The notes under the pieces were generated by a model, which saw nothing but the letters and a program-made list of their open reading frames with translations, did not search any database and was not told the origin of the DNA. A program made the translations under genes and the position numbers. A stretch of DNA of 64,000 nucleotides from Sycon ciliatum. Lineage: Eukaryota; Porifera; Calcarea; Leucosolenida; Sycettidae. The DNA lies in contig NC_088644.1 of the NCBI RefSeq assembly GCF_964019385.1, forward strand, positions 37,565,442 to 37,629,441, read 5' to 3'. Below, piece by piece: positions 1-64,000 of the stretch. How positions within the stretch are numbered: the first letter of the stretch is position 1; every line of letters begins with the position of its first letter.

Positions 1-700
1 CACAACGTTTGTACTTGAGCTGGTACTCAGTATGCCGCACAATGCAAGAAAAGATCATAGGTGACACGTGTAGAATGTGCCTGGAAGCGTAGTGCTTTCT
101 ACACACCATTATTAATTACTACATGTAAAGCATGCAGCAATTGAAGTCTGCACATACCAATATCATACAGACTGACAGCAGATAAAATTGGAGGACGAAA
201 TCAAACATTTTTGAAGGACAGCTTTTCATGCTGAGCATAAAATGAGCCCATACTGTCCAGTTCTTTCTAGCAATGCCATACTTTCAATATCTATCACAAA
301 GCTTCATCCAGGAGTCGGATACTGTTGCAACGACTGGCCGATAACCTACAGGAAAGCAAAAGACAGAGACATTGCAGTTACTGAGATCGAAACTTACAGG
401 GAAGAATGCTGGTAGCTATTGTGTACAATGTAGTAACTGTTCTGCGTTGTAGCTGTTATGTGATTGAGCGTGATAACCTCATTTGCCCAACTTCTACAGT
501 AGGAAAGCGTCACACTCTAAGGGATAATGAGGTACATATATGTCACTCTCTTTCCCAGCCTATGTCTCCGAACTGTACAAGCGAGTTCCACGGCAGGGTA
601 TCGAACATGCGCTCGTCATTCGGTGTGACAAAGCAATCATGTACTATCGAAGCTATGCGACTACATCACCTCTAGAGTTGTTTTAAAAATTTGTAGAGAG
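1..700. other. Left-edge intergenic DNA, no gene recognised
   Basis: No open frame in this stretch has recognisable protein similarity, and I see no splice-bounded exon. Base composition is mixed, without strong repeats until the GA tract that begins near 700. It may be intronic or intergenic sequence of a gene lying outside the window. Confidence 0.4.
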
Positions 701-751
701 ATAGAGAGAGACAGGGAGAGAGAGAGAGAGAGAGAGAACGTGTTCTGGCAG

Positions 752-811
<60 letters not shown>
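700..811. repeat. (GA)n then (GT)n microsatellites
   Basis: A purine-rich GA tract (about 700-737) is followed after a short unique spacer by an almost pure GT tract (about 757-811). The long Cys-Val or Thr-His open frames that cross it are products of the dinucleotide repeat, not genes. Confidence 0.95.
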
Positions 812-813
<2 letters not shown>

Positions 814-877
814 TAGTCTGTGTGTTTGTCTGCCTGTGTGTGAACGCGCACCTATGTGTATATCTGTGTTCAAGAGT

Positions 878-1040
878 GTGTGGTCAGTATTGAACCGCCC
901 AATGGCCAACACCCATCCCAATCTGTGTGTGGGGTTGGAAGTATGATCTCACTTATAGACCCACCCACCGCAGTAAGTGAGTTAGGGCTAGTGCAGATAA
1001 AGAATTAGCTGCCTCACAAGGGTATCCAAAAATACTATCC
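878..1040 (+). repeat. Microsatellite-linked dispersed repeat, diverged copy 1
   Basis: This segment matches, with many changes, segments at about 46283-46535 and 58262-58510. Shared landmarks in order are a GAACC-CCCAA-GCC block, a TCCCACTTAT-like block, CAGTAAGTGAGT, GTGCAGA-AAAG and GGGTATCC. All three copies lie next to a long CA/TG tract. It looks like a non-coding dispersed repeat whose end is anchored to a microsatellite. Confidence 0.55.
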
Positions 1041-1059
1041 ATCCCAGGATCATGCATGT

Positions 1060-1200
1060 ACAGTACGAGCATACACGCGGACACTGCGTACATACAGACA
1101 GACACACCACACACGCACCATGTACACACACATCACACATACCCAGACACACGCGGCGCATCAACACACACGCACACACACAAGCACGTACATGCACGCA

Positions 1201-1252
<52 letters not shown>
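1060..1252. repeat. CA-rich microsatellite
   Basis: Interrupted CA repeats begin near 1060 and become a pure (CA)n run from about 1206 to 1250. It has no coding value. Confidence 0.95.
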
Positions 1253-1780
1253 GACACAGTGACAGAGGGAGTAGCCTCCATCTCACTGATTCTGAATGTT
1301 CATGGAACCCAATTCTTCTACATGATTGTATTCTCTCCCTAAAATCTTACCGCCTGTCAAATCGGGACACAGATTCATCACTGAAGTCTTTTAGTTTTAG
1401 GGGCTGGTTTTCTCAAGCAAGAATCGCTACTGGTCATGCCGCCTTCGTCAAAGCAGCTCGTCACCCTGCCAGCTAATTCCCACCTAGGAAAGCTGTACTC
1501 GCCAACGTTTTCTTTCAATGGTTGGTCAGCAAGGAAAACCAACGCGAAAACCTCTCAACGAAAACTAATAATTATTATTATGTCTCTTGCAGTAACGGCC
1601 TGTTCGAGTAAGTCACGGTGCAATGTAGCGCGGAAAATGAAAGAAATCCAGTGCAGCGCGAGATTGATGTAAAGACCGTCCACACCCCAGTCTCCAGACC
1701 ATACTGTAATCTGGTAATACCCGGGCATACTGCCCCATACATTAATACTAGTGTAGTACTAGTAGTAGTGACCTGGCCTG

Positions 1781-1811
1781 GTGACGAGCGTGACTCAGTC
1801 ACGCTCGTCAC
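1781..1811. repeat. Perfect palindrome, 15-bp arms
   Basis: GTGACGAGCGTGACT (1781-1795) and its exact reverse complement (1797-1811) are separated by one base. It would fold into a strong hairpin. It lies about 100 bases upstream of the larger palindromic insertion at 1912-2138, and the relationship between them is unknown. Confidence 0.9.
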
Positions 1812-1911
1812 TATGGGCACGTCACAGTGTCATGACTGAGAAGTGAGAGTGAGAGTCTGCGCTAAGTCTGTGTACAGACTCAGTGTATTCGACACACTGT
1901 CACTGTTTTTA

Positions 1912-2138
1912 TTACAATCACTGAATCAAACAATAGGAGGACAGAGGAAGTGTTTTTACTCAGAGTTTCACGCACTAAGCGATCATCAGAAAACAGTTTT
2001 CTGATGATCGCTTAGTGCGTGAAACTCTGAGTAAAAACACTTCCTCTGTCCTCCTATTGTTTGAACCAGCTCTACCACTCGGTATTGAGCACTCTCTTGG
2101 ACAGCCTGGAACCTCTCTGTTTTACAATCACTGAATCA
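1912..2138. mobile_element. Small palindromic (foldback) insertion with 17-bp direct repeats
   Basis: Two arms of about 68 bases (1927-1994 and 1996-2063) are reverse complements around one central base. The right arm is followed by about 60 bases of unique sequence. The whole is flanked by an identical 17-bp direct repeat, TTACAATCACTGAATCA, at 1912-1928 and 2122-2138, as expected of a target-site duplication or a template-switch footprint. The sequence after the right arm (CTCGG.ATTGA..CTC.. TTGGACAGCCTGGAACCTC) recurs at 12205-12258 beside the large foldback element, so both belong to one family. No protein is encoded. Confidence 0.75.
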
Positions 2139-2387
2139 GTAAACGTCATGACAAAGAACTCAACGCATTCAAAATGTACTTAGTAATCAGGGCTTGTTGT
2201 TATGACAGTCGGCAATACTGCTAGCATGCAATGAGAAGATCACCATGATTATGTGTGTACGAGCGCTTGTACTTGTGTCCGATCGGGCTAGCTGTTTGAG
2301 TTACTTTTGACGTTTCAACACTACCAGCCTGCGTGAAAGTCAGTCCTCATCCACCATGCATGGTCAACAAGACCCGTCAAGTACTCG

Positions 2388-2495
<108 letters not shown>

Positions 2496-2778
2496 TGTGT
2501 ACCCACACTGGAAACGGATCACTCGCAACGAATACTCGCACTTCCTGAGACATATCTGCGCAGCAGAAATCATTGGATTCCAAACATTCTAGTGTAGAGG
2601 TGGAAATAATGATAATTGGTATTCACAGAGCGATAAGTGATATCAGAAGGAGCAAACAATCTTGCTATAGTCATCACTCAATGCTATGTGGAAAATCTGA
2701 ATTTAAAGAAGCAAACATGCTTGCCGCTTGTCAATAAGTGGATACAGAGGGTAAAAATTTAAATTCTCTCGACGCTAG

Positions 2779-2854
2779 CATTCTCCAATGCACATTACAT
2801 CATTCTCTAACGCACATTACATCATTCTCTAATGCACATTACATCATTCTCTTA
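2779..2854. repeat. 22-bp tandem repeat, about 3.5 copies
   Basis: The unit CATTCTCTAATGCACATTAC plus AT repeats three times with single-base differences, followed by a partial fourth unit. It lies just beyond the 3' end of the minus-strand CARD/NB-ARC/MYND gene. Confidence 0.9.
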
Positions 2855-3315
2855 CATACAGCACTCATACCCCGGTGCAGCCAGACTACACGTTCTGTAC
2901 ATGCGGGTTGGCTGCGGTGGGTTGTCTGGATGTACATGCACATGCCTCGGTACTACGGTAGCACATGGCGCATAGCACTCTCAGACTGGAAAAAACGCCA
3001 AAAGCACGAACAGTGAACGAGAAAAAAAGAGTAGTAACAGCACAAATCAATAATAAAAAATATCAGATAAGATCGATAGTCACAGTCTTGCCGCATGGCA
3101 GACAATGCTTATGTGTATTCAATATGCATGATGTTCATTCATGTCTGGGGAAAGTATTGGGGGTAGTCGTGGCATATCCTGTACGCCAGGCAGTTGTGAT
3201 GCCGGCAGTGGTAGTGGTGGTGGTAGTAGCTTCACTGCTCCACAACCAATGGCCTTTATTGGAAAGAGCCTTGGCGACATCAGGTGACCGCTCTCATCAG
3301 CGAGACGCCGCAGGA

Positions 3316-3714
3316 CTAGATCTGCGCCTTGCGCTTGATCTGGTTAAGTCGTGCGCAGACCTTCTTGTGCGCCGGGAAGTGCGTCTTCTGGCACTGGCGG
3401 TCGCAGTAGAGCACGACGGTGCAGCGCTGGCAGTAGTTCATCTTCACGTCCGGACTCTTGAACTTGAGGCAGTGACCGCAGCAGGTAGCCACGCGACAGA
3501 ACCTGAAGAGCACGACTAGGTCGTCGTCGGACATCGACGTCCCGTGGAACTTGGCGGCGTGCTGCACGCCGAGCAAGGTGGCGTAGGTGATGATCTCGGT
3601 GCCGTGGAACGGAATGCCCTCGATCTCCACCACCATCCACGATTCGTCGGCGCCGAGGTTGTCCTCCCAGGCCTCGATGAACGGTGTCAGCAGTTCGTGT
3701 TCATATTGCCATGC
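3316..3714 (-). CDS. Last exon: MYND zinc finger C-terminus
   Basis: 132 residues start AWQYEHELLTPFIEAWEDNL and end in a basic tail KRKAQI before the stop. The MYND finger is clear: CCGHC, then CQRC, YCDRQC, H and a final C in the spacing C-x2-C...C-x2-C-x4-C-x3-C-x7-H-x3-C. By family knowledge MYND fingers bind proline-rich PxLxP-type peptides. The acceptor TTGCTTTCCAG and phase 0 match the upstream NB-ARC exon. Starting at a methionine further upstream would read through the 29-bp minisatellite, which I reject. Confidence 0.8.
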   Translation of the reverse strand, partial: AWQYEHELLTPFIEAWEDNLGADESWMVVEIEGIPFHGTEIITYATLLGVQHAAKFHGTSMSDDDLVVLFRFCRVATCCGHCLKFKSPDVKMNYCQRCTVVLYCDRQCQKTHFPAHKKVCARLNQIKRKAQI

Positions 3715-6700
3715 CTGGAAAGCAAGCAAAGATAACAGGCAATCCGGTGAACAAACACACACAGAAACCAGCCAAAACAAACATACACACACAGGCTGAG
3801 TGCATAGTGGGGATGGAAGCAGCCAACACTGCATAATGGGGGTGGAAGCAGCCAACACTGCATAGTGGGGATGGAAGCAGTCAACCCTGCATAGTGGGGG
3901 TGGAAGCAGCCAACACTGCATAGTGGGGGTGGAAGCAGTCAACACTGCATAGTGGGGACGGAAGCAGTCAACCCTGCATAGTGGGAGTGGAAGCAGTCAA
4001 CACTGCATAGTGGGAGTGGAAGCAGTCAACACTGCATAGTGGGAGTGGAAGCAGCCAACACTGCATAGTGGGACTGAGTGGAAGCAGTCAACACTGCATA
4101 GTCAACAGGGCTCTAGAGTGCAGAGCAAATTAGTGAAATATGAAGTAAAACTGTCCCCACTCCAAAGTTTCATACAACAATGGAATCATCAGAGGGATAT
4201 CCCCTTCAGGAGTATACAAAAGATTGTTTGTGAAAGGCCATGGAACGCAGTACTCTACGATTAGTGCGGGCTTGCCCGATGTGATCCTACTTGTCAAACA
4301 AGCTGCTGCAGGGTACTGTATTCAGCTCAGCTGTTCAGAGCCAGGGTTGGGCATAGGAGCTGGCTGCTGCCACAAACTTCAATGGCATTGACTACTGTAC
4401 TGGACTGGAGTAGGAGGCAAATGTTTACAGAAATTACATCTGAAGGTCCCTGGTTTGAGTTCTAGTGCCGGTGACAGTCAATGTTTTCTTCAGACTTTTC
4501 CCTTTTCCATTCCCACAACCCGTGACTCGATGATAAGAAAATACATCTGGTGCCATTTCACCAATTTAGAGCAGGATTCCACGCATGGCATTTCTCAACC
4601 AACCTTGTTCATGAGAACGAGAATCTTGCGTTCCTCCTCATCCAGCGTTGACATTATCTCTCGGTAGTCGTCCTCGTCTTTCACAGATTGCGTGTACAGA
4701 CCGGTCTCCATGAAGATGCGGACCGGGTGGTTGCGCTCCAGGCCCAGGTGCCAGTCGGGAAGGCCCATACTCGGCCCGACGATCATGGGATCCGCCGGGA
4801 AGGCGGAGTAGCGACGGGCCCGCAGCATAGCGGTGTACAGCTGCTGGAAGGGCATGCCGTCGGTCTGCGTGCGCTGGTCGTAGAACAAGGCATACCAGTA
4901 CTTTGTCAGTTCGTTGGCGGCGTCACGTTGATCCTTGGCTAGTCTCAGCAGCAGGCCAATACGTCGCAGCTTATTGGCCATTTTCAAGAAATCCTGATGA
5001 GGCGGCATGTACTCGGTGGATTGAATGCATAGCGATACATACGCAATTAGAACTACTACACCGTCGCTGGCATACTTGGATGTTGCAATTTTCGTGGCTT
5101 CCGTAGGCTCTGGCTGTGGCTCCTTAGGCTCTTTCTCCTTGTCCTCCTGTTTCTCATCTCTTGCCGGTACGTTGAGCCTGACCATGCCCACTTTCACCGC
5201 CTCGAAATGCCTCACCAGCAAGTCGGAAATCTGCTTCCATCCGCCGGTGCACGCCAGTGTCTGCAGGTCGAGCAGCGTCAGGAGCGGCGTGTGGTGCGCT
5301 TTCAGCATGTGGTACTCGCGGTACGCCACCATGGCGGAGGTGCGGATTTCCACGCTGTCCGATTCGCCGAGCCGCATCCTGAAGCGCCGCTCCAGGTGCC
5401 GGCAGAAGTAGAGGAGCTCGTGGAACTGCATGGCCTGCTCCGGGTCCATGCCCGGCCGCCGGACAAAGTCTATGCAGCCCTGGAAGACTACGGCGAGCGT
5501 CTGCAAGGCACGTCCCCACTCCTGCAGCTGCTCTTCAAAGTAAGCCAATGTCAGGTGAGTGGCGCACACAAGATAGTGACTGCCGGAGACCGTGGAGAGG
5601 TACGCAGCGCGCCGCAGAAAGCTGTACACCGTATCGTCCGGGAAGGCCAGAGCGAAAATGTTGTACGCGGTCGGGTTGCGAACAACCTCGCTGTCACGGA
5701 TATCCGTGCAGTACCGGAACGCACGCAGCATGTGCGGATAGTCCAGCCGGAAATTATCCTGAATGGCTTCCACGTCGTCCTGGGTGAGGGGTTCCACGGT
5801 TGCAATATAGTTCAGCTCGTTGAAATAGTAGGCTGTGTATAAGCGGCGGAACACGCGGTGCTCTCTGTCCTCCAGCGAGGCAAAGCCGTGCTTGAGAGCG
5901 ATTGGCTGCATGACGTAGCGATTGAGCAGCGTGTTGTGGCTGACCAGTGAGCGTTTCTTCAGCTCTCCCATTATGTGTCTTTCCAACAGGGTCGGGCTGC
6001 TGAAGTGAAGCAGATGAACAAGGGCGCCTGTTGAAAAGGCCGCGTGGAAGATGCACATGGCTCCGAACGCTATTTTCTGCTGATCGCTGAGCATGTCGGA
6101 GGCCATCTCAGTGAGGATGTAGACCAGCTGATCGGTTTCTGTCCATGACGGGTAGTTCATGTCACTGCGGTGCTCTGCAGCATGCTCAAGCACCTGTGTC
6201 ATGGTCCATTCCGGATGGTACTTTGCCAGTGACACCAGCAAGTGGATGGCCAGTGGGCAACCGGAGCTGAACTTGGCTACTTCGCGCGTCTCACTTTTGC
6301 TCAGGCATGGCGCCAGCGTGCGCATCAGCTTGTAGGATATCGCGGGCTCCAGCGCTGGCACCTCCATTTCCACAAGGTCTCCCTCCATGGTCTGGCAGCA
6401 TGTCAGAATGATACGCACCGTGTTGTGGTAGTCCAGGATCCTTTCAAGCATCTCCGCTACGGAGTAGTCTGAGTCACTGAGCTGTGCGGTGTTGTTGCTG
6501 ACCGAGTAGACACAGTCCTCTAGGTCATCCAGTATCAGCACCGGGTTGCCTTCTAGCACGCTGATTTCCTCCTCCAGGGTCTTCATACTATTGCCAGTGC
6601 TGTTCGGTGAGATGATGTGCACGATACGTCGCACGGCGACCGGACACGTGATGCATCCGCGCAGCGGCACGAAATGCACGTAGTTGTCCTCGATCTCGGC

Positions 6701-6916
6701 CAGCTTGCGTGCCACCGCAATGGCTATGCTACTCTTTCCCATGCCGTTGGAGCCTCTCAGGGCCAGAACACGCTTCTCGGTCTCCTCGCTCTGCAGCATG
6801 TTGTTTAGGGTGGTGATCGCCTGCTCGACCAGCTCATCACGCCCTGAGAATGGCTGGCTCAGCTCCGGGAACTTGTGATCGCGGGCTTCCCGCTCTGCAG
6901 CTGACACACCAACACA

Positions 6917-6978
<62 letters not shown>

Positions 6979-7412
6979 ATGTACCATATATACGCCCGTT
7001 GCAAGAGAAGCACGCAAATCTGCAAGTGAACTGGATGTGCACCCACAGATTTTCTCTTATAGCAACGATAGCGGACAAGATCTGAATGAGAAGGATCAAG
7101 ACTAGCGCCAGATAACTGTCCAATCCACACAACCCGCGAAGCCATGGGAAACGACCACCAATGCATACCTGGTCTACACCACATGGAATACATCGGCATA
7201 GAACGGCCAAGACAGTTACCTAAGCACACCCTACACTTGCTGGGGCAACCAGTATAGACAGCATGCTGCTTTGATAGAAGCAGACACTAGATGCACTGGT
7301 ACCTTGAAGTGAAATTGGAGTTACTTTACCAAACAGCCTCGGCTACTGAGTACTGGGACCCCCCCCCCCCCCCACACACAAAACACACACACACACACAC
7401 CACACGCACGCG

Positions 7413-7451
<39 letters not shown>

Positions 7452-7951
7452 GCACGCCTGGATACACACAGGACACACAGGACACTGACACACAAAAACA
7501 TGGACATGCATGTACATACAAGTGCACATACAATGCATGTGCACACACAATGCAGGTGCATACACAATCCATGTGTACACACAATGTATGTGCATACACA
7601 ATGCATGTGCACACACAGAGCATGTGCATATACAGTGCACAACACGCAAACCAGTGAGACAAGAGGGCTCTTTCAAGTACAGGTATGTGAGAGAGCACTG
7701 TGCAGTAGCAGAGAAGGATTTGTCCCAAAAACGGCCGACTTCGTTATGGAGAAATATTGCTGCTACTCACCCCTTTCTTCTTCGGCTTTCTTCTTTGCTT
7801 TCTCATCTGCAGCTTTCTTCTCCTCATCCTTTAGCTAGATGAAGAGACAGGGAACAGGTAAAAGTGGAACCAGGTTGAAGCAGCTGTGATAACGAACTAA
7901 GCACAATTCACGACATTTGTTTCCAGCATAGTGAGTGAGTTAGAGTTAGAG

Positions 7952-8000
<49 letters not shown>

Positions 8001-10022
8001 TAGATAGATAGAGAGAGGGAGAGAGAGAGAGAGAGAGAGAGAAGGAAATTGAGAGAGAGAGAGAGAGAGAAAAGAGAGGTATGCATTCCTGGTCTAGAAT
8101 TAAACACATCAAACACCTACATGTATGTCAACACTTAAGCGCTTGAGATGATATCTGAACTTGTTGCCGCTCGACCAAATCAAAATTCTTCAAATGCATA
8201 ATGTTATCTCAAGTCAGAAGAACATATTTGACGTAGCAAAGCATCCGAAAATGTGAGAACATGAACCATTGGTTAGAGCATCGCTGGTCTAGCGAAGGTC
8301 TCTCAGGTTCGAGCACTAATGGTGACCATCAACTTTTTCTTTAGACGTCGTCTTCCCTTTTCAGTACCTCAGACTTATGGATATTAAATTAAAGAGTCAT
8401 TCGTTTACCTTTCTCGCAAATTTGAACAGATGGTGGTGGACTTCTCGATAGCGATCACCAAAGCTTTTAAGGATATCAATGAAAAGCTTGTATCCGGATG
8501 GACCTGTCTTGCGAATCCAACGATACAGTACATTCATCTCACGTCCCGATTCAAACATCGGAAGCATTTTCAACCAATCTTCATCGGAAATCAGTTCCTT
8601 CTCGACACAACGCGATCCAAATTCCACGATGTCAATTCGATTCTGAAGATAGTTGATGTTGGGTCGAACAATCTAATCGGACAAACCGCACGCAAACCAA
8701 CAGCATAACCACCCAAGCATGTGAGCACATATGGAGACACACACACACATACATGTACGAGTATTCACGCCAACAGATACACAGACACACAATAAATTCA
8801 CCATCTACATGGATCAAAAAGTATATTATCGTGTCCGTTCCCGAAGGGAACTCACGACGGTCGCTAACACCCGGTAAACCCTAGCGGCAGATGCAGCGCC
8901 TAACGGTAGGGATGAGTGGATAAGTCTCACAACCACTGGTACAAGTGCCGAGAAACCCCATTAGCCGCAATCTACAAGGATAGGTGTTGCGTAACTTATA
9001 TTCTGATTACGTTCTGATAATTGACCTTACGTGAAGCGCGTTAACACCCCTTGCCCTACTGCTACTACCAATAACACACTGCCTCGCAAGATTCTATTAC
9101 TTGACATACTCCGAGAGCCAAACACTAAATTGTTCCTGTCGTTTGCACAACTTCACTCACCGTTTTCCACTCTGACTTGGGTGCCTCAGCCTCTCCCTCA
9201 TCTGCTTTCTTCTTTTTCCGATTTCTAGGCTCCAAAATATCAGCAGGTGGTACGATGTCGACGTCGGCCGCTATCAATTTCATTAAATCCTCACCGGCGT
9301 CAAATTTTAAATCATCAAAGTCTTCCCTCACTATGCTTGTACTTGCTGGAAGTGCTTTCAACTCATTCATGTCAATTTTGCCACCTACAAGCAACAACAC
9401 AGCAGCAGCAACTTGACAGTGAGAAGCATACCTTGAAAATCCTGGGAGAAGAAATTATGTGGGCTTGGGCGGCTAGGCTGTCAATAACACGCTCACCAAC
9501 ACAGTGAAACACACACACGCACGCATACACATGCACACACGCATACACATGCACACACGCATACACATGCACACCACACACACGCACGCGGAGCTGACAA
9601 GCTCGTTCCCATAACCCTGGAAAACACTTTTGCAGAGTTATGGGAACAAACTTGCCAGCTCCGCGTGCGTGCGCGCGCGCACGCACGCACACACACATAC
9701 ACACACACAGTATTTCATGTCACAAGAACCAGCGGCAACGGCAACTTACAGGTTATTCGGAGTTTCTTCATTACAAACGTCTTCAATGACGGCTGCTCTT
9801 GTATGATACAGCGGTATAACGTGTCGATGTGCGGTGGCTTCTTGTGCAAAAGACCAAGCATGAAGCGCACGGCAATCTTTTTCCCATCAGCGGCACCGTG
9901 AAGTTTCCGGATCTGTTCTGCCTCCTGCCCTGAAATGCCGCCGGAAAGGAATAGCAGATCTAGGACTTTGCTCGCGTCAAGGTGCTTCACGAGAAATGGC
10001 CACATGCTCGTAAGGGAATCCA
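3316..10022 (-). CDS. CARD-CARD-NB-ARC-MYND protein (NLR/apoptosome-like STAND NTPase)
   Basis: At least six minus-strand exons are inferred: 10022-9750, 9384-9161, 8642-8409, about 7834-7771, 6900-4604 and 3714-3316. Every junction has AG acceptor and GT donor sites and keeps frame (phases 1, 0, 0, 1, 0), so I join them as one gene. About 1160 residues are visible, and the first exon with the start codon was not found. Order of parts: CARD-like helical domain, charged linker, second CARD-like domain, Lys/Glu-rich linker, NB-ARC NTPase, winged-helix and helical-repeat region, C-terminal MYND zinc finger. By family knowledge, CARD plus NB-ARC proteins are ATP-dependent oligomerising switches of innate immunity or cell death in the cytosol. 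A MYND finger where LRR or WD40 sensors usually sit is unusual and would suggest recruitment of peptide partners. Function is inferred only. Confidence 0.75.
3808..4105. repeat. 29-bp minisatellite, about 10 copies, intronic
   Basis: The unit (GCATAGTGGG, then GGTGGAAGCA, then GCCAACACT) repeats about ten times with G/A, C/T and AT/GT variants, and one unit carries a short ACTGA insertion. It lies in the last intron of the CARD/NB-ARC/MYND gene. There are no unique spacers, so it is not a CRISPR array. Confidence 0.95.
4440..4515 (+). repeat. tRNA-like SINE fragment, copy 1
   Basis: GGTTTGAGTTCTAGTGCCGG and the following GACAGTCAATGTTTTCTTCAG...CTTTTCCCTTTTC match 8320-8360, where the equivalent is GGTTCGAGCACTAATGG. 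The first part resembles a pol III B box. It sits in the last intron of the CARD/NB-ARC/MYND gene. Confidence 0.5.
4604..6900 (-). CDS. Exon: NB-ARC NTPase and helical-repeat region
   Basis: About 766 codons sit in a single exon. An N-terminal FSGRDELVEQAI segment precedes a Walker A loop (RGSNGMGKSSIAIA), a Walker B strand with acidic end (PVLILDDLEDC), a VRIILTCC sensor-like strand and a SSGCPLAIHLL motif equivalent to the GLPL motif of NB-ARC proteins. A winged-helix-like segment (LKKRSLVSHNTLLNRY) follows. The remaining roughly 450 residues are helical, with TPR-like segments such as ATHLTLAYFEEQLQEWGRAL and an acidic/basic linker DEKQEDKEKEPKEP. The acceptor lies right after a long TG tract. 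The donor AAG|GTTGGT is less canonical than the others. Confidence 0.8.
6905..6977. repeat. (CA)n tract abutting a splice acceptor
   Basis: On the coding (minus) strand this is a (TG)n tract that ends about five bases before the TGTCAG acceptor of the NB-ARC exon, taking the place of a normal pyrimidine tract. By general knowledge UG-repeat RNA is bound by factors such as CELF and TDP-43, so it could affect splicing. Confidence 0.85.
7361..7456. repeat. C-run and CA/CG microsatellite
   Basis: A pure C run (about 7361-7373) is followed by CA repeats with a CGCGCG interruption and more CA. It is intronic in the CARD/NB-ARC/MYND gene. A degenerate repeat with ATGCATGTGCACACACA-like units continues to about 7640. 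Confidence 0.9.
7771..7834 (-). CDS. Short exon: Lys/Glu-rich linker
   Basis: About 21 residues rich in Asp, Glu, Lys and Ala (DEEKKAADEKAKKKAEEER) are probably helical or coiled. Two acceptors are possible (start 7834 or 7828) and both keep phase. The donor GGG|GTGAGT is strong and leaves phase 1, which the next exon's CT start completes. Confidence 0.5.
7951..8072. repeat. (GA)n microsatellite
   Basis: A GA-rich tract with GATA and AAAG interruptions, intronic in the CARD/NB-ARC/MYND gene. Confidence 0.95.
8268..8365 (+). repeat. tRNA-like SINE fragment, copy 2
   Basis: GGTTAGAGCATCGCTGG resembles a pol III A box and GGTTCGAGCAC a B box, about 40 bases apart as in a tRNA. The downstream sequence is shared with 4440-4515. 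There is no convincing acceptor stem or CCA-ready 3' end, so this is a tRNA-derived repeat rather than a tRNA gene. Confidence 0.5.
8409..8642 (-). CDS. Exon: second CARD-like domain
   Basis: The exon holds 78 codons. Core pieces are VEKELISDEDWLKML, NVLYRWIRKTGPSGYKLF and IDILKSFGDRYREVHHHLF. The run LYRWIRKTGPSGYKLFIDIL follows the CARD helix 4-turn-helix 5 pattern in which an LL..RG(P) turn precedes F..F...L. It enters and leaves in phase 0. The adjacent intron carries a tRNA-like SINE fragment within about 40 bases of the donor. Confidence 0.65.
8817..8985 (-). repeat. SINE-like dispersed repeat, truncated copy
   Basis: It matches the 3' part of copies at 10480-10775 (opposite strand) and 47080-47372 (same strand). 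Shared landmarks are the hairpin GTTCCCGAAGGGAAC, CTAGCGGCAGATGCAGCGCC and ACAAGTGCCGA. This copy ends before the tRNA-like head, so it is 5'-truncated, as is usual for SINEs. Confidence 0.65.
9161..9384 (-). CDS. Exon: charged linker between the two CARD-like domains
   Basis: About 75 residues begin CGKIDMNELKALPAS and end in a basic then acidic tract around NRKKKKADEGEAEAPKSEW. No domain is recognised and it is probably a flexible linker. The acceptor is TGCTTGTAG and the donor ACG|GTGAGT. Both phases match the neighbouring exons, which is the main support for including it. Confidence 0.6.
9508..9705. repeat. CA/CG microsatellites flanking a hairpin
   Basis: CA repeats with GCATACACATG units (about 9508-9592) and GCGC/CACA repeats (about 9663-9710) surround an inverted repeat. 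Its arms share GCGGAGCTG, CCCATAAC and their complements (about 9588-9625 and 9630-9668). It lies in an intron of the CARD/NB-ARC/MYND gene and could extrude as a hairpin. Confidence 0.8.
9750..10022 (-). CDS. Exon: first CARD-like domain
   Basis: This exon encodes about 90 residues predicted as six helices, with core pieces LTSMWPFLVKHLD, VLDLLFLSGGIS, EQIRKLHG, AVRFMLGLLHKK, DTLYRCII and FVMKKLR. The helix spacing and the LL...GP-like turn before helix 5 fit the CARD branch of the death fold. The acceptor is TTTTCTCTGCAG; the donor is T|GTAAGT with phase 1, matching the next exon. A second open frame across the acceptor adds a hydrophobic run, which I treat as intron read-through. A DED or DEATH domain is less likely but not excluded. 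Confidence 0.6.
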
Positions 10023-10479
10023 CTGCAGAGAAAACATGAGTTGAAAACAACACACGTCATGTTGAGGAGAGAACCATGCGAGTCCAGGGAAGTGAATGTC
10101 CGAGATGGTCACATGACGTCAGCCATGTGACGACCAGCGGACGCAGTTTTTGATTTTTCCGGCCATAGCCGCACAGCCGTTCATACTTGTGTGTATGATA
10201 TGGTGGCTACTCATGACCCCCTCAGCATTACATCATACCCGTTGGTGGTCACAGAGTTGCTCCAAACCATGGCCTGGTCAACCGGACCGGTTCTGCCCAC
10301 CCTACACGCTGGTTCCACTGTTCACACGTCATGATAACTGTCAACACAAAGTTGGTCACTTGAAAGAGATATGAAACCACTCTACTTCCAATGTACTGTG
10401 TGTCCAAAGTCAATTGAGTGGCATAGCTTAATACAGGGGCCTCCCAGAGCACTTCAGCATGTTTTAACCAGTGCAGTGG

Positions 10480-10775
10480 GCACAGTGGGTTGGTCAAAGA
10501 CCATGATTGAGATACGAGAGGTACCTGGTTCAAGTCCTGCCTGGGAGCGTCTTTTCCATCTGTGCTGCTACCCACAGTCAACTGGGAACTTGTGGCCAGG
10601 CACAATAGGGTACATGGGAGCAGCTAATGGGGTCTTTCTTGGCACTTGTGCCCGTGGTTATGAGACTTATCCACTCACCCCCACCGTTAGGCACTGCATG
10701 TGCCGCTAGGGTTATCGAAGCGTTAGCGGCCGTCGTAAGTTCCCTTCGGGAACGGACACGATAACTTACTCTTTT
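10480..10775 (+). repeat. SINE-like dispersed repeat, fullest copy
   Basis: The head has a tRNA-like segment with GGTACCTGGTTCAAGTCC (B-box-like). The tail carries the hairpin GTTCCCTTCGGGAACGGACA and ends in a T run. A near full-length copy is at 47080-47372 on the minus strand and a truncated copy at 8817-8985. I infer a pol III-transcribed SINE; the A box is not clear. Confidence 0.6.
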
Positions 10776-10777
10776 TT

Positions 10778-12262
10778 TAACTCCGAGTTTCACGCTTAGT
10801 GCGTTAACGGGGAAGTTAAGGCAAAAATTAAAATTTCACCAGTTGTAGTCTTCGGGGTGCTGAGTCGAATGGTCTTGGTCCGAGAAAGCTGAGACGCTCC
10901 CTTCCTACTTGAATCCCAATCGAACTCGCGCACTTCAACCGAAACTGGGTGACTGCGCCCTACTAGATGAGGATTTGTATGCAAAATGTCACTAAAAGCG
11001 CCGTTTCGTTCTTATAAAAGCACGGATGACCGCGATTGGCCCATATGTTGTAGTCTTTTGGACGCTGAGTCGACTGGTTTTGGTCCGAAAAGGCTGCGAT
11101 TAGGGCTGAAACGATCATTCAATAACTCCTAACGATCAACCAATATCATTAACGATCGATATATTGGTTTTATCGATTCTTGTCAGCTCTATCGAACATG
11201 AAATACTAGTACTCAAGTAGAGAATTTCATGTTGTTTCTAGAGCGAAGAATCTTGTCATCACCCTCTGGCAACTTTTCTCATCTCCGAATTCTCCCACAA
11301 ATGAACCGAAAAGGCAAAGTCTTCTCTCCCGATCTCTTTCAAAGCCACAAATCAATTTTACTGCGCTTGAAAGTAGATGGTTGCACTCGTATCCACTATC
11401 GGATGGAGTGCAAGGGCTAGAAGAGTGCAAGGGCTAGAAGAGTGCAAGGGCTAGAACATTGTCACTGTTATGCATGCATAAAAAATCGTTAGCACTCGTT
11501 TTGAACAATAACGATTATCGATTGCACTCTTAACGATCGATATGCGAGTTATCGGTATAATTGTTTCAGCCCTAGCTGCGATGCAGCGTTCCTCCTTTTT
11601 TCCCAATCGAACATGGTTGAACAAGCGGTCACGTGCTCCTGCGTACACCAGTCAGCTGGTCACCGTGCCTGCAGGGTACAACTTACTAGCCTGTTTGACC
11701 TTTTTTGGGTGCAGTCCTGTTACTCGAGTTGAACTCGAGTTGAACCTTGGTGTGAAAGTTGTCGCCTGCCGGCGTGGTGACCAGGTGATTTGGGCACCCA
11801 GGAGCACGTGGCCGCTTGTTCAACCATGTTCGATTGGGAATAAAGGAGGAACGCTGCATCACAGCCTTTTCGGACCAAAACCAGTCGACTCAGCGTCCAA
11901 AAGACTACAACATATGGGCCAATCGCGGTCATCCGTGCTTTTATATGAACGAAACGGCGCTTTTAGTGACATTTTGCATACAAATCCTCATCTAGTAGGG
12001 CGCAGTCACCCAGTTTCGGTGGAAGTGCGCGAGTTCGATTGGGATTCAAGTAGGAAGGGAGCGTCTCAGCTTTCTCGGACCAAGACCATTCGACTCAGCA
12101 CCCCGAAGACTGGTGAAATTTTAATTTTTGCCTTAACTTCCCCTTTAAACTCGGAGTTAAACACTTTTTTCGTCCTCTTACTTGTATTATTGTTTGACCT
12201 AGCTCTGCCTCTCGGATATTGATCACTCTTGGACAGCCTGGAACCTCTCTGTTTTACAGGGT
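10778..12262. mobile_element. Large foldback element interrupted by a MITE
   Basis: Left arm 10778-11092 plus 11575-11641 is the reverse complement, with scattered mismatches, of right arm about 11799-12160. Arms are about 360-390 bases around a roughly 160-base loop. Matching blocks include the starts CTCCGAGTTT/AAACTCGGAG and TGGTTGAACAAGCGG with its complement. The outer right flank (12195-12258) is shared with the small palindrome at 1912-2138. No transposase is encoded; the open frame across it simply follows the palindrome. The left arm was later split by the hAT-type MITE at 11101-11574. Confidence 0.75.
11101..11574. mobile_element. hAT-type MITE with 8-bp target duplication
   Basis: The ends are inverted: TAGGGCTGAAACGAT at the left and ...AATTGTTTCAGCCCTA at the right. 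An exact 8-bp direct repeat, GCTGCGAT, flanks it (11093-11100 and 11575-11582). The 8-bp duplication and TAGGG-type ends are those of the hAT superfamily. Inside is a 17-bp unit (GAGTGCAAGGGCTAGAA) repeated about three times near 11406-11455. It codes for nothing, so it depends on a transposase elsewhere. Confidence 0.88.
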
Positions 12263-12378
12263 ATCTTAGACCAAAGTTTCACAGAAGTCGAGAATAGGAA
12301 AGAGTAGTACTGTACAGAAGCAGTGATTTCTTATCGATTTCGGCTACTGAGTATGTGTTTATTTTCAGTCCTGACTGC

Positions 12379-13740
12379 TCAGTGTTTCTTACTCTGCATG
12401 CTGTTGATGTGGTGCTGCTCGCCGACAATGGATGCCCTCTTTCTCAGCTTTGCAATGCTTCTCTTTTCCTCGTCAGAGTTATTCTCATCGGTGAACTCTG
12501 CCGCGTACGGGCTGTATTCCTCCACCTCCACATCCTCGTCATCGCCGTCGTAATCCTCGCCGCGCACGGCATCATAGTACGCGCTGCCCGAGCTGTCCTC
12601 GTCATCCGAATCATCATCGCAATAGAAGTCATCTTGGCCCTCGCCTGACTGCCACTCGTCCTGCGTGGCAGCCGGGGCACCGACCACCTCCTTCATGTAC
12701 GACGCCACGTTCAACTCCTGAGGTATGGGCGCGTTGTACACCCTCGGTCCTAGATGCCCTCCTCCGCTCAGAAGCGGGTACTGTGACTTCTCGCCCCCGG
12801 CTTGCTGGCTCTTGCGCTCATTCTGCTTGGCGCGGGCACGCACCTCTTCCTCTCCCTCTGTGTCGCTGGATGACAGTTCTCTGATCTGCGATGGAAGATC
12901 AGCAGAAGCCGTCGCGTGGGCAAAATACTCATCATCATCGGGCAGCGGACCAAGCGGATGTCCAATCGGATACTTGAAGCGGTCCTCAAAATGCCCTCTT
13001 TCGAACTCGTCAGCAAAATCTAGGTCCGGTACATCACCGAGATCATCCACAAAGCTAGCGGAAGTGGCAGTAGGCGCAGCAGCAGCAGCAGCAGCAGCAG
13101 CATCATCATCATGCAGAATAGGAGTCTCCGTGAATTCCAGAACGGTTGGCTGTGCTGTAGCGTTGGCATCCGGAGGAACAGGAGGCGATGGTGAGTGACC
13201 GGCAGTTGCCTGCGGCTGCAACATAGCATCACCTTGATCATCACCCTGCACGCTGTCTGCTGGACTTCCACCAGCCATCGGTAGTATCAACTCAACCTGC
13301 GAACTCTGTTCAGCATCATCCAGAAACATCTGTTCAGATGCAGCCGACTCATTAGGAATTTCAGCCACATCGTGCACCGGACCTGACAAGCCAGCCGCGC
13401 CTTCTGCCAGTTCTGGTAAATCATATGAATCTAGACCATCTAGTGCATCCAGATCGTTTCCTGGTGGAGCTTGGCTAGTTAAATCCAACACCTGATCTTG
13501 GTCAAGACCTTCACCTGTTGAAATCGCTAAGTTTCGTTCATCCTGCTTGTCACTGGCCACTGTAAATTCTCCCTCTGAACTATATTGTTTCAGCATATCA
13601 AGACCACCTGAAGACGAGGGAACGTTTTGAGAAGCCATTATATCGTTGTGAACATCAAAACATTCGGCTTCCAAACTATTTCGCTCCTCGGGTTCAAAAC
13701 TAGCGGCCGTTTCATCTGCGAGATCATCGTGTGTCGACAT
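12379..13740 (-). CDS. Acidic, probably disordered protein of unknown function
   Basis: An uninterrupted 453-codon frame with start context TCTCATGTC. I do not recognise the family. The N-terminal two thirds are rich in Glu, Asp, Ser and Ala, with a nine-alanine run coded by GCA/GCT repeats (near 13078-13100). A more ordered segment around FEDRFKYPIGHPLGPLPDD may be the conserved core. A very acidic tail (YCDDDSDDEDSSGS, YDGDDEDVEVEEYS) precedes a basic end KLRKRASIVGEQ. No signal peptide or membrane helix is visible. It lies upstream of the CARD/NB-ARC/MYND gene on the same strand but has its own stop, so I treat it as separate. Length, composition and lack of frame breaks suggest a real gene. 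Confidence 0.6.
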   Translation of the reverse strand: MSTHDDLADETAASFEPEERNSLEAECFDVHNDIMASQNVPSSSGGLDMLKQYSSEGEFTVASDKQDERNLAISTGEGLDQDQVLDLTSQAPPGNDLDALDGLDSYDLPELAEGAAGLSGPVHDVAEIPNESAASEQMFLDDAEQSSQVELILPMAGGSPADSVQGDDQGDAMLQPQATAGHSPSPPVPPDANATAQPTVLEFTETPILHDDDAAAAAAAAAPTATSASFVDDLGDVPDLDFADEFERGHFEDRFKYPIGHPLGPLPDDDEYFAHATASADLPSQIRELSSSDTEGEEEVRARAKQNERKSQQAGGEKSQYPLLSGGGHLGPRVYNAPIPQELNVASYMKEVVGAPAATQDEWQSGEGQDDFYCDDDSDDEDSSGSAYYDAVRGEDYDGDDEDVEVEEYSPYAAEFTDENNSDEEKRSIAKLRKRASIVGEQHHINSMQSKKH

Positions 13741-14710
13741 GAGAATTGCCTAAAAAAGACAAACACACACGAACATGAACTTCAAAACGTACGCCACCTC
13801 ACAAACAATTGTATCTCATGACTCAAGAACCTTTTTCAAAACAGCACAAACAGCCACAAGGCTATAATTATTATTTGAAAAATTGTGTTTGTTCAGACGA
13901 TCGGTACGTCCACGGCCGGCGCCACGAGACTTTCGAGAGCAGGAGTCGTAAAATACCACTCTCTGCTCGGGAGCAATCCTGTTCCAGCTACCGCAGCCGG
14001 CGCACCACAACGGGGCCGTGGATTGACGGCGCAAGAATGATGAAGATATGCCCATTTTTCTTGGGCTTTCACGTCACCACTGGTCACATCCCCTTCATCA
14101 TCCGGATACTTCTCAGAATAACATCGGCTCCTGTCATCATGACTGTGCGTCTACTCACTCAGTACTCTGTGGAGTGTGGTTGAGTTCACTCGAGTAGATC
14201 TACTCGGCACGACGGCAGGACCCGGAGCTCCGGAGAAGCCCTGGTTGAGTGACTGAGTGACTGGTCACTTGCTCAGTGGTGTCATTCATCCACTCACTGA
14301 TATTGATATTGATAATAATTATATCTAGCACTCGCTAGTACTAGTAGTAGTAGTACTGTAGTACAATTATTTAGTACAATGTCAGAACATAATACTTGTG
14401 AAGCCACGCTATGGAGTTAGGCTAGTCGCAAATTTCATTCGCGTCTGGTGAAGATCACAATCCGTACAGATACCGACATCTTCATAAACAGCAGTGGCCA
14501 TTGTATTGGTCTTGCTTGGTGCACGAGTAAGAGTAGATTGTTATATTTTGCAATCTCGCAAAGAATTCTGGCTTTGCGGAGCAGTATTTTGCTGATAATA
14601 GATCAGCCGCTACAAATTAATTCAGAAAACAATAGGCCGCCAGAATCCAATATGGCGTAAAAAAACCTGGATTCAATCATCGAGAGCTTCTCCAGTGAAC
14701 TGGCTACACG
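13741..14710. promoter_or_regulatory. Divergent intergenic region
   Basis: About 970 bases lie between the start of the minus-strand acidic protein gene and the start of the plus-strand transporter gene, so promoters for both should be here. I see no reliable TATA box. A short tract rich in CTAGTACTAGTAGTAG occurs near 14330-14360. Confidence 0.35.
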
Positions 14711-16027
14711 ATGCCGGAACGAAATGGTTATATTCGCAGGCTTCCTGTGAGTGTGTTTGGCGTGTGCCTGGGCACGGCTGGACAGGTACCGATGTGGAAT
14801 AGCCTTGCGAATAGCAAGGCAATGAAGTGCTTCGACATACCGCAGGTAGTTGCACAAGTGTTCTGGGTGATAGCCGTTGTCCTGCTGACCATTCTGGCGG
14901 CGCTCTATTGCTGGAAGATTGTGCTGCACCCACGCTCAGTGCGCACGGAGTTCCACTGCTACTACCAGAGTAACTTCTTCACACTGCCGTTCCTTTGCCT
15001 GATCATCCTGTCAGCATCATTGCCACCGGCATGGTTTGCGGGCGAGCCATCACCGCTGCTTCTACTGCTGCTAGTGCCGCTGGTAGCCATTCATGTCTAC
15101 CTGTATGGCGAATGGATGTATGGAGTCAATCGGTCGCTGCGACTGGCAAACCCTGCGTTTCAGCTGGCGGTTGTGGGCAACTTCTTCGGCTCCCTGCTGG
15201 CATCGAATGCCGGTCAGAGTGAGCTGGCCATCGGTCTGTTCACGGTTGGCATTATGTACCTGTCTCTCACGCTGGCGTGTCTGCATGCGGCCAACACGCG
15301 TATAAAACGCGACTGTACCGGCGCTATCCTGCAGGAGCAGACGAGACGTCGCCTGGTCAAACTGGACGAGGACCTGCACCCTCTGCTTGAGAGCACACCG
15401 GGCCGAGTGCAGCACAACCCATGGTCACCAATGTCGGAGATCTGGGCTCTGCCACCGGGCCTGCACCCGACGATATTCCTGTGCCTTGCACCACCGTCCG
15501 TGGCAGCACTGGCCTGGGCAAACATAAACGACGGAGTATGTGACAGGCTGTGTAAATCCCTGGTCAGCATTCCCATCTTCTTCCTGCTCACGATGTCCAT
15601 CCACCTGCATCGGTTCTTCCGACGCACGCCCTTCTCCCTGGCCTCGTGGGCGTTCACGTTTCCCTCGGCGGCACTCGGAACGGCCAGTATCAAGTACGCC
15701 GAGTATGCCTCTCCCGGGTTTTCATACTTGTCGTTCGCGCTGTGCTGTGTAGCGATAACGTTCTGGACAATGGCAACTCTGCTCAGTCTCTACATGCTCG
15801 GTACACGCGGTCTCACGGCATTCCTGTCACCCGGATCGGAGAAGACAAGCGACGTACATTTCCTGGTGGGCGGTGCGGCGGCACGACTGCAATGCGAAGA
15901 GGGCAGTTTGGAGGTGGACAGGTCAGTGGTACACCGTGTACACGATGTTGAGCAGATCGGGCAATGTGGCGCTCCGTTCCTCGATCCACGAGACAAAACC
16001 CATCAAGCATGTGAAACGTCCATATAA
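14711..16027 (+). CDS. SLAC1/TehA-family (TDT) anion or dicarboxylate transporter
   Basis: 438 codons, intronless, with about ten hydrophobic helices. The N-terminal RRLPVSVFGVCLGTAGQVP matches the first helix of the tellurite-resistance/dicarboxylate transporter family (plant SLAC1, bacterial TehA, yeast Mae1). HPRSVRTEFHCYYQSNFFT fits the conserved loop and helix that follow, and ASWAFTFPSAALGTASIKYA fits the late W.Y.FP...A motif. By family knowledge these proteins form trimeric plasma-membrane channels or carriers for small anions or C4-dicarboxylates; the substrate here is unknown. The C-terminal 60 residues are hydrophilic and lack family resemblance. The family is sparse in animals, so transfer from bacteria or fungi is possible but not shown. 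Confidence 0.8.
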   Translation: MPERNGYIRRLPVSVFGVCLGTAGQVPMWNSLANSKAMKCFDIPQVVAQVFWVIAVVLLTILAALYCWKIVLHPRSVRTEFHCYYQSNFFTLPFLCLIILSASLPPAWFAGEPSPLLLLLLVPLVAIHVYLYGEWMYGVNRSLRLANPAFQLAVVGNFFGSLLASNAGQSELAIGLFTVGIMYLSLTLACLHAANTRIKRDCTGAILQEQTRRRLVKLDEDLHPLLESTPGRVQHNPWSPMSEIWALPPGLHPTIFLCLAPPSVAALAWANINDGVCDRLCKSLVSIPIFFLLTMSIHLHRFFRRTPFSLASWAFTFPSAALGTASIKYAEYASPGFSYLSFALCCVAITFWTMATLLSLYMLGTRGLTAFLSPGSEKTSDVHFLVGGAAARLQCEEGSLEVDRSVVHRVHDVEQIGQCGAPFLDPRDKTHQACETSI

Positions 16028-17638
16028 TTGCAATATTGGCCAGTGCACCCAAAATCGGATTTTTTAAATTTATAAACATTGAACAACGTACGGCAACGCA
16101 GCCACTTCTGCCAGTGCATGAAATGATAACTGGCTTTGATTGTCATTATATTTGACGCTGAGCCGCTTCCCAATGGCGCTGCCCTTGAGAATAATATTGA
16201 TATAATATTGATAGTGATGTAGACAATTACCACGGTTGATATACAGAACGTTGAGACTGTAAAGTTGATTTATGCTTGTCTATCCGACTAGTTGAGAAGT
16301 ATTCACTCCCTGAAAGACACCACCTCCCATTATGATTAGAACGTTAGCTTCCAATGGGCTAAACCTACGCGTATTTAATTTTGGTATTATCATCAATGTG
16401 TTTGCCAAACCTCTTGCTGCTATTATCAAGACACATCGAGTCACTCTACAAGAAACACTAATTTTGCTCCATAATCAGACAGATTTCCGGAATTTATAGA
16501 CAGAACAGGGATGTCTCCCAATCAAAATTCTGAACTTCACCGCCTCCTCGCATTCTCTTATAACCCTGCTTCTATGATGTTCATATGCACGCACAAAACT
16601 CATCCGCTCTCATGCAATAGGGTGTGCTGCCTCTGTTTGATTCTGCGAATTAAAATACATGAAACAAGAACAGCAGCCACCTACCTGGAGTAGCAAAATC
16701 CCATCTTGAAGTTATTGTGGATAATCCATAATTAACTGACATCCTCATCAAAGACTGATAACCTTCCTTTGTACAGTGCTCATATTAAACTGACATGCCA
16801 GGGTAATGCTAAAGGTGTGGGGCGGGGGAAATACCCTATGCTGGCCGATTTAAATATTGTTGCCTGTGGTCAAATGCAAGGACTTCTGACAAGAAGTGCA
16901 ATCCCTTCATCAGATAATACGAGTGTGGATCGATATCTGCATAAACACCTACATAAATGCCACAATATGCATCCTGAGTTGTGAAGCTTGCTAGACATCA
17001 AACTCGAACTTCTGGTATTTCCCCACTATGCTCAGGCACTGCCGTGGGTGAATAGTGTGTTTTGTTCAAAGAGTATCAGATACAGATACTGGTATGATCA
17101 GGCTGGCAATGAGTCTATCAAACTTGTATACCGGTAGCCTTCTCTAGCTACCATGCACCTCAAAATAATACCCTGGCTGTTGAAGACAGCCGGGCCTTCT
17201 AGTTCTGTACAATTCTCCGATCATGAATGGGCAACAATTGGTCTCACCCTTTCCTCAATTAAATTGGTTGTCTTGACATGCTACAAGGTGCAGAAATAAA
17301 TGAATAAATAAAATAATTATATCTACATGACTGCATTCCTGATAGGATTGTTGACAAGACGTACTGAACTAACTCTCCAGATGCCAGATTGCAGTAGAGT
17401 GCTAGCCTATAGTGTGTACTGCCAGACATGTGTGGATGGCTGAGTATGAATACCAACGCTGTACCGTGATTCCAAAGGTTTTCTAAAAAGAGTGCGTTTA
17501 GAACTGTAAGTGTGATACTTCTCAATAAAAACATGGGTGGGGTGGGGATTTTGCAAAAATAGCAGTTAAAAATTCTGCTGATTTTCAACTGATCAATCTG
17601 AGTAATGCATGAAATCAAGACCTACGATCAAGTAGCAA
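16028..17638. other. Intergenic, no gene recognised
   Basis: AT-rich sequence between the transporter and the first DUF2264 gene (convergent). No open frame of interest, clear repeat or RNA gene is seen. Confidence 0.5.
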
Positions 17639-18937
17639 CTAGCACACTGGTCCATCATAAGCCTCATCAAGTCCTATGTCCTTCCCCTCCGTCCAGATCT
17701 GTGCTTGTGTGCATGCCATTGCCGGGTCGGTCCAGAACGGATCGGTAGCCGGCAGGCCCAGCTGTACTAGCCCCAGACATATCAAGTAGAGTGCACCCGT
17801 GTCGCCGTATGGATTCATCATTCCGGGCTGATGGCCGTTCACGCCGGCCGATAACCATTCTCCAACGAAGTTGTCCGGATTGGACATGAACCTGCTGATG
17901 AGACCAGTCAATGCAGACCGTACCTTCCCCACTGGTAGTTTCACTGGCAAATTGTGCTGCAGAGCCAGCTGACCGAGAACCTGGAACGCACCGAAGCGAT
18001 AGTGCTGTGATCTACCGACCAGGAAATAGGTACCATCGGCATGAATCATCCTCTCCTGCACAACTGCCCAACGCTGCATTCTGCGCAGCAGGCAAGCATG
18101 CTTCTCGCCCAGAGGGTTGCCCTTTGCTGCACACACGCTGGCTACATCAACCAGCATGGGATGCATGACAAAGCCGTTGTACTGGTCGAAGTGAAAGTGC
18201 GGGCCATCCGCGTATGCCCCGTCACCCGCGTACCAGGATTCCTGAAGTCCAAACGCCCGGCGTATGAATGTGGTGTTGCTGCTCAAGTTGTGCAGCCACA
18301 AGCCAGCCTCCACCATTGACGGAAAGTTCACATGGTTATTGAAGGTGGTGTCATCCAGCGTAAGTGCCAAAGGAAGATTTGTGGCTATAGCCTCCACCAG
18401 ATCACGGGGAAACGTTTGAAATAGCTTTGGCATTCGCAACATGGTGTGCCCAATGTACGCAGCCTCCACTATGACTGCTGTACACCCGTCCCAGTGAACA
18501 TAATCTCCACAGGTTCTGTTCAGGAAGATGTTGTGGAAAGCCTTCCGTGCCAAGGTGATGTACTCGTCGCGCATTTGCCCTTCTGACGAGCCGTCCACTG
18601 GCAATTCCAACCAAGGAGCAATGCCAGCCATTGTTCTGCCAAACGCTGCTGACACACGATACGATGTGCAGCTGATGGCTGTTGGGGGGTGTCCGTTGAG
18701 CTGCTTAGCCATCAGGCTGTTCAGGGTGCAAGTACTAGCATGTTCCAGCACTGGCCGGGCTATCTTGTTCAATGCCTGCAAATGCACTAGACGCTCACTG
18801 CCAACCCCTTGAGGTGATTTGTTATCCCGTGGGAATTTAGAATAGATGCCCAAGGCTTGCACTGCATTGAATAATATCGCGGCAATACACAGGATGACCC
18901 ATACTGCAGAGTCAGTCTTGCTTAGAGCCATTTCCAC
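17639..18937 (-). CDS. Secreted DUF2264 protein, copy 1
   Basis: 432 codons without introns. The first roughly 30 residues hold a hydrophobic stretch (VWVILCIAAILFNAVQALG) that should act as a signal peptide or anchor. DUF2264 landmarks follow in order: RPVLEHASTCTLN, GIAPWLELP, AYIGHTMLRMP, a YAGDGAYADGPHFHFDQYN glycine-aspartate block, MHPMLVDVASVC, ADGTYFLVGRSQHYRFGAF, SAGVNGHQPGMMNPYGDTGA and LGLPATDPFW. Its C-terminus ends AQIWTEGKDIGLDEAYDGPVC, shared by all four copies. The family is poorly characterised; an alpha/alpha-barrel glycan-active enzyme is an inference. It is head-to-head with copy 2. Here YADGP and ACTQAQ differ from the YGDG and SCTQAQ of the others. Confidence 0.82.
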   Translation of the reverse strand: MEMALSKTDSAVWVILCIAAILFNAVQALGIYSKFPRDNKSPQGVGSERLVHLQALNKIARPVLEHASTCTLNSLMAKQLNGHPPTAISCTSYRVSAAFGRTMAGIAPWLELPVDGSSEGQMRDEYITLARKAFHNIFLNRTCGDYVHWDGCTAVIVEAAYIGHTMLRMPKLFQTFPRDLVEAIATNLPLALTLDDTTFNNHVNFPSMVEAGLWLHNLSSNTTFIRRAFGLQESWYAGDGAYADGPHFHFDQYNGFVMHPMLVDVASVCAAKGNPLGEKHACLLRRMQRWAVVQERMIHADGTYFLVGRSQHYRFGAFQVLGQLALQHNLPVKLPVGKVRSALTGLISRFMSNPDNFVGEWLSAGVNGHQPGMMNPYGDTGALYLICLGLVQLGLPATDPFWTDPAMACTQAQIWTEGKDIGLDEAYDGPVC

Positions 18938-19793
18938 GGTCTATGTAGAGAGCAGAATGATAGAATTGTGAACTACTGCAAGTACTGGATGAACTTGAAT
19001 GTGGGTGTGTTGGCGGTAGTGGCCTCTGTGGCGATGAAGCTGTTGCGAGTGCATGGGATGTATATCTACTATGTACTAACTGTGATGGTCATAGGCATTG
19101 GACCACTGAGGGCAGGCGACATCCACTTTTCCAAGATGTATCAGCAATTTCACATCCAGCAGCAGGGCGGTCCTCTGTGAACAGGCATTATTCTCTCCGA
19201 CATGCCTTTAGCATAACTACAGTCAGTTTGTATGCCATCCATTAATGATTTGACTCCATTCATTCGTCACCTGTACGAAATCACTGTCAACTGTTCTAGT
19301 TTTAGTTGGATACTCAGTTACATGCACTTGCTTACAATAATTGGTATGTGTTTATTACCAAAAATGGCCTATGAAAACTTGGACGTGATAACTTATTTTG
19401 GCAACAAACTAATCGCTTGGTTTTTGGTCGGAATGTCATCGATGAAGATATAGATAGACTTCATGCAGACACCCTCATGATTCTACATCTTTTGCACTAA
19501 ATAATAATGTTCAAGCAGACTGTTGCCATCGTGATCGGGTGCATGGAGAAACTGATAAAATCATAGACTCAGCTCTTGCTCGGAACGTGATCACGTGCCC
19601 CGCCCTACTGTTCTCAGGCCAGACACAGATGAGAACCTCCTTTGGCTTTGATGTCAATGATGACTTGGACGAAAGAAAATCTCCGCCCGATACGATGAAA
19701 TGAACATATTTTGATTTGGGGATAATTGTAGTTCAACAAGGTTCGAATACTGTACTGTACTCGAAGACGCGTTTCGTCGCTCGTCCACCCTGC
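18938..19793. promoter_or_regulatory. Shared upstream region of divergent DUF2264 copies 1 and 2
   Basis: About 855 bases separate the two start codons, so this is a likely bidirectional promoter region. It contains an ACGTGATCACGTG palindrome near 19586-19598 (E-box/CACGTG-like half sites). No other element can be assigned. Confidence 0.35.
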
Positions 19794-21071
19794 ATGACTG
19801 CAATGGAGCGAGATAAATCGATCTACATCCTGTCATTGGCTTTGCTATGTGTTGCTTGCGGCGTCCGGGGTGAGGATAGGTTCGTGAAAGATGGTGGCGA
19901 CACGGGAGCTGCAGATCGCCAGGTGCATCTTGTAGCTCTTGAGCAGATATCACGCCCGGTACTGGGGAATTTGAGCTTGTGCACTCTCAATATAAACATG
20001 CTCAATCAAACTAAGGACGGAGCGTACCGGACCTGCCCCGATTACCGTGTCGCTGCAGCATTTGCCAGACTAATCTCCGGCATTGCTCCGTGGCTGGAGT
20101 TGGGCGCGTCGGACAACAGCACAGACGAAGGAAAGCTTCGAGCGGAGTTCATCGACTTGACGAACAAGGCATTCTACAACGTGTTCGTGAATCAGACATG
20201 TCGGGATTTCGTTCACTGGAACCAGTGTCACGGTATGGTCGTGGAGGCTGCATTCGTCGGCCATAGCCTCCTGCGTATGCCTAAAACCGTACAGGCAATG
20301 AGCTCTGAGCTGAAGGAAGCAATGGCCAGTAACTTACAATTGACTTTCACATTCTCCCCACCAACATGGAACAACTGGTGCAATTTCCCGTCAATCCTTC
20401 AAGCTGGGCTATGGTACCATAACCTTAGCAATGGTACGAGCTACATTTACACGGCTATCAAGCTGCAGGAAGAATGGTACAAAGGCGATGGAGTGTACGG
20501 TGACGGGCCACATCTTCATTTCGACCAGTACAACAGCTTCGTCATGCACCCGGAGCTGGTCGATGCAGTTGCGGTGTGCAAGGGGAAGGGCGACGCGATG
20601 GGTGCAAAGTACGAGTGCCTGCTGAAGCGCATGCAACGCTGGGCCGTGATTCAGGAGAGGATGATACATCCGGACGGGTCGTACATCATCTTCGGTCGCT
20701 CAGAGTTCTATCGGTTCGGTGCATTCCACGCCCTATGTCAGCTTGCCCTTCAGAATCTTCTACCCAGCAATCTGCCACGCGGTAAAGTGCGCACAGCGAT
20801 GACGGCCGTCATCGGCCGCTTTCTGTCCAATCCGAATAACTTCATCAACGGATGGTTGGCGTCAGGAGTTAATGGCCACCAGCTTGGTATGATGAACTCG
20901 TACGGGGACACCGGCGCATCATATCTGATAAGCTTTGGCCTACTGCAGCTGGGCTTGCCAGCTACTGATCCATTCTGGACAGAACCAGCAGTGAGCTGTA
21001 CACAGGCTCAGATCTGGGTTGAAGGGAAAGATATTGGATTGGATGAAGCGTATGATGGGCCAGTGTGTTGA
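19794..21071 (+). CDS. Secreted DUF2264 protein, copy 2
   Basis: An intronless frame. It is open from 19716, but I choose the methionine at 19794 (or 19803) because the next residues form a typical signal peptide (SIYILSLALLCVACGVRG). Conserved blocks are RPVLGNLSLCTLN, GIAPWLELG, FVGHSLLRMP, YKGDGVYGDGPHLHFDQYN, IFGRSEFYRFGAF and LGLPATDPFW, ending in the shared GLDEAYDGPVC tail. It differs from copies 3 and 4 at GHQLGMMNSYGD, where the others have GHQPGMMNPYGD, so loss or shift of activity is possible. Several N-x-S/T sites suggest glycosylation in the secretory pathway. It is tail-to-tail with copy 3. Confidence 0.82.
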   Translation: MTAMERDKSIYILSLALLCVACGVRGEDRFVKDGGDTGAADRQVHLVALEQISRPVLGNLSLCTLNINMLNQTKDGAYRTCPDYRVAAAFARLISGIAPWLELGASDNSTDEGKLRAEFIDLTNKAFYNVFVNQTCRDFVHWNQCHGMVVEAAFVGHSLLRMPKTVQAMSSELKEAMASNLQLTFTFSPPTWNNWCNFPSILQAGLWYHNLSNGTSYIYTAIKLQEEWYKGDGVYGDGPHLHFDQYNSFVMHPELVDAVAVCKGKGDAMGAKYECLLKRMQRWAVIQERMIHPDGSYIIFGRSEFYRFGAFHALCQLALQNLLPSNLPRGKVRTAMTAVIGRFLSNPNNFINGWLASGVNGHQLGMMNSYGDTGASYLISFGLLQLGLPATDPFWTEPAVSCTQAQIWVEGKDIGLDEAYDGPVC

Positions 21072-22097
21072 CATTAATTTAGTCACTGTTCCACAATTCA
21101 ATTTTAAGCTATATCAACTCCACCACATGTGCTCTCTGGCCAACCTCATCACACCAGCAACGTGACTGCAAGTGTGCGCATGAGGTGGAGGTAAAATTGC
21201 TTGCCTATTTATTGTACAATTCCTTAGCTTTTGAAATCTGGGCGGAATATCTTTTTTTATTACGGCCATGCCAGGTCCACCCGTCTCATTTTAGATTGGA
21301 GGATTGGGCTGGAACTGTCTGAGCAATCTACAGATGTGTGAAGATTGCAAAGGCATGACATTTTGGAGTTGCAGCCCACTCCAAAGTGGCATATTTTTTT
21401 CTATGCGCGTGTCCATATGTGTGTATATGTTCGGCGGTGTATGCTTATGATTGTGTATGTGCGTGAAAAGCCTCTGCGCCCAGTGCATTGACATGGCTAC
21501 TATGGCCCCAGCCGTCGCCACCGTTCGATTACTACCGTAAAGTACCACACGATTGCTTCATCTCACAAAATCTTTTATGTGTAGCCGGGGAAAGAAAAAT
21601 CCCGTGCTGCTGCTCAAAAAAGAGAATGATAGGACAACGTGCCGTGTGGGAACAATGTACATGGGCACATCATATAACCTGCTACTTTGCAACATACAGT
21701 ATAGACTCGCTCATCCACCTCACCTGCAAATACCAGTACAACATGGTCCAGGTGATGGGGTACACTCGTTCTACTTCGCAATGCTGAAAACCAACTTCTT
21801 TAGATGTATATAATTGTTGGAAGTATCGTTAAGGGGGGGGGGGGGCAAAGCAAAGTAATACATCTTTTAAAGGTAATTTATGATAATAATACTATTATAA
21901 CACAGCCCAACACTCAAGTTAACCCCCTGGATGTCAAGTGAAGCACACAAGCTGCACATGTTACACTTGCATTGTACACACTGAGCCAAACAATAGGAAC
22001 AGAAATCTAACTAATAAGAGCCCAAAAACCAAACAGAGAGGTTTCAGGCTGTCGAATAGAGTGCTTAATGCCGAAGCCGGGGCAAACGGGAAACCAC
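21072..22097. other. Intergenic between convergent DUF2264 copies 2 and 3
   Basis: The 3' flanks of the two genes. There is a pure G run at about 21833-21844. No gene is recognised. Confidence 0.5.
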
Positions 22098-23360
22098 TCA
22101 GCAAGCTGGCCCATCATACGCCTCATCCAATCCAATATCTTTCCCTTCAACCCAGATCTGAGCCTGTGTACAGCTCACTGCTGGTTCTGTCCAGAATGGA
22201 TCAGCAGCCGGTAGACCCAGCTGCAGTAGACCTAGGCTAACCAGGTACAGTGCACCGCTATCACCATACGGATTCATCATTCCTGGTTGATGACCATTCA
22301 CTCCAGCAGATAGCCAACCATCAATGAAATTATCCGTATTAGACAGGAACCGCTTGATCACAGCAGTCAGTGCCATCCGAACTTGTCCACGGGGAAGACT
22401 CGATGGTAACAGATTCTGCAATGCTAGCTGAGACAGCGCCTGGAATGCACCAAAGCGATAGTGTTCACTGCGTCCAACGATCAGATATGACCCGTCTGGA
22501 TGGATCATCCTCTCTTGGACCACAGCCCAGCGTTGCATACGTTTCAGCAAGCACTCATACTTTGCACCCATCGCATCACCTTTCATCTTGCATACACGCA
22601 CTGCATCGACCAGTTGAGGGTGCATCACATAGCTGTTGTACTGATCAAAGTGGAAATGTATTCCATCGCCGTACGCACCATCACCTTTGTACCATTCTTC
22701 CTGCAACTTGATTGCTTCGTAAATGTAATTTGTTTCATTTGTCAAGTTGTGATACCACAGACCGGCTTGCAAGATGGAAGGAAAGTTGCACCAGTTATTG
22801 CTTGTGGATTCATGAAATTTGAACGTTAGCTGAGTGTTTGTTGCTATGGCTTTCTTCATTTCTTGAGGCCACTTCATGACGAGCGTTGGCATTCGTAAAA
22901 GTGCATGTCCTATATAGGAAGCCTCCACGATGTTGGCACTGCAACCATCCCATTTGATAAAGTCGGCGCAGGATTCATTTACAAATGCGCTGAAGAACGC
23001 TTTCTCAGTCAGCATAATGAACTCGGTTCGCAGTTGTCCTTCAGCTGTCGTATTATCACCACCTAACTCCAGCCATGGGGCGATGCCCGCCACAAGCCTT
23101 CCCAAAGCTGAGGCGATCCTGTAGGAAGGGCAAAGGATTACGGACGGTGCTCCAGGTCTTGTCTGGTTGATCATTTTGCTCTGAAGCGAGCAGGTACTGA
23201 GGGCTTCCAGCACTGGCCTAGCAATCTTCTCCAAAGCATTCAACTGCGCTGCGCGATCGTCAGCTCCACTCTGCGGCTGAATGGTCGGCGTTGTTCCATC
23301 TGCAATGGCGAAGAGCAGCGCGGGTAAAGCCAGTAGGCGCAGCATTGGCCCTAACGCCAT
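22098..23360 (-). CDS. Secreted DUF2264 protein, copy 3
   Basis: 420 codons, intronless, with a clean signal peptide (MLRLLALPALLFAIADG). DUF2264 blocks: RPVLEALSTCSLQ, GIAPWLELGG, YIGHALLRMP, YKGDGAYGDGIHFHFDQYN, MHPQLVDAVRVC, IVGRSEHYRFGAFQALSQLA, WLSAGVNGHQPGMMNPYGDS and LGLPAADPFW. From about 22807 down to 22098 the DNA is nearly identical to copy 4 (I counted roughly a dozen mismatches by eye over about 700 bases). The 5' part is visibly more diverged at about 70 percent protein identity. The last residue motif is GPAC rather than GPVC. Confidence 0.83.
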   Translation of the reverse strand: MALGPMLRLLALPALLFAIADGTTPTIQPQSGADDRAAQLNALEKIARPVLEALSTCSLQSKMINQTRPGAPSVILCPSYRIASALGRLVAGIAPWLELGGDNTTAEGQLRTEFIMLTEKAFFSAFVNESCADFIKWDGCSANIVEASYIGHALLRMPTLVMKWPQEMKKAIATNTQLTFKFHESTSNNWCNFPSILQAGLWYHNLTNETNYIYEAIKLQEEWYKGDGAYGDGIHFHFDQYNSYVMHPQLVDAVRVCKMKGDAMGAKYECLLKRMQRWAVVQERMIHPDGSYLIVGRSEHYRFGAFQALSQLALQNLLPSSLPRGQVRMALTAVIKRFLSNTDNFIDGWLSAGVNGHQPGMMNPYGDSGALYLVSLGLLQLGLPAADPFWTEPAVSCTQAQIWVEGKDIGLDEAYDGPAC

Positions 23361-25024
23361 TCTAGACTAGATCAAAGAGACAACCAAGTTGAAATGCTAT
23401 TCCGTATTCGCTAGATTGTAGAGCAGCAAACTACATTGTATCCCGTGAGAACAGCTGATGCCAAAACCTCTGTTCTACTATTGATAGTATGTGTATATTA
23501 TAGTTGCTATGCCCCGAAACAGACTGTACTGACTTTAGTCTACTTCAAGTAGACCTTGAAGTTTATGCACAGATGCGTTTACTGGTCTCGCCGGACTACT
23601 GTAACAAAGTACAATTTTTGACAGCAACAGCAACGGCAACAGCTGGGCTTAGTAGTGCCATTCCTGTATCGTAATTAGATTATTAAATTGTATTCACGTC
23701 CTGTCAAAAACATTCTCCTGCGGCTGCGGTAGGGCAGAGGTGGGCAGGGGGTGGGGATCTGTAGTAGCAGGCCGAGGGAGGTGGCCCTCAGCTAGGCTTT
23801 CTCCAAATCGCTTTTCGCCTATTCGGTTTTCGCTCGGCTCAAAATTACATCAGATTAGGCTGCAAAATCAGCTTATTGTTCGAAAATCGGCTGCTTATAT
23901 TGTAAAATCGGCATCATTCGTTCGTAAACGCACTTTGCTACAACATTTGGCAGATTTTCGGCGACTCTCAAAGGAACCCTCCAAAATCGGCGAAAAGCTT
24001 AGCGATTTTTCGATACAATGTCATCTTGTTTTCGGCGAATTTTTCGACCGGCCATTTTGGGGAAAGCCTACCGCCTCAGTCTCTGTTGATAACTCTACAA
24101 ACTTGAACTGGCTCTTAGATCCGTTCACACAAATTCTCCAAAACAAAAAAATTGTAAGGCTCAGTAAGTGGTACAACGAACCATCGGCAGTCAGGCTGGG
24201 GCACATTGTATACATGCAACTCTGTCTTCAGAAATAGTCCAATTGTTACCATAATTATTACGTTTTCCACTTTTCACCACCATCATCAGGAGTCAAGAAA
24301 TATGACCGCACGTGTAATACATGTGCTACCAGGGGACAACAAATGCAATTACAAGTAGAAAGCCGTGGCGCAGCATCGCATGAAACTATAACATGAACAG
24401 TAAGCAGGGGGACAACAATGACAACATCAAACCCACAAGTTCGTTGAATTTACTACAGTGTATGTTAACACTTGAATTTGAGGGTTATGACACTTTCTTT
24501 TTGAACACACAAATCGGGCTTGTACATGCAGGTGAATGCAAATGGCTTCTAAAACTTTCAACTGCACATACGAATGACTAGCACTGCACAGTACAGAGAA
24601 AGAAGAATCTGAATATGACTCTTCATTCTTCTGAATTATGATTCTTCTGAATATGATGTTCGCTCGCCACTGTTGTGCTTCTCACATGCTTGCTCATTTT
24701 AGAACTATTCTAGTTGCGTTGTTCTCTATTTCGCTTTCGCACCTCTTTCTGTTCCTTATATTAGTATTTGATTTAGTATTCCATCTATAGTTACGTACAT
24801 TCACTGAAGATCGTAACGAGAAAACCGTTCTGAGCACTTCTTCTTTTTACATGTACATTATTTTTACATTCACATTGCTCTCGCATGTTTGTTACTATTG
24901 TAATGAAGCATGGTTACGGCACAGCTTAGTACTCTTGTTTGCCATATTAAAACATAGTCTATGAAATTATTATCAGCGACCACGGCCAACGCAGAAACTA
25001 AATATTGCGGTCCATCAAAAATCA
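23361..25024. other. Intergenic between DUF2264 copies 3 and 4
   Basis: About 1.66 kb holding the MITE at 23793-24072. The rest is AT-rich with no gene recognised. This spacing is far larger than in a bacterial operon. Confidence 0.5.
23793..24072. mobile_element. Candidate MITE with TAGGCTTTC ends
   Basis: The left end TAGGCTTTCTCCAAAT and the right end ATTTTGGGGAAAGCCTA are inverted, and the interior is rich in AAAATCGG and TTCGCC units on both strands. Flanks CCCTCAGC and CCGCCTCA are only loosely alike, so the target duplication is uncertain. A 165-residue open frame crosses the element but is composed of these units, so I do not call it a gene. Confidence 0.6.
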
Positions 25025-26317
25025 CTAACACACTGGTCCATCATACGCCTCATCCAATCCAATATCTTTCCCTTCAACCCAGATCTGAGCCTGTGTACAG
25101 CTCACTGCTGGTTCTGTCCAGAATGGGTCAGTAGCCGGTAGACCCAGCTGCAGTAGACCTAGGCTAACCAGGTACAGTGCACCGCTATCACCATACGGAT
25201 TCATCATTCCTGGTTGATGACCGTTCACTCCAGCGGATAGCCAACCATCAATGAAGTTATCCGTATTAGACAGGAACCGCTTGACCACAGCAGTCAGTGC
25301 CGTGCGAACTTGTCCACGGGGAAGACTCGATGGTAACAGATTCTGCAATGCTAGCTGAGACAGCGCCTGGAATGCACCAAAACGATAGTGTTCACTGCGT
25401 CCCACAATCAGATATGACCCGTCTGGATGGATCATCCTCTCTTGGACCACAGCCCAGCGTTGCATGCGTTTCAGCAAGCACTCATACTTTGCACCCATCG
25501 CATCACCTTTCATCTTGCATACACGCACTGCATCGACCAGTTGAGGGTGCATCACATAGCTGTTGTACTGATCAAAGTGGAAATGTATTCCATCGCCGTA
25601 CGCACCATCACCTTTGTACCATTCTTCCTGCAACTTGATTGCTTCGTAAATGTAATTTGTTTCATTTGTCAAGTTGTGGTACCACAGACCGGCTTGCAAG
25701 ATGGAAGGAAAGTTGCACCAGTTATTGCTTGTTGACTCGCCAAATTTGAACGTTAGCTGAGTGTTTGCAGCGATGGCTTGCTTCAACTCGTCGGGCCAAC
25801 TCTTCACTATCGTTGGCATCCGTAATAGAGTGTGCCCGATGTACGAGGCCTCTACGATGGTCGCCCTGCAGCCATCCCATTTGATAAAATCCTCACAAGA
25901 ATTGTTCAGGAACACATTGTAAAAAGATTTTTCCATGAGCAGAATGAACTCTGTTCGGAGCACTCCCTCCGAGGTTTCGTTGTCACCACCAAGCTCCAGC
26001 CATGGTGCAATTCCAGCCAACAATCTGCCCATCGCTGCCGATATGCGATACGAAGGGCAGCTGATGGAGGACTCGGGCCGTGCGACGGTCTGGTTGATCA
26101 TTGTCTTCTGCAGGCTGCAAGTACTAAGAGCTTCCAGGACTGGCCTTGCGATCTTCTCCAAAGCATTCAGCTGCACAGCGCGGTCCTCAGCACCACTGCC
26201 TGACTGAAGGATGGCTGCGGATGCGTGGCAGACGGCAATAAGTAATACTACCATTGATGGCATTGTTTCGGGCCGTGCCATCATCATTCTCATCGTCATT
26301 ATCGCGCTCGAAAGCAA
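25025..26317 (-). CDS. Secreted DUF2264 protein, copy 4
   Basis: 430 codons, intronless. The hydrophobic N-terminus (SMVVLLIAVCHASAAILQ) is a likely signal peptide. Several upstream methionines (MLSSAIM, MTMRMMM) make the exact start uncertain; the methionine before PSMVVLL would give a conventional signal. It contains the same ordered family blocks as copy 3. Its 3' 700 bases are almost the same as copy 3, while its 5' part differs (for example EGVLRTEFILLMEKSFYNVF against EGQLRTEFIMLTEKAFFSAF). N-glycosylation sites such as NQT and NNS are present. Confidence 0.83.
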   Translation of the reverse strand: MLSSAIMTMRMMMARPETMPSMVVLLIAVCHASAAILQSGSGAEDRAVQLNALEKIARPVLEALSTCSLQKTMINQTVARPESSISCPSYRISAAMGRLLAGIAPWLELGGDNETSEGVLRTEFILLMEKSFYNVFLNNSCEDFIKWDGCRATIVEASYIGHTLLRMPTIVKSWPDELKQAIAANTQLTFKFGESTSNNWCNFPSILQAGLWYHNLTNETNYIYEAIKLQEEWYKGDGAYGDGIHFHFDQYNSYVMHPQLVDAVRVCKMKGDAMGAKYECLLKRMQRWAVVQERMIHPDGSYLIVGRSEHYRFGAFQALSQLALQNLLPSSLPRGQVRTALTAVVKRFLSNTDNFIDGWLSAGVNGHQPGMMNPYGDSGALYLVSLGLLQLGLPATDPFWTEPAVSCTQAQIWVEGKDIGLDEAYDGPVC

Positions 26318-28876
26318 TCAGATGCTACGAATCAAAATGGTTCGAAGATCGTCTTCGGAAAGGTTAGGATTACTGATTAGCATTTACAGTGCCACGGTTC
26401 CACTCTCTCTAGATTCATTCCAAACCTTGCCCAATCATGCCGATTGCGATGGGGTATGAGAACGATGCTTGAGGTGCCCTAAATAATAATATTGGCTAAA
26501 CAGTGCCTATGGAACAATGCTGTTCGCTCTGCGATTCAATCTTCCAGTCTTTCCATAGTCAGAGTCTAATCGTAGGGGGTGGATCATCTGTTTCATGTGT
26601 TGGTGTGATTTGCCTCTATCCGGGCCCGGCTGACACGTCTGTGTCCGTGACAGTCAGTTCATAGGCATGGAGCTAATCTATCAGTAATATTAATAATGCC
26701 TACTAATCATGCTAATGTTGTTGTGAATAAAACCGTTCTCAAGTAGTAGATACTAAGATAGTACTGTAGTGCAGTAGTACAGTCAGTAGTACTGTACTAC
26801 AGTAGTAACCATGGTAATCTACATGTGCCAAGGCTCACCGAGTTGCTGTCAACATGGGCAAAGGGTTTACCTAACTACAATGTAGGCGAGTGATGCCATC
26901 AATGGTGAGAGCGACGTCACTCAAAACGCTTCGTGGCTTCTTGGCACTGAACATCGTGATTAGTCCTAGCTGTTCTGGGATGGAGTGGGTTGGTGTCACA
27001 CCCAACATGAGGGTTAGGACTTAGGGATTTGCTGTTATCATGGTTATCCTGGCACGGTGTTGCTGGCATCTCTGGTCTCGCACATGTACAGCATGCGGTC
27101 CATTCATTTGCAGGTGCTGATGAAGGGTTCTTAGAAGTTAGTAGTTAGATTATTGTTTCCTGGATGAGGGTTGCCTCGGCGATCCTGCAATAGATCTACG
27201 CCTGTACCATGTGTACTGGCTGTAGCCTAGTGTAGGCTGTACATGTACTATGGCCAATGACTTACGTGTTGAGTAGCATTCCATCGCCATATACCCAGTG
27301 CTAGTATCTGGAAGGACACTGGACAGCTCCTGGCGTCACAACGTGAATGGCTGGAGTCACATTTGTAGGTGTGGGAAAGCGACATCACTACCACTGGTGG
27401 GAATGTCTGAGCAGAGTTCATACCACGTAACCGTTGCAGGGACGGGTCCAGGAGGGGTTCCGCGGAACCCCCTACGTAACAGTTTCCTCAGTGTGCTACT
27501 GGAAACCATATGCGTGTACATCACTACATGTACACGCATCAGTTACTAGTTTTACTATTTTATCAGCTATTTAGTCTTGACTAGATTGGAACCCCTGTAG
27601 CGATTATTGCTCCTCGTGACTTTGATCACTATAAACACTATCACTACATACAATCATCTACATGATAGCACAGTCAACTTCGCTTATAACGACACTCCGC
27701 GGGGCATCAGAAAAGTGTCGTTATTCGCGAAGTGTCGTTATACCCGAAGTCTCATTATGTGTCAAAGTTGGATGGGACTTTGATCTGGGCGTGAAAATTA
27801 TGTCGTTATTCGCGAATTGTCGTTATATCCATAGTCGTTATTAGCGAAGTTGACTATAATTATGTACTTGAGGTTCTGACTAAGTACCGAATGCCGAAGC
27901 CACTGGCACCGTTGCAGGTGTACTTTCTTGATTTTTCTTTACTCTTCTGAAAAATCATGGCAGGCATCTGACCTAAAAAAAGAAAGGTGTCTCTGGATAT
28001 CAGATGGAATAGTATTGTAATCTTGTTTGAACAAGGCACTCAGCACAACCAAAACACAGTTGATGTATGCTGAATTTAACGAATAGATGCTTTTTTCCTG
28101 GCAACTCCATCCAGTCAATGTTGTGAACACCACAGACCGCTCGAAGCAATCATGAATGATCATTCACGTACAAGATTTTTAATCTGCTTGACATGTCCAA
28201 ATATCTGTTATAACTTATAAGGTCCACCGACAGTAGTCCGACAATGCAACGAGGGGTGATAACTCAAAATAGATATCCTTGGGTGTGATCACAATTTGAT
28301 TTTGCTGTTCATGACTGGATCATAGCCAGGAGTAGATGATTGCATGGGGATGGGAACATTGTTTCATTTACATTCGGTACATCAAGTGTGCTGTTGAAGT
28401 CCTGAGGAACACAAAGAGCTACAGTGGTATCCGAGTCCATCTTGGATGTGTGGCTACGGTCATCATAATGGATTGTACGTCAGGCCATTTGAGTTTATTG
28501 GAGCTGGATAGCGAGTCCGGAGAAGACACGGCTCCGCAGCACAACTCGAGCATACATCTAATCCATAGAGATGCTCCCTGATTGACGCCAGAACATCTGG
28601 TGGCGCTGGTCCAGCAACAGCACTGTCTTTGATCACACTTCCACGGAGGTCACCGCGGTGCTGGGAGAAAGCAGGGCGCCGTGTACGCACGCCGGCATCA
28701 CCTGCTTTGCTTGATAGACATACAGTGGTCATGCATCCGCACAGGCTAGTGAGAGTAGACCGCGATGCCAACAAGACCGGTATACTGTGACAGTACTGCA
28801 GCATGTGAACCACTAGCTAGCATAGACTAAGTCAGGCAGTGCACCAAGCAATACACGTACAGGGCAGCGAGCCTAC
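26318..28876. other. Intergenic with hairpins, no gene recognised
   Basis: About 2.5 kb upstream of DUF2264 copy 4 and beyond the 3' end of the PGYTG gene. It contains several short palindromes: GTAGTAC-rich near 26767-26815; GGGGTTCCGCGGAACCCC near 27453-27470; ATGCGTGTACAT and its complement at about 27509-27538. It also holds one MITE (27671-27856). No supported exon was found. Confidence 0.5.
27671..27856. mobile_element. pogo/Tigger-like MITE
   Basis: The left end CAGTCAACTTCGCTTATAAC and the right end GTTATTAGCGAAGTTGACTA are inverted copies. The interior repeats GTGTCGTTATTCGCGAA-like units four times. The ends resemble pogo/Tigger (Tc1/mariner) non-autonomous elements. The TA duplication is not clear at the left edge. 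Confidence 0.65.
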
Positions 28877-30288
28877 TCAGTCAAGCCTGGTGCTCTTTGA
28901 TGCCGCCGTTTTAGCATCAAGAGCAACCCTGGACAGGAAATCGTTCATATCGGCGGAGTACTCCACCATGTGCGGTTCGGCCGCTCTGCTACTGGCATTC
29001 ATCCAGTTGAGCGACCCAGGCTTAGCTTCAGCTGCAGGCCCTGTAGTCACCCAGTTTGGCTGGTGTTTGAAGCTCGCTGACTTCGTCGTGTCATGGGCAA
29101 GTAACCGCTTGGATTCCACATCGTTGCGCTCCTTCAGGAATGGATTGTGTGGTGGCACGGTAGTGACCAGACGAGACAAGACTCCCGTTCGATTGAATGG
29201 GCTGCTGTCTTCCTCGTTCGGGATGACCCTACGGGGGATAGCACACGAAAACACATACAGTCAAGCCTCCCTAGGACAAACACCAAGGAGCAGTGTCTGC
29301 TCCAGAGCTGGGTCAACGACACGATTGGGGGGGGGGGGGGGGCACTTGAACCCGATTGGAAAAAGAACACTGGGTCAATTGTGACCTGGTTGGGAATACA
29401 TATGCTACTTCAGGGTCCAAACAATATTTACAGCTCTTTGATATACATGCAGCAGCCGCACTTGAACATACATGTAACCGCTTGGTTTGAAATCCTAGAG
29501 CAGCCACTGAGGAGCTACTTGAATTACTTCTCAACATTGAGATTTTTCACATCCGTTCTCCAGGCATAGTGAATATGTAGTGAGTTGCACATTCGTCATC
29601 TCTTAACGCAGTCTCGCTACCATCAGAAACGTACGACTCGTATTTTCCCAATAGCGCCACAAATACTGGTTCTTCTTGAGGGAAATTGTGTCATATCGGT
29701 GTTCTTCTCAACGGGCTTCCATCGATCATGTGTGTCTGCTCTATAGAAAAAAAATTAAAACTCACCTATGCACGCGTGCTGTTGTAGTATGCCAAGGTGG
29801 GTTGTTATGACGATGAGCTGGAAAGTTGGATGTCCAGTACTTGCAGCCGGTATAACCAGGTATATCACCACACCTGACGGGAACGAACCACAAACACACA
29901 CAGCACTGCATTAAAACTGGGCAAGCAATCACTTTCCCATGCAGTCATGCCCACAGTGCACACAGATCACCATCATCGCAGAAGATAACTCATTCAGGAT
30001 TATGGTCTAGTAATGCGCTTATCACTAGGGTACACATTCTACAACCATGTGCATATATTTTGCTCATATAGTTAGAGTCAGACGATTTTCATCCAACGGT
30101 ATATACTTGCTAAATGTCTGCTTTCACAAAACACAAGCATACCCCCACCACCACCACACGCACACAACACCAGGAATTATTCCGTTCACAAACAGGTTCA
30201 TGCATGGACACACTTGCACACATGCACCCATGCCTGATTGCACACATGCATGCATGCCTGATTGCACACGTGCAGACACATCCACGCT

Positions 30289-30329
<41 letters not shown>

Positions 30330-33128
30330 ACACACACACATACACACACATACACACACATACATGTGCGCGCACACCCTCACACACATATACACGCACG
30401 CACACACACACCCTGACACACATGTTTTCGGCGTACCTTGCCGTGTCTGTCTTCCATGGAATTTCAGTGCGTACTGTAGACAAGGGTTGGAACTTCTCGG
30501 TCGGCACGTCCACATCACCACCTGCTTTGCCTACACAGCCACTGCAGGGTGCAGCACACAACACCATCACATCAAATACGAAGAGGATAATGTGACACGG
30601 TGGAAAGTTTGCACAGAAAGCACCATCCATTGTTGGCTTTCTCTCAAACAAAAAAAGGCATGCTGCTTACTGTGCAGTAGTGAGTTGAGAAAAAGTCACA
30701 CCAACAGCAAAGACCATGGCATTGTGCACATTTCGCTCTCAGATCCAGTGCTATCATTAAATTTTATTTCTTATCTCCTCGAAAACTTCAGTGTAGCACA
30801 AGATATTCGTTTGAATTTGGAATTATTTTATCATTTTGTTATGCACATTTTGTTTTGTTATGCACAAATGTTGAACTACTGGCATGCACATACAAACTGC
30901 GACTGCGGTGTAGTAGGCAAGATGTAACACTTGTCGTTGCTGAGCCTGAAAAAATACACCAGTCTCAAACAGAGTGACCCAAATCACTTTCAAACGAAAT
31001 GTTTCGCTCACGATTGCTTCTTCTCCTCTCCGCTGTGCTTTTAATTCATTGCTCTTTTTCCTTTTGCTTTTGCATGTAACTTATTTCATCTGAAGAGAGC
31101 GGCTTGAAAGTATACCGGTGGAAAAGTTTCTAAATGTGACTGTTGAAGAGCCTAAAAGCAGTTTGGCCTCTTTCTAAGCCGTGATTATTTCTTCCTCTAC
31201 AGTTTTAGAACTCATGACCACCATCATCACCATGGTAATGCTGCTAACATGCATGGTCATGCACGGGTGACTGTGGTCATGGTGCAGTACAGAAAACGTA
31301 GTACTTTATTCTGTTACTGTGTGTATAGTGAACGCAGCAGCAGGTGCTGGGAATGCTGACAAGGGCCAGGAGAGAGGCTTGCCCAGCCGACATGTATGAC
31401 ATCGGAGTCGGCAAGATATCTTCGCCCAGTCAACAGTGGTCTGAGTTATTGAGCTAATCTGTGTACTCTGTGTCGAATGTACTACTTACGTATAACCGGG
31501 AACCTGATGACTTCTGTTAGCTGCACTAATACTGAGCCACACACACACACACACACACACAAACACAAACACAAGAAAAAGGAAAACAGTGTCATGTCCT
31601 GCAGGCAAACGTTTTGCTTAGCTACATTTTGAATTGATTTCCTGTGGCCTTCTGCTACCAAGTGGGCTCCCGAGCAAAATGTTTCACCTCACACGTTTGT
31701 TGCCCATGGGAATTCTGTATAGGTGAGGGAACCAAATAGCCAAAGAAATTTCAACTTGCACTGAATGGCTTGGCTGCAGGTCATCTCTATTTCGTCTGAT
31801 CCTGTCCAGTGCTTTGGGAATGGACGTATCCACCCAAATACTTTATACAGATGAAGCTGTGAGAAGCCTCTGGAATTGCTTATATTAGCCTACATAACTT
31901 CAATAATAAGCGTGAAGCTCGGAGTTGCAATAAAATATTGCTCCACCTTACTTGTAACTTTAATAAAATCTCTGACTCCTAAAAATAATTTTTCAACTTG
32001 GGTCCAAATCGGCACAAACGAGAAGGATTTTTCCTAAGGGTAGGGAGAATCACAGTGTTTAGACATCTGTTATGGCGACCATAGCTTACAAGTTTGTTGC
32101 ATGTGTTGATAGATGTGGATCTCGTGTCTGTGCTCTGTCCCAAGCCAGATCAACAACCTGTACAGGGACGAAGAGGAAAGATTGGAATAATGTGCCAATG
32201 GCATAGAGTGCAGAGCCGTGGATAATGTCACGGTTCAAAAGTGGCCGATAATGCATGAAACTGTGAAGTTCTAAATTGACCGTTAACGTTCTGTACAGGG
32301 TTGCAATATTACCACTGCGCACATCAATTTTAAGCTGCAACGGAGCATCAGAATAAAGTGTAAAGACTGAGGTTCCATCCATTACATGTATTTTTACGTT
32401 TAGTGCCAACTGACAACGTCTGACTTTATCTGGACATCATGAGAGAATGCATGCTCCGTGAAAAAGCAGGTCTGATAAAGGAAAGTTTCTCATTTCGACA
32501 GAAAGCCCGTGGGCTGCACTGCATTGCACATCTGTTGTGGTGCGGTTGAACAATATGGAAATAATGATCACACATGGAACCAGGTTGTACGTGAAAGCTT
32601 GTCTAATGAACTTCTACTTGCCATCTCCACGCTCCGCCAGTTCCGCGCCAGCATGATCCCGCACACCCTTAGTACCTAGAGTACCAAACGTCCTGTTTGA
32701 TGATCAGCTGGCTTAGTTTCTCTCCACCTCTATCCTCATTGCATCCCGCCCCAATTTCATAAATTACTGCTTTCTATCTGCATTCGCCACCTTTTCATTG
32801 GGCAGATCTGCCCGTTTGGTTTGCGAAATGAAATAAACACCACAACAACAACGACTTCTACATTTCATTGGACATCTGCAGGTGCGGGTATGACTAGTGA
32901 TGAAAGTATTCAGAGGCAGCATCAGCAATAGTATGCATGTCCTGTGAAAGAAAGAGCACTTGTGGCGTACCATGCAAACACCCTACCTGCCACTTCTCCG
33001 GTTTCTCTTCATATCGATGCAGTTGATAGCGCTGCGACACTGGATCTGCAAATCGCTCAATGACTGTGTCGGGCACCTCATCTTGAACTTTGGGTAACTT
33101 CTTCTCCCATTTGATATCTCCCATTGCT
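28877..33128 (-). CDS. Multi-exon gene with PGYTG motifs, possibly ciliary
   Basis: Exons inferred on the minus strand are 33128-32987, about 31520-31490 (short), 30541-30437, 29873-29766 and 29228-28877 (with stop). The last four join in consistent phase with AG/GT sites. The link from the first exon to the short exon is unresolved, since phases fit only with a weak donor or a missed exon. Encoded pieces are GDIKWEKKLPKVQDEVPD and YQLHRYEEKPEKWQ, then VPGYTGCVGKAGGDVDVP, WKTDTARCGDIPGYTGCKYW, SNFPAHRHNNPPWHTTTA and finally VIPNEEDSSPFNRTGVLS. The repeated PGYTG-C motif recalls FAM166/CIMIP2-type microtubule inner proteins of cilia; this is a weak analogy and the family is not identified. Introns are full of CA/TG repeats. 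The 5' end was not found. Confidence 0.55.
30290..30420. repeat. CA microsatellite next to a splice donor
   Basis: CA repeats with CATA interruptions. On the coding strand of the PGYTG gene this is a (TG)n tract starting within about 20 bases of the donor at 30437. Confidence 0.9.
31530..32980. other. Intron of the PGYTG gene, nothing recognised
   Basis: A short CA tract lies at about 31541-31560. No other repeat or exon could be supported. A missing exon of the PGYTG gene may lie here. Confidence 0.4.
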
Positions 33129-33165
33129 CTGGAAAATAGAAAGCATGCCATTGTGATAGATTCAC

Positions 33166-33198
33166 ACACGCACATACACATGTGCACAGACACACGCG

Positions 33199-33230
<32 letters not shown>

Positions 33231-33241
33231 TGCACACACAT

Positions 33242-33290
<49 letters not shown>

Positions 33291-33350
33291 CACACAGACA
33301 GACAGACACACACACACACACATACAGGCAGACACACAGACACGCAGACA

Positions 33351-33434
<84 letters not shown>
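33166..33434. repeat. Long CA microsatellite
   Basis: About 270 bases of CA with GCACATG and CAGACAG interruptions and a final pure run from about 33353. It lies 38 bases upstream of the acceptor of the 33128-32987 exon on its coding strand. Confidence 0.97.
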
Positions 33435-33436
<2 letters not shown>

Positions 33437-33679
33437 GGATTATACCAAATCCAGATACCTACAATGGCATGTGAATCTGGACCAACTGGATCACCTCACT
33501 CCTAGTGGTGATGGCACCACGAGTGACAATGGCTTAAACAATCGCTTCTAGTGCACCTCGCTAACCCATGGGTGTTGCTAGCAGACCTGGGCTGGGCTGG
33601 TACCGTATTGCCGCAGTAGTACAATGCGCAATGTGAATCTACCATCTCAAGCTCAACTTCCAGTGTCTACATGCATGTA

Positions 33680-33919
33680 CAGTAAAACCTGTAACTAAAG
33701 ACCACCGTGACTAGCAACCAGCCTGGTACTACAGTAAAACCTGTAACTAAAGACCACCCTGACTAGCAACCAGCCTGGTACTACAGACCACTTCGCCAGG
33801 CACGGACGATCTCACATTCATGTTGGTTGTGCGGTGCAAACCTCTAACTATGGACCACCTGTCACTAAAGGCCGCTTTCTCTGGCCCCAAGGAACGGTCG
33901 TTAGTCACAGGTTTTACTG
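33680..33919. mobile_element. pogo-like MITE with internal duplication
   Basis: The ends CAGTAAAACCTGT and ACAGGTTTTACTG are inverted and flanked by TA at 33678-33679 and 33920-33921, as in Tc1/mariner/pogo elements. The left roughly 55 bases (CAGTAAAACCTGTAACTAAA onward through CAGCCTGGTACTA) are present twice in tandem. It lies 40 bases left of the Ty3/gypsy element. Confidence 0.8.
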
Positions 33920-33958
33920 TACATTAAACTATTGGTATGAATTATGGCATGCTACGTG

Positions 33959-34195
33959 TGTTGTATTATTATGTACGCTATCCTATATGCAACCACCCGC
34001 GTGCATCTGTCTTATTGTACGCAGTTTACGTTAGCTTACGTCATGCATTGGTATTTGGCATGCACGCATGACTACACATTGAGCATGCTGATTCCGGTGT
34101 GCTGTTCTTTGTTTTGTTGTTCTTTTCCACTCGCTCCTCGATGGATGGAGACTACTACAAAGTATTTATTAGAATAAACCAATACGTTTATCACA
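33959..34195 (+). repeat. 5' LTR of the Ty3/gypsy element
   Basis: 237 bases, TG...CA termini. It contains AATAAA at about 34173, near the end of the LTR, a likely polyadenylation signal. It is identical to 38709-38945. Confidence 0.97.
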
Positions 34196-34210
34196 TGGCG
34201 CAGTGAACTA
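34196..34210 (+). other. Primer-binding site of the Ty3/gypsy element
   Basis: TGGCGCAGTGAACTA directly follows the 5' LTR and starts with the TGG complementary to a tRNA CCA end. The tRNA is not identified. Confidence 0.75.
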
Positions 34211-34283
34211 TTTTCTTACCTGTCGTAGTAGTATTGTAGGCGGTAGGTCAGATCACCCGTTGTGACCTGACAATCCCGGCCCG

Positions 34284-37200
34284 TTGTTTCAGTGGTGTGA
34301 CCCTCGTGCGAGTGCTGTAAATTTGTTTCGATTCGTAATGTCCGACTCTGGTAGTGATGCTGTCCCTGGCGCAGCAGCCACGCCAAACTTACCTGTCAGC
34401 CCTGATGTTCAGGCTCTGTTGACCTTCATGCAGGCACAGATGACAGCCGCAGCGGACCGCGAGGCACGCCTGACTGCCCTGTTGAGTAGCTCTAATACAT
34501 CCACATCGCAGCCCACGACGAAACAAATCTCGGTGGAACGGCCCATCCTGCTTTCCTCTGCCACGCTCGCGGACCTCAACGCATGGGAGGAGGCTTGGGA
34601 GGATTACGCGAGATGCCAGAAACTGTCCGTTCAGGACCGACCCACACGAGTGAGTGCTCTACGCCAGGCACTAGATGAAGACATAAAGCGTTATTTGCGC
34701 GAGGGGATCATCGCCGTGGCCACTAATGCCGATGCCTCGGACATAATCTGTGCTGTCAAAAAATATATCCGTCGGCAACGTAACCCGTTGCTGGATCGGA
34801 TAGACTTCTATAACCGACGCCAGCAACGTGGTGAAACCTTTGATGCTTTTTACACCGGCTTAAAGGAGTCCTTTGCTGCCTGCGACTTCGCCGACTTGCA
34901 AGTCTGTTCCGCATGCTCTGCCCGCATGTGCAGCAGTTGCCCCAAGATGCTGGTGCAAGCACACGAGGAGATCCTCCGTGACCGGATTGTTGTGGGTGTG
35001 CACGATGACGACACTCGGCACAAATTGTTAGCCGAACAATCCCTGACACTAGCTAACGCCGCAAAGATTTGCCGTGCTGAGGAAGCAGCAAAGCAAACTG
35101 GGGATGGTATTCTGCCGTCAGCATCGATCAACGCCGCCCGTAGGTCACAGTACCAGCGTCAGAAACGCTTTGGTGACAAGCCGGCGCCGGACGCCACCTC
35201 TAAGGCAGCACCCCAGTCTGCTTATTCATCACCCAAGAAATGTCCCCAGTGTGGCCGCTCTACGCATACCAAGTCTGCCTGCCCCGCTGCTGGCAAAACT
35301 TGTAACGGCTGCAAAGCCACTGGACATTTTGAAAAAATGTGCCCGAAGAAATCCAAGCAGCCACGTGGTTCCAAGATCGGCCAGCTGAAGCTCCAGCAAG
35401 CATCATCCGGGCAACAAGGCACCGTGTCTGTGACGACTACGCTCAACACGGAGGAGACAGGTGCAGCCATTAACTGGATACCGGACACCGGCAGTGATGT
35501 CGACGCCATTGGTCTTCGTCATCTTGACCTTCTGGGTGGATTCCCAGAAAACCTGGCGGAGGACCCAGACGTTGTCACCGGTGTGAACGGTCAGCCTCTC
35601 GTATCCGTTGGCCAGATCAGTTCCAGTCTTGGGCTAGGCTCCAAGACTCACCGCACCACCATACACGTGTACTCCGAGCTGTCGGATGCCTTGCTCTCCC
35701 GGACATCCCTGTGTGCGCTCGGATTGCTGCCGCCCAACTGGCCTTCTGTTTGCCGAGTTGAGCGCAAACCAGCACCTGAGCCCACCGCCGACCAGATTCG
35801 CACTGAGCTGCTGCAGGAGTTTTCTGACGTGTTCGACTCTGACAGTCTGAAGCCCATGTCTGGTCCGTCAATGGACATTCAGCTCGAACCAGACGCTACA
35901 CCTTCCTGTGTTCATCACGCTAGACCAGTGCCCTATGCGTTTCGGGACCAGATTAAGGAACAGCTTGACAACATGGTGAAGGATGGCATCATTGAGCCTG
36001 TCTCTGAACCCCGCGACTGGTGCCACCCTATTGTTATAGTCGACAAGAAGGGCACCACTGAGAAGCGTCTAACGGTGGACTTCAAGAAGCTGAACGATCA
36101 GATCCAACGTCCCACGCATCCGACACAGCCACCTCGTGATGTCGTCACCAGTGTCAGCGGTCGCTTCTTTACGAAGCTCGATGCTCGCCATGGCTACTGG
36201 CAAGTGCCACTCAGCGAAGCAGCGCGGCCATTGACAACGTTTATCACTCCATGGGGCCGGTATCAGTACTTGCGCAATCCGCAGGGCCTCATCTCGGCCG
36301 GAGACGAGTATAACCGCCGTATGAGCACGGCATTCGACAACATCACCAATTTCAAAAAGGTCGTCGACGACTGTCTCGTCTATGATGATGACCTTGGTGA
36401 CCATGTGGCACGCGTCCGGCGCGTATTGTTGTGTGCGCGCGAGCACGGCGTAACCCTTAGCGCGAAGAAGTTTGTGTTCGCTGCTACCGAGATCGAGTTC
36501 TGCGGCTACATCCTGAATGCTGACGGTTGGACTGTCGATGACGCTAAGCTCTCCGCTATCCGCGACTTCTCCACCCCGACGAATCGGACCGACCTCCGAT
36601 CGTTCATGGGCCTCGTAAATCAGCTTGCTGAGTTTACACCTGCTATCGCCGAGCTGGCGACACCGCTTCGTAGTCTGCTGAAGACGTCTGCTGTTTTCCA
36701 GTGGGAAACGCCACACACCGATGCGTTCAACCGTGTGAAGAATGCTCTGGTCGAACCCCCCATTCTGGCGTATTACCAACCTTGTCTGGAAACACGTCTG
36801 GAAACAGATGCATCCCGCACGAAAGGTCTCGGCTATGCACTGTTCCAACTGCACCCGTCTGGCTGGCGCCTCGTCCAGTGTGGTAGCCGCTTTATCACCG
36901 ACACTGAAAGCCGCTACGCTATGATTGAGCTTGAATGTCTTGCTGTGGTCTGGGCTGTGCGCAAGTGCCACCTGTACCTTGCCGGCAGCAGATTCGACCT
37001 CATCGTAGACCACCAGCCCCTGATTCCGATCTTCAACACGTATAGCCTGGATCAGGTCGAGAATCCTCGTTTGCAGCGTCTCCTGCTGAAGCTTCGGCCG
37101 TACCAATTTCATGCTTCCTGGAGACAAGGAAAGCTGCATTATGCTGCCGACGCTCTGTCTCGAGCACCCGTCTCCGACCCACAAGCATCTGACCTGCTTG

Positions 37201-38561
37201 GAGAAGACGACCTGCCATCTGGTTCTGCTATTCGTGTGTGCCTCCGTGCTGATGACTCTGGTTCGATGTCAGCATTACGCTATGCGAAGCTCCAAGATGC
37301 GTGCGCCTCGGACTCTGAGTATCAAGATCTCCTGCAGATGGTACTCACCGGCTTCCCACGCTCCTGTTCCGACCTTCCACGGCATCTGCAGCCCTATTGG
37401 AATGGACGCGAACACCTATCTGTCGACTCCGCCGTCGTACTGAAGGGCAATCGCATCGTAGTACCTGCTGCTCTACGTGCATCTGTGCTGCAAGATCTAC
37501 ACGCTGCACACCAAGGAATTGACCGCACCAAGCGCCGTGCGCGTCAACTAGTGTACTGGCCTGGTTTGAACTCTGAGCTTGACCGCCTTGTCCGTGCATG
37601 TCAGCCCTGTCGTGAGTTCCAGCCATCTTTGCCGAGAGAACCGCTGCAGAGTGACCGTCAACCGTCAATGCCGTTCGAGAGTGTCAGCTCTGACCTCTTC
37701 CATTGCCAAGGTTGGGAATACCTTGTGTTGGTCGATCGACTCACCGGTTGGCCGTGTGTTGCAAAGATAGGCCGCACAGCCACATCTTCTGACGTGGTTC
37801 GTCAACTTCGTCGCTGGTTTACAGATGTTGGCGTTCCCAGTGCAATCTCAACCGACGGTGGTCCCCAGTATGCGTCGCGACGCTTCACTGAGTTCTGCGA
37901 CCGTTGGCAGATGAAGCACATCACATCAACCCCGCACTTCCCGCAATCAAATGGCCATGCCGAGTCCGCGGTGAAGTCCATGAAGTACCTGATTGCGAAA
38001 ACCACTCGTAATGGCGACCTGGACACCGATGCCTTCCAGCGTGGTCTGTTGGAATGGCGTAATACCCCACATCCGTCTGGACCCAGTCCTGCCCAGCTGC
38101 TATTCGGTCGTTCGCTCTCATCATTCGTGCTGGCGCATCACTCGTCGTTTGCCCCGGAGTGGAAACAGCGTGCTACCAGTATAGAGAGTTCTGATTCTCC
38201 ACCTGTCCCGGATCCAGATTCGTCTCAGCCGCGCACGTTGTCTAAGCTCACTATTGGCATGCACGTAGATCTGCAAGATCCGCGCACCAAACGGTGGACA
38301 GGTCGAGGCATCGTTGTCGCCATTGGTACCCATCGAGACTATTACGTCAAGCTACGTAGTGGTCGTGTGTTTTGGCGAAATCGTCGCTTCCTGCGGCCTT
38401 ATGTCCCATTGCTACCTGATCGCGTTTCTACTGATAGTGCGTCTGAACCTGCTGTTCCCACACCTACTGAGCCTGTTGTTGCACCCCGTCGCAGCACCCG
38501 TAACCGCCGTCAACCTGACCGTTTGAACATTTCTGCACACCAAGGACAGTCATATGTTTGA
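34284..38561 (+). CDS. Ty3/gypsy gag-pol polyprotein
   Basis: 1425 codons in one frame. The methionine at 34338 (residue 19) is an equally good start. Gag occupies about residues 19-310. Two zinc knuckles follow (CPQCGRSTHTKSAC near 320, CNGCKATGHFEKMC near 340). The protease has WIPDTGSDVDAIG near 401. Reverse transcriptase has LTVDFKKLN near 597, FTKLDARHGYWQVPL near 630 and catalytic CLVYDDDL near 698. RNase H has ETDASRTKGLGYALF and the IELECLAVVWAVRK helix. Integrase has an HHCC finger (HAAHQGIDR...CQPCREF) and DDE residues in STDGGPQYASRRF and PQSNGHAESAVK. A C-terminal GPY/F-like segment ends the protein. Fusion of gag and pol without a frameshift occurs in several invertebrate Ty3 lineages. 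No inactivating change is visible. Confidence 0.95.
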   Translation: MFQWCDPRASAVNLFRFVMSDSGSDAVPGAAATPNLPVSPDVQALLTFMQAQMTAAADREARLTALLSSSNTSTSQPTTKQISVERPILLSSATLADLNAWEEAWEDYARCQKLSVQDRPTRVSALRQALDEDIKRYLREGIIAVATNADASDIICAVKKYIRRQRNPLLDRIDFYNRRQQRGETFDAFYTGLKESFAACDFADLQVCSACSARMCSSCPKMLVQAHEEILRDRIVVGVHDDDTRHKLLAEQSLTLANAAKICRAEEAAKQTGDGILPSASINAARRSQYQRQKRFGDKPAPDATSKAAPQSAYSSPKKCPQCGRSTHTKSACPAAGKTCNGCKATGHFEKMCPKKSKQPRGSKIGQLKLQQASSGQQGTVSVTTTLNTEETGAAINWIPDTGSDVDAIGLRHLDLLGGFPENLAEDPDVVTGVNGQPLVSVGQISSSLGLGSKTHRTTIHVYSELSDALLSRTSLCALGLLPPNWPSVCRVERKPAPEPTADQIRTELLQEFSDVFDSDSLKPMSGPSMDIQLEPDATPSCVHHARPVPYAFRDQIKEQLDNMVKDGIIEPVSEPRDWCHPIVIVDKKGTTEKRLTVDFKKLNDQIQRPTHPTQPPRDVVTSVSGRFFTKLDARHGYWQVPLSEAARPLTTFITPWGRYQYLRNPQGLISAGDEYNRRMSTAFDNITNFKKVVDDCLVYDDDLGDHVARVRRVLLCAREHGVTLSAKKFVFAATEIEFCGYILNADGWTVDDAKLSAIRDFSTPTNRTDLRSFMGLVNQLAEFTPAIAELATPLRSLLKTSAVFQWETPHTDAFNRVKNALVEPPILAYYQPCLETRLETDASRTKGLGYALFQLHPSGWRLVQCGSRFITDTESRYAMIELECLAVVWAVRKCHLYLAGSRFDLIVDHQPLIPIFNTYSLDQVENPRLQRLLLKLRPYQFHASWRQGKLHYAADALSRAPVSDPQASDLLGEDDLPSGSAIRVCLRADDSGSMSALRYAKLQDACASDSEYQDLLQMVLTGFPRSCSDLPRHLQPYWNGREHLSVDSAVVLKGNRIVVPAALRASVLQDLHAAHQGIDRTKRRARQLVYWPGLNSELDRLVRACQPCREFQPSLPREPLQSDRQPSMPFESVSSDLFHCQGWEYLVLVDRLTGWPCVAKIGRTATSSDVVRQLRRWFTDVGVPSAISTDGGPQYASRRFTEFCDRWQMKHITSTPHFPQSNGHAESAVKSMKYLIAKTTRNGDLDTDAFQRGLLEWRNTPHPSGPSPAQLLFGRSLSSFVLAHHSSFAPEWKQRATSIESSDSPPVPDPDSSQPRTLSKLTIGMHVDLQDPRTKRWTGRGIVVAIGTHRDYYVKLRSGRVFWRNRRFLRPYVPLLPDRVSTDSASEPAVPTPTEPVVAPRRSTRNRRQPDRLNISAHQGQSYV

Positions 38562-38699
38562 TTAGTTTTTCTTCTTCTGTAGTCTGTGCTACGCTGTGAC
38601 TGTTCTCGTTGCCTTGCCTCTTGTTCATGTTTTTTTTTTTGTATCTTCATAGTTATTATGTTTAGATCATAGTCTGGCTTGTTCACCCATTATGATCTC

Positions 38700-38708
38700 G
38701 GAAGGGCG
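38700..38708 (+). other. Polypurine tract of the Ty3/gypsy element
   Basis: GGAAGGGCG immediately precedes the 3' LTR. It is short but correctly placed for second-strand priming. Confidence 0.6.
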
Positions 38709-38945
38709 TGTTGTATTATTATGTACGCTATCCTATATGCAACCACCCGCGTGCATCTGTCTTATTGTACGCAGTTTACGTTAGCTTACGTCATGCATTG
38801 GTATTTGGCATGCACGCATGACTACACATTGAGCATGCTGATTCCGGTGTGCTGTTCTTTGTTTTGTTGTTCTTTTCCACTCGCTCCTCGATGGATGGAG
38901 ACTACTACAAAGTATTTATTAGAATAAACCAATACGTTTATCACA
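38709..38945 (+). repeat. 3' LTR of the Ty3/gypsy element
   Basis: Identical to 33959-34195. It is followed by the ACGTG target duplication. Confidence 0.97.
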
Positions 38946-38967
38946 ACGTGCACCATGCTCGTCGTCA

Positions 38968-43580
<4,613 letters not shown>

Positions 43581-43762
43581 GATGGCGCTAGTTTGTGATT
43601 AGTGCCCCAAGCCGCCATCGATAAGTGTTTAGTAAACAAAGTGGGACAAACACAAGCTGGGCCCATGCATGGGAGGAGACCAAGAAAATACAGATTGCAC
43701 AGGCCTACGAGGGTCTTCACAGCTTCCAAGATTTTATTGTTGCCATCACTGACTTCTGTAGC

Positions 43763-44153
43763 TAGGCCAAACTAAAGAAGGTGTGTGGTTCGACTCACCC
43801 GACCGACCGTACAATTTCAGCCCGACCGTAACTTTTTTTCGGCGGGCTGTCGTGTGACTGACGTAGACCTACGTGGACTGAACACGTCCACGTCTACGTG
43901 CTGTGCGGCGCCGGCGTGAGTCTGCGGACGCAGGCGCTAGGCGGCTCCTTTTGGACTTGACTTGTAGTTGTACTGCAGTGCAGTGCAGTGAGTGGTACGA
44001 CTGCTGCCTTGTGCTGGTAGTAGAGTCTACTCGATACGCGTATAGTGTATTTACATGTACTAAAAAATATTATATAAAAAAAAATCCGCCCGCCCGCCCG
44101 TAAAAAAAATGTCCATGTTAGTCGAACCACACACCTTCTTTAGTTTGGCCCTA
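43763..44153. mobile_element. MITE with roughly 31-bp terminal inverted repeats
   Basis: GGCCAAACTAAAGAAGGTGT followed by GTGGTTCGACT at the left is matched exactly in reverse at the right end (44119-44150). The outermost bases can be read as TAG(G)GCC. Interior: CCCGACCG and CCGCCCGC runs. No clear target duplication is seen, so the superfamily is unassigned. It lies between two minus-strand genes. Confidence 0.8.
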
Positions 44154-44238
44154 TTATTAATATTATTAATTTTTACTTGACATGAATGATGAAGACGTGT
44201 TGTGAACTTTTAGGGATACGTCACACTTCTAAAAAAAC

Positions 44239-44313
44239 GTAATGACGCGTCCCTTCCTTTATACTAAGTTAGTTACTAATAGTAATAAGTATAAAAAGGA
44301 AGTGACGCGTCAT
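44239..44313. repeat. Hairpin-forming inverted repeat
   Basis: AATGACGCGTCCCTTCCTTT is mirrored by AAAAGGAAGTGACGCGTCAT around an AT-rich centre. It may be a very short MITE or a recombination product. Confidence 0.7.
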
Positions 44314-44689
44314 CTGGTTCTTCTTTTCTCTCCTTCCCATCCTTACTTCCCGTCCTAACACCATGAACACCATGTACCAGAACAGTGTCTCAGTGTACCA
44401 TGTGTCTGTGCTATTTCCCCTCACAAGGCTCATTCTGACGAACAGACGTACTGAGTGCGTCGGAGGTTTGTCTGTCCTCCTAACCCGTTTTTCTCTTCCT
44501 GCACCTGTAAGTCACTAAGTCACTAAGTGTACGGTAACTAATTTTACTTCTCTTTCATGGTGCGTTTGTTGTCCCCATGACGCCAAAACCCCAGGTCAGC
44601 CGAGGGCAACACGCCTCACTATGTTAGTATGTACCAGCAATCATCACCACCAAGGCATCATAGCGGCTCCCATCATCACTAGTATGCAT

Positions 44690-44960
44690 TCGGCCAGTCG
44701 GCTACTCGTCTTGGGCCACTTGGGGATCAAGGGGAAGTAGCCATGTAGGGGCGTGCGACCGCCTTTCGGCACCGGAAGTTGCAGCTCGCTCAACTACTTA
44801 CTTGACTCTACTGAGTGCAGAGGCCCCACACCTTGATTTAAATCCAACATTTCACACTCACTTTGCGCACTCTCTACATACACAAATAGGAGATCCCCCA
44901 GATAGGCGTTAGCCTTTGGGTAATCCTGAAATAAAGATTATCATTATCTGGCGAGCTGCG
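44690..44960 (+). mobile_element. LINE remnant: 5' piece joined to a 3'-like tail
   Basis: CGGCCAGTCGGCTACTCGTC and AGGGGAAGTAGCCATG..GGGGC..CCGCCTTTCGGCA match 55783-55876 at the start of the broken LINE. After about 60 more bases it runs into a GGGTAATCCTGAAATAAAGA tail, which looks like a retroposon 3' end. The middle of the element is missing. Confidence 0.5.
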
Positions 44961-45171
44961 GCGTGGGGATTTGCCTGTGAGCTGTGATCATAGTAGAAAA
45001 TCCGGTGCCCTACCAGCACTAAAGCATACTACCGGGTACATGACTTTTGTAATAAGCTTTTTGCTTACACCTTCATGTAGAGCTAGAGTTGCATGGGCAT
45101 GGGTCACGCGTACTCATCCGGCGGACATGTGTGAATAATAATGAGTAATAGAGTAAGACGAACAAGAGACC

Positions 45172-45819
45172 CTAACACAAATTGTCAATACTAGTACCTT
45201 GTGCCTTGGATGACGTCAGCCTAGCGGACATGGCTCGATTCCGAGCACTACTCGGTGGTCGTTGCCGGCGATCACGTCCATCCGGCAGTCTCGCCATCTC
45301 CTCCAGACGTAGACTGCCCGCTGAGCGAGCTCTTCGTCGCATGGCAGCGCTAGGCAGTCTTCGCCCGTCAGCTCCGGCATCACTTTGCTCAGTTAGGTTC
45401 AATGGTGTCAGTGTGTCTTCGCCTCCATAGGCACCCCCGCGCTGCTCCACCGAACTGGAGAAGTCGTAGTCTTCCGTGGCCCGTGCCGACAGTGGCCGTG
45501 CCTTGTTGGTCGGTAGATCAATGGGAGGTGCACCATAGTCAGCACCAATGGCTGTTACGCCAGAGATAGTGTCCACCAACGGATGATCCTGTCGATGTGG
45601 CATGGCCGACGGAGGTCTTTTGAACTGCGTGGCCACAGTTGGGTCCTCCTTCATGGCCTGGAAAGAGTGATAGTCATGTCGGCCGCTCAGTGAAGGAAGG
45701 CGATTCCTCTTTGCCGACCTGGCTCGCTCCGCTGCCAGCAGCTCATCGTCTCCACCGGTGTCGTGACGTGTAAAGTAGGTGGAGAACGCCGGACGAGGCC
45801 GGACTGCCGTCTCCGCCAT
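45172..45819 (-). CDS. Basic, Arg/Ser/Ala-rich protein of unknown function
   Basis: 215 codons with a good start context (AGAATGGCGG). Not recognised. The N-terminus is RPRPAFSTYFTRHDTGGDDE. Later segments include ERARSAKRNRLPSLSGRHDY, KRPPSAMPHRQDHPLVD and an arginine-rich RRRARSAGSLRLEEMARLPD. Repeated PPSA/RPLSA-type segments suggest a disordered scaffold or ciliary protein. A possible donor (CAAG|GTACTA) near the end means it could be a first exon, but I found no downstream exon in matching phase, and its phase does not fit the gene at 43580. It may therefore be complete or partial. Confidence 0.5.
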   Translation of the reverse strand: MAETAVRPRPAFSTYFTRHDTGGDDELLAAERARSAKRNRLPSLSGRHDYHSFQAMKEDPTVATQFKRPPSAMPHRQDHPLVDTISGVTAIGADYGAPPIDLPTNKARPLSARATEDYDFSSSVEQRGGAYGGEDTLTPLNLTEQSDAGADGRRLPSAAMRRRARSAGSLRLEEMARLPDGRDRRQRPPSSARNRAMSARLTSSKAQGTSIDNLC

Positions 45820-46223
45820 TCTTACTTAGTATAATGCACGCAACAGCTCACAACGAGCAGACCGAGGGTCAATGGAAAGGCTTCGCATTGGTTTATCTTG
45901 CACGCAGTTTCTCTTTCTTCCTATTCCCTAGTCTGACGGTCACAGATTTTCAAACGCACACACCCAACAGGTGATCGCTTCACTGTAATGTTCTGAATCT
46001 CATTTTGTCCGGACCCTGGAAGAGCTTGCGCTTTCCAAATACCTGTATTTGTGAAACCTGGATACCCAGGTGTTGAACGCCATTGTCAAGGTAACGGAGA
46101 AGATATCACGTGAACGATTGACAGGTGTTGCGGAGCATTTGACAGAAGAATGCTGATGGTGTGGTGATATGAGATGTATATCTGTGCGCCGTGCAGTCAG
46201 GTGTTTTATTTACCGCTACATGC

Positions 46224-46535
46224 CACACACACACACACGCACACACACACAAACACACACACACACACGCACACACACACACTTGTTGCTCACTGCCTGG
46301 TCACGTGGGTCTCCCGGCGAGAGGGGAGAGAGACTCAAAAGGAATCTTGGAAAGATGACTCAATTTGGCTATTGAACCACCCAACGGCCGACAACCCCTG
46401 AAATCCCCAAAACTCTGAGTGGACTTGAAAAATTAACTTAATGATCCCACTTATGGGCTCATCACACCTCAGTGAGTGGGTGAGGAGAATGAGGACAAGG
46501 TGCAGAAAAGGATTGACGGCATCAGGGTATCCGGG
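46224..46535 (+). repeat. CA tract plus dispersed repeat, copy 2
   Basis: A CA microsatellite (46224-46282) runs into a repeat of about 250 bases. It has CTTGTTGCTCACTGCC, GGTCACGTGGGTCTCCC, CCTGAAATCCCCAAAACTCT and TCATCACACCTCAGTGAGTG, ending GGCATCAGGGTATCC. It is close to copy 3 (58201-58510) and diverged from copy 1 (878-1040). The LINE tail at 46536-46862 follows directly. Confidence 0.85.
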
Positions 46536-46862
46536 CTGATATTGCTCTGGTTGATGGACCTGCCAAGAACTTGAAGAAGGCCCTGATCATTGACATTGCT
46601 GTACCTGGTGGTCCACGCATTGCTGAAAAGGAAGTTGAGAAACGTGCCAAGTATCAACTTCTTGCTCGCGAAATCCATCGGCTATGGCAAGTTGAGACTC
46701 AGATTGTTCCTGTGATAGTTGGGACTTTGGGCACTGTTTCCAAACAGTTGCCAGGATACATTGACACCATCGGTATCACCAGCTACTGCTCTGCGTCTGA
46801 ATTGCAAAAGAATGCTTTCCTTGGCTCGGCAGCTATTCTGCGTAAGGTCCTTGATTTGTAAT
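46536..46862 (+). pseudogene. C-terminal piece of a non-LTR retrotransposon ORF
   Basis: An open segment ending in TAA encodes KKALIIDIAVPGGPRIAEKE, KYQLLAREIHRLW, VPVIVGTLGTVSKQLPGYID and a final FLGSAAILRKVLDL. This is the conserved C-terminal region of a widespread animal LINE family whose reverse transcriptase contains the same sort of WKAPGPDGVQ and YMDD segments as the remnant at 55783-58100. Only the 3' end is here. It is probably the matching part of the same family. Confidence 0.75.
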
Positions 46863-47079
46863 GCTCTTGGGTGGGTGATGGAGTTCTTCCGGTCCTATTT
46901 TCCTCCAAACCCTCTCGTGTTTCCTATGAAGGCTATGATCGATATAAAGTGTTGTGTGTTTCTCTCTGTTGTTTATCTACCATCATATTAATATCCATAT
47001 GATGCATGGCCCCACCTTTGGCTGCTGAATGCTAGCCCGGTGGGTGCCAATCTCCGGCATTCGGCCGAGTGTTAAAAAA

Positions 47080-47372
47080 AAAGTAAATTATCGTATCCGT
47101 TCCCGAAGGGAACTCACGACGGCCGCTAACACCCGATAAACCCTAGCGGCAGATGCAGCGCCTAACGGTGGGGGTGAGTGGGCAAGTCTCACAACCACTG
47201 GCACAAGTGCCGAAAACGACCCCATTAGCTGCATCCATGTACCCCTTGTGCCTGGCCACAAGTTCCCAGTTGACTGTGGGTAGCAGCACGACTGGAAAAA
47301 CCGCTCCCAGGCAGGACTTGAACCAGGTACCTCTCGTATCTCAATCATGGTTTTGACCAACCCACTGTGCCT
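47080..47372 (-). repeat. SINE-like dispersed repeat, near full copy
   Basis: The reverse complement of 10480-10775 with few changes: hairpin GTTCCCGAAGGGAAC at its end, tRNA-like AGGACTTGAACCAGGTACCT near the other. An A-run of nine lies at the tail side (about 47074-47082), as expected for a retroposed tail. Confidence 0.7.
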
Positions 47373-47469
47373 GCCTGCCGAGTGTTGATGGATAATAAAA
47401 GGGCCCCTGCTGGGGGACCCATTGATGGGAGTAATGTGGTGGAACTACTTTGCCAGGCGGGAGGGGGAT

Positions 47470-47977
47470 GGCCCTTTCCCAAAGGTGCTCTTTTAATTCG
47501 CACTTCAATACATGTGATGATTTTCGCGTCCCTCAAAATATCCTGAAAAGTGCTCTTTTTTCAGTGAAAACAGGCAAAAAGTGCTCTTTTTTCAGTGAAG
47601 CATAGCCATGATACATGTTCAGGTATGATCCCAAGCTGAGACATGAATACGCACTCTTCCATTTATGGGTCCACGAAAGGCAAAACAGGAAGTAAAGTTC
47701 AAAAAACCCACTTTTTACAGCATTGTGTATACCGGGTGCAAGCTTCACCAACTTGTTGCCCCCCCCAAAAAAGTGGCGTGCCAAGGCCCATCGTCGGCAT
47801 CGAGCACTCGAAAACTGTGATCGCATGCATGAGCAAACAGATTTTAGCACTTTTTCAGCTAAAAAAGCTCAAAAAAGGCGATATTCACCAAAAAACGCAA
47901 TAAAGGGCGAAAGAAACGGGCTTTTCCAAAAAGGGCCAAAAAGGGCGAAAAAAGGGCGAGCACCTTTGGGAAAAGAC
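47470..47977. mobile_element. Candidate MITE with CCCAAAGGTGCTC ends
   Basis: CTTTCCCAAAGGTGCTCTTT at the left is inverted as GAGCACCTTTGGGAAAAG at the right, about 500 bases apart. The interior is rich in AAAAGTGCTC and AAAGGGCGA repeats. It has no coding capacity and the target duplication is not clear. Confidence 0.65.
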
Positions 47978-48056
47978 TAGAGGGCTAGGGGGATGGGGTT
48001 GGCCTAAAGAAACTCATTTGTCCGCTTCAGGCCCTGGGTAGCAGCAGGGTTTGAAT

Positions 48057-48624
48057 TGTTCACACGAAGGAACACGTTATCTTATCTTTTCACTCCAAAT
48101 ACAATTACACCTGAAAGAGCAGCCTAGCTAGCTACACAACGCGAACCAAGGAACTACTAAAACCGAAAACATTCCATGTCGGTACACAACCGAAGACAAA
48201 AGGCAAAGATGAAGTAATTTATGCAGCACTGTCAGCTGGCAAAACAGCAGAGGCGTAGCCACCGCACACGCGCTGTTGTACGGCACGAAAGCTAGCCATG
48301 ATACTATGCAATACAAATGTATGACCATGCACAGCAACAAGCAACAACACACAGCTAAGAAGTATATGCATGTAATACATGAACGGCCAGTTGGAAATAG
48401 TTATGACGCCACTTTGTAGATCGCCCTCATGAATAGAAAACCACAAGAGAGACAGGGAAGACTACAGCCTACAGTGTAGCTCAGGCCTTGATACATGAAT
48501 CACTATTGCAGTATTGGCACAAGACAGAGAAAGGACTGCTCCAGCTATCAATAATAAAAGGAACCATTACTTCTAGTCTTAGTGATGCCATGCCAGAGAA
48601 ATATTACGTACTACCGTCTGAACA
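48057..48624 (-). repeat. 3' LTR of the BEL/Pao element
   Basis: 568 bases. It matches 55085-55652 at a constant offset of 7028. The flanking base pattern gives the TGAAT duplication. Confidence 0.96.
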
Positions 48625-48636
48625 TCCTCCCCCTCG
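48625..48636 (-). other. Polypurine tract of the BEL/Pao element
   Basis: GCGAGGGGGAGGA on the minus strand directly precedes the 3' LTR. Confidence 0.8.
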
Positions 48637-48720
48637 CAATATGCACCCAGATGTTGCATGATGCCTATCCTTACAACTACCAGTACCAAGCTAAGAGAAA
48701 AGTGAATCGAAAGGGCAAGT

Positions 48721-51700
48721 TCAGTGGTAGGAAGCTACAAAAAAAACAAAAACAATGCATGAATCATTAATGGGGGTCGTCACTGAGCAGTACCTCCATT
48801 CTGGCATGTAGGGAGAGCCGTCTAACATTCCAGTGGACAGACTCGAGTGATGGATCTCTTCAGAGCCCACTTGCATGGCCACCACACGCACATGTCCGTC
48901 CGGACCAGGGAAAACTTCCGTGACTCTGCCGAGCGGCCAACGCCCTCGCGGGGAGCTTGAATCCATCACCAGGACAACGTCGTCAACGGCCAGATCGCGT
49001 CGCTGGTGTCGCCACTTCATCCGCTGATTCAACCGTGGGACAAACTCTTTCAGCCAGCGATGCCAGAAATGGTCGATGAGCATTTGAACATATCTCCAAC
49101 GTCTCTGCAGTTGACACCCCTTCTCGTCCGTTGTTGCAATAACCAGCTGGCCCTCGGCCATGCCATGAAGGAAATGGTTCGGAGTTAGCGGCCCTGGATC
49201 CTTCGGACTAGCCGATTGGTAGGTGATGGGCCTGGAGTTGACGAGGGACTCTGCTCCGCTGAGAGCGGTGACCAACTCCTCGTCCGTCACAGATGCGTCT
49301 CCAAGGATGGCGTGTAGAGCTCGTTTGGCGGCTCGAATCATTGCCTCGTGAACTCCCCCGAAATGAGGAGCTAATGGCGGGTTGAAACTCCATTTCACGC
49401 GTCTGCAGGCCATGGCTTTCCGGACGGTGGTATTGTTCAGTTGGCCAACAAGCTCACGTAGCTGGCGGTCGGCATTCACGAAGTTGCCTCCATTGTCCGA
49501 CAGAACCTCCATTGGACAACCTCGTCGGTTGGCCATCCGGTTAAAGGCGTTCAGGAAAGAATTTGCATCCAATGCGTACGCCATCTCCAAATGGACCGCA
49601 CGAGTCAGCAAACACGTGAAGAGGCACAGATAGCGTTTGTGGCGAGTCTTTCCTCTCCCCTGCATAGTTTCGAACGGCCCTCCGTAGTCAACGGCTACCC
49701 TGCTGAAGGCTCTCAGTGGCTCACACAATCGCTTTGCTGGCAACGGGGCCATGATTTGCTCTCCCGCACGGGCTTTTAGTCGTCGACACACCATGCAGTC
49801 TTTCTCCCAGTCACGGATCTCCTCCCGTGCTGCTTCAACAAGATAGTGATCAGAGAGAGCTGCCAACGTTTCATTCGTCCCGCCATGATGACGTTGCTCA
49901 TGGCAATCTTTGACAATAAGCCGGGTGGTCGGATGTTTCCGGGGGAGAAGAATCGGGAAGCGCACATCAAACGGCAACCAGTCAGCCAGCTTGGTGCAAC
50001 CATCGCAGCGCAATAGTCCGTCGTCGTCCAGTCGAGGCGATAACCTCGCCAAACGTGACTTCAGCGGAAGTGGTTGACCATTCTTCACTAGCTTCAGATC
50101 CTCCGCGAATGCCTCGTGCTGTGCCTCTTTGATGATGGAAAGGCTGGCAGCGTCCATCTCCTCGCCGGTTAGCTCTCCGCTCAACTCCTCACCTCCACGG
50201 CAGTTGGTGATGAAGCGAATTGCCCAAGCCCGTACTCTGACTACGCGCGTCCAGTCTGAGAAGCGCCGAGAGCACAAGCTGGGTACTTTCTCGGACATAA
50301 ATGACATCACCTCGGGCTGTGCAGCCTTGCGAGCTTCCGCTCGGGCAGCTGGGTCTTGGCCACCCACGATCTTGGCTGGCCATTCAGATTCTTCTTTCTG
50401 CAGGAAGGCCGGTCCTTGCCACCACAGCTCAGTTGCAACCAGTTGCTCTACCCCAGCTCCCCGTGACGCCAAGTCAGCTGGGTTGTCGCTGGAGGGAACG
50501 TACCGCCATTGACTGGGCGACGTAACAGTCTGGATGTGGCTGATGCGATTCGCCACAAACGGTTTGAAACGTTGGCTGTAGCTGCGAATCCAGAGCAGCA
50601 CAGTTGCACTGTCGCTCCAGAAAATCACCTCTGACATGGCAATGGTCATGATCTGACTGAACTTCCGGGCCAGCTGAAGGCCAAGCACAGCCGCCAGCAA
50701 TTCCAGCCGGGGGATACTTTGTGTTCTTGTCGGCGCCACTCTGCTCTTGGCTCCAGCGAGACGAACGTTTCCCTCAGAGCCACGCTGCACGGTGGAGCTG
50801 TAGACCACGGCACCATACGCCACACTCGACGCATCACAGAAAACATGCAGCGTCACTCCACTGGCCACGTCCGGGATGAGACATCTTGGTACTCGAACTA
50901 AACTGAGCTTCGCCAGGTCATTGAACCACTGGCGAGCGCTGGTGTCGATGCCATCTGGAACCGGTTCATCCCAGTCAATACCAGCTACCCAACTCTCTTG
51001 CATGAGGATCTTGGCTTGGGTCACGAACGGTGCCAGAAACCCCAACGGGTCGAATACGGACGCGACTTTTGCTAGGAGGAATCGCTTGGTGATGCGTTGG
51101 TTGGTGAGGTCTGGCGGTTGAACGCTGAAGAAGAAGCAGTCTGCCTGACCGTCCCATGACACTCCTAGCGTCTTCACGGATGGTAGCTCTCCTTGGGATA
51201 AGTCCAGCTGGGTAGCGCGAGCCTCGGCTGGAATTACCCTCAGGAGCTCGGGCGAGTTGGACACCCACTTGCGCGGCGTCATCTTGGCCTCACCCCACAG
51301 ATCCATTAGCTCCCGATGAAGAATCTGACCTTGTTCGACATCTTTGGTGCTGTCCATCGTGTCATCCATGTAGGTGGACGCGAGGATAGCTTCTGCTGCC
51401 AGGGGATGAGACGCCAAATGTTCCCGGGCTGTCTGCTGAGCAACATACTGGGCGATGAATGGTGCAGCATTGACGCCAAAGACCAGGCGGTTGAACTCAA
51501 AGTGCCGTAAAGGCTTGGCTGGATCCAGGTCCCGCCACACGAATCTGAGGTACTTCCTGTCTGCTGGCGCAACCGACACCTGCAAATACATTTCGGTCAC
51601 GTCACAGCCCACTGCTATAGGCTTTTGCCGAAACCTGGTCAACACATCGAACAACTCACGTTGGAGCTTCGGACCAGGGTAGATGGCGTCGTTGAGGCTG

Positions 51701-53781
51701 AGGCCATGACGGGATGCTGCAGCGTCAAAGACGATCCGCACCTTGGTTGTCGTCTTCTGCGGTCGGACGATGGGAAAGTGGGATAAGTACCAGCATACCT
51801 CTTGACCTAGCTCTTCCTTCGCGAGCTCCCGGATATAGCCGTTCCTCTGGTAGGCCTGGAAGACTTGGCCATAAGCCTGGGCAACAAATGGGTCTTTCAG
51901 GAGCTTGCGCTCGGTGTGGCCTAGACGTTTCGTAGCCGCACCCAAGTTGTTGCATAATTCTCTCTTGCGATTGTTCCACGGCAGAGACACCTGGTACCGA
52001 CCGTCCACCTTCTTCAGCGAGTGTTTGACGATGTCTAGGGCTGTCTCTTCCTCCCGCGAGCGCGGGCCGGGCTCACTGAAGCTCTCCTCCGTGCCGCAGC
52101 TGTCAATTTGCCAGAACTGCTGTAGCGCGGTCTCTAAGCCGGTTGGTGTTGCTCTCTCCTCACTCTGAAACGCTTGGCTGTGGAACGTCCTTTGACTCGA
52201 GTGGGTTCCCGTCACTCTGCCAACACAGGTCCAACCCAGTGGAGTATGACGCGCCACTGGTTGACCAGGCGGGCCGACCACTTCCTGCTGTGACACAAGC
52301 AGCTCAGCATAGTCGCTCCCAATCAGCAGATCGACCCTGGCGGGCTCCGCCAGTCTTGCGAACGGAATCTCTCTCAGATGAGGATACTTGACTGCTTCCT
52401 TGACCCACTCTACCGGACGAAGATTCCCGGTGACCGAATCAGCCGTCAGCGCCGTCATAGATTGTCGAACACTGCCATCCATGCTGCCAATGGTGAAGCT
52501 TACTGGTCTGGTTGTGAATGAGGTCTGCTTGCCATTCAAGGTGTGGACTGTGAATGTCCTCAGCTCCCCGCTGACGCCGAGCTGGTTGGCAATGCTGCCG
52601 TTGAGGTAGCTCGTCGTGCTACCGTCGTCCAGCAACGCATTCACTTGCACTGACTTGTGGCCGTTCTCCAAGACGACTGAGACCGTTCGCAGAGCTATCT
52701 TGCCCGGGCCTTGGACCATCATGGTGGAATCACTCTTCGTGGACTCCGTCTCCCCCTCGGTGAACGACTGTGGGGTGCGCTGCTCTTGGTCTTTACCGGC
52801 GTATGGCGGCGTTACTAAACAGTCGATGGCGGGAGGCAATACCTGGTCCCCTGTCTCCTGACCTGAACCATTGTCTCCATAGTTGCAGAATTGTTCGGCA
52901 GGACTGAGTTGGGACTTGTCCGCCGTCATTCCTCCAGCTGCCGTGTTCCCCGATTTTTTCTTGTTTGACTGTGCGGCATCGGGGTTCCTGCTGTCCTCGT
53001 GTAGCAAGTCCCGGTGTAGCAAGTAGTGGTGATTGTTGTTGCAGCCGCTCACTGAGCAGGGTCTGGTTCGTGGACAGTGGTGACCTTGGTGATCGCCTCC
53101 AAGGCAGCGGTAGCACAGACCATGCTGTTTAGCCTGTCTCCAGCGATTGGCGACGGAAAGCTGCTGAAATGCTTTACACTGCCAGACACCGTGAGGTCCG
53201 CCACATTGCCGACATGAAGATCGTCCAGCCGCTGAGCCCGCAGGCCTTGACCACCCTGCATTCTGCGAAGCCTTTCCCCCGAAGTAGGATCGTTGAGGAG
53301 CATTTCGGGGTGCCGGAGGCTTGTCCTTCGCACCAACTCCATCTAGTGCTTCGGACGCTCCAACGGCAAACTCCGCTTCCAACGTCACCCACTCCAGTAG
53401 TGCTTGAATTCCTGGCTGGCAGGGCTTCTGATGACACCATCGATTGAATTGGGTTAACATCCCAGCCGGCAACTTGGCCAGGAGCTTCCGGTACAACAGC
53501 CCATCACCCAGCTCATTGCCTTTTCCGGAGTCGAGGAGGTTGACCACGAGTACGTCGAGGAGATCTGCAAACTTCTGGAGATCTCCTGCTCGGCCGGAAC
53601 GAATGATTGGGCAGGCCTCGACTTGCTCGTACTGCAGCGACAGCTGTCGTTGGTCGCCTCCAAACTTGCGGTCTAACCGCCTCATTGCGGCCTCATACGC
53701 AGACGGGGTGTATCCCAAGCTCTCGATGGAAGCCAAGGCATCTCCACTCAAATACTGCCGGAGGTGCAGCAGTACAAGTCT
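48721..53781 (-). CDS. BEL/Pao pol polyprotein
   Basis: About 1680 codons. The frame is open upstream of 53751 into the overlap with the gag frame. Parts in order: end of the gag-like region (LHLRQYLSGDALASIESLG), zinc knuckles (CRQCGGPHGVWQC near 180; CYRCLGGDHQGHHC near 213) and Pao-type aspartic protease (ALLDDGSTTSYL near 375). Reverse transcriptase follows with VRIVFDAAA, CDVTEMYLQV and catalytic TYMDDTMDS near 794. RNase H has HVFCDASSVAYGAVVY and FWSDSATVLLWI. Integrase has an HHCC finger (RHHGGTNETL...CMVCRRLKA) and DDE residues in AVDYGGPF, LSDNGGNFV and FGGVHEAMIRA. A C-terminal DUF5641-like part has LAVDDVVLVMDSSSPRGRW. No stop interrupts it. It has no initiator of its own, so it needs the upstream frames. 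Confidence 0.92.
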   Translation of the reverse strand, partial: RLVLLHLRQYLSGDALASIESLGYTPSAYEAAMRRLDRKFGGDQRQLSLQYEQVEACPIIRSGRAGDLQKFADLLDVLVVNLLDSGKGNELGDGLLYRKLLAKLPAGMLTQFNRWCHQKPCQPGIQALLEWVTLEAEFAVGASEALDGVGAKDKPPAPRNAPQRSYFGGKASQNAGWSRPAGSAAGRSSCRQCGGPHGVWQCKAFQQLSVANRWRQAKQHGLCYRCLGGDHQGHHCPRTRPCSVSGCNNNHHYLLHRDLLHEDSRNPDAAQSNKKKSGNTAAGGMTADKSQLSPAEQFCNYGDNGSGQETGDQVLPPAIDCLVTPPYAGKDQEQRTPQSFTEGETESTKSDSTMMVQGPGKIALRTVSVVLENGHKSVQVNALLDDGSTTSYLNGSIANQLGVSGELRTFTVHTLNGKQTSFTTRPVSFTIGSMDGSVRQSMTALTADSVTGNLRPVEWVKEAVKYPHLREIPFARLAEPARVDLLIGSDYAELLVSQQEVVGPPGQPVARHTPLGWTCVGRVTGTHSSQRTFHSQAFQSEERATPTGLETALQQFWQIDSCGTEESFSEPGPRSREEETALDIVKHSLKKVDGRYQVSLPWNNRKRELCNNLGAATKRLGHTERKLLKDPFVAQAYGQVFQAYQRNGYIRELAKEELGQEVCWYLSHFPIVRPQKTTTKVRIVFDAAASRHGLSLNDAIYPGPKLQRELFDVLTRFRQKPIAVGCDVTEMYLQVSVAPADRKYLRFVWRDLDPAKPLRHFEFNRLVFGVNAAPFIAQYVAQQTAREHLASHPLAAEAILASTYMDDTMDSTKDVEQGQILHRELMDLWGEAKMTPRKWVSNSPELLRVIPAEARATQLDLSQGELPSVKTLGVSWDGQADCFFFSVQPPDLTNQRITKRFLLAKVASVFDPLGFLAPFVTQAKILMQESWVAGIDWDEPVPDGIDTSARQWFNDLAKLSLVRVPRCLIPDVASGVTLHVFCDASSVAYGAVVYSSTVQRGSEGNVRLAGAKSRVAPTRTQSIPRLELLAAVLGLQLARKFSQIMTIAMSEVIFWSDSATVLLWIRSYSQRFKPFVANRISHIQTVTSPSQWRYVPSSDNPADLASRGAGVEQLVATELWWQGPAFLQKEESEWPAKIVGGQDPAARAEARKAAQPEVMSFMSEKVPSLCSRRFSDWTRVVRVRAWAIRFITNCRGGEELSGELTGEEMDAASLSIIKEAQHEAFAEDLKLVKNGQPLPLKSRLARLSPRLDDDGLLRCDGCTKLADWLPFDVRFPILLPRKHPTTRLIVKDCHEQRHHGGTNETLAALSDHYLVEAAREEIRDWEKDCMVCRRLKARAGEQIMAPLPAKRLCEPLRAFSRVAVDYGGPFETMQGRGKTRHKRYLCLFTCLLTRAVHLEMAYALDANSFLNAFNRMANRRGCPMEVLSDNGGNFVNADRQLRELVGQLNNTTVRKAMACRRVKWSFNPPLAPHFGGVHEAMIRAAKRALHAILGDASVTDEELVTALSGAESLVNSRPITYQSASPKDPGPLTPNHFLHGMAEGQLVIATTDEKGCQLQRRWRYVQMLIDHFWHRWLKEFVPRLNQRMKWRHQRRDLAVDDVVLVMDSSSPRGRWPLGRVTEVFPGPDGHVRVVAMQVGSEEIHHSSLSTGMLDGSPYMPEWRYCSVTTPINDSCIVFVFFVASYH

Positions 53782-54719
53782 GCCCTTGCAGACGAGCTAC
53801 CAACACACGCCATGAAAGCAGCCTTCCATGAGGCATACGCCTGCTTATCGCCGCCGAAGACTGGGATCTGTATAGCCTTCAGTTGCTTGAAAATTTCATC
53901 TGATGGCTGCTTGACAGGTGGAGGCTGAGACACAGCACGCTGGTGGCTGGCGGACACACCTGCTCCTGGCAATGCTGAAAAGGCACCAATGCCCATGGCC
54001 TGATGACTTGAGGCTACCTGTGGTGGCCCACTGGCCTGGGTGTACAGATAGTTGGCGGACTGATATGGCAGAGATGATGTAGGGTGTAGTCCTGACACAG
54101 GAGCCTGAGTACTACTGCCCTGCTGGCCTGGACTCTTCGCGACTTGAAGTTGAGGGGCCTTGGTCTCACTCACTCTAGTATATGCACTGGACACACATAC
54201 AGCACTCCGTGTTGGCACAGCAGGCTGTAGTACAGGCAAGGCAGGGCTTCTTTCACGCTCTGACCTCCTACTCCCAGCTTCCATTGGTGGCCTTGTTCTA
54301 GCCCCAAGCTCTGCCTCTCTGTTACTACTGCCGGAGACACTTGTGGTCACAACCACTTCATCACTGTCTTCTACTCTTGCCTGGTTCTCCTGAACCAGCG
54401 CCACGCCATCACCAGGCTCATCCCGATCCTGGGAGCCTTCACTTCTGCCCAGCGATATCACGCTCAGTGGACTTCCTGGCTCTTCCACTGGTGCCTGGGC
54501 ATACTGATGATACGCTGGCCTGTCTGGGTGGCTGTTCCGTGCAGCCGTCCACGCTGGCTGGTGTTCTAGGAACTCCTGATACAGCCTTGTGACCTCCTTC
54601 ATCTCTTTCTCCGCTTCCTCCATCTCATCGGTCACTTTAGCCACTGCGAGCGCATCGTTCATGCCGCCAGCCCACTCGAGTACGTCCATGAACACACCGT
54701 TCAGGGCATCCTCGATCAT
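53748..54719 (-). CDS. BEL/Pao gag, central frame
   Basis: 323 codons. It starts with an acidic helical segment (IEDALNGVFMDVLEWAGG, EMEEAEKEMKEVTRLYQEFL), then a Pro/Ser/Gln-rich spacer, then KQLKAIQIPVFGGDKQAYAS, the start of the DUF1759-type gag region. It stops at 53748-53750 where the pol frame takes over in a different phase, with about 30 bases of overlap. A programmed frameshift or a recent mutation are both possible. Confidence 0.8.
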   Translation of the reverse strand: MIEDALNGVFMDVLEWAGGMNDALAVAKVTDEMEEAEKEMKEVTRLYQEFLEHQPAWTAARNSHPDRPAYHQYAQAPVEEPGSPLSVISLGRSEGSQDRDEPGDGVALVQENQARVEDSDEVVVTTSVSGSSNREAELGARTRPPMEAGSRRSERERSPALPVLQPAVPTRSAVCVSSAYTRVSETKAPQLQVAKSPGQQGSSTQAPVSGLHPTSSLPYQSANYLYTQASGPPQVASSHQAMGIGAFSALPGAGVSASHQRAVSQPPPVKQPSDEIFKQLKAIQIPVFGGDKQAYASWKAAFMACVGSSSARADLYCCTSGSI

Positions 54720-54721
54720 TT

Positions 54722-55015
54722 CTAATTGCCAAACAACGACCTCGCAGCTTCCTCTTCAACTCCGTCACGCAAGGCCACGATCACGGCTCTGCGACACCTG
54801 GTGAACTTTCTCTTGCGATTCGCTTTTTCAGCTTTCATTTTCACGAACATCAGTTCATTCGATCGCTGGTCACTTTGACCATGTTCGTCCTCTTCGACTT
54901 CCTCGTCCTCCTCGATCACGTCGCCTGCCCTCTCTGCCATGGCACCTAAAAAGAGCTCAGTTCTCTGACTGCTAGCCCTGATTGTGCTCTCACTCTCAGG
55001 CTCCGGCGACGACAT
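54722..55015 (-). CDS. BEL/Pao gag, N-terminal frame
   Basis: 97 codons beginning MSSPEPESESTIRASSQRT, with an acidic run EEDEEVEEDEHG and a basic end KRKFTRCRRAVIVALRDG. It stops two bases before the ATG of the 323-codon frame, in another phase. By position this is the normal start of BEL gag, so a frame change near 54720 is implied. Confidence 0.65.
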   Translation of the reverse strand: MSSPEPESESTIRASSQRTELFLGAMAERAGDVIEEDEEVEEDEHGQSDQRSNELMFVKMKAEKANRKRKFTRCRRAVIVALRDGVEEEAARSLFGN

Positions 55016-55064
55016 GATCTAAATAATTTAAATTTCCGAAACTGAACTGCTCACTCAGGCGATA

Positions 55065-55081
55065 ACCATCCTCTGCTACCA
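55065..55081 (-). other. Primer-binding site of the BEL/Pao element
   Basis: On the minus strand TGGTAGCAGAGGATGG starts three bases inside the 5' LTR. The TGGTAGCAGAG form is typical of BEL/Pao elements. Confidence 0.8.
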
Positions 55082-55084
55082 GAA

Positions 55085-55652
55085 TGTTCACACGAAGGAA
55101 CACGTTATCTTATCTTTTCACTCCAAATACAATTACACCTGAAAGAGCAGCCTAGCTAGCTACACAACGCGAACCAAGGAACTACTAAAACCGAAAACAT
55201 TCCATGTCGGTACACAACCGAAGACAAAAGGCAAAGATGAAGTAATTTATGCAGCACTGTCAGCTGGCAAAACAGCAGAGGCGTAGCCACCGCACACGCG
55301 CTGTTGTACGGCACGAAAGCTAGCCATGATACTATGCAATACAAATGTATGACCATGCACAGCAACAAGCAACAACACACAGCTAAGAAGTATATGCATG
55401 TAATACATGAACGGCCAGTTGGAAATAGTTATGACGCCACTTTGTAGATCGCCCTCATGAATAGAAAACCACAAGAGAGACAGGGAAGACTACAGCCTAC
55501 AGTGTAGCTCAGGCCTTGATACATGAATCACTATTGCAGTATTGGCACAAGACAGAGAAAGGACTGCTCCAGCTATCAATAATAAAAGGAACCATTACTT
55601 CTAGTCTTAGTGATGCCATGCCAGAGAAATATTACGTACTACCGTCTGAACA
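55085..55652 (-). repeat. 5' LTR of the BEL/Pao element
   Basis: 568 bases, the same as 48057-48624 wherever compared. Confidence 0.96.
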
Positions 55653-55782
55653 TGAATAGGTGCCCGTGGATGAGCTGACCATTAGGGAAGCCAACTATAC
55701 GGGTGAACCAATGATCTCAGGATGACAAGCTAGTACCCTGGTGCTACTGGGGGTGAGGTTGGCATTTTTTTTAAATTTCGGC

Positions 55783-58100
55783 CAGTCGTCTACTACATTG
55801 TATCATTATTTTCGTCTTGGGGGTTAGACAAGGGGAAGTAGCCATGTCGGGGCATGAGCCCGCCTTTCGGCACTGGGACACATCTTCCAGAGGAGTCACG
55901 CTCCGCAGGAGTGGTGTGCCAGGGCAGGCACTACCCAATCGTAATCCTGGCACTGTCCGCGGGGAGTCTGATGTGGGTGATCAGGCATCGGCTCCTCGTT
56001 ATGAGGTTACTGTTCACAACGATGGAGAAAACAAACATACTAGAAATGAGAGAATAAGGGGAACGGACGGGGTGAGGAGGAAATGGGATCGGGGGACAAT
56101 ACTGCCGCCATGGAGCAGCGAGGCTACCGGCAGAGGATGCATGCATTATGGCAGGCGCGCAGTTTACTGAGTATTTGATGTTTCGGAACAACGTCTTTCT
56201 GACCAAATCCGAACGATCAAGCGCAACAATTGGGTTTTCCGACACCGAATTGGACGACATTAAGCACAGGGCAACGCAGCCGCAGACGACCAGCGCCCCA
56301 GCCACTGCTGAAGCACCAATGGATTTGACTCAACCTACCTTACCTGAGCAGCAACTGCAACAGGACGCTGATGCACCGGCATCCCGAACGATGCCGGATG
56401 ATGCGCTTACACCCACGGACCTTCCAGCCGAGGAAGAAAGCCTCAGCGAAGAGGAGCGGTCTGCGCTCACACGTCTAAGAGAGTTGCATGCAGAAGGACA
56501 AGGAGGTCGTATACCATCCCTGCGCCACATACCTACATCTAGACTCTCTGGAGTGGTTAGCTTTGTCAATTCGACTGTTATGGTACGTACAGGTGGAAGA
56601 TGTTAGCTGCCTGAATCGACTTATCTTTGCTGGAGCTCGTCTGGTCTGTGAGCGGTTAATTAGGGGTGAAACCCACAACTGAGACACAGAAAAGGCGTAA
56701 TGAGAACGGATGGTGAAAGAGGCAGCTTGCTAAGCTGGCCCGGCTCCGCAAAGATTATGGTTGACTTGGCGAATGGAGTCGGCAACGATTGGCAAATAAG
56801 AGGGTAAAGCACAAGCTAGCCACTAAATTAAGAGATCCTGAAAAAGGGACGTAATGTCCTACTGGAAGAGGTGAAGCAGCAAATTCATGCTACACCCTCT
56901 GGGATCAAGCGCTCCAATGAACGATCCCGGTAGTTTCGACAGAATAGAACCTATGAGAGAGACCAGAGACAAGTCTACCGTGAACTTCAAGGGGACGGCA
57001 CTACACCCGCCAAAACATCAGATGGTACCTCACTTGACTCACAAGAAGCTGTAGCCTTCTGGCAAGGCATATGGTCCTCACCCGTGACCTATAATCAACA
57101 AGCGGAGAGGTTGACCACTGTGGAAAGTGACTTCTGAGAAGTTCAAGAACAAGATGAGTTGTGCATTTTCAACACGGACGTGCAAGAGTTTTTTAGCTGG
57201 TATGCCGTATATTGGAAGGCGCCAGGCCCAGATGGTGTTCAGTGGTACTGGATGAAGAAGTTTACTTCTTTGCATACTGCAATGGCCCGAATGCTTAACG
57301 CATGCCTGCAGGATACCGAAGTGCCAGCTTGGATGAATCATGGTCGCACAGTTCTGATCATGAAAGACCCTGGCGAGAGTGCAGCTGATGTCACCAATTA
57401 CCGACCAGTTACCGGTACCTGCCTTCCAGTCATGTGGAAGTTATTCTCCGGCATTCTGAGCAATAAGATCACAGCCCATCTTGAGGCGTCATCTCTACTG
57501 CCTGATGAGCAGAAATATTGCAAGCGCGGAACTTATGGCACAAAAGATCAACCCGTCATTGACCTGGCCGCTATGACGGACAGTAAGCGTTGCAGACCCA
57601 TTTTGGTCATGTCATGGGTCGACTACAAGAAGGTCTATGACATGGTTCCTCACGATTGGATTGAGCGCTGTTTGGAGCTGTTTGGCATACACGAATCCGT
57701 ACGCAGACGTATGACTGTTAGCATGGCTCAGTGGAAGGTTGGCCTTTGGAACGGCGCCAACAACTTGGGATCGGCGGCCATTCAGCGTGGGATTTTCCAC
57801 GGTGATTCCTTATCCCCACTGCTGTTCGTCATCTGTCTCGTACCGATCACCATGGTCTTGCGGAATCCTGATACAGCCTACTGTTTCAAGTACCAAAAAC
57901 CGTACCAAACTCAACCATCCATGGTACATGGATGACCTCAAGCTGTATGCAAAGAATGAAAAGGGCTTGTCACCTCTTGTTCACACTGTTCATGGCTGTA
58001 GTCAAGATATTGCCATTGGCATGCAGTTTGGTGTGGCAAAATGCGCGACCGTTGTACTAAAGGCAGGAAAGGCTTTAAGCATGCAGCCTCTGAGGAGATG
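55783..58100 (+). pseudogene. Broken non-LTR retrotransposon with reverse transcriptase
   Basis: The 5' leader (shared with 44690) is followed by remnants of an N-terminal ORF region (SEEERSALTRLRELHAEGQG near 56450-56500), then VYRELQGDGTTPAKTSDGTS and WQGIWSSPVTYNQQAERL near 56970-57110. Reverse transcriptase motifs are WKAPGPDGVQWYWMKKF, TNYRPVTGTCLPVMWKLFSG, VDYKKVYDMVPHDWIERC, GIFHGDSLSPLLFVICL and, after a frame change near 57890, HPWYMDDLKLYAKNE. Several stops and shifts make it inactive. The end near 58100 passes into CA-rich sequence. It probably belongs to the same family as the C-terminal piece at 46536-46862. Confidence 0.85.
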
Positions 58101-58200
58101 AACACGCACACTCATCCACACACACACACACCGTCTCACACTAATCTACACACAGCCTCTCCCTCTCACACACTCCATACTCCCGCATTATCGCACCTAA

Positions 58201-58206
58201 ACACAC

Positions 58207-58265
<59 letters not shown>

Positions 58266-58510
58266 TACTTGTTGCTCACTGCCAAAACTGGTCACGTGGG
58301 TCTCCCCGGGAGAGGGGAGAGAGAATCAAAAGGAATCTTGGAAAGATGACTCAATTGAGCTATTGAACCCCCCAACGACCGACACCCCCTGAAATCCCCA
58401 AAACTCTGAGCGGGCTTGAAAATTATCCCACTTATGGGCTCATCACACCTCAGTAAGTGGGTGAGGACAAGGTGCAGGAAAAGGATTGATGGCATGAGGG
58501 TATCCGTCCC
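58201..58510 (+). repeat. CA tract plus dispersed repeat, copy 3
   Basis: A pure CA run (58207-58261) is followed by the same roughly 250-base unit as 46283-46535: GGTCACGTGGGTCTCCC, CCTGAAATCCCCAAAACTCT, TCCCACTTATGGGCTCATCA, GAGGGTATCCG. Beyond this point the two copies share nothing. Confidence 0.88.
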
Positions 58511-58939
58511 GGGATCCAACTGCAGTTACCCCTGCCCCCAGTGAAGGTAATACTTGCTACTAGTGTGGGTGGCTAAATCATAGTGAATCTGATATAAGCG
58601 TCACTAGCACCATTGATTACACAAGAGTTAATCTAGCCAGAAGCAGTCCATGGTTAACAAGTATGTATACTTCAAATAGAAAATATTTGAACCCTGGAAC
58701 CAACAAAGGTGGCAGGTACAACATTACACCTTCAAGCAGCCAAGCCTGTTGGCAACAGACCCAACATAATCAGGCATAGGTGTACCCACCAACCGAACTA
58801 GCTGACACACCATGTACCATATTATAACCTAATACTAGTTCAAAACTAGTATTAGATAAACCTTGTTTACAGTACACAGTGTCTTCCACCTTGTTTTATG
58901 CTGTCAATCTAACAACACCATGTACCATGTATACACATA

Positions 58940-58981
<42 letters not shown>

Positions 58982-59340
58982 TAACACACGCACCGCACAC
59001 ACACGCACCACACACACACACACAGTGACACACACCTCAGACATGCCCATCACGGAAGCGATGATAGCAAACAGCTATGTTAGACATAGCAACTTGTGCT
59101 GGGATTACACCATTCAACAGCTTGCAAGGCTGATGAATTGACCGCCACTAATTTTTAGCTTGGTATCCACCACACAGCTGATTGAAGTGGCTTTTTCTGG
59201 CCAGTGAATCCCTATTTTTCATTTTTTCCATTTTTTTCTTTCTTTTTTTTTCGACACGCACACCACACCACATACTCCGGCATACACTGGCTGTTGGTAA
59301 CCACCCAGGAGAATGAAAGAAGAGCTAGGAGAACGAGAAA
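58511..59340. other. No gene recognised; CA repeats
   Basis: Contains (CA)n at about 58941-58979 and CACACGCACCACACACA units to 59033. Two ACTAGTATTA-type inverted copies occur near 58833-58860. Nothing coding is supported. Confidence 0.5.
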
Positions 59341-59344
59341 GAGA

Positions 59345-59435
59345 AGATAGACGTGTGTGACCATAATCGTTGGGAATTGAACCCGCAACCTCTCGATTGG
59401 AAATCGACTGCACATACCACTGCACCATATGGGAC
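59345..59435 (-). repeat. tRNA-like retroposon head (tRNA-Gly-like)
   Basis: On the minus strand GGTGCAGTGGTATGTGC resembles a D arm/A box. An anticodon-like arm TCGATTTCCAATCGA carries TCC, and GCGGGTTCAATTCCC resembles the T arm/B box. T-stem pairing is imperfect and no acceptor stem closes it, so I call it a tRNA-derived repeat or pseudogene rather than a working tRNA. Confidence 0.5.
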
Positions 59436-59439
59436 ACCC

Positions 59440-59540
59440 CCCCCCCCCCCACACACACACATACGCAAAAACTGTAACACACGCACCACACACACACGCA
59501 CCACACACGCACCACACACACATACACACACACACACACG
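59440..59540. repeat. C run and CA microsatellite
   Basis: A C run (59438-59451) is followed by CACA and CACACGCACCACA repeats. Confidence 0.9.
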
Positions 59541-59644
59541 CCAAACCCCATAGCACGCCATACACGTTATGTCACTGCATAACCCAGCAAAAACTTCCGC
59601 TGGTGGCGGCACTTTGATACAAACTCGCTCCTTTTATTTAAGGA

Positions 59645-59925
59645 AGATGGCCTTTGGAGTGGTGAGGATGTGGAACTAACTTCTCCGTGAGGCACAGGCT
59701 CAGCTGCATCGTTTGCTAATGTTGCTGAAGGATGGGGCGCGATCTTTTATGTTCCAGCTGATTTCAAAGTTGCGCTCGGCGTTTTGAAGATCCCAAATAT
59801 GCTTGGAGAGCTCCGTCGATGTAGTGTCTCTCTCATGCCGGAATGTTGTTGGGTGGTTGTTGTAGCGCGATTTGAATGTGTTGGCCGTCAATCCGGTGTA
59901 TGTCTTGGTCTGGGGGGATGACACA
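59645..59925 (-). pseudogene. GIY-YIG endonuclease fragment of a Penelope-like element
   Basis: It encodes TYTGLTANTFKSRYNNHPTT, RHERDTTSTELSKHIWDLQN and NFEISWNIKDRAPSFSNISK. After a frame change, LTEKL precedes a stop. This is the C-terminal GIY-YIG-type nuclease region typical of Penelope-like retroelement proteins. The reverse transcriptase part is absent, and the sequence right of 59925 is unrelated. Confidence 0.7.
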
Positions 59926-60119
59926 GGGGTATGCCCCCACATGAGCGCGACCCAAAACAGCGCCGTTGACTTCAGCGCCCCCCCCCAAAAGCCCCATCCC
60001 CATAACTGGACATCCCCAAAACAGACCACCCCGTCAGCGCCCACGCTCAATACAGGTCGACTCATTTACACTCAAACCCAAAAGATGGACACTCGACTTG
60101 TCAAAGACTCAAATCATGA

Positions 60120-60350
60120 TCAACTCGAAATGGCCAGTTCGGTATTGAAGGGCGATATTGCCTGGATTCAATTTATAATCAACTCTAGAAAGCAATGATG
60201 AACTAAAAAAAGCAATTATCGACTCAAAAACACCAGTTCAGTATTAATGGCGATATTGCCTGGATGGACGTTAACAGGTCCAGATACAAAATTAGGTTGT
60301 AGTCAACTCTAGAAGGCAATGATCAACTCAAAACAAGCAATGATCGTCTC
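60120..60350 (+). repeat. Imperfect tandem duplication of about 100 bp
   Basis: GGGCGATATTGCCTGGAT and CAACTCTAGAA-GCAATGAT..ACTCAAAA blocks occur twice in the same order (about 60128-60225 and 60231-60350). No coding potential is seen. Confidence 0.65.
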
Positions 60351-61420
60351 AAAAAAAGTTCACTGTTAAATTTTTTGGTTTTCCGAAAATGGTAATCTGC
60401 AATGGATTGTCATTAACTGAAACAGAAAAAGAAAAAAATAAGGCACCCATTTTGATAGTCAAGGGGATGGCCCACGCCTGGTAAAGAGAAAAAAATGGAG
60501 AAGATGTAAATATTCAGAATTTTCGCTTCGCTCATCTTCCCTTCTTCGGTCCTACGTAACCACGAACCTTCCAAGTTGGAAGGTTGGTTTGCGCACTGGA
60601 GATGTGTTAGAGCTAGGTCTCGGGCCGCTGAATGTCTCAGTGGCCTGTCAGTTTCGTGCCCTATTATCGCACAGTCACTTTTTGACTGTTTATCATCTTG
60701 TTACAGTTGTGGATAGTTTCTGCACAACTCGTTCTCATGTGTTTCTTCTCTTCTTTGCATATCTTTTTTAGGAACGGGTTTGCTCCTGATATCCACCATG
60801 GTAATACTAACATCAAGAGTACATAAAACTGGCTATGCACTCTTGCTAACATGAGCCTGCACATTATGGGTCACGTGTGTAATGAGCTGGCTTATATTCG
60901 GACGTTAACGTAATTGGTCGCGCCAAAATGGGGCGTGCAAGAGATGAGACGAGCTGTAGTGACACCGTGTCACATTAGGTCGCGCTGTACTGGGGGTGCT
61001 AATATGAACACGCGCCGTTTATGGTTGCGCTGTTTTGGGTGTAAATCGACACAGGTGCCTGGATTATGACATCAGTCGACTGGCATTCCCCCCTTGAGCG
61101 GGCAGGATGGCTTGACCCGGCAGTTGCATGGCTCAACGGGCGGCCTTGGCTGAAGCTTCGCAGCATTGTGGCCTTTGATGATGGAGGCTACGTTTCACAT
61201 GCAGCTGTAGCTGATTTTTATCTTGTTTTTTTGTTGAAGATCTTATTCAGTGCCGATCCCTTTGGAAAATGCTTTTTGATGAGGCCCAGGAACCTTGCAC
61301 CAACGTTGGTTAATACTTATGACCGTTGTGATAGGGCGGGTTAAACCAAATCACATCTCGGCTCCGCCGCTTCCTTCTTTTCCTTTGTTCAGGTTCGTCA
61401 ATATGCCATGGTTCTTGGAT
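60351..61420. other. No gene recognised
   Basis: One 92-codon plus-strand frame (61066-61344) has a protein-like composition (WHSPLERAGWLDPAVAWLNG) but matches nothing I recognise and has no splice context. I leave it uncalled. Confidence 0.45.
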
Positions 61421-61422
61421 GT

Positions 61423-62175
61423 CCGCTTGCTGCCAGGGCGTCCTCGTATACGGACTTGGCATTATTGAAGACTTATTATTATTATTATTATTATTATTTT
61501 TTCTTATTTTGTTAGGGATTTCCCAACAGGCAATGTTGCCTTTTTACTGGGAACCCTAAATGAGACTTTGTGTGAGCCTTCTTCATGCCAAGATATCCGC
61601 TGAAGACGCTTGTTCCGCTTGCTAGGCCTTGACGGATTATGCTAGCATAATTTTTCGCATAATTCCTACCAAAATCGAATAATCGCATAATTCGAGGCAA
61701 ATTGCATACAAATTGCATAAATAATGGAATAATCCGCCTGTTCGCATCAAATTCCATAGAGTTGTACATGTTCTACAAGTACAAGTACAAGTAGATGCAC
61801 CAGGAAGTCATACAGTCATGTAGGTTTGGGACTCCCTTCATAACATGTCCAGTCCAGTCCACTACAATCAGTGACGGTCGTAGCTACAATTGTAGGTCGG
61901 ACGGTGCGTAGACCCCGTTGAACTTTTGCTACTACAGTACAACGCCCTATACAAAAATATTCCCTGTTATTTTGCACAGAACCATCATTATACATGTACA
62001 TTAGCAGCATATGTGAGCATAATGCGGCATAATATGATAACTTTTAGCATAAAAATAGCATAATTCTGCAATGCGAAAAGCATAATTTCACGAAAATATT
62101 AGCATAATCCGTCAAGGCCTACCGCTTGCTGCCAGGGCGTCCTCGTACATATACAGGCTTGGCATCATTGAAGAC
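61423..62175 (+). repeat. Duplicated segment, second copy split by a MITE
   Basis: CCGCTTGCTGCCAGGGCGTC followed by CTCGTA..ACGG/ACAGG-CTTGGCAT-ATTGAAGACTT occurs at 61426-61470 and again at 62122-62173. The MITE 61623-62121 inserted at the CCGCTTGC start of the second copy. Confidence 0.75.
61623..62121. mobile_element. hAT-type MITE with TAGGCCTTGACGG ends
   Basis: The ends TAGGCCTTGACGGATTATGC and GCATAATCCGTCAAGGCCTA are perfect inverted repeats of 20 or more bases. An exact 8-bp duplication CCGCTTGC flanks the element (61615-61622 and 62122-62129). The interior is dense in GCATAAT units. The 8-bp duplication supports hAT. A relative is at about 62800-63004. Confidence 0.92.
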
Positions 62176-62799
62176 TTCTTCATTCATCATACACATAGTT
62201 ATGGATTGTATTTATGTGAAGGTGCATGTTGTCACGTGTGGCACATGTAAAGCTTGTTATTCGTAGCATACATGTAACTCAAATCACGCTTAAAATTAGT
62301 TCGTCTTCACGAAAGTTCGCCCAACAGAGTTCGTCGTAAACGAATAATTTTGACTTGATATGATGCCTGGCCAACAGGGAGTCATCAAATAGCAACAAAA
62401 GTATTTGAGGACTCCCAGTCCCTGCTGGCCAACCATGTACCATGGGATTGGCCCTATAGCCTAGTTTATACTACTGTCTACACTATAGTGATTGAAAGTT
62501 CGCCTTATCAGTGTTCGTTCTAGCGAAGAAAAAAGACGAAAAAAGCTCTAACTCTGTTCCCTCGAGGTCTCCTCCGAGCTCCATTCACTTCTCATCTATC
62601 CGTTTTTGTTTCGCTCTGTAAAGAGCACTTAGGGCTCCCTGTAACAAGACGGCAACGTCCCTATCAAAATAATAAATTCTACTACTACTTTGTTTTTTTG
62701 TTTGTTTTGTTTTGAACTGTATGTTTAACTCATTGGATTTCTTTGTATTATGTACTAGTATCTCGTTATAGTTATCTTTTCCTCTAGCCCTCTCGCTTA

Positions 62800-63004
62800 G
62801 GATGAGCTTGGCGGATAATGCTCGAAAAGGTGGCAGATTCTGCTTTTTTTGCACCGAAATTGGCAGAACCATACAAACCTTATGGCGGGCAATTCCTCGA
62901 ATTCTGCTCCATTTCTTTATCCACATACCAAACATGCATGAAACGTACCAGAAAAAGTACCGAATTCTGCCAATTTTTCTGCCGGCATTATCCGCCAAGG
63001 CCTA
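62800..63004. mobile_element. Related short MITE with CTTGGCGGATAATGC ends
   Basis: The left CTTGGCGGATAATGCTCG and the right GCCGGCATTATCCGCCAAGG (then CCTAG) are inverted. A second inner pair is GGCAGATTCTG and CGAATTCTGCC. The ends closely resemble those of 61623-62121 (TAGGCCTTG.CGGATTATGC), so they form one family. The left outer bases are degraded and no target duplication is seen. Confidence 0.75.
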
Positions 63005-63009
63005 GTGAC

Positions 63010-64000
63010 ACGTCATGTATTGTATTATTGTATTGTATTGTATTGTATTTATTTAAAAGGATTCTCCAAAAGCAAATGGATGCTTATCACGGAAGTCTCC
63101 CACATAAATATCGCAAGAAAAATGGGGAAATGGGGGAGAGGAGAGTGGAAGATGAAGCATGGGATGAAGGGAAACAAGTACCTAAATATCGAGGTATAAA
63201 AGCAGGAAAGAAATCGACGAGGGAAGAAATCACCTCTGCAGATAATAGCGGGACATTTAGATGAAAAAAACCCAGCAAGGATTAATTTTAAGGAAAAAAA
63301 ATTCTCAAACGGAAAAGTTCGGAATTCCAGTCAGAGAATATCTATGCTGTGAGTAATGAGCCTTTAGAGCAATGCGAAAATTGACAGAGGACTGAACGCA
63401 GCGGATGTGTTCTGGAAGTTTGTTCCATTCCACAGATAAACTGAAGAGAGGGGATTTAAGGAAATGGGCGCCAGAACGAGGTAAAACTATAGAGGACGGG
63501 TGACGACAACTAAGGGATACATTGAATTTGAAACGAATTAGCAAAGACGGAAACTGGTAAAAGACATGATGAAAATACAGCAAGGACAGAATCTGACGAC
63601 GCCACTTCAGGGATGACCAGTCACAAGTACGATTAAGAATCTGCTTCGGGGTTTCCCACTCAGGAGGGTGCCGGGTCTTACAAAGCAGATATGAACGAGC
63701 AGCAACGGCTTGCAGTCGGTCTAACGTAAGCGAATCTGAATGGGATACGGCGAATGACCAGACAGGGACTGCGTATTCTAACAGTGGTCGTACGTAACAC
63801 TTGTAGAGCAAATTCACGGTTGAAGCAGAAAGGAAATGGGCCATATGGCGCAACAGAAAAACACGACTGCGAAACTTATGGGTGATAGATTTTATATGGT
63901 CAGAAAAATTTAGTGAAGGAGTGATAGTCACGCCGAGATGACAGTGGCTATCACCTTTCTGAATAGGCACACCGTTCATTGTCAAGGGGGATGACGGGCC
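63010..64000 (-). mobile_element. 3' end of a CR1/jockey-like LINE, cut by the window edge
   Basis: On the minus strand a coding segment (from the right edge to 63305) is followed by about 250 bases of 3' sequence and a pentanucleotide tail, (ATACA)n or TATTG repeats at 63016-63048. Short repeat tails of this kind are typical of CR1/L2-type LINEs. The upstream part lies outside the window. Confidence 0.8.
63305..63985 (-). CDS. LINE reverse transcriptase C-terminal part (partial)
   Basis: 226 or more codons, open to the right edge. Segments HCHLGVTITPSLNFSDHI, VNLLYKCYVRPLLEYAVPVW and LDRLQAVAARSYLL are the thumb and C-terminal region found after the catalytic core in CR1/jockey-type reverse transcriptases. 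The stop precedes the 3' repeat tail. No break is seen in the visible part. Confidence 0.8.
   Translation of the reverse strand: MTMNGVPIQKGDSHCHLGVTITPSLNFSDHIKSITHKFRSRVFLLRHMAHFLSASTVNLLYKCYVRPLLEYAVPVWSFAVSHSDSLTLDRLQAVAARSYLLCKTRHPPEWETPKQILNRTCDWSSLKWRRQILSLLYFHHVFYQFPSLLIRFKFNVSLSCRHPSSIVLPRSGAHFLKSPLFSLSVEWNKLPEHIRCVQSSVNFRIALKAHYSQHRYSLTGIPNFSV

Follow-up and report, generated by a model that had tools for sequence, protein, structure and literature searches.

Organisation of the gene

The window, by which we mean the whole stretch of 64,000 nucleotides analysed here (Sycon ciliatum, C2:37565442-37629441 in an assembly of 538 Mb and 313 contigs), carries on its minus strand a gene that runs from 10022 to a stop codon at 3316. 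It has six exons in consistent phase, as an earlier note on this DNA had proposed, and all borders follow the GT/AG rule. The joined exons encode a protein of 1162 residues, in which a CARD is followed by a linker, an alpha-helical exon, an NB-ARC domain, a helical region without a name and a terminal MYND finger. The window gene is confirmed as real.

Exon 1 (9750..10022, like all features below on the minus strand) encodes the N-terminal CARD, with a Pfam match at about 9775-9993; it is bordered by the acceptor CTGCAG at 10023-10028 (phase 1 in) and the donor GTAAGT (phase 1 out). Exon 2 (9161..9384) codes for a charged, lysine-rich linker in which the domain scan found nothing, exon 3 (8409..8642) for an alpha-helical segment with five predicted helices, and exon 4 (7771..7834; phase 0 in, phase 1 out) for a short linker rich in Lys, Glu and Ala. 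The large exon 5 (4604..6900) holds the NB-ARC domain and the part behind it, corresponding to residues 9-375 (about 5774-6874) with homology to an array of genes described below, followed by an uncharacterised remainder (about 4604-5773). Walker A (GSNGMGKSS, 6728..6754) and Walker B (LILDDLED, 6515..6538), both pointed out previously, can be read from the sequence of this exon. Its donor is weak, and repeats lie within the introns of the gene. The terminal exon 6 (3316..3714) starts from the in-phase acceptor TTTCCAG (phase 0), has its first Met only at residue 27, and contains the MYND zinc finger (3355..3480) with all eight Cys/His ligands as well as the stop codon.

With regard to the 5' end, an acidic ORF (12393..13749) lies upstream of exon 1 on the same strand and adjoins a donor-like phase-1 sequence, A/GTAAGA, that is compatible with exon 1. 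A Pfam scan of this ORF gave nothing above the family cut-offs; it may be the 5' portion of the window gene or a separate gene. A scripted listing of first-exon candidates (ATG to donor) between 10023 and 12400 produced none that was convincing. Since the CARD exons of the array have their own ATG (MPDSVRYN, MSDRIRLN), the sequence suggests that the window protein starts with M-D-S-L-T-S, placing the CARD first. The ATG would then be split over the junction and require an upstream exon ending in A, which ORF 12393-13749 would also be able to provide.

Domains of the predicted protein

The joined protein and the single exons were scanned against Pfam with the family cut-offs applied. The zf-MYND family scored 33.8 bits in the joined protein and 37.8 bits in the exon alone (cut-off 22.7), and NB-ARC 27.5 and 28.5 bits, respectively (cut-off 23.5), whereas the first CARD remained slightly under its cut-off (20.4 bits, E 5e-4, cut-off 23.9). 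However, structure prediction combined with a fold search gave a model of 9750-10022 that resembles solved CARDs. NACHT reached 22.5 bits, which is below both its cut-off of 26.7 and the NB-ARC score. These results agree with the earlier description of an NLR/apoptosome-like CARD and NB-ARC switch protein in which the last exon supplies a MYND finger with a complete Cys/His set.

Two other features of that description fared less well. Exon 3 had been read as a second CARD, but scored only 12.4 bits (E 0.17) when scanned alone against the Pfam CARD family; it obtained no support from a CARD profile of the array, and fold searches with a one-sequence model of 8409-8642, without a CARD set, gave no firm CARD support either, so that one CARD is firmly supported instead of two. 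Moreover, the helical repeats named between NB-ARC and MYND did not correspond to any TPR, LRR or WD40 family listed by Pfam for the window protein. Exon 1, exon 3 and the NB-ARC exon were also compared with the sequences in the PDB, where all matches were weak and unrelated.

A Thr-Thr/Ser-Arg motif behind Walker B is a feature of STAND and NB-ARC proteins. The window gene reads ILTCC at this place and lacks the motif, while the array genes read LLTSR.

A tandem array of related genes

To place the gene in its genome, the NB-ARC exon, the CARD and the MYND exon were searched for genome-wide; the best candidates were scored, and the counts are therefore lower bounds. The NB-ARC exon retrieved itself and at least 58 other places, all of them on a different chromosome, C1, among the matches listed (11.26-13.75 Mb), with 56 of the 58 at 11.26-12.86 Mb and two at 13.74-13.75 Mb. 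Their identity to the window exon is 21-28%, and none of the 58 contains an internal stop. No second copy of the window gene was found among the genome matches listed, and the gene is apparently a divergent, single-copy member of this array family. The earlier note had called the combination unfamiliar among described NLRs; it is no isolated peculiarity, as the gene belongs to a large tandem family.

The exon downstream of the NB-ARC ORF in an edge gene of the array, L045, bears a MYND-like finger. Used as a query, it gave at least 59 places, of which 56 lie in the main array, one at C1:72.41 Mb and two, the query itself among them, at 13.74-13.75 Mb. One of these matches is a 37-residue piece and six of the 59 cross stop codons; in L065 and L069, the two of the six that were fetched, the stops lie behind the finger. 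A CARD scan (E up to 0.1) gave at least 111 places genome-wide, at least 63 of them in the array region.

The three parts recur in a fixed arrangement. Among the matches listed, a MYND exon on the same strand follows within 8 kb at 54 of the 58 NB-ARC places, and none of the 58 has a MYND exon on the wrong strand within that distance downstream. The interval between the end of the NB-ARC match and the MYND exon is near-constant (median 1627 bases). A CARD was found within 15 kb upstream at 53 of the 58 places; the spacing is sometimes long, with a maximum of 12.4 kb, so that a CARD might be coupled to the wrong gene. CARD upstream and MYND downstream, in the same order and on the same strand, occur together at 50 of the 58. 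Ten of the 63 CARDs in the array region and five of the 59 MYND exons were unpaired, again among the matches listed. The intron phases in the loci checked are the same as those of the window gene at the corresponding borders: the CARD exon is phase 1 out and the NB-ARC exon phase 1 in for L043, L044 and L045, the NB-ARC exon is phase 0 out for L044 and L045, and the MYND exon is phase 0 in for L045 and L047. In the window gene, three exons lie between CARD and NB-ARC. With the NB-ARC-then-MYND pair repeated on one strand, at near-constant distance and in phase 0, it is unlikely that the MYND exon forms a gene of its own.

It should be underlined that the array is called NB-ARC here on the basis of its homology to the window exon and its retained P-loop and Walker B, as the three array ORFs scanned with Pfam stayed under the NB-ARC cut-off of 23.5 (L044 19.1 bits, L045 16.7 bits, L043 unlisted). 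In L045 the CARD passes its cut-off with 29.3 bits, and the finger scores 10.1 bits (cut-off 22.7). A genome-wide search with the NB-ARC profile listed two other places, neither of which is the window or the array.

A profile made from the array matched the window NB-ARC exon with 68.7 bits over residues 9-375 and not beyond. The terminal exon of the window gene aligned with the array across the finger and some 30 residues preceding it, at 21.0 bits. This is higher than all full shuffles (1000 made, of which 980 gave a score), and when the N-terminal part of the exon alone was shuffled, one of 1000 reached the same value. Seven other MYND proteins of the genome were scored in the same way; L003 reached 18.8 and the rest 10.4 or less. 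Because of the L003 score, sequence alone would not prove the kinship of the terminal exons. Fingers from 14 of the 59 places were aligned. All 14 keep ligands one to five as well as the last His and Cys; at position six, 12 of them have Arg and two have Cys. Thus 12 of the 14 fingers have seven ligands and two have eight, the latter being the number in the window finger.

Selection pattern and interpretation

The constraint on the different parts of the array genes was estimated as dN/dS. For the nucleotide-binding windows and the helical region, 17 of the 19 array-family ORFs were used (pairwise identity 73-95%; two edge genes left out). In this simple Nei-Gojobori count, which carries no statistical test and could be distorted by conversion between copies, dN/dS was 0.18 for the CARD (six sequences, two of them from CARDs unpaired with an NB-ARC) and 0.25-0.44 for the nucleotide-binding windows, as compared to 0.64-1.41 for the helical region behind the switch. 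The part before the switch, i.e. the linker, gave 0.65-1.48, with open frames that include intron sequence. For the MYND exon (12 sequences, including the solitary copy at C1:72.41 Mb), the value was 1.00 in the first part and 0.27 in the finger. Such a pattern is as expected for receptors in which constant signalling parts enclose variable ones, although relaxed constraint may be an alternative source of the fast parts. The earlier idea that the MYND finger could link the switch to partners can be narrowed down: within the family the finger is conserved while the helical region ahead of it is variable, so that the finger seems to be a constant module for signalling or regulation and not the sensor.

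We consider it probable that the product of the window gene is a STAND-type switch protein built from CARD, NB-ARC, helical region and MYND in this order, the gene being a divergent and apparently single-copy member of the array family; the helical part would sense and the two ends would signal. This reading is tempered by the array linker, which changes as fast as the helical region, and by the array ORFs that fall under the Pfam NB-ARC cut-off. From the observed gene structure, domains, family and constraint pattern, we infer the following working. At rest, the NB-ARC domain would hold a nucleotide and keep the protein closed. The helical region, which varies among the array genes, might then sense either a ligand or some disturbance of a host protein, upon which nucleotide exchange would open the protein and allow it to oligomerise. 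The clustered CARDs could recruit CARD-bearing partners or adaptors, for instance CARD-caspases of the same genome, leading to cell death or an immune signal. Candidate partners for such an output exist: 14 matches to the caspase family, counted as pieces and not as genes, are present in the genome, and some lie close to CARD exons (C4:39.04-39.06 Mb and C1:88.885-88.891 Mb). In known proteins, MYND fingers bind partner peptides, and the finger conserved in the array may likewise bind one and thereby tether, restrain or direct the oligomer.

Other explanations were weighed against this reading. That the CARD, NB-ARC and MYND exons come from neighbouring genes, and the gene model is an artefact, could be argued from the weak NB-ARC donor, the repeat-bearing introns, the long CARD distances in the array and the fact that the gene is known from DNA alone. 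The order and strand repeated at 50 of 58 array places, the equal phases in the loci checked and the late first Met behind the in-phase acceptor of the MYND exon make this highly improbable, and separate genes were rejected on the order and strand counts together with the matching intron phases. CARD plus NB-ARC is also the core of APAF-1/CED-4, and the window gene could be a divergent APAF-1/CED-4 paralogue in which another sensor replaces WD40, acting in intrinsic apoptosis and not in immunity; placozoans have several such paralogues, some within NB-ARC gene clusters (PMC6321704). We find this unlikely, as WD40 is unmatched by Pfam in the window gene and a large tandem array with fast-changing middles is unlike a housekeeping apoptosome. 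Moreover, a better APAF-1 candidate lies at C5:33.959-33.961 Mb, where the matches comprise a CARD of 52.4 bits and the first 49 residues of an NB-ARC, scoring 34.8 bits; that the window gene is APAF-1 itself was likewise judged unlikely.

The gene might instead be a constant partner of the array receptors, a helper or adaptor that is no sensor. Its apparent single copy, extra helical exon, eight finger ligands as against seven in most of the array fingers aligned, and altered switch motif with TCC replacing T-S-R are consistent with such a role, but any old paralogue would be expected to be divergent and to occur only once, and we regard it as rather unlikely. Equally doubtful in our view is a more elaborate version, an undescribed animal receptor class of CARD-NB-ARC-helical-MYND proteins. 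Its tandem members, more than 50 in number, would be fast-evolving sensors, and the window gene would be their conserved partner, present in one copy and with its MYND finger intact; together they would form a sensor/helper network with two constant outputs (CARD and MYND). The peptide binding of known MYND fingers and the constraint on the finger would also suit a transcriptional or ubiquitin-type signalling regulator that uses its CARD for assembly and has no link to death or immunity. This appears improbable, since the CARD constraint and the tandem expansion with a fast middle suit receptors better.

Compared with known systems, the predicted protein shares with APAF-1 and CED-4 an N-terminal CARD followed by NB-ARC, and with them an expected nucleotide switch and CARD platform, but gives no WD40 match and has a helical region and MYND finger at its C-terminal end. 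Animal NLRs with NACHT and LRR, such as the NLRC class of the sponge Dysidea avara (PMC12909245), resemble the family in their N-terminal CARD, STAND switch and clustered expansions; they differ from the window protein, which has NB-ARC and not NACHT, no LRR match and a terminal MYND. The LRR-less NB-ARC proteins of placozoans have a CARD or death-like N terminus and also form gene clusters, but WD40 is a C-terminal domain named for them in PMC6321704. Proteins of the TPR-MYND-like type also have a helical region before the finger; in two examples from this genome (L003 and L004, TPR-like by eye) neither CARD nor NB-ARC was seen. The word MYND is absent from the main text of both PMC12909245 and PMC6321704. 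Judged by title in the open-licence literature, animal receptors that combine MYND with NB-ARC or NACHT were not found, nor was an NLR with MYND as integrated decoy; the papers retrieved concerned a fungus or other subjects.

The domain combination and the kinship with a clustered gene family suggest that CARD-NB-ARC-MYND is a little-known kind of intracellular immune receptor of the switch type. The sponge survey defines NLRs by NACHT (PMC12909245). Surveys of that kind would miss the array family, as it is NB-ARC-like and its scanned members lie below the Pfam NB-ARC and MYND cut-offs. The array is one of the large receptor-like arrays of the genome; CARD, switch and finger stay constant in it, whereas the parts that they enclose vary. 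The family offers a route to the identity of the sensor in an LRR-less animal switch receptor, and lets one ask whether an immune switch has incorporated MYND peptide binding. NACHT genes are abundant in the same genome and partly arranged in arrays (at least 102 matches, the best 102 of 452 candidates), and the MYND family thus stands beside both APAF-1-like and NACHT genes.

STAND genes elsewhere in the genome

A genome-wide search showed that NACHT genes, like NB-ARC genes members of the STAND class of switch proteins, lie in large arrays at C5:36.5-38.5 Mb, C12:21.3-22.9 Mb and C14:0.2-2.8 Mb, and that the genome as a whole has at least 102 NACHT matches, this being the number scored and listed from 452 first-look candidates. 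At C2:35.93 Mb, an ORF of 1216 aa (positions 5171-8821 of locus L051) gave an NB-ARC match of 32.2 bits, with long flanks on either side that matched nothing; this ORF is a predicted further STAND protein, as yet unplaced.

The MYND-like terminal exon typical of the NB-ARC array on C1 also occurs as a lone copy about 58 Mb away from that array (L068, C1:72411417-72411773). Among the matches listed when the genome was searched with the window NB-ARC exon, none to NB-ARC fell in the surroundings of this lone copy.

Other frames and repeats in the window

Four long, single open frames were assigned by Pfam to the DUF2264 family (17642-18940, 22101-23366 and 25028-26317 on the minus strand, 19704-21068 on the plus strand), with scores of 229-240 bits. 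Since Pfam describes this family as conserved in bacteria, its clustering in an animal genome points to a possible old horizontal transfer with expansion in place. A long plus-strand ORF at 14699-16024 scored 92.7 bits against the SLAC1/voltage-dependent anion channel family.

By eye, five further long ORFs (34266-38558, 41072-42376, 48724-53796, 57138-57932 and 63308-64000) resemble reverse transcriptases or the polyproteins of retrotransposons. In the intron between the NB-ARC and MYND exons, at 3795-4100, a unit resembling GTGGAAGCAGTCAACACTGCATAGTGGG and about 30 bases long can likewise be seen by eye to repeat imperfectly in tandem.
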